A stretch of DNA of 64,000 nt from Xestospongia bergquistia. Taxonomy: Eukaryota > Porifera > Demospongiae > Haplosclerida > Petrosiidae. The notes beneath the pieces were generated by a model. The model saw only the letters and a program-made list of their open reading frames with translations. It was not told where the DNA came from and did no database searches. The position numbers and the translations under genes are program-made. Location of the stretch: positions 1,612,001-1,676,000 of the forward strand of contig OZ014419.1 in assembly GCA_963965975.1 (NCBI GenBank), read 5' to 3'. Positions 1 to 64,000 of the stretch are shown here, piece after piece (positions within the stretch are counted from its first letter, which is position 1; each line of letters opens with the position of its first letter).

Positions 1-2
1 TT

Positions 3-1373
3 AAGGTACTAGAGCTAAGAGAGAAAGCACACAACTACAAGAAGCGTGGTGATGGCTGTCACAAGATCCTTGAGAGGCTCAAAGATGAACAATTTGACTT
101 ATTAGAACGTGCTTCCTCCACTGGTTCTATTCCATCGGCTACAAGTGTGTCACATGATGATCACATGATTAAAGACGACATTGTCCTTGATGATATAGAA
201 TGTTCAAATGAGTCTGTTTGTGGTACAGATAGCTCTGAAGAGAGGGAGAGAGAACATCGAGAAAGTATTTCCCAGCCTCTGAGTAGCACTCACTATAACA
301 ATCCCCATATATGTACATGCACTTCAGGTGTGCCTCATACACATATTCTTGAGTCATCTGAGTCTGAATCCCAAGCTGAAAGTGTTCATTCCCACTCTCC
401 TCCATTTGAAGTTCAAAGACCTAATGAACATAAAACATTAACTAAACATCATCCTCAGATAATGAAGGGTTCTCCTAAACTGAGAAAGTCAGAAGGACAA
501 CCACCCACTCCAGAACTACAGCATCAGGTTGTAGTACAACCAGGCATTAGTCATCATCACATTAACCGTACTTCACCTTCAAAAAGACCTGTGTTGACTT
601 CTATTCCTCAAACCAAGACCAACCCCAGTGTCAAAAAAGAACCTCTCCTTCCTTACAAACCCAAACATCCAGTACTGATCTATGGTAAACCTAAACCAAC
701 ATCTCCGCCCAAACTAGTTTCATCAAGACGACCAGTACACCCAAAAACTATTCCTAGCTCAACAGTTCCTGCTGTACCTCAAATTACTCTACCTCGCTCT
801 CATCATTCTACACCTGTTAAATACACATCTCATACACAACCTGTCATATCTTCATCTACTCTACCCTTTCAATCTTCTACTAAACCTTCAAGTACTTGTA
901 CATTGTGTGGATGTCATAAACCTTCCACTAGTAATACTACTAAACCTCATGCTAAGCCTTGTGATATTTGTAATGGTGCTAAACATTCTTGTGACATACG
1001 TGGTGTCTCCTTGAAACCTACTGGTACATTAAAGAGCAGTGCTAGTGCAGATTGTGAGATTTGTCAGTCGGTGTTGACTCAATACAAATCTAGATACCCA
1101 CCTCCTCAGAAACACACCAACTCTCTATCTACAGGACCTGCTCAAAAACACGCACCTCTCTTAACTTCTGGACCTCCTCAGAGGCACACCACAACTACTC
1201 CTGCTACTACACAACCTCCTTCCTCTCACTCTCATCATTACACAATCCCTCAAGATGACAGTTTCTCTCTCAGTCCTTTGTCATTGAGTTCTAATTGTTC
1301 AGTAGCTTCAGACATTTTGGAAAGAGCTCAACGAAGGAGAGACAACTTTTGGAGTAAGACTGCTAATGAATAA
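3..1373 (+). CDS. Unknown Cys/Ser/Pro-rich protein, 3' terminal exon (partial)
   Basis: The reading frame is open from the left edge of the window to a TAA at 1371-1373, so this is the last coding exon of a gene that starts outside. The first 40 or so residues are charged and Leu-containing (LELREKAH, LERLKDEQ), consistent with the end of a coiled coil. The rest is low-complexity and rich in Ser, Pro, Thr and His. Around 890-1075 it carries several Cys pairs (CTLCGC, CDIC, CEIC) that could bind metal, but the spacing matches no zinc-binding domain I know. Overlapping AATAAA signals at 1372-1381 follow the stop directly. I do not recognise the family. That it codes is supported by the long open frame and ordered Cys pattern; the function is unknown. 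Confidence 0.7.
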   Translation, partial: KVLELREKAHNYKKRGDGCHKILERLKDEQFDLLERASSTGSIPSATSVSHDDHMIKDDIVLDDIECSNESVCGTDSSEEREREHRESISQPLSSTHYNNPHICTCTSGVPHTHILESSESESQAESVHSHSPPFEVQRPNEHKTLTKHHPQIMKGSPKLRKSEGQPPTPELQHQVVVQPGISHHHINRTSPSKRPVLTSIPQTKTNPSVKKEPLLPYKPKHPVLIYGKPKPTSPPKLVSSRRPVHPKTIPSSTVPAVPQITLPRSHHSTPVKYTSHTQPVISSSTLPFQSSTKPSSTCTLCGCHKPSTSNTTKPHAKPCDICNGAKHSCDIRGVSLKPTGTLKSSASADCEICQSVLTQYKSRYPPPQKHTNSLSTGPAQKHAPLLTSGPPQRHTTTTPATTQPPSSHSHHYTIPQDDSFSLSPLSLSSNCSVASDILERAQRRRDNFWSKTANE

Positions 1374-1719
1374 TAAATAAAAGGGAACAACCAAGTATTA
1401 TAATGATATCAGTAAAAATTATTTTCCCCCAAAGTTTTATTCTTTCTGTGTATTATACATAAAAAAGAAGAACATAGTTTAATAGTTTCAATGTTCTTAA
1501 AAAGAAACATACAATGTCTAGTAAATATGGATAGATAGATAGATGTAAATGACAACAATGTGAGTGTCCAGGGTAGTGTAGTGGTGAGTGAACAGAGTTT
1601 AAAATAAATAATAGCATTTGTTTGGACAATAATATTACAATTTCAGGGTAGGAGATAATTCCAATTAGAAATGTTCTTATATAAAATGACACATTACCTA
1701 CAGATTTTTAATGGTCATA
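1374..1719. other. Tail-to-tail intergenic gap
   Basis: This AT-rich 346-bp spacer lies between two convergent genes. It contains the poly(A) signals of the upstream gene, a short GATA run near 1531-1544 and the 3' UTR of pleckstrin on the other strand. I see no gene in it. Confidence 0.6.
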
Positions 1720-4700
1720 TTATGATAATACAGATTGGTTCTTCACTAGTTCTACATGTGCCAACCATTCAACGTGGCTAGTTATTGCCAATATCCATGC
1801 ATTTCTCTCCTCGTCTGATGCCGCTTGTATGAAATATTTTCTGCCATTATTGGTTTCAATACAAAACATATAAGGTCTACTAGTGGTCTCTTCAAGTTGT
1901 AACGGTAAAGATCTCGTTCTAGTTGGAGGAGTTGAACTTGACGCAAGATATGGTGTCCCACCATCTAAAGTCGATATCCGACAACCAGAGAGTGGTATAG
2001 CACCTTGTGGCTTATGTTGTATCTAGTGGAATAATGAAGGGAGCATTACTCGCTAACAGAATGTTTATGATATTATAAGAAATTGCTTTTAACATTCTTA
2101 TGTCAATAATTATTTATTCTCATTAATTAGGAAAACATAACTAACTCCAAAAGGAAATGTTTGTTTATTTATAATTAATAATTGCATACTAAACCCATAC
2201 TATTAATTAGATAAAAAAGTTGACATAATGACGCTGAATAGTGAACGAGAATGTAGATACAATAACTCTAATTACGTACACATTTCCAATTAAGGACTAT
2301 TATTGTACTACTACATGTACAGACTTACTTTCACAAGTCTATAATAATAGAGGTGAGTTGCTTTTTCTCTGAGTACAAATCGTCTTATCTTCCAACTTTT
2401 CCTTAAATGACCCTACAATATCAGTACTAATGATGATAGCTCCATTGGTCAGTACTTTTATTGTATTTCTATTAATAATTGTAGTATTGTTACTATTGTA
2501 ATACCTCTTTTAATAGGAAGCCTTGCTTGAGGATCTGCTCATCATTGTCATCTTCTGAGGAGTCTATAGACTCCTACAGTAAAGGAATATATAACAATAA
2601 TAGTACAGTACTCTACATTGTATTTATAACCTAAACTCTTATCAATAACCATTCCTGCCATATAATAACATCATACTTAGATTTCTGGGGGGGGGGGGGG
2701 GTGGTTGTGGCTACATACTTGGTTAAGCAACATTGACACACTTATAGGATGGGAGACTGCTCAGTGTGATGAGTGGGTCCACACAATTGGGGATCATACA
2801 TCTTAGTGTCATGTTTGCATACAAGATAGACATGAAAATTGTGAGCTGATAAGGGACTTCCTCTCTTCTAATATCAGATTAAATATTTAGGATACTTACA
2901 GTCGAGACTCGTCTATACAAGAGACGTTCTGCTCCTACTAGTTCAGGTGAAGAGGACTCATCAACATTTAACAAGTCATCATCAGAATCTGGAAATAACT
3001 CCACACCTTGTACAGGAGCGTAACTGACCTGTGAGAAAAAACAGTGTTTAAGTTGCATAGGCAAAGCTATCCATTGAGACCTGTAGTCTAGAGAGGTTTT
3101 AAAGTAAGGTTGAGGCAGTCTAGAGTAAAGTTGAGGTAGCCTAGGGAGGTCTTAGTAGTCTAGGGAGGCCTTAGTAAAGGTTGAGGTAGTCTACTAGAGA
3201 GGTCTTAGTAAAGGTTGAAGTACTCTAGAGAGGCCTTAGTAAAGGTTGAAGTAGTCTACTAGAGAGGTCTTAGTAAAGGTTGAAGTAGTCTAGAGAGGTC
3301 TTAGTAAAGGTTGAGGTAGTCTAGAGAGGCCTTAGTAAAGGTTGAGGGAGGTTTTAGTAAAGGTTGAGGTAGTCTAGAGAGGCCTTAGTAAAGGTTGAGG
3401 TAGTCTAGGGAGGTCTTAGTAAAGGTTGAAGTAGTCTAGAGAGGCCTTAGTATAAAGGTTGAGGTAGTCTAGAGAGGTCTTAGTAAAGGTTGAAGTACTC
3501 TAGAGAGGCCTTAGTAAAGGTTGAAGTAGTCTACTAGAGAGGTCTTAGTAAAGGTTGAAGTAGTCTAGAGAGGTCTTAGTAAAGGTTGAGGTAGTCTAGA
3601 GAGGCCTTAGTAAAGGTTGAGGGGAGGTCTTAGTAAAGGTTGAAGTAGTCTAGAGAGGCCTTAGTATAAAGGTTGAGGTAGTCTAGGGAGGTCTTAGTAA
3701 AGGTTGAAGTAGTCTAGAGAGGCCTTAGTATAAAGGTTGAGGTAGTCTAGGAAGGTCTTAGTAAAGGTTGAGTAGTCTAGGGAGGTCTCAACATCTGTGG
3801 CATAGGAGGGGCTAGTTTTTAAACATCAGTACAAAACAATTATGTAAATAGTTCACTTACAAAAATATATCTGGCACTTTCTTTGTCTTCAAATTCATAG
3901 CACTTTTCTTTGTCAGCAGCTATCATACATTTAGCATATGTTTTACCCTCTTCAATAGCATGAAAGAAACCATTCCTCAGCATGATGCTTGCAAGACTTA
4001 CAGCTTCTTGCCGAGTTGAGGCAAAATACCAGGTCAGCATCCAATCAACAGCATCTTTACCTAATGTAAATAGATTGAACAAATCTTAGAAACTGATTGG
4101 TTTTGTGATCTAGGATTGTAAGAGGTGCAGTAGTGAGTACAGAGGATTCAACCAAATCCCTTGCACCACATGTAAACACATTGAGCACAACAATATAGAA
4201 GAATTCATATGTCCTTCTTACAACTATCAATTTGTCCTTACCATTAAAGTACATGTCAACATGTCCACCTCTTCTCTTCTGTTCCAGTCTAACACCAGCT
4301 GATCCATCTTGCATTGCTTGAACTATTTCTCTACAGTCATTGTAATAATTCAACAATTTCTATGTCCTGCAACTTACCTCTGTGTAGCTATCTCTTTCTC
4401 ATTTTGAGGGGTGCAATATGATCGTCGTAATGTTATGTTCCTTCTCTCCTGTGCTGACTTTCTTCTTTCTTCTAACTAATAAAGGGAGAGAGAGAACCCA
4501 AATAAGGACATAATGAAATTGCTATAAGAGCAGTTCATTTAATACATGTGATAGTAAGCACAAGCCAAAGAAATCCATATAATATTAAGTAATTGTACTT
4601 ATTATAATTGTTAGCATTACTAAAAGTTGTTTACCTTTGAAGGATCTAGGTTTCTAATTCTTTCTTCAATTGCTAATTGCCATTCACTTCTTGTAATTTG

Positions 4701-5731
4701 ATCAGGAGCTTCAATTAAGTACTCCTTTCCTTCAACTGTTGTTAGTTTAAGTAGCCACTACAAATGATGGAAACATATATAATGATACTTGTATGTAAAA
4801 CAAACTCAAAGGAGCAGGTACAAAGTGATAAGGTTTTACCACAAGTTTCTGTACTGGTGATACTATGAATATCATTGACTTGTTTTTCAATGATGATAAT
4901 AAAAATAATAGCCTGGGGCTAATACTCCTACTAGACTTAGTATTAGAATATAAGTAATTCTTACTGCTCTTTTCATTGCTGAACTTGAAGGAGGACAGTC
5001 TAAAGATGCTCCAAGGAGAGATATTTGGCCCTTTGGATTAGAATCCTATGACATAAACAAAATCACTAAATAAATATCAGTTGTGTATCACTAAATATTG
5101 TCGTCATTGCTATTGTATAGCCAGTCACTAGTAGTGTTATGTTACATGATAAAGTCTCATTCACTGGCATTCAGGTAGGATCAATTTCCATTTGTTATGC
5201 GTGTTACTAATCTGTTAGTCCAAACTGAGGCAATCGTTAAGGATGAGCTAGTAAACATTAAAATTACAGCTAAATAAGGCAAACAGATATTCACAAAGTA
5301 TACTTCTTAAAATAACAAGCCTGCTAGGATCATGTATATATAGTTATAGTTATTTATAACAGATAGTGGGACATCAACAAAAACACAAACAATTAAATGA
5401 TGCTAGATGAGTGTTTGCTAGCTGACCTGTCGACGTTTATAATACTCCAGGGACGTTTTCTTCAAAATGAACCATCTTGTTCTCCAACTGTGACGTATGT
5501 GTCCCTGAAAGAGAGAGAGTGGAGTAGCCTAACAGATCGAGTGTTTGTTCTAAATTATACTTCTAAGGCAGATTAGCATCGTTTATATACGGGTCGTTAA
5601 GCTTCTAGCTTCGGGAAAATGTGACTCACCTTCTTTACTAAGTATCCTTCCTTTATAATAATGTGTTTTGCCAAAGATTGTCTACCTTGACTAGCTGGAC
5701 TTGCTTTATCCATCCACTGTGGTTCTGCCAT
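1720..5731 (-). CDS. PLEK: Pleckstrin (PH-DEP-PH), 11 exons
   Basis: Eleven exons join in frame: 5731-5630, 5504-5427, 5045-4965, 4757-4635, 4475-4378, 4330-4242, 4060-3861, 3028-2900, 2573-2505, 2412-2329 and 2022-1720, giving about 451 residues. Exons 1-4 make an N-terminal PH domain (EGYLVKKG, HSWRTRWFIL, EYLIEAPD). The 3861-4060 exon and the one before it form a DEP domain (KDAVDWML, ASTRQEAVSLASIML). An acidic linker (DSDDDLLN, DSSEDDNDE) leads to a second PH domain (KQGFLLKEG, RKSWKIRRFVL, FIQAASDEERNAWI). PH-DEP-PH is the pleckstrin architecture, a phosphoinositide-binding cytoskeletal and secretion adaptor that is a PKC substrate in vertebrates. The protein is longer than the usual 350 residues because of linker insertions. 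All splice phases agree. The start is the first in-frame ATG of the PH exon. The gene is divergent from the next one, 84 bp away. Confidence 0.9.
2687..2701. repeat. Poly-G run (15 bp)
   Basis: A run of fifteen G lies in a pleckstrin intron. It is length-unstable and prone to sequencing error. Confidence 0.9.
3075..3795. repeat. Minisatellite in pleckstrin intron
   Basis: About 20 or more imperfect tandem copies of a unit close to 30-36 bp are present. The unit is built around the words tagtctagagagg, cttagtaaagg and ttga(a/g)g, with internal length variants (added tact or ta, or missing segments). The array occupies most of the 832-bp intron between the DEP exon and the acidic-linker exon. 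No coding signal is seen. Confidence 0.9.
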
Positions 5732-5815
5732 AGTTGGCGTTAGAATGATGAGCTCATTTATCGTAATGAATGCGTTTATTTAATGAATTATTCATTATAA
5801 TAAGTCAGTACTCTA
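5732..5815. promoter_or_regulatory. Divergent promoter gap, pleckstrin / Ly-6 gene
   Basis: Only 84 bp separate the two divergent start codons, so both 5' UTRs and any core promoter must lie here or inside the genes. The stretch is AT-rich, with repeated att/aat words and no clear TATA position. The call rests on arrangement alone. Confidence 0.45.
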
Positions 5816-6214
5816 ATGGCGATGTTAGTCGGTTTATTAATTTTGCAGTTTGTCCTAGTCGCAAACTGTAAGTTTATACTGCAATTGTAATTATAATTAG
5901 ATGTTGTGTATGGAGTCTTTAGACGTAAAACTTAGTTTTTGTCATGTAGATATTATAAGGTTTAAAACTTCATTGCTTCGTGCATGTATGTACTATGTAA
6001 CGCATAATTTTTTTTTTTTTTTTTTGATTGAAATAATGCCAAACATAGCAAGAAGTGATAATAGTATATATACAGTATTATAATAAATAAAGTGTTATGT
6101 GTTATAGTGTCATGTAAATTAAAGTATAGCTACAATAAGAGTGCTTCAACTTAGCAACAGATTTTGTGATAAGCATTTGGTTTCTGTGGAGTAGTATTAA
6201 ACGCAATATATTAT

Positions 6215-6249
<35 letters not shown>

Positions 6250-7043
6250 TTATATAAACCAAGCACATGCTTGTGAATATAATAATGAAATCAGAAATTA
6301 ACAGCATCTTAAAAACCTATCCTACTACCCCACTAATATTAACCTCAATCCAACCCTCTCTTAGCTATACAATGCTACACCCTCACACAAACTCAAGTAC
6401 AAGAATGTCATCAATGCTCAACTACCATCTTCTCTTCTGACAATGGAAAATCTTGGCTATACTTTTCCAAAAAATGTTGGATTAAACCATGTGATGACTT
6501 TGTACATGTGTCATTTGGTTATATCTATCAGATGAAATGTTGCAACACTACACTTTGTAATGATGAACTTTTTATGGATTTTAACCCTCGATACCGTAAT
6601 GATCCTACAACAACACCAACAACTAAATCATCTAGTAGTAATGTCTTCTCCCAGCCCACTATATATCTCTCCCTCTCCACAAGTTATTCAGTGGATTCCT
6701 CAATCTCACCAATGTTATCACCATCTCCCACAATTACTACCTCTTCTATTAAAAGTACCACCCCATCATTACCAAACCTTGTTTCTACTTAAAGTCTTAT
6801 TCTCTAGGGTCCAACAATATACTATATATCATTATATCGATAGTAGTTTTGTTAATAACTATTAGCTTTGGTATATCGATTGCTGTGATTGTCTTTGCTA
6901 GAAAATGTATATCAAAAACCACATATTCATTACCAATGCAAGAATCACAAACTGTACGTAGAGAACAAGTTGTTTCATTACCTCTACCTATACAGACTCT
7001 ACCCCCACAATCTAATGATGCTAATCCAATGTCCCATCTCTAA
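5816..7043 (+). CDS. Ly-6/uPAR (three-finger) domain single-pass membrane protein
   Basis: Three exons are proposed: 5816-5867, 6365-6754 and 6808-7043. Exon 1 encodes a signal peptide (MAMLVGLLILQFVLVA). Exon 2 begins IQCYT and ends its Cys-rich part with KCCNTTLCND, the typical close of an Ly-6/uPAR three-finger domain; CHQC and CWIKPC lie between. A Ser/Thr-rich stalk follows. Exon 3 encodes a hydrophobic helix (IIISIVVLLITISFGISIAV) then RKC and a roughly 40-residue tail, so this is a transmembrane rather than GPI-anchored member. Extracellular Ly-6 domains with one helix also occur in TGF-beta-type receptors, but no kinase is present. The exon 2 donor at 6755 is my choice to keep frame with exon 3 (54-bp intron); other donors are possible. 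The ligand is unknown. Confidence 0.75.
6212..6249. repeat. (TAG)n microsatellite
   Basis: About twelve perfect TAG trinucleotides lie in the first intron of the Ly-6 domain gene. The intron also carries a poly-T run near 6008-6025. Confidence 0.9.
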
Positions 7044-7247
7044 GTTTCAACTGTACCATGATATAGTACCATTAATTGCCTTTTACAAAGTAGTCTCCTA
7101 ATCATCTCAATCTCCTAATAGATTGCATCATGTCTAGTGACTTTATTTTTGCTTTTGTTACTTATCATCATTACAAACACATTGTTATATAATTAATACT
7201 TCGTTATTTTTGTTTGCATAAAGACAATTTTTTTTATTAAAAAATTA

Positions 7248-8398
7248 TCAACTCTCAGCTTGACTTAGTTTGTCTTTTACAGAATTCTTTTCTCCTTTTT
7301 TCCTTTTACCATACAAATTCTGGATTTGCTTAACTACATCACGACAAGCTTGAACTTTCTTACGAAGTTCGGAACAATTAGCATAGGCCGTATCTCTTTT
7401 GTCTTTAAGTGAACTCTCTTGCATACTCAGTTCTTGTAACTCCTCCCTAGTAGTCAAAAGTTGCTTTCGCTTCAGTTGGATCTCATCTGTAACTTGTTCT
7501 ATTTGACTTAAAAGAACTTTCTTTTGTTCCGTACATTGACTCAGAACACCATGAGCCTCTGTATAAATCAATGACCATAGTAGACAATAATGATTAGAAC
7601 TAACTTTCTAGTTTCTCTTTTAAAGCTTTTAAATGTACAGCATTATCTTGGTGTTCTTTTTTTAGCAGTTCTGACAAAGATTCCATTGACAGGGCTTTTG
7701 ACAACAACTGTAGTACACTGTCTGAATCTGTTAAAGTATTATAATTTAAAGCTGGTAATGAAACATATACATAAGTTATGTTTAATTCAGTGTGAATAAA
7801 AATTGCTCTCATATTGCACAACATTACAAGACCAGCCCTCCACTTCACAATATAAACTAGTCACTTGCCTTTTTGGAACAGTTGGACAAGAGAGGATGTT
7901 GTCTTCTGTGGAGATGTAGAGTGATCAGTAGTTGATACATCTTCTCTGTCGTTTTTTGTGTCAATGGAATCACCTAATCACAAAATAACAAAATATATGA
8001 GTATCATAACAAATTAGTCAACTACCATTAGAATCAGTAACAGCTGTTTCCAAATCGCGTTTCTCTTGTTTTGGTTTCAAATCTTCTTCTACGATCTCTT
8101 TGTCATCTCGTGGTCTTTTTCTTGGAACTAAGTTTAGCATATCTAGCACATGGTCTGTCACATCAGTGTCGTCATTAATAACAGGTTCTTGTTGAGAAAC
8201 ATCAGAATTTTCTTCAGGAACAATGTCATTAATCTGATTAATTATGTCTTCAATCATTTCCGGCTGTTCCAATTCTTTGTTCTCTGATGAGTCTTCATCT
8301 GTGTCCATTTTTGTCAATTCTTCTTCCTCTTCTTCTTCTGTTACAGCTTCCTTTTCATCATGTGATTCTTCAGTAGTACTCATGTCCTGGTCTGACAT
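7248..8398 (-). CDS. Acidic N-terminus plus coiled-coil protein, unknown
   Basis: Four exons join in frame: 8398-8026, 7973-7869, 7727-7605 and 7558-7248, for 303 residues. The first 110 residues are strongly acidic (a run of seven Glu, many Asp/Ser) and include a basic patch, RKRPRDDK, that could be a nuclear signal. The C-terminal 150 residues are heptad-rich (LLSKALSMESLSELLKKEH, LKALKEKLE, KRKQLLTTREELQEL), a long coiled coil ending in a basic tail (GKRKKGEK). The intron between exons 2 and 3 starts with GC instead of GT (AG|GCAAGT), the only frame-keeping option. The composition resembles nuclear or kinetochore coiled-coil proteins, but I cannot name it. It is divergent from dystroglycan, 316 bp away. 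Confidence 0.75.
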
Positions 8399-8714
8399 AG
8401 TCCTTCTACAAAATAGGATACACCAATGAAAATGGTTAGGAGTGAAAGTTCACATACATGTAAGTAGTAATAAATAGTAGGTGTGGTATGAAGTTATGAA
8501 TATAATTATCAGTTACTTAGCAACCAAATACATGTTCGATAAAGAAAAGGGGCGTAGCTCGAACACTGCAAAAAAGACCACACAAATGATAATGACTGAA
8601 ACTCAAAAGTAAGTAACTCTAGTGTAATCACTCATTTGAAATTCACCTCTTATTGTTAATTTTATTGCAATATTCTATTTATCAGTGAATGAGAATCGGA
8701 CAACTACCTCTCAA

Positions 8715-11700
8715 ATGTCTGCAAATATGAGACAGTTCCAAACAACACGGCAAGTAACCAATCATCAACGACAACCTCAATGTCCCCCAGCTATTCATAC
8801 AAAGCCAATAAAGAGTAGCAGTTTATTACTTAGACAAGATCATCAAAAGAAATATATTATATCTAGTAATAAATTTAGGAGAAAATATCAAAAGACTTAC
8901 TTAAAAATAAGCTGGATAACATCCTCCATTTTAACATTGGTATTATTATTAATTTTGGCAGCTAGACCACTTCATGCAAATATCAACAACACACAAAATG
9001 ACGACCTTGAGATAGCAGATTCAATTCCATTTAATACAATAACATCTCCATTCAAACTACCTGATACTACAGCTATAGTAGGACAATTATTTCTATTACA
9101 AATACCACCTAATGCATATGCAGGCAACGTCAGCTCTATTGAAGTAAGTAAATTGATAAAATGACACAATGACAAGTTGATATTATTGATTATGAAACAT
9201 TGATAAATTTAGGCAACTAAAATCATTTTATTATTCTGTCTTTACACTATAGGTCTACAAACAAGGTCAAAAAAGCTTGCCCAAATGGTTATCATTTGAT
9301 TCTTCAAGCTGGACTTTCTATGGAGTACCATTTGAAACAGATTTGGAAGTTGTTTACATTGCAGTAAATGTCTATTTAGATGAAGATTACTGGCCATCTG
9401 TTCAAGAGATTTTCATTATTGAAGTATCTCTACCAACAAACACTTTGCCAGTGAAATTAGGAGATACATTTGAAATAACTCTATTTGATGCTGACCACAA
9501 TGAATTACTTGGTAATACTAACTCGCTGTTTTCTACTTGTGATATTGAAAGTCAAAATGTTTCAATTTATCCATTATCTTGTCCAGTTGGTAGTTTAAAT
9601 ATCTTTGCTAGCATTTACTTGGCTTGCAATTCAACAAATTTATCTCCTGCACAAAGAGTTATGATGTTTGTTTCAGTAGGTGAACGTTTAAGAGTCTGCC
9701 CTCTTCAACTGATACTCCAAACTCAATTTCAACCTGCAGCATTAACGATTGCAGAAAATAACATCTCAAAGGATTACAATACTAACAGTGTAAGTATGTC
9801 TCTATTGATACATTGTGAAGACATTGACCTGTACTCAGCTGTCATTCAAAATACAATCAAACTATTAGAAAAATTTCTCAACAATTCATTTTTTGTGAAT
9901 AATGACCGAATAGTTATACAAGCATGGACAATCACTGCTACAATGTTCCAAGCTATTGCAACACCGAAACGACTAAGACGACAAGTTCTACCTTCACCAA
10001 CTCCAGTTCAACCTCAAATTACAGAGACTCAGAGACTAGGTAGCGGTGACAACAGCAGTGATGAATTTATGTCTGAGTCAATAGGCAAAGCAACTTCATC
10101 AATACTACCAGATCCTTTCCCAAGCAAAACAACAAGTAAACCATTCCCTTTTGTGACATCAATGTTGTTAGAGGAGATTTCATCAAGTTTAGAGAGTAGC
10201 GTTTTTTCTCTGTTCCCTGATATATCTTCTCTAAGTCTAGAACCAAGTTCACTGTTTCTGCCTTCTGTATATGAATCAATTTTGTCTTCAGATTTTTTGT
10301 TTACTGAGTCATTTGTTGATTTCTCAGAAACATTAACCATCATGACCACTGATATAAGTTCCAACGTATTTTTATCCTCACTGAGTACAGAAACTAGTTC
10401 CTCAGTTACAATCAGTCCTACGTTCGTATTTCTCACTCCTACACCTAGTGATGATATATTCTTTACCTCAGAGACTTCACTTTTTCTCTATGATACATCA
10501 AGTATGGATAGTCTGGTAATGCCTACAATAGACCCATCACAAATGCCATACACTAGTCTAGACTCTGAGTCAGTACTCACTTTCACTGATATACCATTCG
10601 TTATGACCAGCTCTGTGGTTATAGACATATCTAGTGACTTCACATCACCTTTTATCAGTGATGAAACATCTTTAATCTTTGTAGACACCACATCTATTGA
10701 GCCAACTTTTGTTGAGACAAGCTCATTTGTTACGACAAGTAATTTAGGCTTGGAATATATGTCTTCATCTGAATTTCCATTTATTACCTCCTCTTTAGAT
10801 GTATCAGTGAGTGATATCATCTTTCAAACTTCTGCTGTTGGAGTGAGTCCGTCAGGAGATTTAACTTCTTTTCTGAGTGATAATGTCATGTCTCAAACTT
10901 CAGTGGATTTTATTGAGACGTTATCTCCTAGCCCTAGTCAACCATTTTTTTCATCTACTGCTGATGAGATTTCTACAATGACACTTGAAAGTCCATCTCC
11001 AAGTTTTGAAGAACCATTTTCTTCTGTATTTACAGAATTATTTTCCTCTATTAAACTAACACCATCTCCTTTTCCTTCAATTATTCCTCCTCCTCCTGGT
11101 CCTCCACCTCCTTCTCTTGATACTTCATTAGTGACAGAGTCCTCAGACCTATTTCTGGAGACGAGTTCCTTTTTGCCTCCATTTTCAACTGATGTTTTTG
11201 TGACTCTGGTAACTCCTGAACCAACTTCATCAATCATGCTACCATTTTCATCTGATTTTGATGACTCCCTAGTTCCTACATCATCTGAACCAAGATTAAT
11301 TTCATCAATGGAAATGCAATTTTCATCTGATTTTGATGACTCCCTAGTTCCTACATCATCTGAACCAAGATTAATTTCATCAATGGAAATGCAATTTTCA
11401 TCTGATTTTGATGACTCTCAGATTCCCATGTCAACTTTATTTCCTGAATCGTCTTCATCAATGAAGTTTTCGTCTGACTTTGATGGCTCCTCGTTGCCTT
11501 TGTCCACTCCTCTCCTCTCATTTTCTATCTCTACAATAGCAAGTGAGGAATTCCCTAGCACATTAGTTCTACTTCCAACTACAGAGATAACATCATCATT
11601 TGATTTAGAATCTAGTCCAGAGCCATCTTTGCTGATATCTATGCCATTCCTCTCAGATAGTATTGTTAGTTTTATCTTCATATCAGAAGACGTAACAAGT

Positions 11701-13407
11701 ACATTAGAATCTGTGGACACTCCTACTATTGTCATTACATCTTCTTTCACCTTTGCTTCTTCTGTCTTATCTGAAATATCAAGTATTGACATTGCACCTT
11801 CATCCACAGAACCACAATTTAGCAGTGATGAGTTAATTTCATCATCATTTGATTTCTTTTCTGATTTTTCTGAGCTCACTATTAAGACTACAATGGAAAC
11901 ATTATTTGCTCTTGACTCTTCCATTGATGGCCCTAGTCTAGCTCTTTCAAGTTCCTTCATTAGCTCTTCAAGTGAGAGTTCTAGTCCCTCACCTTCTTTT
12001 ACGGAGATCTCATCATTCTTTGACGAAAGTACTTTGTCCTTGTTATTCACTGAAACCCCTTCAACTTCCATTAGTGAAAGTCTACTTTTCTCTCTATTTG
12101 TAAGTCCTAGTAGAGATTTCAGTTCCTTTGAGAGCTCTAAATTTTCAAGCAGCAGATTTATAACTAGTGTAAGTGTAATCAGTGATTCTATTTTCTTTTC
12201 TGAAACTGTAAGCCCTTTTGACAGTTTTTCTTCATTGCTTACTGTATCAATTTCAATGACACAGACTTCTTCATCTCTTCCATCTCCATCTCCTAAAACA
12301 GATGTAGGACCAATCTTAATCAACCCACTTGGTACTTTAGTAGCTATACAAGGCAAATTGTTTAGTTACACCATTCCTGACAATACATTCTTGAATGCTG
12401 TTTCGTTAGACCTTCTTGATGATACTACTGAACAATCACTTCATAACAGTCCATGGGTTCAATTGAAATCTAATGTTATTCAAGGCTTAGCAATGTCAAG
12501 TGAAATTATTAATGGAGATATTACTGATCATTATTTCAAATTACAAGCTCAAGGGGAGAATGGCACCAGTGCTTCACAAATTATTTGTATACGAGTTTTT
12601 CCAGATAATCTTCTACCAAACAACAATTTTGTTCGAATATCTGTTGAAGGAGACTTTTTGATGTTTGACCAAAATTTGTCAGCAAAAATAGACCTTTCAT
12701 CCAAATTAGCTGCTCCTACATCTGATGACATTTACTTTCTAGGATTCAGCAATGGGAGTATAGTGGTAACATACACTAATATCTCCATACGTGACTACGA
12801 TTGTGCTGAATTCACTAATTGGTTCCAGACAATTTATACTAATAATAACTACACAGTATCATTTAGAAACAAAGTAGTTCCTTTTGTGCCTTTAGGAGTA
12901 GCAAAGATAATTGGTACATGTGGCATCCGTACTAGTGCTGATGTATTTACAACCTTAACTACCACAGGAGGAATCCAAGAAATCTCAGACAAGTTGATAT
13001 TTTTAGTAATGGTACTACCAATAATTTTTGTAGCCTGTCTTTTGCTGATGATAGGCACAATTGTTTTCATAATGTATAGAAGAAAGAGATGGGAAAGGAG
13101 TCATGTCCCATCAAGAGAACTGTATCTTAACCGACAACCTGTTATCCTACCTGGTGAGTTAGAAGGAGTTCCATATCGATCAAGAAAGCCCACCATTCTT
13201 ACTGATGAATTACCAAGAAGAACTAGACAAGGCTATCGGTCATTTTTATATCCTCCATCATATGATCCAGGAGATCCTTTTGGTGAGGATGATAACGTGT
13301 CAATGGAATCTGAGAATGGATTGACTGATTTTCCAATAGTAACAATAAGTGAACCATTGAAAGAGTCTCCTCCTCCACCCTATAGATTACCCCCTGAAAT
13401 TAATTAG
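8715..13407 (+). CDS. DAG1: Dystroglycan-like protein with giant Ser/Thr region
   Basis: Two coding exons, 8715-9143 and 9253-13407, give about 1527 residues. In order: a hydrophobic signal segment near residue 65-88; a cadherin-like domain (PKWLSFDSSSWTFYGVP); an S6-like region with paired Cys; a furin-type site KRLRRQ (9967-9984); about 750 Ser/Thr-rich mucin-like residues (much longer than the vertebrate mucin region of about 170); a second cadherin-like domain (from about 12300); the DAG1 domain with NGSIVVTYTN and two Cys; a transmembrane helix (12990-13075); and a 105-residue tail ending in PPPPYRLPP, a WW-binding PPxY motif as in beta-dystroglycan. Dystroglycan links extracellular matrix to dystrophin. 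The open frame continues 30 bp upstream of the chosen ATG without another ATG, so a 5' exon could add residues. Confidence 0.88.
11244..11420 (+). repeat. 75-bp tandem repeat inside the dystroglycan mucin region
   Basis: Two apparently identical 75-bp (25-codon) units, 11244-11318 and 11319-11393, are followed by a partial third. Each encodes SSDFDDSLVPTSSEP plus RLISSMEMQ. The frame is kept, so copy number could change without breaking the protein. Confidence 0.9.
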
Positions 13408-14075
13408 ACAATAGTATAATTATTTATCTTTTATGATTTCATCCTTTATCTTTTATAGTTTTTACTATAATAATGGCATTATGTCTTATTGTAATGTTGT
13501 TGTTTTTTCTTTTATCTGTCATTGATTTAACAAATAAAACATATTTTCTAATTACATTGGTCTACTATATTATCAATGACCAAACAAGGTGAGCAATCTA
13601 GCAAGAAAATTAAATATAATTTATAATTTTTGTTACAAATAATGTATTCACATGATACATAGTTTTATTTCCTTTCTATTGGCAAGAAAACAGGAATTGC
13701 ATAATAATAATAACATTAATATTGTATTTTATCTTGTTAAGATTGAGAATAGGCATACAAAAGATAATTCATTTGAGCACTAAACTAATACACTATTACA
13801 GTAAAGATAAGACTGTGTATTATATTGTTACACCAAACAAGGCTTCTGTTATGAGTGAGATTGCTCAATTCTTACAATTAAGAGGAAACTGTAATCTAAT
13901 CACTAATAATATATGCATGAAACATTTCCATTTCCCTTCTGTGGCAATTGAAATAAGGAAATAGTAATTGATTTTACTGTAATGATATTATAAAAACTCC
14001 TAAGAATACAATTTGAATGTTAGCTGTAATCAGTGAAGTTGTCACAGCTAGGGCTGACCTATACTATTGTCATCA
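13408..14075. other. Intergenic: dystroglycan 3' UTR and start of tandem unit 1
   Basis: An AATAAA near 13532 serves the dystroglycan end. From about 13651 the sequence is shared with the other two tandem units, including a roughly 150-bp upstream block (13780-13860, tgtattatattgttacacc) also found near 17000 and 20205. The small open frame there is not conserved as a gene-like product, so I read the block as 5' flanking or promoter sequence. Confidence 0.5.
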
Positions 14076-16226
14076 ATGGAACAACAGTCTTCTACAAACA
14101 GTTCTTCTGTAAACTTTGATAGAAAGAACTCACAAAACAAAAGCTTCAGATTGGCCACATCTGATAGATATCAAAGGGAAGAGAAAGAGGAGGAGAGAGT
14201 GTTCAACAATATAGCAATAGAAAGTATTGGTGTCAATTTTTATGAGGATCAAGTCACATCACTCCAGATCAAGACAACAATGATGAGATTGGTGAAGTGG
14301 ACATTGAGTTTGATCAAGGTAATTTTGTCTGTTCATCAAATGATTCATTATTATCATGACAGATTATGTAAATGATCATGAAACTATTGAAAGTGGAAAA
14401 ACAATCATATATCGGTTGTCATCTCCTCGCTTATTACAAAGTTCAGTCAAGGTAAAATTCTATAAAAAATATATTTGATGTAGGGTTGAGTAAAGCTGGC
14501 TACTGCAGAGTATTTAGTGTTTACTTACCATCTTTTCTTTACAGGAAAAGGTAGTTCCTCAACAACTTGTCTCCAATGAAAGGTATTGCTAATTGTATTC
14601 AATTAATCCTTTGTATATGCACAAAAGTATGATTATAAATTGCTCCTATTTTATAGGGATAATCAACAAGATGGTTCTACATTGCCTCCTATAGTAAGAA
14701 AGAGAGCTGCTAAAGTTCTCAAAGAGGTCTTATCATCAAAAAAAGGATTTGATGATGAATCAAATGAAAAGGAATCTGATAACAAGAAAACTTCTGCAAA
14801 GCAAAAATGCAAGCAATACTGTTGCTCTCCCGAACAAACATTCCTAAGATGTCCGCATTTCTTGGAGCCACCGAAAATGTCACCTGATCTTGCACATGCT
14901 CGAAGAATTAGCATGAAAATGGCTATTAAAATGATGCATCCAGCTCTCCCTAAATTTATTTTAAATTTATGGGTATTGATAGAGCTGTTTTTGACTTACT
15001 TTCAGTTTACATTATCTTTGCTTACCATTGAGTTCTCAACCCGTCAAATTTATAAGGGACTTTCTATCAGTTTAGCTGGTATCAATGTAATTCTGGCAAC
15101 CATTGATGGATTTCTGAATTTTTATTCATATTGCAAGGGTTGTTATCAAAAGATGAAAGGGACAGAGAAAGAAGAGAAAGAAAAATCAGAAAAAGAACAA
15201 AACATGTCTAAATTTTCTAAATTGAAAAAATTCTTAAATACATGGTTTGAAATCATTCGTACTGTCTTAAGTGAGCTTTTGATCTATCCTCTTGTTGTAC
15301 TTAGCCTATATGAGTTGATGGGTGGTGGTACATTTCGTCCAACTACAAAATCAGATAAATTAAATTTTAGTCTGTTCATTGTCAGCAGTTTCTTTTTTGT
15401 TGTATCTGTTTATGTGATACGAATTGTTATGACTGTATCTACAATGCTCAGATTCAAGAGGCTTTCATCGGCTAACAATGATAATCAAAACTCCAACGAT
15501 ATTATCTTGTGGTTTTTTGTTCATCTTATTGGACAAATAATTGTGCATTTTTTATGCATAATGGCAATGGGCATCAAAATGTGGCAGGAAAGAGAGATCT
15601 TTAGAAACAATCGCATAGAAGAAGCCAGTCCTTTTTTCTGGTTAGTGATATTTGGTGGGTGGTTCATTCCTTTATTGGGAATTTTAGCTTTTTTTGTTAC
15701 CAATTTTTATTGGCTCCATGAGTTTTCAATCGGTGTCTTTCTTAACATGATGACTATGGTTGGAAATGAAAAACGAAAGTTGAAGCTTTTTCAGGAAAAA
15801 GTCAAAAAAGAGTTTAAGGAAAGGAGAACAAAGACCAATCTGATTGCTAAACTGCTCTATCCACTTAAGGTGCCCGTATTTCTATTATTTATGATTTTAT
15901 ATTATGCTATCTTGTTAACCTTTTGTGCTAGCTTGCTTTTGGCTGTTGACAATGGCCAAGTCACTGTTGCATCCATTCATGATAGCACAGGAGTGGCCAT
16001 ACTAATTACAATTGTATTGCTTTTACTTGGCAATGCTCATCTTCTCATGATTAGCAATCTCTGGACATTTGTATGCCTTTTGTTTGTAGTGCTGTTAATT
16101 CTACTCCCTCCCCTCTTGCTTCTTTGTCTGCCTATATTACTTTTTGTGATTGTAGTGAAATGCAGGAAGTCAGACAGTGCTCATGATCATACCGGAAGTG
16201 CTATAAACTTAGAACAGTTGCTATAA
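14076..16226 (+). pseudogene. Multi-pass membrane family, unit 1 (frameshifted exon 1)
   Basis: The exon structure matches units 2 and 3: 14076-14318, 14363-14451, 14545-14582 and 14657-16226. Exon 1 has one base fewer than its paralogues in a T run near 14236-14241. The frame that starts at MEQQSS is shifted there, and after splicing it meets TAA in exon 2. Exon 4 is fully open (over 520 codons, about nine helices, 92-95 percent similar to the others by eye), which argues for a recent lesion, an alternative start (for example the Met in LEPPKMS), or a base-call error in the T run. Its N-terminal cytosolic part (KKGFDDESNEKESD) differs from units 2 and 3. I call it a possible pseudogene. Confidence 0.6.
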
Positions 16227-17265
16227 TAATTATTAATGTTAATTAATTATCATAATCATTGTTGAGTTATAATGTGTGAATCTTTTTTATTGCTATACTC
16301 TTATAAATTGCTTTATTATTTTCGTGATGAATCAGCAAATAGTAGTAGATCTAGAAACAAATGTTCATGACTAGAGTTGATGCTCTCTACTGTCTGCTAG
16401 CAAGATATGATTACATACTCATGGTTATAGCCACAGATGGTGAGGGCTTTACCACAATTCCCTTCCCACAAATCACAGGTCAAGAATAACAAGTGGATAA
16501 ATTAAAAGTTCACTCAAAACAGTACAAACCACTTCAAACCATTGATTGAACAACTTGATCCATTTTGCTGGTAAGCAAAAACACGGACAACAACAACAAC
16601 ACAGTTGTGTCTTTGCAGTTCCTTCTTCATTGCCATTTTCATCATCATCATTATCGTCATCATCCAGATTTTGGCCTTTACACCACTTATAGCATAGTCG
16701 ACATGAGTCAAGCTCATAGTAGTACAAAAAAGCAACGATGCAAGCCAGCATGGTATTGGTAGTAGTAATGTAAACAGTATTGAACAATCTGTTAGATGTG
16801 AATTGGGTGTTGACCAGTGAAAACTCATATGGTACATAGTTTTATTTGCCTTCTATTGCCAAGGAAACAGAAATTGATTATATGTCATAATAATAATAAC
16901 ATTAATATTGTATTTATTTTGTTAAGATCAAAAAACAGGGTACATAAGATATTCCATTTGAGCACTAAACCAATACACTATTACAGTAAAGGTAAGACTG
17001 TGTATTATATTGTTACACCAAGCAAGGCTTCAGTTATGAGTGAGATTTTTTAATTCTTACAATCAAAAGGAAACTATATTCAATCACTATAAATATTTGC
17101 ATGACAATGGTACATAGTTCATTTTCCTTATATGGTAATTGAAATAAGGAAATAGTGTAATTGATTCTACTATACTGGTATTATCAAAACTACTATATAA
17201 TGTTACTTATTTGCTGTGGTCAGTGAAGTTGTGACAGCTAGGGCTGATCTATACTATTGTCATCA
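16227..17265. other. Spacer between tandem units 1 and 2
   Basis: It holds the 3' flank of unit 1, the inverted gene fragment at 16479-16823 and, from about 16826, the conserved upstream block of unit 2. No complete gene is seen. Confidence 0.6.
16479..16823 (-). pseudogene. Inverted fragment of the 23.5-26.2 kb family member (relic 1)
   Basis: About 345 bp matches 24416-24764 of the intact minus-strand gene almost base for base. It covers part of the second helix, the Cys cluster (CCCCCPCF) and the start of the third helix (VLSELLIYPL). It has no start, no upstream exons and no C-terminal helices. The upstream side is out of frame where an element near 16770 is missing relative to the intact gene. 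It is an internal slice of a gene, not a retrocopy end. Confidence 0.85.
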
Positions 17266-19404
17266 ATGGAACAACAGTCTTCTACAAAGAGTTCTTCTGT
17301 AAACTTTGATAGAAAGAAGTCACAAAACAAAAGCTTCAAATTGGCCACATCTGATGGATATCAAAGGGAAGACAAAAAAGAGGAGAGAGTGTCCAACAAT
17401 TTAGCAATAGAAAGTATTGGTGTCCATTTTTTAAGAGGATCAAGTCACATCACTCCAGATCAAGACAACAATTATGAGATTGGTGAAGTGGACATTGAGT
17501 TTGATCAAGGTAATTTTGTCTGTTCATCAAATGATTCATTATTATCATGACAGATTATGTAAATGATCATGAAACTATTGAAAGTGGAAAAACAATCATA
17601 TATCGGTTGTCATCTCCTCGCCTATCACAAAGTTCAGTCAAGGTAAAATTCTATAAAAAATATATTTGATGTAGGGCTGAGTAAAGCTGGCTACTGCAGA
17701 GTATTTAGTGTTTACTTACCATCTTTTCTTTACAGGAAAAGTCAGTTCCTCAACAACTTGTCTCCAATGAAAGGTATTGTTAATTGTGTTTAATTTATAT
17801 TCACAAAAGTATGATTATAGATTACTTCTATTTATAGGGATAATCAACAAGATGGTTCTACATTGCCTCCTATAGTAAGAAAGAGAGCTGCTAGGGTTCT
17901 CAAAGAGGTCTTATCATCAGAGAAAATGTTTGATGATGAATGGGAATTCAAACCCGATGATGAGACAACTTCTACAAAGAAAAAATGCAAGCAATACTGT
18001 TGTTCTCCCGAACAAACATTCCTAAGATGTCCGCATTTCTTGGAGCCACCGAAAATGTCACCTGATCTTGCACATGCTCGAAGAATTAGCATGAAAATGG
18101 CTATTAAATTGATGCATCCAGCTCTCCCTAAATTTATTTTAAATTTATGGATATTGATAGAGCTGTTTTTGACTTACTTTCAGTTCATATTATCTTTGCT
18201 TACCATTGAGTTCTCAACCCATCAAATTTATAATGGACTTTCTATCTGTTTAGCTGGTATCAATGTAATTCTGGCAACCATTGATGGATTTCTGAATTTT
18301 TATTCATATTGCAAGGGTTGTTATCAAAAGATGAAAGGTACAGAAAAAGAAGAGAAAGAAAAACCAGAAAAAGAAGAAAGCACGTCTAAATTTTCTAAAT
18401 TGAAAAAATTCTTAAATACATGGTTTGAAATTATTCGTACTGTCTTAAGTGAGCTTTTGATTTATCCTCTTGTTGTACTTAGCCTATATGAGTTGATGGG
18501 TGGTGGTACATTTCGTCCAACTACAAAATCAGATAAATTAAATTTTAGTCTGTTCATTGTCAGCAGTTTCTTTTTTGTTGTATCTGTTTATGTGATACGA
18601 ATTGTTATGACTGTATCTACAATGCTCAGATTCAAGAGGCTTTCATCGGCTAACAATGATAATCAAAACTCCAATGATATTATCTTGTGGTTTTTTGTTC
18701 ATCTTATTCAACAAATTATTGTGCATTTTTTATGCATAATGGCAGTGGGCATCAAAATGTGGCAGGAAAGAGAGATCTTTAGAAACGATCGCATAGATGA
18801 AGCCAGTCCTTTTTTCTGGTTAGTGATATTTGGTGGTTGGTTCATTCCTTTATTGGGAATTTTAGCTTTCTTTGTTACCAATTTTTATTGGCTCCATGAG
18901 TTTTCAATTGGTGTCTTTTTTAACATGATGACTATGGTTGGAAATGAAAAACAAAAGTTGAAGCTTTTTCAGGAAAAAGTCAAAAAAGAGTTTAAGGAAA
19001 GGAGAACAAAGACCAATCTGATTGCTAAACTGCTCTATCCACTTAAGGTGCCCGTATTTCTATTATTTATGATTTTATATTATGCTATCTTGTTAACCTT
19101 TTGTGCTAGCTTGCTTTTGGCTGTTGACAATGGCCAAGTCACTGTTGCATCCATTCATGATAGCACAGGAGTAGTCATACTAATTACAATTGTATTGCTT
19201 TTACTTGGCAATGCTCATATTGTCATGATTAGCAATCTCTGGACATTTGTATGCCTTTTGTTTGTAGTGCTGTTAATTCTACTCCCTCCCCTCTTGCTGC
19301 TTTGTCTGCCTATATTACTTTTTGTGATTGTAATGAAATGCAGGAAGTCAGACAGTGCTTATGATCATACCGGAAGTGCTATAAACTTAGAACAGTTGCT
19401 ATAA
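17266..19404 (+). CDS. Multi-pass membrane protein, tandem unit 2
   Basis: Exons 17266-17509, 17554-17642, 17736-17773 and 17838-19404 join in frame for 645 residues. Three short exons encode a Ser-rich, charged cytosolic N-terminus (MEQQSSTKSSS, VDIEFDQ, RLSSPRLSQSS). The last exon holds KCKQYCC, the family motif CPHFLEPPKMS and about nine hydrophobic helices, with a Lys/Glu-rich loop after helix 2. Other family motifs are ELLIYPLVVL, GGW(F/V)IP, NFYWLHEFSIG and LLYPLKVPVF. Intron phases are 1, 0, 2. I recognise no named family: it could be a channel, transporter or receptor, and no catalytic motif is visible. The position of the helix-poor N-terminus suggests it is cytosolic. Confidence 0.85.
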
Positions 19405-20469
19405 TAATTATTAATGTTAACTAATTATCATAATCATTGTTTACGAGCATATTTTATTGTTGAGTTATAATGTGTGAATCTTTTTTATTGCTATACTCTT
19501 ATAAATTGCTTTATTATTTTTGTGATGAATCAGCAAGTAGTAGTAAATCTAGAAACAAATGTTCATGACTAGAGTTGATGCTCTCTACTGTCTGCTAGCA
19601 AGATATGATTACATACTCATGGTATAGCCACAGATGGTAAGGGCTTTACCACAATTCCCTTCCCACAAATCACAGATCAAGAATAACAAGTGGATAAATT
19701 AAAAGTTCACTCAAAACAGTACAAACCACTTCAAACCATTGATTGAACAACTTGATCCATTTTGCTGGTAAGCAAAAACACGGACAACAACAACAACACA
19801 GTTGTGTCTTTGCAGTTCCTTCTTCATTGCCATTTTCATCATCATCATTATTGTCATCATCCAGACTTTGGCCTTTTACACCACTTATAGCATAGTCGAC
19901 ATGAGCCAAGTTCATAGTATTACAAAAAAGCATCGATGCAAGCCAGCATGGTATTGGTAGTAGCTAACATAATGTAAACAGTATTGAACAATCTGTTAGA
20001 TGTGAATTGGGTGTTGACCAGTGAAAACTCATATGGTACATAGTTTTATTTGCCTTCTATTGCCAAGGAAACAGAAATTGATTTTATGTCATAATAATAA
20101 TAACATTAATATTGTATTTATTTTGTTAAGATCAAAAAACAGGGTACATAAGATAATCCATTTGAGCACTAAACCAATACACTATTACAGTAAAGGTAAG
20201 ACTGTGTATTATATTGTTACACCAAGCAAGGCTTCAGTTATGAGTGAGATTTTTTAATTCTTACAATAAAAAGGAAACTATATTCAATCACTATAAATAT
20301 TTGCATGACAATGGTACATAGTTCATTTTCCTTCTATGGTAATTGAAATAAGGAAATAGTGTAATTGATTCTACTATACTGGTATTATAAAAACTACTAT
20401 ATAATATTACTTATTTGTTGTGGTCAGTGAAGTTGTCACAGCTAGGGCTGACCTATACTATTGTCATCA
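19405..20469. other. Spacer between tandem units 2 and 3
   Basis: It has the same make-up as the unit 1/2 spacer: 3' flank, an inverted gene fragment at 19675-20027, then the shared upstream block of unit 3. No complete gene is seen. Confidence 0.6.
19675..20027 (-). pseudogene. Inverted fragment of the 23.5-26.2 kb family member (relic 2)
   Basis: This is the same slice as relic 1, duplicated with the tandem unit. An extra T in ggccttttacacc (near 19874) shifts the frame next to the LCYKWCKGQ position, and the upstream part is out of frame. It is non-functional as a protein. Confidence 0.85.
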
Positions 20470-22608
20470 ATGGAACAACAGTCTTCTACAAAGAGTTCTT
20501 CTGTAAACTTTGATAGAAAGAAGTCACAAAACAAAAGCTTCAAATTGGCCACATCTGATGGATATCAAAGGGAAGACAAAAAAGAGGAGAGAGTGTCCAA
20601 TAATTTAGCAATAGAAAGTATTGGTGTCCATTTTTTAAGAGGATCAAGTCACATCACCCCAGATCAAGACAACAATTATGAGATTGGTGAAGTGGACATT
20701 GAGTTTGATCAAGGTAATTTTGTCTGTTCATCAAATGATTCATTATTATCATGACAGATTATGTAAATGATCATGAAACCATTGAACATGGAAAAACAAT
20801 CATATATCGGTTGTCATCTCCTCGCTTATCACAAAGTTCAGTCAAGGTAAAGTTCTATAAAAAATATATTTGATGTAAGGTTGAGTAAAGCTGGCCTCTA
20901 CAGAGTATTTAGTGTTTACTTACCATCTTTTCTTTACAGGAAAAGGTAGTTCCTCAACAACTTGTCTCCAATGAAAGGTATTGTTAATTGTGTTCAATTT
21001 ATATTCACAAAAGTATGATTATAGATTACTTCTATTTATAGGGATAATCAACAAGATGGTTCTACATTGCCTCCTATAGTAAGAAAGAGAGCTGCTAGGG
21101 TTCTCAAAGAGGTCTTATCATCAGAGAAAATGTTTGATGATGAATGGGAATTCAAACCCGATGATGAGACAACTTCTACAAAGAAAAAATGCAAGCAATA
21201 CTGTTGCTCTCCCGAACAAACATTCCTAAGATGTCCGCATTTCTTGGAGCCACCGAAAATGTCACCTGATCTTGCACATGCTCGAAGAATTAGCATGAAA
21301 ATGGCTATTAAATTGATGCATCCAGCTCTCCCTAAATTTATTTTAAATTTATGGATATTGATAGAGCTGTTTTTGACTTACTTTCAGTTCATATTATCTT
21401 TGCTTACCATTGAGTTCTCAACCCATCAAATTTATAATGGACTTTCTATCTGTTTAGCTGGTATCAATGTAATTCTGGCAACCATTGATGGATTTCTGAA
21501 TTTTTATTCATATTGCAAGGGTTGTTATCAAAAGATGAAAGGGACGGAAAAAGAAGAGAAAGAAAAACCAGAAAAAGAAGAAAGCACGTCTAAATTTTCT
21601 AAATTGAAAAAATTCTTAAATACATGGTTTGAAATCATTCGTACAGTCTTAAGTGAGCTTTTGATTTATCCTCTTGTTGTACTTAGCCTATATGAGTTGA
21701 TGGATGGTGGTACATTTCGTCCAACTACAAAATCAGATAAATTAAATTTTAGTCTGTTCATTGTCAGCAGTTTCTTTTTTGTTGTATCTGTTTATGTGAT
21801 ACGAATTGTTATGACTGTATCTACAATGCTCAGATTCAAGAGGCTTTCATCGGCTAACAATGATAATCAAAACTCCAACGATATTATCTTGTGGTTTTTT
21901 GTTCATCTTATTCAACAAATTATTGTGCATTTTTTATGCATAATGGCAGTGGGCATCAAAATGTGGCAGGAAAGAGAGATCTTTAGAAACGATCGCATAG
22001 ACGAAGCCAGTCCTTTTTTCTGGTTAGTGATATTTGGTGGGTGGGTCATTCCTTTATTGGGAATTTTAGCTTTTTTTGTTACCAATTTTTATTGGCTCCA
22101 TGAGTTTTCAATTGGTGTCTTTTTTAACATGATGACTATGGTTGGAAATGAAAAACAAAAGTTGAAGCTTTTTCAGGAAAAAGTCAAAAAAGAGTTTAAG
22201 GAAAGGAGAACAAAGACCAATCTGATTGCTAAACTGCTCTATCCACTTAAGGTGCCCGTATTTCTATTATTTATGATTTTATATTATGCTATCTTGTTAA
22301 CCTTTTGTGCTAGCTTGCTTTTGGCTGTTGACAATGGCCAAGTCACTGTTGCATCCATTCATGATAGCACAGGAGTAGCCATACTAATTACAATTGTATT
22401 ACTTTTACTTGGCAATGCTCATATTGTCATGATTAGCAATCTCTGGACGTTTGTATGCCTTTTGTTTGTAGTGCTGTTAATTCTACTCCCTCCCCTCTTG
22501 CTTCTTTGTCTGCCTATATTACTTTTTGTGATTGTAGTGAAATGCAGGAAGTCAGACAGTGCTCATGATCATACCGGAAGTGCTATAAACTTAGAACAGT
22601 TGCTATAA
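20470..22608 (+). CDS. Multi-pass membrane protein, tandem unit 3
   Basis: Exons 20470-20713, 20758-20846, 20940-20977 and 21042-22608 match unit 2 base for base in length and phase, giving 645 residues. Only five residues differ from unit 2 in the last exon: Gly/Asp in LM(G/D)GGTF, Phe/Val in GGW(F/V)IP, Val/Ala in STGV, Met/Val and Tyr/His near the C-terminus. All splice sites are intact. Topology and motifs are as for unit 2. The near-identity of introns as well as exons points to recent duplication or gene conversion. Confidence 0.85.
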
Positions 22609-23471
22609 TAATTATTAATGTTAACTAATTATCATAATCATTGTTCACGAGCATTTTTTACTGTTGAGTTATAATGTGTGAATCTTTTTTATTGCTATAC
22701 TCTTATAACTTACTTTATTATTTTCATGATGAATCAACAAGTAGTAGTCGATTTAGAAACTAATGTTCATGACTAGATCAGAGTTGATGCTTTCAAATGT
22801 CTGTTAACAATATATGATTACATACTCATGGTATAGACATAGATGGTAAGAGTTTCACTGCCACTCCCTTCCCACAAAATTTACTGTCTTAAACAGCAAT
22901 TACAGAAACTTACTTTAATATATTTCTGAGATACTCCAGGCCATACTATACATAACATTGTCCAACAATATTTTTGTTATAATACTTAAAAGGATATAAA
23001 CAACATTACATCTAGAAGAGATCAACATTATTTATTGTTCAAATCTAATAGAAGATGTAGTACTACAAGCAATTAGAAATGTCTTGAGTGGTTTTTTAAT
23101 GCATTTTGTTGGTAACGTAGTTAACCACATTAGACAAATATGAGTAATTATGTTAAACAGTTTATAAAATATGGCTGCCCTCGGTGTGTTCATAACAACA
23201 ACAGCTGGCTGCATTAGACAATCATGAATATAACGTGGTTCCTAGAAAATGCTTTTATGGTTGCCCTTGGTTAATAGTACATACATATATTGAATGTGAT
23301 AATAATAAATGCTAATATTATATAATAAATAACCTACTAACAGACATATCAATTTCACAAAGACCTTATACAAGTTTTTATTAAGAATACACACAACCAA
23401 TCAAAATGTAGTTTAAAAAGTTTGGACGTATTCAATTAAGTTCAATGTTCTTGATGTTCTTTATAATAATA
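22609..23471. other. Intergenic between unit 3 and the inverted member
   Basis: About the first 270 bp still match the 3' flank of units 1 and 2, then the match stops near 22880 where those units carry the inverted fragments. The remainder is AT-rich, with the 3' UTR of the minus-strand gene near 23400-23471. No gene is seen. Confidence 0.6.
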
Positions 23472-26166
23472 TTACGGAATCAATTGATCATCACGAGGTC
23501 TACCAGATTTTTTTATTAAAGCAATCAAATCTATCACAATAAAAACTGGAGAGAATAACATCAATATAAAACTTATGACTGTGACGACAACCAGCCACAG
23601 ATTGATTATAAGGATGACGTGAATGTTACTGATGATGAGAAACGCAATTGTAACAAGTGTTGTGATTCCGGCTCCTGTATTCATTGTAATCAATGTGACA
23701 TTACCATTATCATCATAGTCAAGTAATAAACTGGTAATAAATCCTCCCATCACAAAGTTATAAAACACAGCAAACATCATCATCAAAGGGACTTTGAGAG
23801 GATAGACGATCTTGGCTACAAAATTTGTATTTTCATTTCTAATTTTTGCTTCTTTTTTGACATCACGATAGTGAACATCCTCAAGCAATTTCTCTGATTT
23901 CTCACGTGCGTTAGATGAAACACCTTTACCCTGGAACACCGCTTCAGCAAAATCTGGTTCTTCCAATAGTCCAATCATATCAATGAAAAATCCAAGAGAA
24001 AATTGTTGTAGCCAATAGTAGTTCACCACAAAGAAAGAAACTACACCCATAAATGGAATGATCCAGCCACCAATCATTACGGCCCAAAGGAAAGGTGTAG
24101 CAATGTAGGTTCCTCCATTGATTGATTTATCTTCCTGCCATATTTTGAGACCCACAGCAATGACACAGAGTAGATGGACAAAGATCTGTATTAACACATG
24201 TAAGAAAAAACGAACAAATACTCTAGTGTAACTGCTATCATTAGTAGTTATTGAGGTTAGCCCACCAAGACTACGAATGGCACTTATAGTCATCACACTC
24301 CTTCCAATATAGACTGATAGAACAAGATAGAAACTGCCAACGATAAATAAACAAAAGCTAACTCTACTTTGTTCATTGGTTGGGTGAAAAGTACCTCCAC
24401 CCAAGAGCTCAAACAGATCAAGAATAATGAGTGGATAAATTAAAAGTTCACTCAAAACAGAACGAACCACTTCAAACCATTGATTAAACAACTTGATCCA
24501 TTTTGCTGGTAAGCGAAAACACGGACAACAACAACACAGTGGTGTCTTTGCAGTTCCTTCTTCGTTGTCATTTTCATCATCATCATTATCGTCATCATCC
24601 AAACTTTGGCCTTTACACCACTTATAGCATAGTCGACATGAGCCAAGCTCATAGTAGTACAAAAAAGCATCGATGCAAGCCAGCATGGTATTGGTAGTAG
24701 CTAAAATAATGTAAGCACTATTAAACAATCTGTTAGATGTGAATTGGGTGTTGACCAGTGAAAATAGTAATTGAAAGAGTGTTACAAACAACTCTATAAA
24801 CACCCATATATCGCTCAAAAGCCTTGGCAAACCTGGCATGAGAAATTTTCGTGACATTAGTGATCCAATATTCGATCCTTCTTTTAGATTTTCTGACATT
24901 TGAGGTGGCTGTAAAATAGCAGGATATTTTATGAAGCTTAAATTGACATCAAAAAAGCTTTGAACAATCTTCTTGCTTGTTGGCATTTTAGATTGATCCT
25001 CGTCACCAATTGGACTATATCCATTGGTATCTTTCTTTGTCTTGTTAATTTGCTTGACCATACTTTTGAGAGCATTGATAGTTCTCTTTCTCACTGAAGG
25101 AGACATTGATTGGTAACTAAAGGATTAAAAAATATAGACATTGCGGATATTCTACTACCATACATGAAAAATGATATTGTGGTTCATGTAAGTTATTAGT
25201 CAAATTAGCCAGCTACAAATTGGTGGGTAATTACTATGGTTTTCCTCTTCTTGGAATCACCAGAAGTTGATTGTCGATTTTTATCAGTGTATAATGTATA
25301 TAGTTGTTATACATAATACAATTAAAAGAACATACACTTGATAACTAATTGATGTGTGGGGGTTTAAATAGTTATACATCATGTAATTAACATAACATAT
25401 ACTCTATAGCTAATTGATGTGTGGATGTATTACTATTATAAATCACAAAATACCTGTTGTTGGGAACCATTTGCATTTCTTCCACCTCATTAATCTACAT
25501 TGAAATAATATGAATAATAGCAAAGCAAACAATTTACTTACTAATGGTTTGTCTTCATATGGGTCATCATCATCATCATCCTGTATATTATTAAAATTGA
25601 AATAAAATCATTGAGTGTTAGCTTACTTTAAAGTAATCTTTTTCAAATTGTGCCTTTGGTATAACAAGTTCTTCATGATCAGATGGACTATCTTCTGGTG
25701 GTTGTGGAGGAGGTTCCTCCGATGGACTATCTTCTGGTGGTTGTGGCAGAGGTTCCTCCGATGGACTATCTTCTGGTGGTTGTGGCAGAGGTTCCTCCAA
25801 TGGACTATCTTCTGGTGGTTGTGGAGGAGGTTCTGACTGGCTTGGAGCCTCTGGTTGCACTGTAATAGTTGGTGGCATTGACTTTCTTCTATACTCAGGC
25901 TCTGGTTGATCACGAGACACTGCAGGACCAAGTGACTGAGCCTCTGGTCGCACTGTAAGAGTGGGTGACATTGACTTTCTTCTAGGTTCTGGTTGATCAC
26001 GAGGTTCAGTGGGAGTGGGTGTCAGTGTTCTTCTTCTAGTTGGCCTTGTTAGGACAATAGTTTTGCCTGTTTTACCATCACTTGATTCATCTTTTGTAAA
26101 TAAATAAACATAATATATATATATATATAGTAATAATAATAACTTACCTTTTCCTGGAAAAGACAT
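23472..26166 (-). CDS. Multi-pass membrane family, inverted member with Pro-rich repeat N-terminus
   Basis: Five exons join in frame: 26166-26148, 26090-25627, 25580-25542, 25494-25454 and 25116-23472, for 735 residues. The first 170 residues are unlike other members: a Thr/Pro/Arg region (RRRTLTPTPTEPRDQPEP), two RRKSM motifs that look like basophilic kinase sites, then four 13-residue PPQPPEDSP-type repeats and an acidic run of Asp. The last exon begins MSPSVRKRTINALKS and encodes the family core: KYPAILQPPQMS, about nine helices, an Asp/Glu-rich loop and a Cys cluster (LCCCCPCF) before the amphipathic KWIKLFNQWFEV. The Cys cluster could be palmitoylated (inference). Intron phases 1, 0, 0, 2 equal those of the other members. 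Confidence 0.85.
25690..25845 (-). repeat. 39-bp coding tandem repeat (four copies)
   Basis: Four copies of a 39-bp unit encode PPQPPEDSP(S/L)EE-type 13-mers in exon 2 of the inverted family member. The plus-strand reading of the same repeat gives spurious Trp-rich open frames. Confidence 0.9.
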
Positions 26167-27370
26167 TTTAATTTTATCATTTATGATATCGACTTTTGTT
26201 AAAACTATGCAGGAGTGCAGTACCTGCTACCTAGACTAAGGGCAGGTTCATCAGTAAATGTGGTTATTTATGTAGTTTCGATTATAATTAACTTATTATA
26301 CATTTCCTGTCCTGGTTATAATTAAGCTGTATAACTGCACAGAAATGGAGACTCCAAGTTATGTAATCACAGAGAGTATTAATAATATATAATATTATTA
26401 TTATTATTATTATTAATTCATGTGTTATATATAATTGCTGTTCAAATTGAGTGAGGTTCAGGCAGTGCTTATTAATTCATCTTGCAAGGAGTCCATAGTT
26501 TAGCTCAGTGGTATGCTGTTTAATGATATAGCAGAGTTAACTGATAAACCAGTACTGATAACAATACACATATTATTTATTACAATGTTAAATTTATAGT
26601 ATTTATTGAGATCTGTTGATGCCATACTCTTTAACAATGAACATACTTTCAAGACTATATTGTCATAATTTCCATGCATGTATTGCTAGCTTAACTCTGC
26701 AAAATTCAGTACTAGTCAGTATTAATAAATAAATACATACATATATATATTCGCACATACACACACACACATATACATCTTATATAATAAGCGTTTATAT
26801 TTATTTACAAGATATAATATGCTATATCATCATTATACTATACTATATTACAATTCAAGAGAACACTATTTTCTAAGTAAACAAATTATACAATGAGTAA
26901 TTCACATAAATTCTAGATTCTATATATGTAATGTACCCATGTAAGCTACAAATTAACTGTTACTATAACTGAACATTGTTATGAGGATCATGATATTCTT
27001 TTCTTTTCTGCTTGTTGCATGAGATTAGAAGTATATGTATACCAATATGACATAGATCAAATCTAATATTCACACAAGCATTTGTTCCAGCTAGGAGAGT
27101 GTTCATAGTTAAAAGAAATAGTAGATGGTCTACATACTGAGAGTCATCCATTATACAATTACATCATTAATGAGACTATGCCGTCACTGTCATATAGTAA
27201 CACTAGCTACACTGAGCTTAATTAAATTTACACTAGAACTAAACATGTTTGTTAACATAGTAATGTAACCCATAGTTACTTCAGTTGTGGTTTATACTCA
27301 CCTTTTATTCATTTATACTAAGCTTTTATTCTAAGTTATCAGTGGCAGACATAACAGTACAAGCAGTATC
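26167..27370. other. Divergent intergenic region, 1.2 kb
   Basis: This region separates two divergent family members. It contains a TTA run (26394-26415), CA/TA dinucleotide tracts near 26745-26775, and a dispersed repeat (26880-26925) whose second copy is near 47826. Both promoters presumably lie here, but no defined site is visible. Confidence 0.5.
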
Positions 27371-29771
27371 ATGTCTACCTGGATCTCTCAAGATGATGAC
27401 AAGAAGGACACTGGTTTTGTACTGCACTTCACTACAACAGATGATCATGAAGATGATAAGAATTTAGAGCAGAATCCTGAAAGTGAAGAGTATGAAACAG
27501 GAGAAGTTATATCACAGATGAGCTTACATCTATTATCAATGACTCATCAGACATTTGTAAATGTTGTTCAGTTTGATCAAGGTCAGTTGTCTTTATCAAA
27601 TATTTATACTAAACATATAATTATATATTATAATAATATGTATACACAAATAGAAGATATAAAAGAAGACATTCAAGTGAAACGTGGAAAAACTCTTGTG
27701 TTTCGTAAGCCAAGATCAAAATCTCACCGTCGCCTGCAACCAGAGGTAATATGTCTATTCTCACTTCCAAATCATCCATTTGTTTTATTAAGAGTTCTGA
27801 ACTTGAAGAAGATACAGTACAGCTGGTAAGACCTTACCATACTAGTACAATGCTATATGTCTATTATTTACTATATTCTATTTTAGATCAATGAAATTGA
27901 TGATATCTCAAATGAAAGCAGGTATGTCGGTGTGTCACAGTTTGTAGTATGATTATTTTCTAATTTCAAAAGCTTACATTAAACTGGCAAATTATTTGCT
28001 CTAGTTACTTTAAATAAACAGAAATACCAAAGTTTGTTTGCATAGCAACCACAAATTACATTATTCCTCGAAATATGGCACTTATATATTAGGTTGCGTG
28101 AACTATTGATTTGTAGTATGTTTGTAGGACTTCAACCACTAGCTTTGTCTGTTATACTACAATTCCAGGAAATATGTTGAAACATGCACTTTATACACAA
28201 ATATAGTTACAACATAATTTTTTAATTTCTTATATAGTTATGAGCCCAAGCCTGTAGCCAAACAAGACAGGGTTACATCAACTCTTCAAGAATTGGCTAA
28301 ACATATAGACACTCCTACAAAGAAGAGTTGTTTGGAGAAAACTATTGAAGTTATTTCAGATCCTGAGTCATGTCCAATTAAATGTCCGGCTATTTTGGAA
28401 CCTCCAAAATTATCTGATACTCTTCGTCGTGGAAAGCATTTGGGTTGTTTCATGTCTCGTTTCTTTCTTCTCCCAGTCATGCCTAGGATTGTTGGAGATA
28501 TTTGGTTTTTAGTAGAGCTTCTAATAGCATTGATATTATTCATTTTATCCTTGATCAATATCCAATATATATCTAATAGGGTATTTATTGGTCTCACTAT
28601 TACAACAACAGCTATTATATCAATTCTGACTTGTGTCGATGCTGTTTTGTACTTCTATGAACTTCGTTCATGTAAGCTGTGCTATCAATTCTATAAAGGT
28701 CAAAATATGAGTCATGATATTGAAAAAAAGGTGTTATGTTTTTGTTGTCCATGTATACCAACAAAATTGGTTAAGCTATTCAATAGATGGTATGAGATCA
28801 TTCGTACTATATTAACTGAATGTTTGATGTATCCACTTCTTGTTGTTTGTCTCTTTGAGCTCCTCAATAATGGTTCATTTCATTATAAAGGACATAACAC
28901 AATCACCTTCAGTATCTTTGTCATTGCTTGTTTCTACATTGTTATGTCAGTCTATATTGTACGACCAATGATGGCTACAATAACTGTTGTTCGACTTCAA
29001 AGACTAACCTCAACAACCACTAATGATAGCAGTTATACTAGAGTATTTCTTGTGTTTCTCTTACATGTGTTAGCACAGATCTTTGTCCATCTACTGTGTG
29101 TCATTGTTGTGGGTCTCAAAATATGGCAGGAACAATCAACGAATGGAGGAACCTATAATGCTACAGCTTTCCTTTGGGTCGTAATGATTGGTGGCTGGAT
29201 CATTCCATTTATGGGTGTAGTTTCTTTCTTTGTGGTGAACTACTACTGGCTACAACAATTTTCTCTTGGATTTTTTGTCGATATGATTGGACTATTGGAA
29301 GAACCATATTTTGCTGAAGCAGTACTCCAGGGTAAAGGTGTTTCATATAGTGAGCAAGAAAAATCAAAGAACTTGCTTGAGGATGTTTGCTATCATGATG
29401 TCAAAAAAGAAGCTAAAATTAGAAATGAAAGAACCAATTTTGTAGCCAAAATCATCTATCCTCTCAAAGTCCCTTTGATGATAATGTTTGCTGTGTTTTA
29501 TAACTTTGTGATGGGAGGATTTATTACAAGTTTATTACTTGACTATGATGATAATGGTAATGTCACATTGATTACAATGAATACAGGAGCTGGAATTACA
29601 ACACTTGTTACGATTGTGTTTCTCATCATCAGTAACATTCATGTCATCCTTATAATCAATCTGTGGCTGATTTCCATGATCGTCACGTCTTTTCTATTGA
29701 TGTTGTGTTCTCCAGTTCTTGCTGTGATAGGGGTGGTTATTATCATTAAAAAATGCACACATCATACATAA
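27371..29771 (+). CDS. Multi-pass membrane family, member A of second group
   Basis: Exons 27371-27581, 27654-27745, 27793-27825 (a 33-bp microexon), 27887-27921 and 28238-29771 join in frame for 634 residues. The N-terminus is acidic (TTDDHEDDKN, SEEYETGEVIS) and contains VVQFDQ, the same exon 1 ending (phase 1) as IEFDQ in the tandem units. The last exon carries CPAILEPPKLS, about nine helices, a Cys cluster (VLCFCCPC) and the motifs GGWIIPFMG, NYYWLQQFSLG and IYPLKVPLM, ending KKCTHHT. Function and family name are unknown. Plus-strand orientation is shared with the next two members. Confidence 0.85.
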
Positions 29772-29930
29772 TTGATACACCAAACTGACAGTCAAATATT
29801 GTTTTATTTACTATATAGATCTAGTAGATTTAGTATATAGATGTTGAGGAATTTTAAGAACAATATAATTATTAATTTTAATAATAGAAGTTAATATTAA
29901 GTAACATGTTACTTCCGGGTGCTCTCAGGT

Positions 29931-30947
29931 ATGTCTGCTCTTGATGATGATGATAACAAAGAAGATGTTGGTTTTGTACTGCACTTCACTACAACAGATG
30001 ATCATGAAGATGACAAGAGTCTAGACGAGATTCCTGAAGATGAAGAAGAGCATGAAACAGGAGAAGTTATATCACAGAAGAGCTTGCATCTATTATCAAT
30101 GACTCATCAGACATTTGTAAATGTTGTTCAGTTTGATCAGGGTCAGTCAAGTTGCCTCGATCAAACATTATTAGTTAATCTATATTTATACACTCATGAT
30201 CAATATGTGTAGTTTTTATTGTATGTAATGATATATACACAATATATAGAGGATACAAAAGAGAAAGATGATCAAGAAAAACGTGGGAAAACTCTTGTGT
30301 TTCGTAAACAAAGATCACAATCTCGTGGTCGTCTCCAACCAGAAGTAAGTTTATAATCACTTCCAACTTGTGTTTTTATTTTTATAAAGAATTCTGAACT
30401 TGAAGATGATACAGTACACACTAATATGTTTTATTTACTATATTATATTTTTAGATTAATGAAATTGAAAACATATCAAGAGAAACCAGGTTTGTCACAA
30501 TAAATAATTTTATTTTAATTTTTAACGTGTTTATTTTCTCAAGCAAAGCATTTGTTTTTGCTGGCCAGTTTGACAAATACCTAAGTGTATAAGCATAGTA
30601 ACTATAAGTTAGGCCATTCCTTGAATTTGACACTTTTATGTATTCTATTGATGAAAAGCTTCTAACAAATAGTGTTAAACTTCATCTGGTAACCATAGTG
30701 ACTATCGGCCATATCCTTACTTACACATGCACTTTACAAACTTAATATAATTATCATACTCTTCCTGTGCAGTTATACACAAAATCAAGTTTCTTCAATT
30801 CTTCATAAAGTTGACAAACCCTCAAAGAAAACTCATTTACAAAAGGCTGTTAAAGTTATTTCAGACTGTGAATTATGTCCTCTATTCCTGGTTCTTGTTG
30901 TGATAGGTGTGGTTCTTGTTATAAGAAAGTACAAACATCATACATAA
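29931..30947 (+). CDS. Truncated family member: N-terminus fused to last helix
   Basis: Exons 29931-30141, 30250-30344, 30455-30489 and 30773-30947 join in frame for 171 residues. All N-terminal exons match the neighbouring members. In the last exon the sequence jumps from ISDCELCP (the position of CPIKCPAIL) straight to LFLVLVVIGVVLVIRKYKHHT, the final helix and tail. About 1.35 kb coding for eight helices is missing, yet the frame is kept to the stop. The 33-bp microexon is still recognisable (30392-30420), but its donor agctggtaag has become acacactaat; skipping it preserves frame. The result would be a small single-pass protein. It could be a functional derivative or a decaying copy. Confidence 0.65.
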
Positions 30948-32267
30948 CTGACTCTGTAATCAAACTAATTAAATATTTTAATAATTGTTTTAAATTTTTT
31001 TGTTGTATGTATTACTTTTGTTTCTACAAACATCTTTGTAATTTTTTGACGGGAAGTTTATAGAGTACATAATTTGATTACACTGTTCACGTTGAGAGTA
31101 ACCATTAACTCAGTAACTAACACTCTATATATATATTGGTATATATATATTGGTATATATATATTGGTATATATATTGGTATATATATATTGGTATGTAT
31201 ATATTGGTATATATATTGGTATATATATATTGGTATGTATATATTGGTATATATATTGGTATATATATTGGTATATATATACTGGTATATATATATTGGT
31301 ATATATATATTGGTATATATATTGGTATATATATATTGGTATATATATTGGTATATATATTGGTATATATATATTGGTATATATATATTGGTATATACAT
31401 TGGTATATATATTGGTATATATATTGGTATATATATTGGTATATATATATTGGTATATATATATTGGTATATATATATTGGTATATATATTGGTTCCAAC
31501 ACATATATGTCTACTTGTTATAATCATCAACATCATTAGATGGCTTTTGTGTTCATTCACACGTGTGTATTAAATGAAAGCTAGTGTTCTCAGAAAATGG
31601 TTTATTCATATTGATATAGGAGTCTTTAGTAGTATGAGGATTTTTTAAGAGTTTCTCTCGTTCCTTTAGCACTTACTATATATTGTACAACAACACTAGC
31701 TGTTTATGATCACTTCAAAAATGAAGTATGATCAGTTAACGGATTACAAAATGGAGTGTGTTGTCAATTCAAAAACATGCATAATCATACTCCATGATTT
31801 ATTATTTCCCTGTGACACTTATTTCCAGATTGTTGAAATTATATATTAATATTTTATAACTTATATTAACAGGAATGATGTTCATAAAATATATTATTAT
31901 AAGAGTAAATCAATTTACATAATGAAAATCATCCATAATTTTTTTTTAATTGGCACTATGTATCAAGCAATAGGGTCATTCTAGATATAGTATTGTAATA
32001 AGTTTCTTTGTGACTCAACCAACAAATTATACATAGAGCTTGTATAGAGAGTGAGATACAAGGATAAACAGACAGTTATAGACTAATTGACTAGAACATA
32101 ACAATGTGAGTACAATATAGTCAGTCAATTTTCTTAAGGGCTACACTATAGTTATTAAGTGACATCAGAGAATCTTTAATAATGTATTTTAGTTATGATT
32201 CAGTTGTGGTTTATGTCCAGGGATAGTATATTTCAGAGAGTTTGTAGATACAATTTGTGTCAGGATT
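30948..32267. other. Intergenic with TATATATTGG satellite
   Basis: It contains the satellite array at 31124-31495 and AT-rich sequence. Two direct words, atcacttcaaaaatga and caattcaaaaacatgca, lie near 31710-31780. No gene is supported. Confidence 0.6.
31124..31495. repeat. ATATATATTGGT minisatellite (about 370 bp)
   Basis: About 27 tandem copies of a 12-14 bp unit, ttggtatatata(ta), occur with occasional tgt or tac variants. The unit length lets all six frames stay open, which yields repetitive YIYWY or NIYIPIYI-type frames on both strands; these are artefacts of the repeat. Confidence 0.95.
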
Positions 32268-34648
32268 ATGTCTGGTCTTAATGATGACAAGAAGGGTGAT
32301 GGTTTTGTACTGCATTTTACTTCAACAGATGATCATGAAGAAGACAACCTGAGTAGTCCTGAAGATGAAGAAGAGCATGAAACAGGAGAAGTTATATCAC
32401 AGAAGAGCTTGCATCTATTATCAATGACTCATCAGACATTTGTAAATGTTGTTCAGTTTGATCAGGGTCAGTCAAGTTGCCTCGATCAAACATTATTAGT
32501 TAATCTATATTTATACACTCATGATCAATATGTGTAGTTTTTATTGTATGTAATGATATATACACAATATATAGAGGATACAAAAGAGAAAGATGATCAA
32601 GAAAAACGTGGGAAAACTCTTGTGTTTCGTAAACAAAGATCACAATCTCGTGGTCGTCTCCAACCAGAGGTAAGTCTCTAGTGACTTCTAATGAAAACTA
32701 GCTTATATTCTTATTTTTATAAAGGATTCTGAACTTGGAGATGATACAGTACAGCTGGTAAGACCTTAGTATGCTAGTTCACAATATTATTATATTATGT
32801 TATATTTTAGATCAATCAAATTGATGATATCTCAAATGAAACCAGGTAAATCAATTTGTAGTGTATTTTTCTTTTTAAAAGCTTGCATTAAAGTAAATAA
32901 AGCATTTGTCTCAGTTTGTCTTTAATAATCAAATACATGAAACAGGTCTCCTTGCATAGCAACTGTTGAAATTTGTCATTTGTAAGTATTCTGGTAGTAA
33001 AATGCGTTTATAAGGCTTTTACTAAGAATTAATTAATTTTAATTAGTCTGGTAACCATAGTAACCATCTACTCTAAGAAATATTATGAACCATGAACTCT
33101 ATACATATATAGCATCCCTTTGTTATTTATAGCTATGAACAAAACCGAGTTACATCAACTCTTCAAGAATTGACTAAACATATAAACAATCTCACAAAGA
33201 AGAGTTGTTTGGAGAAAACTATTGAAGTTATTTCAGATCCTGAGTCATGTCCAATTAAATGTCCAGCTATTTTGGAACCTCCAAAATTATCTGATACTCT
33301 TCGTCGTGGAAAGCATTTGGGTTGTTTCATGTCTCGTTTCTTTCTTCTCCCAGTCATGCCTAGGATTGTTGGAGATATTTGGTTTTTAGTAGAGCTTCTA
33401 ATAGCATTGATATTATTCATTTTATCCTTGATCAATATCCAATATATATCTAATAGGGTATTTATTGGTCTCACTATTACAACAACAGCTATTATATCAA
33501 TTCTGACTTGTGTCGATGCTGTTTTGTACTTCTATGAACTTCGTTCATGTAAGCTGTGCTATCAATTCTATAAAGGTCAAAATATGAGTCATGATATTGA
33601 AAAAAAGGTGTTATGTTTTTGTTGTCCATGTATACCAACAAAATTGGTTAAGCTATTCAATAGATGGTATGAGATCATTCGTACTATATTAACTGAATGT
33701 TTGATGTATCCACTTCTTGTTGTTTGTCTCTTTGAGCTCCTCAATAATGGTTCTTTTTATTATAAAGGACATAACACAATCACCTTCAGTATCTTTGTCA
33801 TTGCTTGTTTCTACATTGTTATGTCAGTCTATATTGTACGACCAATGATGGCTACAATAACTGTTGTTCGACTTCAAAGACTAACCTCAACAACCACTAA
33901 TGATAGCAGTTATACTAGAGTATTTCTTGTGTTTCTCTTACATGTGTTAGCACAGATCTTTGTCCATCTACTGTGTGTCATTGTTGTGGGTCTCAAAATA
34001 TGGCAGGAACAATCAACGAATGGAGAAACCTATAATGCTACACCTTTCCTTTGGGTCGTAATGATTGGTGGCTGGATCATTCCATTTATGGGTGTAGTTT
34101 CTTTCTTTGTGATGAACTACTACTGGCTACAACAGTTTTCTCTTGGATTTTTTGTCGATATGATTGGACTATTGGAAGAACCAAATTTTGCTGAAGCAGT
34201 ACTCCAGGGCAAAGGTGTTTCATATAGTGGGCAAGAAAAATCAAAGAACTTGCTTGAGGATGTTTGCTATCATGATGTCAAAAAAGAGGCTAAAATTAGA
34301 AATGAAAGAACCAATTTTGTAGCCAAAATCATCTATCCTCTCAAAGTCCCTTTGATGATAATGTTTGCTGTGTTTTATAACTTTGTGATGGGAGGATTTA
34401 TTACAAGTTTATTACTTGACTATGATGATAATGGTAATGTCACATTGATTACACTGAATACAGAAGCTGGAATTACAACACTTGTTACAATTGCGTTTCT
34501 CATCATCAGTAACATTCACGTCATCCTTATAATCAATCTGTGGCTGATTTCCATGATCGTCACATCTTTTCTATTGATGTTGTGTTCTCCAGTTCTTGCT
34601 GTGATAGGCGTGGTTATTATCATAAAAAAATGCACACATCATACATAA
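32268..34648 (+). CDS. Multi-pass membrane family, member C of second group
   Basis: Exons 32268-32466, 32575-32669, 32725-32757 (33-bp microexon), 32811-32845 and 33133-34648 join in frame for 625 residues. The terminal exon is almost identical to member A (about ten residue differences by eye), and exons 1-2 are closest to the truncated member next door, so the locus looks mosaic. Topology, Cys cluster and motifs are as for member A. It ends KKCTHHT. A second, broken copy of the last helix follows the stop codon. Confidence 0.85.
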
Positions 34649-34674
34649 TTGACATACCAAACTGACAATAAGTG

Positions 34675-34756
34675 TTTTCTGTTAATAGTGTGTTCTCTGG
34701 TTCTTGCTGTGGTAGGTGTGGTTATTGTTGCAAGAAAATATGGACATTATAATTAA
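34675..34756 (+). pseudogene. Orphan last-helix fragment of the membrane family
   Basis: The codons from 34691 read CSLVLAVVGVVIVARKYGHYN then TAA. They align with CSPVLAVIGVVIIIKKCTHHT of members A and C. No upstream exon is attached, so this is the remnant of a further family copy just beyond member C. Confidence 0.7.
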
Positions 34757-35392
34757 TACTACAAATTGATGATCAAAACATTTTGATTTGTAAAGTTTAG
34801 TTTTTACTTTATTACATTTGTTTCTCCAAAACATGTCTGTAATTTTTAAGACATATAATTATATGAATAGTTTCTGACAATAAACCTTTACATAAAGAAA
34901 ATCTCTTCAAGTAATAACAAGCTATCATCAAATGACTATAATAAATAAAAACTCCTTTACTAAATATTTTGTGTATCAGAATTAGATTGAGACTTAGTCC
35001 AATATAGGAATAAAAAATGCTTATTGTCATAAGTACTTTAATATTGTTACATTGTCAAAATTGATCAACCATTGTTTAATTTCTATACATTATCAGCAAA
35101 TTTTGAAACTGATCAGACACATAGAACTATGCAATCCATTAAAAAGCTTATGGAATACACCATGATAGCTGCCTCTTGCATACATATATTGTATTGTTAT
35201 ATTATTGTGATAGAAAATTATTGACACTGCAACCTATCTAGTTTGGAATTTTTTGATAGAAAATTTATAAATAGACATTGACTTACAAGTATATTTTTTT
35301 CCAGTAAAAACTTGTAGAATAGTTATAGTCATACTAACGAGCGCCGTTAATGAGATTCATAGACGATATGATCACGCCCCACAAGACCATTT

Positions 35393-35710
<318 letters not shown>

Positions 35711-36056
35711 ATATTATAAATGACACCGTGATTAATAAATCCATTACTATTTTGTCAAACAAAACTAATGATTGGCATACCCCATCAAACTCTATCTCTA
35801 TTGATAATGTACATTGCACTTATTAGTATAGAACCAGCACAAGTGAAGAGTTGATAGTTTAATATACTCTTCTCCCCAGCAACCAGTGGAATATCTCAAA
35901 TGCACTTATAAGCATCTTCTAGCTGGGTTTTGTATACCAAGTTATCAACAAATAATTGTGTTGTACATAAAAAATAGTAAATAATAATTATAAAAACTGT
36001 TATTATTAAAATGATCATAATCATATATTGTTGTTTGTGTATATTTGCAGAATATT

Positions 36057-39000
36057 TCAGAGAGTGGTTTCCAAAGGTTCAGGAGTAGTAAGTCTCCTCC
36101 TAACACTTTTAATCTATAAAACAACAAATTCAACACACACACATGTACATTCTCTTACAAATTTCAATTCTAGGAGAGGAAGCCGTTTTGACAAACCCAG
36201 CTGTCGCTCAAGATTACTAGCTATTTTTTTATCTAGTTGTTCGGGCTCTTCAATAATAGGCTGTAACAAAACTCATAATAAAATAATATATAACACATTT
36301 ATATAACATTAACAAGAGCTAATGTAGATATACAATATATCTAATGTTACAATTGACACTTTATCTACTATTATAGAGAAGGCAGCTGACCACTTTGTGT
36401 CCTCTCTTTGCAAAGAGAACAGCATTTGCTACTGTTGATTGACACTTTATCTACTATTATAATGAAGGTAACTGACCACTTTGTGTCCTCTCTTTGCAAA
36501 GAGAACAGCATTTGCTACTGTTGGAAACAAACGAGCTGAACTAAACCTTCTAAAAAACCCATAACGATTTAAGGCTTCACAAATTGGAGTGGATGGAGCA
36601 GCTAAAAGAACCTGAATATTTAAAGAATCCAGCTCAGAAACAACCTGAGATAAAGAAAAGCATGTTATGGTTACTTTACAAACAAGATGAATGCATTGTA
36701 CCTGCTCTAACATTGCCACACCCATTGAATCAACAAAACCAATTGGTCCACAGTCCAATATAATAGTGTGATATGGATGACGAGGACAACCTTCATTTTC
36801 TGATGTCAATGCATGTGACAATCATGTGATAGTCATGTGAGATTCAGTAATTTACCTTCAGTAAAGCTTGATATGTTTGGCTCAATGCTTGAATTAATTG
36901 AATCAATCTGACTTCCAGCAATATATTGCGTACTATCTTCTGTTGCTTCAGCTTTGGCATTATTTGTTGGATCATCACCTTCTTCGTGTAATGGATATAT
37001 ACCTGATATGCTAAGCTATGAAAGAGAGAGAGAGCTTGCACACTTAATCTCAATAACTCACCACACCCCCTCTAACTCCACCTTGTGACTGTTTTATCTA
37101 AAATATAATAAAGGATGTAGTAATGATAATTAAAATATAATTAATTATATTATAGTTATTTGCAAGTAAATTTTGATATCTACTAAAATTAGTAACAAAT
37201 AAATGACAATTTCCTGCAAACATGCCCCACCCACCATATGTTGTCTCAAGGAGTGTATTGTTAACAATGAGTCATTGATACAATTAGTTGTATGCAATGA
37301 AAAGTAGAAATGATTGAATTAATACTAATGACTAATTGGTATAATTTGTTATGGAAAATAAGTGGAAACAATGCAGTACCAGTAATGGTATAGTGAAAAC
37401 AAATAATGGTTAGTAGATAATATTTTGTCTTACCTTATCATAGCATTGTTCAAAACATCCTTGAACTTTGACATCAAACTGTTGTGGATCCACACCACAT
37501 TCAATAAAGAGACGAGACTTAAACACATTACGATTTGCAAAATAAAGTGGTGCATTAAATTGATAAATATATATTCCTGAAAGCCGATGAACCTAAAAAT
37601 AAAAAAAATTTAAATATCCAAGAATAAAATAATATATATATATATTTACTTTTAGATCTTCAGCATTATAATCACTCAGCTCTTTGTTTCTCAAATCACG
37701 AGGGTATGTCCATGCACAAGCCTCTCCTAACTCAGGGGAATATGGACTATGTACAACAGAATATAATTATAGTAGATAAAGTTCTAATACTCACAGAATG
37801 GTTCGAAGGACAACACAAAAAAGACTAAAAAGTAATCCAATTATTAAACCAATATCAAGTCCAATAAATAATGTAGTACTGAACACAACTATCCAAACAA
37901 ACTATAAAAAAAAGATAATCTAATAATAATATTAGTTGTAAGTCTATCTGTCTCATCTACTACACAACTTGTATATACACGATGCAATAATTCTAGTGTT
38001 GTGATATGCTTTATACCTAACAATTCAAGTTATGTGTCCTTGTAGTATAGTGTAGAGTATAGTAATTAGCTTACCATGTCTGGCCAATGAAGGTAGAAAT
38101 ATCTTCGGATGTCTTTAACTTGAAAGAACAATCCTTTTAATGCCATTACAACAATAACACCAACAGCAGCCTATGAATATTATTTACATGAGTTCTACGA
38201 ATGATGTACCACATACATTAGGTAGAGGTCCAAATAAGAATCCCAGGAAGAGAATTACAATAAGAACCATGAATGAAGAAATGAAACTGACTAACTGAGA
38301 GAGATAGAGAGAGAGAGAATATTAAACAAACAGAAGACATAATTAATACCTGTGTATTACCACCAGTGGCATCTTGAAGGACAGTTCGACTTAAAGCTCC
38401 AGCTGTTGGAATGCTACCAGTAAAAGAGCCTCCAATATTCATTACACCATAAGCAAAGAATTCCTTAAAAAAAGACAGTAAAAAATAGAGTACATTTCAC
38501 AAACTATTACTTACTTGATCAGAATGAATGGAGTATCCATTTTTCTTTGCAAGTAATTTTGCTTGAGCTATATTAATCACAAAACTAACAATAGCAATAA
38601 TGAGGGCCTCAACAAAGACATCACGCATAAGACCAACAACAGGAACAGTTGGTTTAAAACTACAAAACAGACATTGATCATTCAAAGCAAACAATGATAA
38701 ATATTACCATTTTCCAGGTGGTATTCCGCCTACATCATTGATAACTTGAAGACCATATTTCTCATTTAATTTTGCTCCATAAGAAATACCAGTAGCAAGA
38801 ATAACCTGAACAAATTGAAAAAGAAGACACACCTGGACTCAGTCTTACCACAAGCAGTTGTCCTGGTATGTAAATGAGAAATTTACGAAACTTTTTTTTG
38901 AGGATATAGTTCGTAATATCAATGCCAATAAGAATAATGAAACAAATGATGGATGTCACGATGGCTGAGGGAGTTACTTTACCATTAAAAAGCAGAAGAA

Positions 39001-40592
39001 GAGTGTAATAAAAACGCTATAAAATAAAGTTATCAATAAATTAAGTATATCATCATTCTCTTATAATATATTCAGTAAATCATATCTTAGGAATTAAGAA
39101 ATTATTATTAGGAGGAAGCATATTTAGTGTTACAACTACTTCCACTTTGTCAAGTCCTACAAATTTACATTATCACTCAATTTTCATTCATATAGTAGAT
39201 ATGTTTCATTTCCATCATTTGAGACTTCCTAATTTAATTAAAGTAGGTGTAATGAATTCAATAAAACTCAAACACTTACTTTACATGTATATTAGTATAT
39301 CATATTACATTATAATTGAAATAATTATGTCACATTACCCTTGGTGTAACAGCCAGCCCTGGATCCACATAAACATCTTTTGGACTTTCTCCCAACAAGA
39401 TTGGGAGTTGAGTCACCAAGATAGAAAACGCTGCAGCTGCTGTGTAGCCACTGATGAGAGCATCAGAAAGGAAGAGAGTGATCACTCCTAGTTTAATTAG
39501 ACTCATTGCAACCTATAATGAAGGGAGACAAAGTTAAGATGCAAGGGTTACAAAACAAATCACTACAAACATGAATACATTCATTGTCCTACTTACCATG
39601 AGAATACCAACCATAAAACTAATTGTTATAGCAATGTCAACGTGATATTGATAACAAGCTGGCAGTAAACAAGGGTCATCATTATCAAATAAAGTATTGT
39701 TATCAATATTTGAGCTATTATCAGAACAAGAGGGATAAGACATGGAGATTCGTTTCACTGCATCACCTGTCATCAAAGCTACCACTGGAAATGTACCTAA
39801 ATGACATCAGAGATTGATGACACATGGATATCTGTTTATATGGAGATATTGTTATCTAGCTCATGTTAAAACACCAGGCTTTAAATATTTTAATATTGTG
39901 ATAAGTGACTAAACAGTAGAACTACTAACTAAACATTATGTCATGTGACATGTTTGTTGATGTTGGAGATGCATAACATAGTATATTTATGTTAATACAT
40001 ACCAACTGATATATGTTTAGAAGTGCCAAACACTGCATATAAAAGAACAGGAGCAAATGATGAATACAGACCAAATACAGGTGGTACAAATGCTAGAAGA
40101 GCAAACCCAATACCTAGGAAAGAGAGAGGGAGGATGAAAAAAAGGGTGGGTCATCATCTGTTTACCTTGTGGAATATGTGTTACACCAATGGTCAGTCCT
40201 GATATGAAATCGCCAAGTAATAATTTAGGGGTATAATGCAGAACCCACTGAATTATTGGCAAATGAACAAACAGAAATTTCTTCCACTCTTTCTTTTTTA
40301 TTGGAGGTTTGAGAGCATTCCAAATTGGCTGAGGTACTACTCGATGCAAGTACCGATCCCTCATTGGGAGATCTTGATCCTCATCAAGTTCCCGATACAC
40401 AGGGACTCCCTCTACAGTTGTTAAAGCAACATCATCTAACTCTAAGCCAGTATTAGTGTTTGTAAGAGCATCGTCAGGATCATTTGTTGAAACTTTCGTT
40501 ATAGAAGGATGTTTACGAGAATTGAGAGGTTTCCTAAAGTCTTGTGCAACACTCCAACTATCATCAGAGAAACTATCTGACTCTTCCATCAT
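36057..40592 (-). CDS. SLC26-family anion (sulfate) transporter with STAS domain, 19 exons
   Basis: Exons read from 40592-40166, 40113-40003, 39796-39597, 39512-39339, 39016-38849, then about 38808-37651 in seven exons, then 37592-37434, 37098-37063, 37015-36856, 36790-36702, 36644-36477, 36260-36159 and 36113-36057. A cytosolic N-terminus is followed by the SLC26 signature ([27 protein letters not shown]), [18 protein letters not shown], further helices ([17 protein letters not shown]), and a C-terminal STAS domain ([32 protein letters not shown]) with an insertion of about 70 acidic residues. The C-terminus LETTL is a class I PDZ ligand. The family exchanges sulfate, chloride, bicarbonate or oxalate; the substrate is not decided by sequence. 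The middle exons were checked by phase. Confidence 0.9.
36352..36523. repeat. 86-bp tandem duplication at the last STAS exon
   Basis: The segments 36352-36437 and 36438-36523 are near-identical (a few changes around the donor). The upstream copy in transcript order carries the end of the STAS exon with donor GTG|gtcagt; the second copy lies in the following intron with gtcagc. Confidence 0.9.
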
Positions 40593-40691
40593 AATAGTAA
40601 TTATGTGCTCGCCCTGTTTAACTCCGGAATAAAAAAAAGCCTTAAAGAACTAAGGCGTGGTTGGAAGCTTGTAAGTTAGTAATTACTAAAA
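40593..40691. promoter_or_regulatory. Putative bidirectional promoter, SLC26 / persulfide dioxygenase
   Basis: Ninety-nine bp separate the divergent ATGs. The stretch is moderately AT-rich with an A run (40630-40637) and no evident TATA box. Shared control of the two genes is inferred from spacing only. If the dioxygenase starts at the downstream ATG (40779) the gap is 186 bp. Confidence 0.5.
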
Positions 40692-43456
40692 ATGGGGCTG
40701 GCCGAGGGTGTGTATCTACGTCACAGTACGTTAGTCACGTATACACTCGTTGTAGCAAGGAGCTGCACTTCTTTAGTAATGGCTGAATTAGAGACTCTAC
40801 CTGTAAGTCAATTCACTGTCTTCCTAATGTGATTAGGACTTGCCATGTCTTTTGTTTAGAGTGGTCTCAAACAAGTCCTTAAAGACGAACAGTCTGGTCT
40901 GGAGCTACGTATCTACTATCTTGAATGTCTGGCTCAGGCTACATACATTATAAGTCACGAAAAAGTTGCATTTATAGTTGATCCTCGTCGAGACATTGAA
41001 GCTTTTCTTGTTGTAAGTTGACATGCATGATCATGCTTTTTTCTTTTGTTTAATCACATGAATACTAGCTAGTTCTAACAGTGTACCTATATAATTTGTT
41101 TTTAAATAATCTTGGGGGCCCATGATCCCATTCATTGAATGCAAGCTCCTTAGCAAGACTAAAATCATTCAACTATATATCAATAGAATGCTGATTTTGA
41201 AATGAAGTATGATTTTTTACCCTGTGGAAGGCCTCTCAATATATAGTGGGTTTAACAAATATGAACATTATTTTTCTTGTCTTCAGGATCTCAAAGCCAC
41301 TGGTACCACACTCAAAGGAATATTAGAGACTCATTTCCATGCAGACTTTGTATCTGGTCATTATGAACTGATGCAAAAGACTGGTGCTACAATTTATTTT
41401 GGTCCCACTGCTGGCTCACGTTGCAAGTTTCCTCACCATGAACTAAAGGATGGAGAGGTACATATTAAACAATGTTAATATTGAATGTGTTATAATAATT
41501 AGTATATAAAATGCACCAAACTATATAGAATGTGTATTGTCCGTACCTTCAACTCTGAACTTCTAAACCAATACTCTTAATTTATATATAATGCATTAAA
41601 TCACTATCAATAGTTTGGTAGTTTGATGTTCTTTCTACCCTTTCCTCTATCCCTTCCTTCATTAGATTATCGAATTCTCCTCTCGCTATTCTATCAAAGT
41701 TCTTCATACTCCAGGACACACTCCAGAGTCTGTGGTCTATCTAACAATTGATACATCAGCAGATAATAAACCTATTCAGGTTGGTAAAGTTGTTTTATCA
41801 ACGAACGACACCTCTCTCTTAGGCTTTTACTGGAGACACTCTATTTATTGGATCATGTGGTAGACCTGATTTAGTAGGATCTATTGGTTTTACATCAGAC
41901 CAAATGGCACGAATGATGTTCTATACACTAATGGACAAAATAAAAACTTTACCTGATGATGTTCAGGTACAATAGAGAGGCAATATTCTTTTATAGAGTT
42001 CTATATTATTGCAGGTATTTCCTGCTCATGGTGCTGGTTCTCCATGTGGCAAAAACCTTAGTTCTGATCTCTACTCTACTATAGGAAAAGAGAAACAAAC
42101 TAACCCTGCTCTGCAGCTTACTGATGTCAGTATTATATCATGTCTCTCCCTTCTTTATTCCTTTTGTTAGGATGCCAAATTTATTGCCTTTCTCACAGAT
42201 GGACAACCTACTGCTCCTGGTTACTTTGCTCATGATGTTTCACAGAATGTGGTCAGCCCCTTCTATTATAATTAATAAGTTATCTAAACTGACTATTTAT
42301 ATATAAAATGACTTTTAGGGTGGAGCTGAGCCACTGGCTGTTGAGTTAAGTAAGATACCTCGAGTAAATGCTGAGCAATTTAAAGCACTTGTACATGTTA
42401 ATACTGGAGATTATGTTGTCATTGATACAAGACCAGTAAGTACTATAACAGTCTCATACCCATACTTAATGAAATGAGTATGAGATATTTTAATCATATA
42501 TGTTGTATTTTCACTTTTTCAGCCTTCACTATATAATGCTGGTTATATTGAAGGTTCTCTTAATTTTCCTTTGGGAGAGGCAGGAGGTGCTATTGTGGGA
42601 GTTGAAGATGGCAACTTTGCATTATGGGTATACCCCTGTTATGATCCCCTAATAATTACTTTTTATTGTATGCACTTAAAGGTTGGTACCCTTGTCCCAA
42701 TTACAACCAAAATGCTATTGGTTGCAAACCCTGATAAAGTAGGGGAAACACTTCAACGTCTTGCTCGGATTGGATATACCAATGTATGACTGGTGGTTAT
42801 TAATTACTTCATTTGGACTATTTTATTATAGGTAGGTGCAATTCTTGAGGGAGGCATGAAGACGTGGGTTGATGCTGGTTACCCTGTGTTATCTAGCCAC
42901 AGACTTAACATAGTAAGTAGAACTTGTTAAAGTGGGCACAATGTTTTGTGTTCTATAGAAAGAGTCCAATAATATTTCAAAGTTAATATCTGAAGGATAT
43001 CACTTTATTGATGTAAGGACTCAAGGAGAACATGAGGCCAACTCAGCCAAGAATGCTATTAATATTCCACTAAATGAAATTTATAAACACTTAAATGAGA
43101 TGGATAGGTTAGTTAATAAATATTGGTGATTGTATTATATAATCTCTCTGTCCATAGGTCCAAAAAATACATTGCTTTCTGTACTTCTGGCTATCGATCA
43201 GTCTTAGCTGTCAGTATATTGAGAGCAAATGATTTCAATGCCATTGATATATATGGTGGATTTGCTGCAATCAGTGTATATGCATCTGATCTCACTACAA
43301 CTGGTCAGGTAAGGGAATTTTATACCTCAATAAGACATGGTCCAATTGTTTTTTTATTTACCTCTATAATTTTCTGTTTTTGTATTTATTTTGTATTGAC
43401 ATTAGACATGTCCCAGCCTAAAAGCCATGATCACAAAAATGGAGACCTCTTCTTGA
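40692..43456 (+). CDS. Persulfide dioxygenase (metallo-beta-lactamase) fused to two rhodanese domains
   Basis: Fourteen exons are 40692-40802, 40860-41012, 41287-41457, 41666-41779, 41823-41966, 42015-42125, 42171-42248, 42319-42435, 42523-42627, 42682-42783, 42832-42912, 42959-43107, 43158-43308 and 43406-43456, for 545 residues. The MBL part shows [30 protein letters not shown] and FPAHGAG, the ETHE1-type non-haem iron ligands. The first rhodanese domain (VVIDTRP to [13 protein letters not shown]) has no Cys at its active loop ([10 protein letters not shown]); the second ([13 protein letters not shown]) has Cys in FCTSGYRS. This order equals bacterial CstB-type enzymes, which oxidise persulfide to sulfite/thiosulfate. 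The first 37 residues could be a mitochondrial presequence; a second in-frame ATG lies at 40779. Confidence 0.9.
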
Positions 43457-45818
43457 GAGAAGGGAAACTATATTACTTTATGTTGACCAGTACACACTAT
43501 TTCTTATTGTTTGGTACATTTATTAAGATGTATCATTAGTGCATGCCATGTGCACAATAAACTCACTAACTGTAACATTGTATTGTTTAGATTTATCTAT
43601 ATGTCATATTAATAATTAAAGTTGAATTGTATACTGGTTGGTTGAAATTGAAAAACTTATTGTTCTTATAATATTAATATTGTTCCATTAATACTAGTAT
43701 ATCTCCTCATACAATTATACAATCTAGTAACAATACAAAAAGGAAAAATGTTCACTTTCTAAAATACAAAAATTCACTAACTAAATAAAAAAATAATATG
43801 CCTACATTACTAGTTCATAATAAAAAAGTTTAATTGTTAAACAAAGTAAGAATTTCAGACCATTCAATCATAAATTCCAGAGCTGTTGGACGTTGCGAGG
43901 CAGACACATCCCAGCTTCTCTGCAGAATATCTATCACAGGTTGAGTGAGAATTGCACTGTTAAGGGGAGGTCGCATCCTTCCTCGTCCAACGTGTTCTTG
44001 AAGTTGTAAAAGATTAAAATCTTCATATGGTTCCTCCTCCATTAGTACCTCAAATACAACAATAGCTAATGAGTAGATATCAGACATTAAAAGCTGATTC
44101 ATCGATAAGAATTCCCCTCTAAGAACCTCAGGAGCTGAATAACGTGGAGTACCCTGTCCAGGAGGTATTCCTGCATTATTGAAAGATATTTCTGCTGCAT
44201 TCTTCACTGCGCTGAGACCAAAATCACCTAGTTTTGCATTGTGATCTTTGTCAAGAAGAATATTTTCACTTTTGATATCACAGTGAGCAATTTTAGGATC
44301 GTGATCGTGCAAATACTCTAGTGCACTAGCTACTTGAAGAACAATAATTTTCTTTACATCACTTGAAAACTCAATTTCCTCACAAAAAATTGCTCGATAC
44401 AGACTTCCTGTAAGATATTCCATAACAATTCCAATATTCTCTTCCTCCACAACTGCACCAAAAATCTTGACTGTGTGAGGATTGTCAAGTGAGGCAAATA
44501 TTTTAATTTCTTTCACAAACATCTCCAGTTTTTTTCTAGGCATGTGCTGAACAATCAATTTTTTAAAAGCTATTGGTTGTTTTTTCCAGAGTCCAACATA
44601 AACATGACCAAATCCACCACGCCCAATTGGTTCCTTTCCAAGATCCTCCAGTTCGCAATATGGTATAATTTCTTTACCCATATATTGAACCTGTGGTCGA
44701 AGTTGGTCAGGATGTGTAATATACTGTTTACGAGATGGAATAGGTAATCCTGCACGATGTGATCTTCTGTTATAAGTATTGTCAACATAGTATTGTTGTT
44801 GAGAAGCAGAAGATTTTGATGAGGTGATAGTAACCAATCCATCATTGTGCTCTATATGAGAACCTAACAAGTTTCCTACTTGGCCTAACCATCTGTTTTC
44901 TGCATTATCAACATACAAAAAATTAGATGTTGATGAGATATTGGATGCCCCAGGTGACAATAAATCTATTGTAACAGATCCATCTTTGCGTTCCACACGA
45001 GAACCTAAAAATTCTCCTACTCGGCCTAACTCTGTGTTTTCTGCATCATCAACATACAAATGAGGTGTTGATGAGATACTGGATGGCAATAAATCTATTG
45101 TAACAGATCCATCTTTATGCTCCACATGAGAACCTAATGGTATTCCTACTCGGCCTAACTGTCTGTTTTTTGCATTATCAACATACAAATGAGAGGTTGA
45201 TGAGATACCAGATGCTCCAGGTGATGGTGAACTTATAGTAATAGATCCATCTTTGTGCTCCACATGAGAACCTAATGGTTTTCCTACTCGGCCTAACTGT
45301 CTGTTTTTTGCATTATCAACATACAAATGAGAGGTTGATGAGATACCAGATGCTCCAGGTGATGGTGAACTTATAGTAATAGATCCATCTTTGTGCTCCG
45401 CATGAGAACCTAATGGTTTTCCTACTCGGCCTAACTGTCTGTTCTTTGCATTATCAACATACAAATGAGAGGTTGATGAGATACCAGATGCTCCAGGTGA
45501 TGGTGAACTTATAGTAATAGATCCATCTTTGTGCTCCACATGAGAACCTAATGGTTTTCCTACTCGGCCTAACTGTCTGTTCTTTGCATTATCAACGTAC
45601 CAATGAGAAGTTGATGAGATACCAGATGCACCTTCATATGAACTGACAGTAGGTGAGAATGGTGAGGTAGTGCTATATCCAGATGCTCTAAATGATGTTG
45701 CGCTTCTGGAGCTTGCAGTGCTGGGACCACCACCTCTGCTTACTACACATGATCCTACTGGCATTCCAACACGACCAAGTCTCCTGTTATAAGCATTATC
45801 AACATAGTTCCTTGACAT
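42832..45818. other. Segmental duplication, copy 1
   Basis: The last four dioxygenase/rhodanese exons, their introns, the 3' spacer and the kinase gene are repeated at 49247-52044 in the same order and orientation. Exon and intron similarity is high and the shared 370-bp tail-to-tail spacer is also conserved. The two copies diverge in the kinase repeats. Confidence 0.9.
43830..45818 (-). CDS. Non-RD protein kinase with YVDNA repeats, copy 1
   Basis: A single exon of 662 residues. The N-terminal half has eight repeats of the motif YVDNAxNRxLGRVGxPxGS, the middle ones in units of about 46 residues (HVEHKDGSITISSPSPGAS). The C-terminal 270 residues form a protein kinase: GRGGFGHVYVG loop, AFKKL lysine, acidic helix C (EIKIF), catalytic loop HCDIKSEN, DFGLS, APEVL and a C-lobe Arg in SQRPTALEF. 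The catalytic loop has Cys where RD kinases have Arg. All catalytic Lys/Asp residues are present, so it should be active. It is closest in feel to TKL/RIP-type kinases. The start was chosen at MSRNYV because copy 2 has the same ATG; another in-frame ATG is 36 bp upstream. Confidence 0.85.
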   Translation of the reverse strand: MSRNYVDNAYNRRLGRVGMPVGSCVVSRGGGPSTASSRSATSFRASGYSTTSPFSPTVSSYEGASGISSTSHWYVDNAKNRQLGRVGKPLGSHVEHKDGSITISSPSPGASGISSTSHLYVDNAKNRQLGRVGKPLGSHAEHKDGSITISSPSPGASGISSTSHLYVDNAKNRQLGRVGKPLGSHVEHKDGSITISSPSPGASGISSTSHLYVDNAKNRQLGRVGIPLGSHVEHKDGSVTIDLLPSSISSTPHLYVDDAENTELGRVGEFLGSRVERKDGSVTIDLLSPGASNISSTSNFLYVDNAENRWLGQVGNLLGSHIEHNDGLVTITSSKSSASQQQYYVDNTYNRRSHRAGLPIPSRKQYITHPDQLRPQVQYMGKEIIPYCELEDLGKEPIGRGGFGHVYVGLWKKQPIAFKKLIVQHMPRKKLEMFVKEIKIFASLDNPHTVKIFGAVVEEENIGIVMEYLTGSLYRAIFCEEIEFSSDVKKIIVLQVASALEYLHDHDPKIAHCDIKSENILLDKDHNAKLGDFGLSAVKNAAEISFNNAGIPPGQGTPRYSAPEVLRGEFLSMNQLLMSDIYSLAIVVFEVLMEEEPYEDFNLLQLQEHVGRGRMRPPLNSAILTQPVIDILQRSWDVSASQRPTALEFMIEWSEILTLFNN

Positions 45819-47005
45819 AATTGACTTGATATAGTCCCTAATCAAAAAGATCATACAATAATTATTATTATAGTTACACAGAATAAATAGGTATGCCAGT
45901 TACATCTTCCCTGCATAATAGCACAGGTGAAGATAGAATGCTATTAAATTTGTTTTCAGCCTACATAGCTTTAGTTATTTAAAACCCTTTGATTGTGTGT
46001 GTCTGGACTATTATGTATATAGGGTTAGCCATCCCTGCATATACTTTATTTTAGTAAAATGTTTATTTATTTATTTACTTAATTTTTAAAACAAAGTGTT
46101 TAGATAGCCAACAGAGAAACGTGGCATTAAATTTAAAGGTGACAGAACAATTAGGAATAGTTAGCTAGAGCATATGCATGGTGATTTATAAATATGAAGG
46201 TTTAGATTTATTTGAATTGAGTGAGCTACTATATAGACTTATAACTGTTTCAGGCACATTCCAAGTAATAAAATCATGGATGTAGACATAGTTTAATTAA
46301 ATAGAACACAAGAAGAAGTGGACTAGAATTGTACAGCATTGACTTTAAAAAATTATTTAATAAATGATTTGATAGTTTGTTTAGAATTACCTCATTCTTT
46401 TAGATAATAATATATCAATGTATGTAGGTCAATGCATTCTGGCTAATAAATCAAACTAAAGTTATAATAGCAAGGCAAGGGTTAGTCCAAGTGGGTAAAG
46501 AGTATTTTACCTCTATTTTTTAGGATAACTATCTTTTTGCTGAGGTCTCTGATCTGTAAATTTAATTAAAGATCATGGGACTATCTAGTTCTATGCCCAC
46601 TTAAGTTGGAAGTTGATCCATGACTAAATAGTATTTATCAGGTATTAAAGGTAGATTATTTAATAGGCAGCAGCCAAGATGTTCTGATAATGATCTCCTT
46701 TACATACGCAATATAGTATCAACTTCCTACCTGATATATACTATGTAATTTATATAGGAATAGTTAGTTAGAGCATGGTAATTATCTAGAATTTTACAAG
46801 AGATTCATGTAAACAAAGAGATTTTGGTAATTTTATATGGTTTTAAAAGTTTGAAAATAAATTGAAGACATTTTATAAACCTGCTTTAAGAAATTGCTTG
46901 CTAATGATATCTTCAGAATTACATGCTACATTAATTAGTTGATTTAACCAACCCATTGTAATTTTGGTTGCAGGTAGGTATATAAATGATGTATTGTAAG
47001 TACAA

Positions 47006-47082
47006 CTTGGTACATGTTGTAATTACTATAATTACAATAATTACTATAATTACAACATGTACCAATTACAACATGTACCAAG
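47006..47082. repeat. Inverted repeat with 19-bp perfect arms
   Basis: The arm cttggtacatgttgtaatt (47006-47024) is exactly complementary to 47064-47082. A third, shorter copy of the right arm lies at 47048-47063. It could fold into a hairpin or be a small foldback element. Confidence 0.85.
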
Positions 47083-48286
47083 TATATTATAATATACTAT
47101 ACTTGCCTAGACATTAGTAATAGGAGTGAAAGGTGAAAACAGATGTAGGCAACTTAACAAGTTTTCCTATTAAGAGAAAGCAATAGATCCCCACCCTTCC
47201 TTGTTATTACAGTACAAACATAAGAAGGAAATAGACTACAATTTGTATACGGATATAATTAAAAGGTGGATAATGTGTCTAATGAGATGATAATATCAAC
47301 AAATAACTTGTCATTAACATGTTAAGTGCAACATCAGGTAAATTTGTTGGTGTCATCTTGTTGATGATACAAAACTTTAAAGGATATATATATATCGGGA
47401 TGTGTGTGGTACATCTGTTGATGATTATCTAAGCAAGTTGTAGAAGTAGTCAACAGTACTATGTTAGAGAAAGCTGTTGAGGATAACATTCATGGTTTGC
47501 AAGCCTTTACCATTAGACAGCTTGATCCTAAAATTACAATCAAAAGTGATGTTGCAAAGTCGGGCTCAGACTTAGTTCATGCTAACAGATAGCTAATAAA
47601 AGTTCTGGTTATCAACAAATCTGACCAAATAACTTAACTAGAAAACTGAGTGTACTAAGTACTGGTTGTATTTACATATCGTTGGCTGGTCATACACTAT
47701 CTATATATAGGTAGTCTATGACTAGTATATGTTTAGTATATAAAGTCATTACTCAACTTAACTATATAAAATTTTTGTGAAATACTCATTGTGTGATTTC
47801 TCGGTGTGTTGTACTTTTACATGCCAACAAATTACACAATGAGTAATTCACATAAATTCTATATTCCATAGTAACCTGCTGATGTAAACTACAAAGTAAT
47901 TGTTAAAATAACAATTTAATTTTTACAGTGGTAGAGTTCATTAACACGTATATTACATACTATTGGCAGGTCAGCCAATTACTGTATATACCACCTACTG
48001 CAATTGCAATCAAGCTATATCTATAGCCATGTCTTGGATACAAGCCACTAGTTCAACTAAAACATGAAAAAATCTGGCCCATCTACAATGTTATACTTAG
48101 TTTTACATATGGGAGCTGTATCTATATGTTTATCATCTTTCTTATGCTAACTGCATCCCTGTTGCATTATATATATATACTACTGATGAAGGTAGTTGAC
48201 AGGCAGTCGAACTATTTGTTGTTTTAAATTAGATTTCTTGGTTGGTAAATTTATTTGAGTAATATTTAATATAAGTTGATTGAATA

Positions 48287-49153
48287 ATACAGGATTGGTC
48301 AACCAAGAATATCAAACAATTTAACTTACAGTTGCAGCCAGCTGCTAATCAAGTTGTCTTCACAGCTAGCTACTAAACAGGATCAAAGACAGCGACGTAC
48401 AATGCAAGGTGAGTATGGCAGAAAATCCTGAGACTTCCCTCAGACTGATACAGCAGGAAAATACAAGATAGTTTCAGGCATACCGTATATCTCATTACGA
48501 AGACGGGAAACTCGTAATTTAATTTTTTCAGTCATGTCATAGGTGTTCGCAGAGAGGGTGGGGTGCGCGCATCAGTCCGCCAACAAATTCCAGAGTAATT
48601 AATTTTATTAGGGAGTAGCTTAATTAATTAATTAATTATTATAATTTAATTCTTCTCGGTCCCATTACACCAAAATTATCAATAACAGTATCAAAATATA
48701 ATTTATCAGTTAAGTCATTCTCAACAAATAGTATCATAAGGTCTTCCAATCTGTGTTGTGATGATGTAGAAGGAAGTTTACTCTTAACTATTGCTATTTG
48801 CTAGTTTACAAGAAGCTGAAGTGGTTGGTATTGTCAGAAAAATACCAGCCTCAGTGGTAGGAAAACTGAGAAAAAAATCTTATATCCATTGTGCCATGTG
48901 ATGATTAACAAGGAGTTAAAATTGTAAACGTTAAGCGCTATGGAACCCGGAGTGTAGACTAGGGGCAGCGTGCGAAGCGCGCGCCTAGATACTAGAAATT
49001 TTAAGCCTAATAAATATTTGTATTATTTATTATTCATAGACAAACCTTTTAATCACGAGACAGTAAAATCAATGACGTAACAAAGTACTATTAGTCATTA
49101 ATGTTAAGATACAGGATTGGTCAACCAAGAATATCAAACAATTTAACTTACAG
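48287..49153. repeat. Pair of exact 45-bp direct repeats 0.8 kb apart
   Basis: The segments 48287-48331 and 49109-49153 are identical, beginning atacaggattggtcaacc. They bracket 777 bp of non-coding DNA with an unusual CG-rich end. The second copy sits 93 bp before the duplicated rhodanese exons begin. Confidence 0.85.
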
Positions 49154-49246
49154 CTTCATTCTCCTAGGATGCTTTCTAGAAAAGGGTTCTACATCCATGC
49201 CGTAATAAATACTCAAGAGAAGTAGTCCTTTTTGTCTCTATTGTAG

Positions 49247-49871
49247 GTAGGTACAATTCTTGAGGGAGGCATGAAGATGTGGGTTGATGGTGGATATCCC
49301 ATATTATCTAGTCACAGACTTAACATAGTAAGTAGAACTTGATAAAGTGCCACAATGTTTTTATATTCTATAGAAAGAGTCCAATAATGTCTCAAAGTTA
49401 ATATCTGAAGGATATCACTTTATTGATGTAAGGACTCAAGGAGAACATGAGGCCAACTCGGCCAAGAATGCCATTAACATTCCACTAAATGAAATTTATA
49501 AACACTTAAATGAGATGGATAGGTTAGTTAATAAATATTGGTGATTGTATTATGTAATCTCTCTGTCCGTAGGTCCAAAAAATACATTGCTTTCTGTACC
49601 TCTGGCTATCGATCAGTCTTAGCTGTCAGTATATTGAGAGCAAATGGTTTCAATGCCATTGATATATATGGTGGATTTGCTGCAATCAGTGTATATGCAT
49701 CTGATCTAACTACAACTGGTCAGGTAAGGGAATTTTATACCTCAATAAGACATGGTCCAATTGTTTTTTTATTTACCTCTACAATTTTCTGTTTTTGTAT
49801 TTATTTTGTATTGACATTAGACATGTCCCAGCCTAAAAGCCATGATCACAAAAATGGAGACCTCTTCTTGA
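49247..49871 (+). pseudogene. 3' partial copy of the persulfide dioxygenase/rhodanese gene
   Basis: Four exons, 49247-49327, 49374-49522, 49573-49723 and 49821-49871, match the last four exons of the intact gene in length, phase and almost all residues, including FCTSGYRS and the final METSS. All splice sites are intact and there is no stop, but the ten upstream exons with the metal-binding domain are absent and the sequence before 49247 is unrelated. A start at the Met of GGMKMW would give a free-standing rhodanese of about 135 residues. Expression would need a new promoter, so pseudogene is the cautious call. Confidence 0.7.
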
Positions 49872-50247
49872 GAGAAAGGAAACTATATTACTTTATGTTG
49901 ACCAGTACACACCATTTCTTATTGCTTGGTACATTTATTAAGATGTATCATTAGTGCATGTCATGTGCACAATAAACTCACTAACTGTAACATTGTATTG
50001 TTTAGATTTATCTATATGTCATATTAATAACTAAAGTTGAATTGTATACTGGTTGGTTTAAATTGAAAAACTTATTGTTCTTATAATATTAATATTGTTT
50101 ATTAATAATAGTGTATCATCTCCTCATACAATTATACAATCCAGTTGCAATACAAAAAGAAAAAATTAAATCACTTTCTAAAATACAAAAATCCACTAAC
50201 TAAATGAAAAATAATATGCCTACATTACTAGTTCATAATAAAGGAAC

Positions 50248-52044
50248 TTAATTGTTAAACAATGTAGAATTTTGAGACCACTCAATCATAAATTCCAGTG
50301 CTGTTGGACGTTGTGAGGCAGACACATCCCAGCTTCTCTGCAGAATATCTATCACAGGTCGAGTAAGAATTTTACTGTCCAGGGGAGGTCGCATCCTTCC
50401 TCTTCCAACGTGTTCTTGAAGCTGTAGAAGATCGAGACCTTCATATGGTTCCTCCTCCATTAATAACTCAAATGCAACAATAGCTAGTGAGTAGATATCG
50501 GACATCAAAAGCTGACTCATTGATAAGAGTTCCCCTCTAAGAACCTCAGGAGCTGAATAGCGTGGAGTACCTTGTCCAGGAGGTACCCCTGCATTACTGC
50601 ATGATGTTTTTGCTGCATTCTTCACTGCACTGAGACCAAAATCACCTAGTTTTGCATTGTGATCTTTGTCAAGAAGAATATTTTCACTTTTGACATCACA
50701 ATGAGCAATTTTAGGATCACGAGTGTGCAAATACTCTAGTGCACTAGCAACTTGATGAACAATAGTTTTCTTTATACTGCTTGACAACTCGATTTCCTCC
50801 ACAAAGATTGCATGATACAGACTTCCTGTAAGGTATTCCATAATAATTCCAATATTACCTTCCTCTACAACTGCACCAAACATCTTGACTATGTAAGGAT
50901 GGTTGAGTGAGGAAAATATTTTAATTTCTTTCATAAACATTTCCAGTTTCTTTCTAGGCATGTGCTGAGCAATCAATTTCTTAAAAGCTACTGGTTGTCT
51001 CTTCCAGAGTCCAGCATAAACACGACCAAATCCACCACGTCCAATTGGTTCCTCTCCAAGATCCTTCAGTTCACAATATGGTATAATTTCTTTACCCATA
51101 CATTGAACCTGAGATATATCAGTGTATGGATTAATATGATTTCTCTTCCAAGTTTCTTCAATCTGAACTCGCTCCAGCCTCTCCACTACGTACTGATAAT
51201 CTGAACGTTGATTCATATCTGCAAATCCCATCTTCTCCAGATCATATAAAAGTTCATCAATTGTATGCTCACTGATTAATTCATGACAACGCGTACGCTG
51301 TCGATCAGATCTAGAATACTGTGTACGAGGTGGAATAGGTAATCCCACACGACCTAATCTTCTGTTATACGCATTGTCAACATAATATCGTCGTTGAGAA
51401 GCAGATTCTGATGAACTAATAGTACCAGACATACCTCCATATGAACCACCTCCACTTCTGCTTACTACACAAGATCCTACTGGCATTCCAACACGACCGA
51501 GACGTCTATTGTAAGCATTATCAACATACACTCTAGAAGATCCTGAGGTATCAGACGCACCTCCATATGAACCACCTCCACTTCTGCTTACTACACAAGA
51601 TCCTACTGGCATTCCAACACGACCGAGACTTCTATTGTAAGCATTATCAACATACACTCTAGAAGATCCTGAGGTATCAGACGCACCTCCATATGAACCA
51701 CCTCCACTTCTGCTTACTACACAAGATCCTACTTGCATTCCAACACGACCGAGACTTCTATTGTAAGCATTATCAACATACACTCTAGAAGATCCTGAGG
51801 TATCAGACGCACCTCCATATGAACCACCTCCACTTCTGCTTACTACACAAGATCCTACTTGCATTCCAACACGACCGAGACTTCTATTGTAAGCATTATC
51901 AACATACACTCTAGAAGATCCTGAGCTAGCAGACGCACCTCCATATGAACCACCTCCACTTCTGCTTACTACACAAGATCCTACTGGCATTCCAACACGA
52001 CCGAGACGTCTATTGTAAGCATTATCAACGTACGTCCTCGACAT
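50248..52044 (-). CDS. Non-RD protein kinase with YVDNA repeats, copy 2
   Basis: A single exon of 598 residues. Six YVDNA...GRVG repeats occur, the central ones in 42-residue units with SGGGSYGGAS spacers and much less variation than copy 1. Between repeats and kinase it keeps a segment of about 65 residues (CHELISEHTIDELLYDLEKM and onward, helical) that is absent from copy 1. The kinase domain has GRGGFGRVYAG, AFKKL, HCDVKSEN, DFGLS and APEVL, and is again non-RD with intact Lys and Asp. The start ATG (MSRTYV) aligns with copy 1. It is tail-to-tail with the partial rhodanese gene, and its 5' end lies 1.5 kb from the NF-kB 3' end. Confidence 0.85.
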   Translation of the reverse strand: MSRTYVDNAYNRRLGRVGMPVGSCVVSRSGGGSYGGASASSGSSRVYVDNAYNRSLGRVGMQVGSCVVSRSGGGSYGGASDTSGSSRVYVDNAYNRSLGRVGMQVGSCVVSRSGGGSYGGASDTSGSSRVYVDNAYNRSLGRVGMPVGSCVVSRSGGGSYGGASDTSGSSRVYVDNAYNRRLGRVGMPVGSCVVSRSGGGSYGGMSGTISSSESASQRRYYVDNAYNRRLGRVGLPIPPRTQYSRSDRQRTRCHELISEHTIDELLYDLEKMGFADMNQRSDYQYVVERLERVQIEETWKRNHINPYTDISQVQCMGKEIIPYCELKDLGEEPIGRGGFGRVYAGLWKRQPVAFKKLIAQHMPRKKLEMFMKEIKIFSSLNHPYIVKMFGAVVEEGNIGIIMEYLTGSLYHAIFVEEIELSSSIKKTIVHQVASALEYLHTRDPKIAHCDVKSENILLDKDHNAKLGDFGLSAVKNAAKTSCSNAGVPPGQGTPRYSAPEVLRGELLSMSQLLMSDIYSLAIVAFELLMEEEPYEGLDLLQLQEHVGRGRMRPPLDSKILTRPVIDILQRSWDVSASQRPTALEFMIEWSQNSTLFNN

Positions 52045-53529
52045 GATTGACTTGGTGACAGTCAAAAAGCTCGTATAATATATAGATTATAAGGTACACA
52101 GAATAAAAAGAATTCGCGACATTAAATATATTCATAGCTTGCCTTTTTTTCGGAAGGAAAAGCTAATTAAGAAAACCAGAATTTAATTACAAAATTTGAG
52201 CAAATTCAAAGAAATAAACAAAAAACTTAGATAAAACATGAACACAATGAAAAGCACTAAAGTACAAACCCTCGGCGCAAAAGTAAAGTCTGGAATCAGC
52301 AGAGATCAAATTATGCCCTACATGTTTCTCAAAGAGAAGATATTGATACCTTTGGCAGAGCACACTCATCCTATTTTAATTTCCACCTACACCTTTTTTT
52401 ATGTTAAGCTAAGTTGGCTTTGTAGGAACTGCTTATACAAGATAGGTAAGTAGCATTCCAGAACACATGCGCTTTTTCAGCGTCATTGTAATCAAAAGGC
52501 GGGCTGCACTGCATATTGTTGTTGGTTATTTCCCTGTGGTTCTGCAAGCATAACTGTCAAGTTGGGAAATAACCTCGCTCTGAATATAATTACGCATGTG
52601 CGCTGCGGAGAAAAATGGCCACGTCGATGTATAGGGCACTAAGGCAGCACCGCCCGATCTTTGCAACGCCGCATTTTCAGAGAAAACCGTCCGATTAAAC
52701 TGATCCTCACAGTCCGCTTGGTAAGTAATATCGTTTTCATGCCGAACGTTCGAGAAGGGAGTTGAAGCGGTAACAGACAGACAGACAGACATACAGACAA
52801 ACCAACTACTATAACCCTCGCTGCGCATGCGCGCCGAGGGTTAATTATAATTGTATTCATGTTTTGTTTTGAACTTGTTTATTTCTTTGAATTTGCTCAA
52901 GTAGATATAAGGAAACAAGATAGAGCAATATTATTAGCACCTCAATTCAAAGCAAAGTTTCACTCAAAGTGAAGTATCAGACAACACAGATGGCTCTAAT
53001 ATCTCCAGGCAAACAAGGCTACAAGAATGAGAGCTACCTGCATCCCATAAGAACTACTACACTAAAGACAAGCTAAAAAACAAAACTTTAACAAATTCAA
53101 AGAAATCAACAATAACATAAATAAACATATATCTGGCATTGATTTCTTTGTAGGGATATTTCTGCCTGCCCTGCCCATCTATCTGACATGTAATCAGAAT
53201 TTGATACGCACAAAATAGAAAATAACAAAATTATGGGAAAGAAAAAAACTTAACATCAAAGTACATGTACTGAGTTGGAATGTAATATTGTATGCATACA
53301 GTACATCCTATAAAAATCAAACTAAAAGGAACTGTTGAGTTTGTTAAATAATTACTGTTTTAATGTTATAAAGAGGAAAAATTCCTTAAAAGAAAGTATT
53401 ATAATTATGAAAGAAAAATTGAACTTGGTTGACTAGGTTCCTTAAATTGGAAAAAATAACACGATAGAAAAAATTAAGAACCAGTATATATTATAATGAC
53501 AATGCCGTTAGAAAATAGACTGTCTGTTA
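52045..53529. other. Intergenic between kinase copy 2 and NF-kB
   Basis: It contains the nested inverted-repeat element (52196-52900), and AT-rich sequence with an additional partial copy of the arm (aacaaattcaaagaaatcaac near 53090). No gene is supported. Confidence 0.6.
52196..52900. mobile_element. Non-coding element with nested inverted repeats (MITE-like)
   Basis: The outer arms 52196-52221 and 52875-52900 are perfect 26-bp inverted repeats (ttgagcaaattcaaagaaat...). Inside, aaccctcggcgc (52267-52278) is inverted at 52831-52842, within a near-palindrome (52812-52843). A CAGA tetranucleotide run (52772-52798) lies next to the right inner arm. The interior is more GC-rich than the surroundings. 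There is no transposase frame, so it would be non-autonomous; no clear target-site duplication was seen. Confidence 0.65.
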
Positions 53530-56500
53530 TCAAACTTGTGTGGAGGGCATTGAGGCATGGATTATAGCAGGAGGGTGTGATGGTCCACTAGCAGAAGAGG
53601 ATGACCCTTTAATTAAAAAAACACATTTCAAAATGATGAAATAATGATTAACAAACTTTAAGCCAAAAAAATTATGTGAAGCAAGACAAACAAGGAACAT
53701 CAAGTATTTATGAGAAAATAAACGCATATTTATTTGTTAACTGTATTGTTCACTACAGCTAGCAGCTATATTTACCTGGCAAAGAGGTTTGAGCAATATC
53801 AGCTCTTTCTTCCTGCATAAATCGGTCGATTATGTTGACACAATCATTACGATTGATATCCAGAAGAGCTTGACGCAACTTAGCAATAGTTCCATCACAA
53901 GCCTAATAGTAAAGTGAAAGATGGTCAGTATTAGTACAATAGTCTAGAGTGAGTTACCTCATACAGGTTTAGCAGTTCTTTTGTAGGACTAGTCATGCTT
54001 TGAAGACCACCCTCAAGATGAGAGAAATTGAGACGTTGAGCCAGTGCTCTCCAGTCAGCACCTTTGTTTTCAGGATCCAAGATCAAGGCCAAGGAAATTC
54101 TGGGACGGAAATCCAAGAAACCCATATCTCCTTCTGTCTTCTCGGTAACAGCAACTTTATCTTCTTCTGTCAGGGAAACAGATTTCATTTGATCAGAAAG
54201 TTGCTCTAAAACGAGAAAAACATGAACTGACTACAACAAAATTATGAATACCTTCAGGTTTGTCTAATCCAGCTTTGACCATAGCATCTTTCAAAACTTT
54301 AACAACCTATCATATAGTAAATAAAGAATGAATAATAGAATATAAATTTACTTCATCATGACTGCCATATTCAGCAAGCAAAAGAGGTGTTTCACCTTCT
54401 TGATTCTGGCAAACAAGATTGGCTCCTAGAAACAAACAAAATATCCCAATAATATACAAACTAAACACACAATATACTGGAATATACAAACAAGTTTACT
54501 GAAGTATACCTGCAGCAATCAACAGGGAGACTATAGCCATGTTACCTAGAGCAGCAGCACAGTGTAATGGAGTGTTACCAGAGAAATCAATACACTCAAC
54601 ATTAGTATCAGGCTGGTGAGATAAAATAATGAATGACATGTACACATGGCAGCATACTGACCTCAGTGACCAAGAAACCAGTCAATGGTAGATCTCCTCT
54701 CTCAATAAGGTAATGAAGAGCAGTCTTACCGGATTTACTGTCCTGTGTGTGTGCGTGAACAATTACAAGATATTATTAAGAGTTTCATACTTGAACATTC
54801 ATGTCAGCATTAGCTTTGATAAGTTGCTTGAAACAGTCAGGATTACCACAGACTGCAGCCAAATGGAGTGGAGTAAGACCTAGGAAGGCCAAACAACATT
54901 AACATTGAGGCTTAAACTTCATGCTAATACTTCCAATCCTATCTCGCCATTCCCTAGACTGATACTCAAAATGTGATCTCATTCTAATCACATTTCAACA
55001 TATTTCACCCTCACATTTCACACACATTCCCAACACTCACCATCATTGTTCCTCATAATGAGCTCAGGGATACGACAGCCTTCAGTATTAATACGAGTGG
55101 TACGTTCCAACAAAGGAATAATTCCTTGAAGGAAACCATATTTGCAGGCAAGATGAAGGGGCGTGTCTCCATTACGATCAGATACAAGAGGATTGGCATT
55201 AGCTTTGAGAAGATATTGAATGACCTTATGCTGACGAGTAATGACAGCTAGATGAACAGGAGACTGGAGAAGAAAGAGACAGATAGAATAAAAATGATAT
55301 TGTACAACTTTCCATATTACTTGTTTAAAGTTGTTCAAACAGTCGACCACTGGTGTCTCTGTGGGTGGGAGCTGAGGTAGGACATCTAATAATTGGAGAA
55401 CCACATCTTGATGGTTGTGGATAATAGCAAGATGGAGTGCACTAAAAAACACATCATTAAATGTAGTAAGATCTCCATTGAGGACTCACGTATCTCCCTC
55501 TTGGTTCTGAACAGCAGTGAGACTTCTCTGAGCAGCTAAGAGATAGCGAATGTCTTTAGTAGTGGCCCAGGCCAAAAGAGCATTGAACATTTTATCACAA
55601 ACTTCAAATGCCATCTGCTGTCTGTCCTTTAGCGCCTGCATAGCTTGAAGAGCTTCAGTCTCGGCTGTTGTTTCTTGCTCAGTTTGACGAGTATCCACTA
55701 AATGAACAGACACACAAGATACATTAGTAACAATGTAACAAATATATACTAATGAAAATGATGGCATGTGTAACATTGCTATTCAATGATACTTATATGA
55801 CAGAGGGGCATTAATAAGAAATATTAAATACAAGCACATGCAAATCGGTGTTATTAGAATTAGTGCTCCGAACCTGCCATACTAGTGGGAAGCCCAGAGT
55901 CCATCCTCTCAGATTCCACAAAACCAGACTCAACATCTTCTAGATCTCCGCCCACTACACCTAACTTATCTAAAATAGATAACAGAAGTAAGAATAACTC
56001 AGTGATATAGTTGTTACCTCCTGGAGCTGGAAGATCTTTAGGTCTCATGATCTGCCTAGCTTCTCCTTCACCAGAAGGTGGAGGTTGGACTACAGTACCA
56101 TTGTCTTCTAGGAGGGAGAACAATATAAGTGCTAACACAAGTCTCGACACATTTTGATGTATTCATCAGCATTCCTTACTACTTCAAATAAAATCATGTG
56201 ACCCAACTTGTATTGTTCCAATTACATCTCTGTTTATAAAGGGAATGTTTTATCACAAATTCTATTACAAAATGCTGATATCGTTAGAGCTGAGTAAAGA
56301 ATGGATATCATAGCAAGACAGTCTAGGACATACAAGTTAACTCCACTTGTATAATGTGTGATACTCATGTACTCTGTAATAATAAAGACATAATAAAGGG
56401 GCTCACTTTCTATTATATCCATCCAGTCTTGAGGTTCTGGCTTGATAACGACACCACCAACATTACGTGAACCTATTATGCCATGACTACCCACAGACGT

Positions 56501-59500
56501 GAAATGTTGTGCAGGCTGAAATATCGGACGCCCTCCTCCATTTGATATATAATTTTGAACAGGTTGCCCAGCATAATTGTGATGAGCTGAAGTATAAGGA
56601 GGGAGTGTTGGATTGGTAGCTGTAGCAGCAAAGATGTGTGATTGAGCAGAAGGCAATGTTGAGTAGAGGGTATCAATAGACGGCATAGTAGGTATAGATG
56701 TTGTCGTCCCTCCAGAAAATCCCGTTCCTCCTCCACTTCCCCCACCTCCTCCTCCTCCAGGACCACCTCCGCTAAAGAAGTTGAACCCACTACTACTATA
56801 ACCAGTAGCACCTCCACCTCCTGCTCCTCCACCTGGGAAATTGAATTCTAAAGAGAGAGACAGAGACAGACAGTGTATTTATTGTAACAAATATGGTGAC
56901 ACCACCTCTCAATACAAACTGTCATTATCTAAGTTTTGTACTAGCAACAATAATAGTATGCACATATTATCCCAAAACAAAGAGAACAACACTCCTGGAA
57001 CTAATCTGCTAACACTAACAACATCAGAATATACAACTATTATACTAGCACTAATAAAGGACTGTCCCCATTATGATTGTAAACTATACCATATAAAGTA
57101 AACATGATAGTTCTATCAATAACAATGTGTCCTATACACTACATTTATTATGTGTCTAGTATTCAATATCAGAGGATAAAATGCTCCATTTTGTTCTTCT
57201 GAACAATTGAATTTGTCCAACCAAGCTCAGGAAACCATGGAAATTGTTCAGAAAATGTCTGACATCTAACTGTTATTTCATCCTCTGAACACATATCATA
57301 TTGTACATGCAATAACCTCGGAAAAAGTTCCCTCCTCCTGTTCCACTTCCTCCAGTACCCCCACCACCACCGCCGCCCCCGCTATTTCCGTCAAAGAAAT
57401 TGTTGAAATGACTGATCTTCTTACGACGTTTTTGACCAATACGCTCCTCATCTGATAACAAAAGAGGACCATTCATAACAATAGTACATATATATTAAAC
57501 TATAGCATAGAGATCCTATCACATCATTATCATATAACTGTCACGTAATTATCAATACAGTGAAAGTGATTGTACCAAATTCTTGTGGTAGATAGAGGAA
57601 AGGTTTAGCTTCAGAAGTTTCAAGATCGGAGGGTCTTTTAAGGGCTATCCAGACCTGCACGGGATGTTCAATAGCTTGATTATAAAAGGGAGGGGTCTGG
57701 AACACAATAGCATACTAAGAAAAGACAAGGTCATGTCATGTGATAGTCATGTAATAAATTAAACTCACTTGATGATGAACATCATTTGGGCCAAATCGTC
57801 CTTTGGCCATCCATGGTTGTAGTTGCATACCTCCAGTGCTATCTGGTTTGTCTTCATAAAAGATTACTTCAATATCATCTACAAGAGAGAAAAAACATTC
57901 ATACTTGTAAATAAGAAATATATAATATCTTTGTGATTACTTTTTTGAACTTTATCACACAACAAGAAGATATCATCTCCGCCCTTAACACTACCACTGG
58001 TTCTATCCAACCGACAGATCTTCAAAGTACCAGCAGAAGGGGCCTCTGTAAAGGACAACCAGTAAATATATGAGTATAAGAGTTTATTAAACAAGCAAGT
58101 TTACAAGTTAAATACAGTGACTTAAGAGTTAAATACAAGAAATGAATACGTCCTTGTGTTTTTATTAAATTAGTGGATATTACTAACTATTTAGTTAATT
58201 AATTAGCTAGAACTACAAGTAAAACCAAATGAACATTCTTGATTTTGTAACAACTAAAATTTAGTAACAACATACTGCTGTCATAGACTTTATGACTGAA
58301 GACAGGATCCACTGGAATAGTGAAACGGCCATTTTCATCAGGCAAAAAGGCTTGAAAACAAAGTCGGACTACAGAAAGGTTCATGGACTTGGCAAGACTT
58401 TGAGCTTGTTGTCGTATATCCTCCATATCATCTGAAAAATGAAGAGAAAAGATATAATAAATAAATCATTCTATCTGTCTATGTTCTTCCATTAGTCCAC
58501 TTCAGTCTCTCTGGACATCCTTTACTTTACCTGTAGAGAGTTGACAAGCTTCTTGGTCAACTTCCATTTGGTCAGCAAGTTGCCCTCGTAGTGTAGCTTG
58601 TTGTGAAAGACGTTTGCTTAGCACATCAGGGACTTTTTTCTTAGTAACATGAAGAATGCCAAGACTAGTAAACCTAAATAGTTAATAATCAGTAGTAAAT
58701 GACAAAATAATTCAAAGAAGTCATTTTACTCATTACAATAAGTTATGAATGTTATTAAATAACTTACTGAGCATACATGTCAGTTTCAGGTCCAATTTCT
58801 ACTATACATCGTCCATCAACTGCATTCTTACCAACTATAGAATGAGCATGAGGCATAGCAGGATCTGTATCCGTTACCAAGGAAACCATAACACGAGCAC
58901 GCCCACGATAACCGCTCAACTAAGAAACAGACACCATAAAGCATCCAGTCATATCAAAAGACTTACTCTGACAGTAGGATAAGTCTTCTGACGTCTGTTC
59001 TTCTCCGAATTCTCACCCGGCAATCCTCCATGACTCTGTCCCTCACAATCATAACGAAATCTGAATCCTCTCTGTAAAGAAAAAGATGTCACACACACAC
59101 ACAAATATTATACTAACAAAACAGGGACTATTTACAATGTAATGTAACAGCTATTTATAGATATGTATGTCAATCAACTAGAGGAAGTGAGGGGGAAGTT
59201 TTGAATATGGTCCCTAGTTTGTATTTATTGATTATGTTATTGTAAAAGTAAGTCAAGATTGATATATGACATCAGATCAACTTTAACTTTGTACAAGAAC
59301 AATACACATAATGTTTTATCAGCCAACAAGTGACAAGTGTCAAGTGAAAATCACTAAAGTTTATCATTCACTGTTAGATTCATTTACAAAATAGCAGTCT
59401 CGTTCTTGTAAACAAAGGAACTCCTATTACTGCTGTATTACAATATAACACTGTCTACATGTACACAGTTATGACATACCGATTTAGGTTGTTCAACAAT

Positions 59501-60596
59501 CTCTAGTCTCACTTGTGACAGAGACGAAAAAGGCGAACCTAAAGGAGAGAACATAAACTTAACAGATGTACTATAACACAAACATGATATATATGACATT
59601 TGGTTTATTAACAAGACCCCATTGAAGTACATACAATTAAACCTCCTTATATGTGTATCATGTACACACACTTCATAACTGTTGAAATAAAGAGGCTTCT
59701 CAGGAAATCTAATTATTAGGAGCAATAGCTGAGCTATTCAATTGTTAAGTTCTAGTATCTAGGATGTAAAGGTACAAAATATATTTAAAAGGATACAACT
59801 TCCTTTGAAAGCAACGTATATTGTAAAATAAGTCGTCAAACATTGCTTTCAAGGATGAAAATTTAGATAACATTGAAGACTGAAGAGTTAATTCACTGTT
59901 AAGAATTATTTATAAAGTTACTAAATGTACTGTACATGAAGTGTACAAAGTTAAAAACAATGGCGTTATACTCGATGTTAATACTAAAACTCTCTCCGAA
60001 ACTATAAGTACTACAGATAGACTAGTTTGTGATGTGATACTTTTTTTGCGGAATATGTTGCTCTGTACTAAAAAAGGATATATCATTCTAAGAAGGCTGT
60101 GATTTATTCCCAGTATGAAAACAAACTCAATAACAGGGACTACTTGCTATCTAGATCAGAGATGTCAATAAAGTTAGTGGTTAGGAAGTTAGACCAACCA
60201 CTGTTCCAAGAAAGCACCTAAAGGATTTCCTACATTAAAATGAACAAATAACAGGTTGCTCAGAAGTAGGAAGTAGGACCACAAAGCCACTGATAGATCC
60301 CAATGTGTATTATGAATTAGCAAATGATTTAGTTAACAACTAACTCCATCTCCCATGATCATATATGAGTTACTAATTATCGAGTTAATAATTTCATTGA
60401 GCCACTGTTCAATACATCATGAGTCACACATATGACTGATTGATACATAGTTAGATTTTACTAAATGGAACTCACTGCCTAGGGAGTCCGGGTTACGTGT
60501 TATTCCTCCTATATGTTGCGGTAGCCCGTTCATTGCGTCTCTTAGGAGAGCGTCAGGTAGAACACCACCTGGATTCACATCCATCCCGTTGTACAT
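53530..60596 (-). CDS. NFKB: NF-kB (Rel homology, Gly-rich region, ankyrin repeats, death domain)
   Basis: About 25 short exons. The start is ATG at 60594-60596 ([11 protein letters not shown]). After a 900-bp intron the Rel homology domain runs from 59538 to about 57590 with the DNA-contact loop [40 protein letters not shown] and, in the dimerisation half, [33 protein letters not shown] and APFY-like PPFYNQ. A nuclear signal QKRRKK (57430) is followed by glycine-rich runs (57330-57400, 56710-56840), as used for p105/p100 processing. The phosphodegron-like DSGLPTS (55881-55901) precedes six or seven ankyrin repeats (55500-54350; [28 protein letters not shown]). The C-terminus has a death domain ([23 protein letters not shown]). 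This is the full p105-type architecture. Confidence 0.95.
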
Positions 60597-61251
60597 GGTG
60601 ATGTACAAGACGAATAGTTCGTTTCACTCTTAGAATAGCTAATCCTTCTAGAAATAGTCTACTAAAATAGTTAATAAACCACGTCAATAGTCAATTAACA
60701 GTCAGCGCGTCTTCTTTATTGGCGAAAGTCGATAGAAATGAATATTTACTATACTGGAACTCCTTCTTTCTCCCTCCCAGAAGGAATGGTTAGAAAATGG
60801 GAAAAACCCTGAAAGGACGCTTGATTACAATTTAGGGAAATACATTACGTCATTAGATATAAGAGAGACCAATCAGAATGCTCGCTGATGATTTAATAGC
60901 TATGTGGGTAATTTCAATAACTATTAATCAATAATAATAAGCTCCTCCCACTCAAATTCTAAACCTGACCTAGCAAAGCAATGAATTTCGAGAAGTGATA
61001 ATCAATAAATTGATTGCATCCCATAGCAACCAATAACAACTTAAGAACTTGTGAAACCTCATCTTTTTACACCTGAGGTATAATTTCCTTCTAACATTCT
61101 ACAGTACTAGCAAGTGCATCTGCTCTGGCTGCAAATCCAGTGAAGTACGGGCATTGCATAAGAGGTTTGTCAGAGCTCCAATGTAAGTATTGCACTAGAC
61201 TAATATATACAGTAGTTACATATGATGCATTCTTTGTACACAAGTTTACAG
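60597..61251. promoter_or_regulatory. Divergent promoter region, NF-kB / TBATA-like
   Basis: This 655-bp divergent spacer includes a probable 5' non-coding exon of the TBATA-like gene ending at a donor near 61180 (ccaat|gtaagt) and spliced to tttacag at 61251. No clear TATA box is seen. A GGGAAAAACCC word at 60799-60809 is discussed among the rejected items. Confidence 0.45.
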
Positions 61252-62855
61252 ATGGCTACATTTGTACCAAGAGGACAGCAAGGACTGCTCCTACGTAGTC
61301 CAATTGCACAAGGATACATAGATCCTTCATATCGCAATAAATCATTGCTCTATTCTCGCAATGTCAGACCCCTGCTCAATGAGAAGGTAATTGAGACATT
61401 GGAAGCAGGTTCTACACCACAAAAAATTGGTTTCTACACACGCAACAATCCTCATCCAGGTAAGCACAATATAACCACTACCAGTTAAATATCCTGCATT
61501 ACAGGACAAGTCAAGCATATAAAAGGACTCCTTGATATCCCCATCTGTGTAGTGGAAGATAATCATGTCCAAAGACTACTGTGGTCTGCTCCAAGCAGTG
61601 AAGACTTTAGCCTTCAATATAGACCACCTGGTGGTACCCGATATAGTGCAAACCGCAGCAAACATATTCCTGCCATTGGAATAGGTAGATGACACAAAAT
61701 GGAATATTACAGTAATTTCAGCTTGAGTTTAGAAGTAGTATTAAGTCTATGAACTTATGATCAGGTTTTTTACAATACTGGAACATATCATGTACTGCCT
61801 ATTATTTTCACAGTACCTGTCACTTATGCCTGGAAAGATGAGCTGGAGAGAAAGACTCAGAAGGCACTCAACAAGGTACTCGGTCATATGTCTGTGCCCT
61901 CGAGTCAACAAGGTCCAAGGGAAATGAAACAAAGTAGTCAATTTGATCATTTGGAAGATGAACAAGTAAGCTATTATATTATTGAGTTGTTAATAGTCAT
62001 GTATGATGACATATATGTGTCTTCTTACTCCTTATAAGTATAAAATAAATGTACTTTATCTATTTAGATTCTGGATATCCTCTGTCGTATATTGCAAACA
62101 GAATCTATTCCAGCTTGTCAAGCATGGCTTCAATCATCTTCAGATTCTGGTATGCTAATATAAAAATACTTGTTATGTTTGTCATTTTGTGGACATAACA
62201 TAATATTAATATAAATAATATCACATTTTTATTAGCTGAAGAGTTGACAATGAATTTCATGTTATTTCAATAATGCCACTGATCTCCTTTCATTCTTTCT
62301 ACAGAAAAGAATATTGTACTAAATATGCTGAGAATGGCAGCCACTGGGGAGATCGATCCCTACCCAACACGCCCACAAACACATCATTCAAACTATCACT
62401 ATGTTTGGAAACCAACATTAACTTCACAAGAACCAGAGCAGTCGTCCTATGATTTCCAAATAAATAATGGAGAAACAAGTGACTTGGATGCCAATACTCC
62501 ATTTAAGTTACCCAAACATGACACAATCATTCAAACAGCACGATCTCGTTTATCTTCCCGACAAAGTGACCGCTCCTTCCATGACCAGTTACAAAATGAG
62601 TTGGACCATCAAGCCAATACCTTGAGACACCTACACAGTCGTCATCGTTCATCTTCTCTATCAAACAGACCTATATCTAATGGATTAAAGGGACTGGCAT
62701 CACAACAAAGCTCACGTCCAAGATCTCGCAGTGCAGGTCACTTTCGTACTATTTGTGAAGATCCTTTCCTCCCTCCACCTCCAATAAAAGTCTCAGCAAC
62801 AAGAGAAAAAATTCAAGAAGGATCAAGTGGGAGGTCACGCTATGCAGCACATTAA
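61252..62855 (+). CDS. TBATA: TBATA/SPATIAL-family protein
   Basis: Exons 61252-61459, 61505-61684, 61814-61965, 62068-62149 and 62305-62855 join in frame for 390 residues. Recognition rests on two blocks that match what I know of TBATA (thymus, brain and testes associated): FYTRNNPHPGQVKHIKGLLD followed by ICVVED, and ILDILCRILQTESIPACQAW followed by EKNIVLNML. The C-terminal third is Ser/Arg-rich and probably disordered. Mammalian TBATA is linked to spermatid and stromal cell differentiation, with no enzyme activity; C4orf17 is a related protein and an alternative name. The start is the ATG directly after the acceptor at 61251; an in-frame ATG at 61222 would be used if that intron is retained. 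Confidence 0.7.
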
Positions 62856-62997
62856 ACTCTTATAAGATTATTGTTTTGTGCTTTGAAATTATTTTACAAA
62901 AAATCCATTTACAGTTAAACATAGCAAATAGTTAGTTGTAATTTTTAAAACATGTATATGTAAATTCGTTTCATGTTCAAATTAAACTTGATCCTCA

Positions 62998-64000
62998 TTA
63001 AGGAACAGGTATACCTTCCTGCTCTTCTCCTAATTTTTCTTGCTGTTCTTCTTTGCGTTTTCCTAATTGTTGGTCTTGTTGTTCTTGTTTGTGCTCTTCT
63101 CCTAATTGTTCTTGCTGTCCTTGTTTGTTCTCTCCTCTTAATGTCTTTGGTACTGATGAGTTAGGTTCATGAGAATTCTGAGGGAAGGAACATTGTCTTA
63201 TACATTCTTGTCTAGAGAAAAAGAGAGAGATTAAGTTTTGTCTTGTTTGCAGTGAACAAGGCTATGTATCTGTGCATAGGTAATATGAAAACATCTTCCT
63301 ACTAAAAATTGAAAAAAGGGGCAGCAGCCTCTGTATAACTTAGGGAAGTACAAGCACCCCATAAATTCATTGCAGTGATTTTATAAAGAGACACATTCTA
63401 TTGTACAGCATGACTCACAGGCTGGACTGAGCTTTCTTCAATTCTGACTGGCATGATGTGCTTTCAGAGGACCTACTAATACACTTAGATAACTCAGCCC
63501 GAACCATTTTCAATTGAGACTGCATGGTGTCAACATCTGTTTGAGTTTTACTGTTTGCATCTAATGAGAGAAGAACCTATTATTACAGAGCAGATAAAGA
63601 GTATTTTGTTAGTCCATGCACAAGTATGGCCTCTAGAGATAACGTCTTCGTTCTATAATTAAATTATAGAATAAGAAATTGTACCTTTTAATTGAGTAAG
63701 TTGCTCTTCATTACTGAGCTATATAAAAGAATTATGTCAAAAAATGAAGATTGGCAAAACTTACTAGCTCTTTTTTGACATCCTCCCGTTCTTTGTTGCA
63801 TTGTGCAATCTGTTTGTCTTTATTATCTATTTCTTTATCTCCAACAAGAAGTTGATCCTCACACCTGAACATGAAGGAGGGTAGGATGACTTATGAGTGA
63901 TCTGATTTTGTCATACTTGTTGATTTGAGTTCGAAAGTTACTCATTTGTTGTTGCATATTTTTGATTTTTTGATCTTGATCTACCAGTTTTTGATTTAGT
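62998..64000 (-). CDS. Coiled-coil protein, 3' part (continues beyond window)
   Basis: Five exons are visible: 63917-64000 (open to the edge), 63765-63864, 63685-63718, 63419-63560 and 62998-63211. The phases agree throughout. The product is rich in Gln, Lys and Glu with heptad character (KLVDQDQKIKNMQQQMSNF, DKEIDNKDKQIAQCNKERED, SQLKMVRAEL), then a Gln/Glu repeat tail (QLGEEHKQEQQDQQLGKR) ending GIPVP. It is a long coiled coil of unknown family. The stop lies only 142 bp from the stop of the convergent TBATA-like gene. Confidence 0.7.

Follow-up and report, generated by a model that had tools for sequence, protein, structure and literature searches.

The question raised by this locus is what role is played by a repeated set of multi-pass membrane protein genes that the earlier note had placed in no named family, and whether the variable N-terminal parts of these proteins (tails) evolve apart from the membrane core encoded by the last exon. 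The window, i.e. the whole stretch of 64,000 nucleotides analysed here, corresponds to C9:1612001-1676000, and the repeated family spans approximately 14.08-34.65 kb of it. Long last exons, delimited as stop-to-stop frames, lie on the plus strand at 14607-16226, 17821-19404, 21025-22608, 28218-29771 and 33113-34648, and a sixth lies on the minus strand at 23472-25124. When three of these six last exons were used as tblastn queries against the window (E ≤ 1e-3), the matches comprised the six cores and the short stretches 16476-16838, 19673-20027 and 30762-30881.

The first part of the cluster is an approximately 3.2-kb unit repeated head to tail, each copy carrying a gene of type A and the first two copies carrying an antisense piece of gene B as well. 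The predicted gene A1 (14076..16226, plus strand; exons 14076-14318, 14363-14451, 14545-14582 and 14657-16226) has an open last exon, while its exon 1 is one base shorter than in A2 and A3, so the modelled frame breaks there. The predicted genes A2 (17266..19404, plus strand; exons 17266-17509, 17554-17642, 17736-17773 and 17838-19404) and A3 (20470..22608, plus strand; exons 20470-20713, 20758-20846, 20940-20977 and 21042-22608) are fully open and code for 645 aa each. Both B fragments are on the minus strand and 85-92% identical to B: the one at 16476..16838 matches last-exon-frame residues 121-237 at 86%, and the second copy in the tandem unit, at 19673..20027, consists of two pieces (85% and 92%). 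Gene B itself (23472..26166, minus strand; exons 26148-26166, 25627-26090, 25542-25580, 25454-25494 and 23472-25116) is predicted to be a fully open gene for 735 aa, whose exon 25627-26090 is rich in Pro, Ser and Glu and includes a 39-bp tandem repeat.

Three C-type genes follow on the plus strand. Two are predicted to be fully open, namely C1 (27371..29771; exons 27371-27581, 27654-27745, 27887-27921 and 28238-29771; 623 aa) and C3 (32268..34648; exons 32268-32466, 32575-32669, 32811-32845 and 33133-34648; 614 aa). Between them lies C2 (29931..30947; exons 29931-30141, 30250-30344, 30455-30489 and 30773-30947; 171 aa, predicted), whose tail exons are open and whose last exon runs in frame from the linker into the last hydrophobic segment, the end and homology of that segment being judged by eye on the translation. 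C2 may be a remnant or a small functional protein. A tandem array of a 14-base unit, TATATATATATTGG, in 27.6 copies is located at 31126-31494, shortly downstream of C2.

The description of the cluster in the earlier note was thus largely right, with corrections to both its numbers. It had counted seven copies, of which six have full last-exon cores and the seventh, C2, has lost its core in frame, so the count becomes six cores and one core-less copy; out of the three fragments reported, two lie outside the gene models (E ≤ 1e-3) and the third, 30762-30881, is part of C2. Recent local duplication, also proposed there, is borne out by A2 and A3, which are identical at 99% of core residues, and local duplication of genes as such is ordinary. 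A single long last exon is common to all six cores, and the intron phase series 1-0-(0)-2 is found, with conserved GT-AG sites, as 1-0-2 in the A and C genes and as 1-0-0-2 in B, which has one additional phase-0 intron. Of the motifs listed for the core, GGW(F/V/I)IP, (F/Y)YWL and YPLKVP are present in six cores out of six; EPPK(M/L)S holds for the cores other than B, which has QPPQMS, and ELLIYPL for those other than C1 and C3, which have ECLMYPL.

The neighbourhood contains several other features. Upstream, at 9253-13404 (plus strand), there is a dystroglycan-like gene with a long Ser/Thr-rich stretch and a DAG1 domain (E 3.9e-7), its C-terminus being by eye of the PPPPY type. The segment 36450-36821 (minus strand) encodes a STAS domain (E 3.1e-9), and a frame at 40020-40649 (minus strand) without a Pfam match resembles by eye the start of a sulfate-transporter-like gene. 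Two tandem protein-kinase genes, at 43833-45899 and 50251-52086 (both minus strand), each possess N-terminal YVDNAYNRRLGRVGMPVGS-type repeats, and a 139-aa frame at 43120, with no Pfam match, recurs at 49535. Ankyrin repeats close to a Gly-rich stretch at 55021-56878 (minus strand) are by eye reminiscent of an NF-kB precursor.

The assembly to which the window belongs (146.5 Mb, 21 contigs) contains two further, divergent clusters at C7:2.961-3.045 Mb and C4:6.979-7.027 Mb. A core query from contig C9 led to relatives on contig C7, a C7 query led to relatives on contig C4, and additional queries from C9, C4 and C7 returned the same three loci, the genome-wide member counts being lower bounds. 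A tree was built from 14 cores (six from C9, six from C7 and two from C4), including two incomplete C7 rows (2961605, with the later core part only, and 2984415, without the end) and omitting broken pieces or remnants at C7 ~2.999 and ~3.043 Mb and C4 7.0265 Mb. A branch with support of 100/99-100 separates each cluster from the rest, with long branches flagged. The profiles of the three clusters recognise each other in hhalign with probabilities of 99.6% (C9-C7), 99.3% (C7-C4) and 96.3% (C9-C4), and by this comparison and the invariant residues described below, the three clusters read as one family.

Hydrophobic segments were predicted with the Kyte-Doolittle scale (window 19, threshold 1.5). 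The nine helices proposed before were recovered in all three C9 genes tested (A2, B and C1), and three C7/C4 members gave 8, 10 and 8 segments, with helix 3 falling below the threshold in both 8-segment members. The N-terminal part and loops 2-3 and 6-7 account for most of the Lys and Arg, so the N-terminus is probably inside; the charge of loop 4-5 is less clear, with 3-4 K/R in C9 members versus 4 for A2 in outer loop 5-6. A hairpin is possible for the last two segments, and the C-terminus could lie on either side. The loops read as outer have 5-50 residues in the six members tested. In two C7 members the helix 5-6 loop is longer and rich in Ser/Thr/Asn, with some 70-95 residues by eye, and in two of the three C7 pairs compared this loop ranks with the most variable stretches; among the C7 members L009-L011 and L034, some have a repeat-like Ser/Thr/Asn-rich version of it. 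A2 has 2 cysteines in loop 2-3, compared with 6-11 for B, C1 and the C7/C4 members, two members being counted with helix 3 included. The alignment of 11 members has 12 invariant columns, including E226 in helix 3, P357 and W371 in helix 6 and P442 preceding helix 7, and N500 in helix 8 is found in 90% or more of the aligned members. The helix-3 glutamate may be structural in role.

The absence of a named family agrees with the searches carried out in Pfam, NCBIfam and PDB. With 11 members searched against Pfam the best E value was 0.081 and the curated cut-off was passed by none; in NCBIfam the best value was 0.035, again with no member above the cut-off; PDB profile searches gave no credible match, the best (E 0.11 and 1.3) being weak and partial. 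Two consensus sequences compared with Pfam gave partial hits below the cut-off to OATP (E 0.0067) and to a tRNA nucleotidyltransferase domain (E 0.0079), both of which were taken as chance. Inner loop 6-7 weakly resembles one helix of VPS4B (E 1.3-1.6), in a region that is presumably the MIT domain, and the E value of 0.11 belongs to a weak match of the same loop to PDB chain 1wfd; both were set aside as likely reflecting a shared amphipathic helix. Pattern scans yielded 65, 0 and 6 matches in IMG/VR and 36 in GTDB genomes, zero of which were confirmed as relatives, and one query against plasmids found no relatives. Among the literature matches listed, no account of the C9/C7/C4 family was recognised from the titles and the openings of the abstracts.

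The suggestion that the tails evolve separately from the core is supported for C1, C2 and C3 and does not extend to A2/A3, to three C7 pairs or to one C4 pair. Between C1 and C3, synonymous differences amount to 9 at 303 sites in the core versus approximately 20 at 64 sites in the tail (Fisher p 1e-10 on rounded counts), and core versus linker gives p 0.02; in A1/A2 the linker has more synonymous change than the core (p 0.0045), and A2/A3 show no contrast between tail and core (p 0.52), all p values being uncorrected across the four comparisons. Along the DNA, identity between C1 and C3 is 95-100% per 100 bases throughout 28300-29699, while their flanks, 5′ exons and introns agree at 47-82% of aligned bases, with the exception of a 94% block at 27500, in exon 1. 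They share an identical run of 488 bases in the last exon, and a run of 312 identical bases is common to C2 and C3, extending from exon 1 via intron 1 to the penultimate base of exon 2. Runs of these lengths were obtained in 0 of 1000 shuffles each; the shuffles ignore coding constraint, so that they contribute little next to the synonymous counts and the intron. Given the likeness of the C1 and C3 cores with an older split of their tails, together with the C2/C3 tail run, C3 is a mosaic whose tail is C2-like and whose core is C1-like, the two being of separate recent ancestry, and gene conversion or a double exchange would be the simplest reading of it. The B and C genes have another common tract at approximately 24200-23600, with 84-98% identity per 100 aligned or nearly aligned bases versus 57-71% just upstream.

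A split between tail and core is no general rule of the family: in the three C7 pairs and the C4 pair it was not seen, and most of the variation falls in loops, inner or outer, or at the 3′ end. Exon 2 of the A, B and C genes has a common GKT(I/L)(I/V) stretch, and exon 1 of both A and C ends with FDQ in the same phase; the tails therefore resemble diverged forms of a single tail, counter to the idea of unrelated tails. A post hoc tail motif, K.?T[LIV][IV]...P[RKA], was discarded, being present in only three of eight tails (A2, C1 and one from C4).

With respect to selection, the cores of A2 and A3 (dN/dS 0.12; 11 synonymous and 5 other changes) and of C1 and C3 (0.28; 9 synonymous and 9 other changes) are under constraint, on few changes. 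Values are higher for the pairs with A1 (0.49 and 0.56) and for B versus C1 (0.45) and C3 (0.46); for A2/B they are 0.94 in the linker, 0.77 in the tail and 0.20 in the core, with dS saturated. Because A1 has a broken exon 1 and C2 lacks a core, part of the cluster may be decaying.

As to the role, we tentatively favour, at rather less than an even chance, a multi-pass family in three local clusters whose core handles a solute, ion or lipid and whose tail couples it to regulators or to a location. Judging from the anatomy of the proteins (about nine hydrophobic segments, short outer loops in most members, N-terminus probably inside), the substrate of the core within the membrane would be a small solute, an ion or a lipid, handled around the helix-3 glutamate and the helix-8 asparagine, and the variable cytosolic tail would couple the core to regulators or to a location; the most likely role would thus be to move or to sense an ion, a lipid or a small molecule. 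A somewhat unlikely reading is neutral birth and death of an ordinary membrane protein, with drift of a disordered tail and no special role for the cluster. The broken copies and fragments, the lower apparent constraint on tails and linker than on the core in A2/B, and the dN/dS values of the A1 pairs (0.49-0.56) would all fit it, but the low values of the A2/A3 and C1/C3 cores do not, nor does the retention of the exon 2 GKT stretch and of the splice phases across gene types. A family of chemosensory or other receptor-channels, in which tails set the signalling and copies diversify for ligand range, is plainly unlikely: local expansion in three clusters, the probable N-in topology, diverse tails and the variable helix 5-6 loop of two of three C7 pairs are in keeping with it, whereas the copy number is modest (at least 14 cores, as in the tree), the A2/A3 and C1/C3 cores are constrained rather than diversifying, and similarity to a receptor family is found nowhere in Pfam.

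More specific is the idea of a divergent branch of XK-related lipid scramblases (XKR), with buried charges in a multi-helix core and cytosolic tails regulating activity. By eye, there is a likeness to XKR in helix 3, where a proline follows the glutamate, and in the succession of aromatic and charged residues, and ordinary XKR genes are present in the same genome. Against a five-sequence XKR profile, however, hhalign gave 0.1% for C9, 1.8% for C7 and 0.9% for C4, versus 0.7%, 0.2% and 0.3% for the respective reversed-profile controls, so that the C7 and C4 profiles slightly exceed their controls; the best alignments are short and at non-corresponding helices, while the four positive controls reached 96.3-99.7% (XKR subsets mutually 99.7%, C9/C4 96.3%). 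PF09815 matched 0 of 11 members in the Pfam search at E ≤ 5, and its genome search at E ≤ 1 returned none of the three family loci. XKR membership was therefore left unsupported by a profile test with working positive controls, and we consider it highly improbable, although this result lowers membership only and leaves the broader idea of a lipid-handling core untouched. We give least credence of all to an assembly artefact inflating the repeat count, with A2 and A3 as two haplotypes placed in tandem. Over about 2.7 kb, noncoding DNA included, identity between the two is indeed 95-100% per 100 bases, but A1, A2 and A3 stand at nearly fixed spacing, with B fragments carried along, and all lie within one 7.5-Mb contig, and a search of the assembly with A2 found no second copy of the cluster among the best candidates listed.

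A bolder possibility, which we regard as improbable, is an undescribed animal transporter, channel or receptor fold in which conversion keeps the core uniform and tails are exchanged as modules. If that were true, one conserved pore or carrier would gain several regulatory inputs, and the core-less C2 could serve as a free, tail-bearing decoy. A new fold would mean an additional membrane protein family, and a diverged known one would mean a wider range for that family. A family unmatched in the libraries searched, with three clusters, invariant residues and a natural mosaic of tail and core, offers a ready design for telling which of the two parts determines function.

A close comparison for the favoured solute-, ion- or lipid-handling family is with the C7 and C4 clusters, which resemble C9 in core order and invariant residues. 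They differ in being 17-20% identical to B, their open frames keep tail and core together, and at the position of the C9 motif YPLKVP they have YPFK(S/R)(P/L) in C7 and (S/T)PFTNP in C4. Like XKR4, XKR8 and XK (PF09815), the family has a multi-helix core with a glutamate and then a proline. XKR proteins have cytosolic regulatory ends. Ahead of helix 7 the present family has a long, charged inner loop at a place where, by eye, an additional helix seems to be present in XKR. A general parallel is with tandem gene families that gene conversion homogenises; the cluster shares with them recent tandem copies, fragments and conversion-like tracts; it differs from them in that the last exon and the 5′ exons of C3 are of different recent ancestry.
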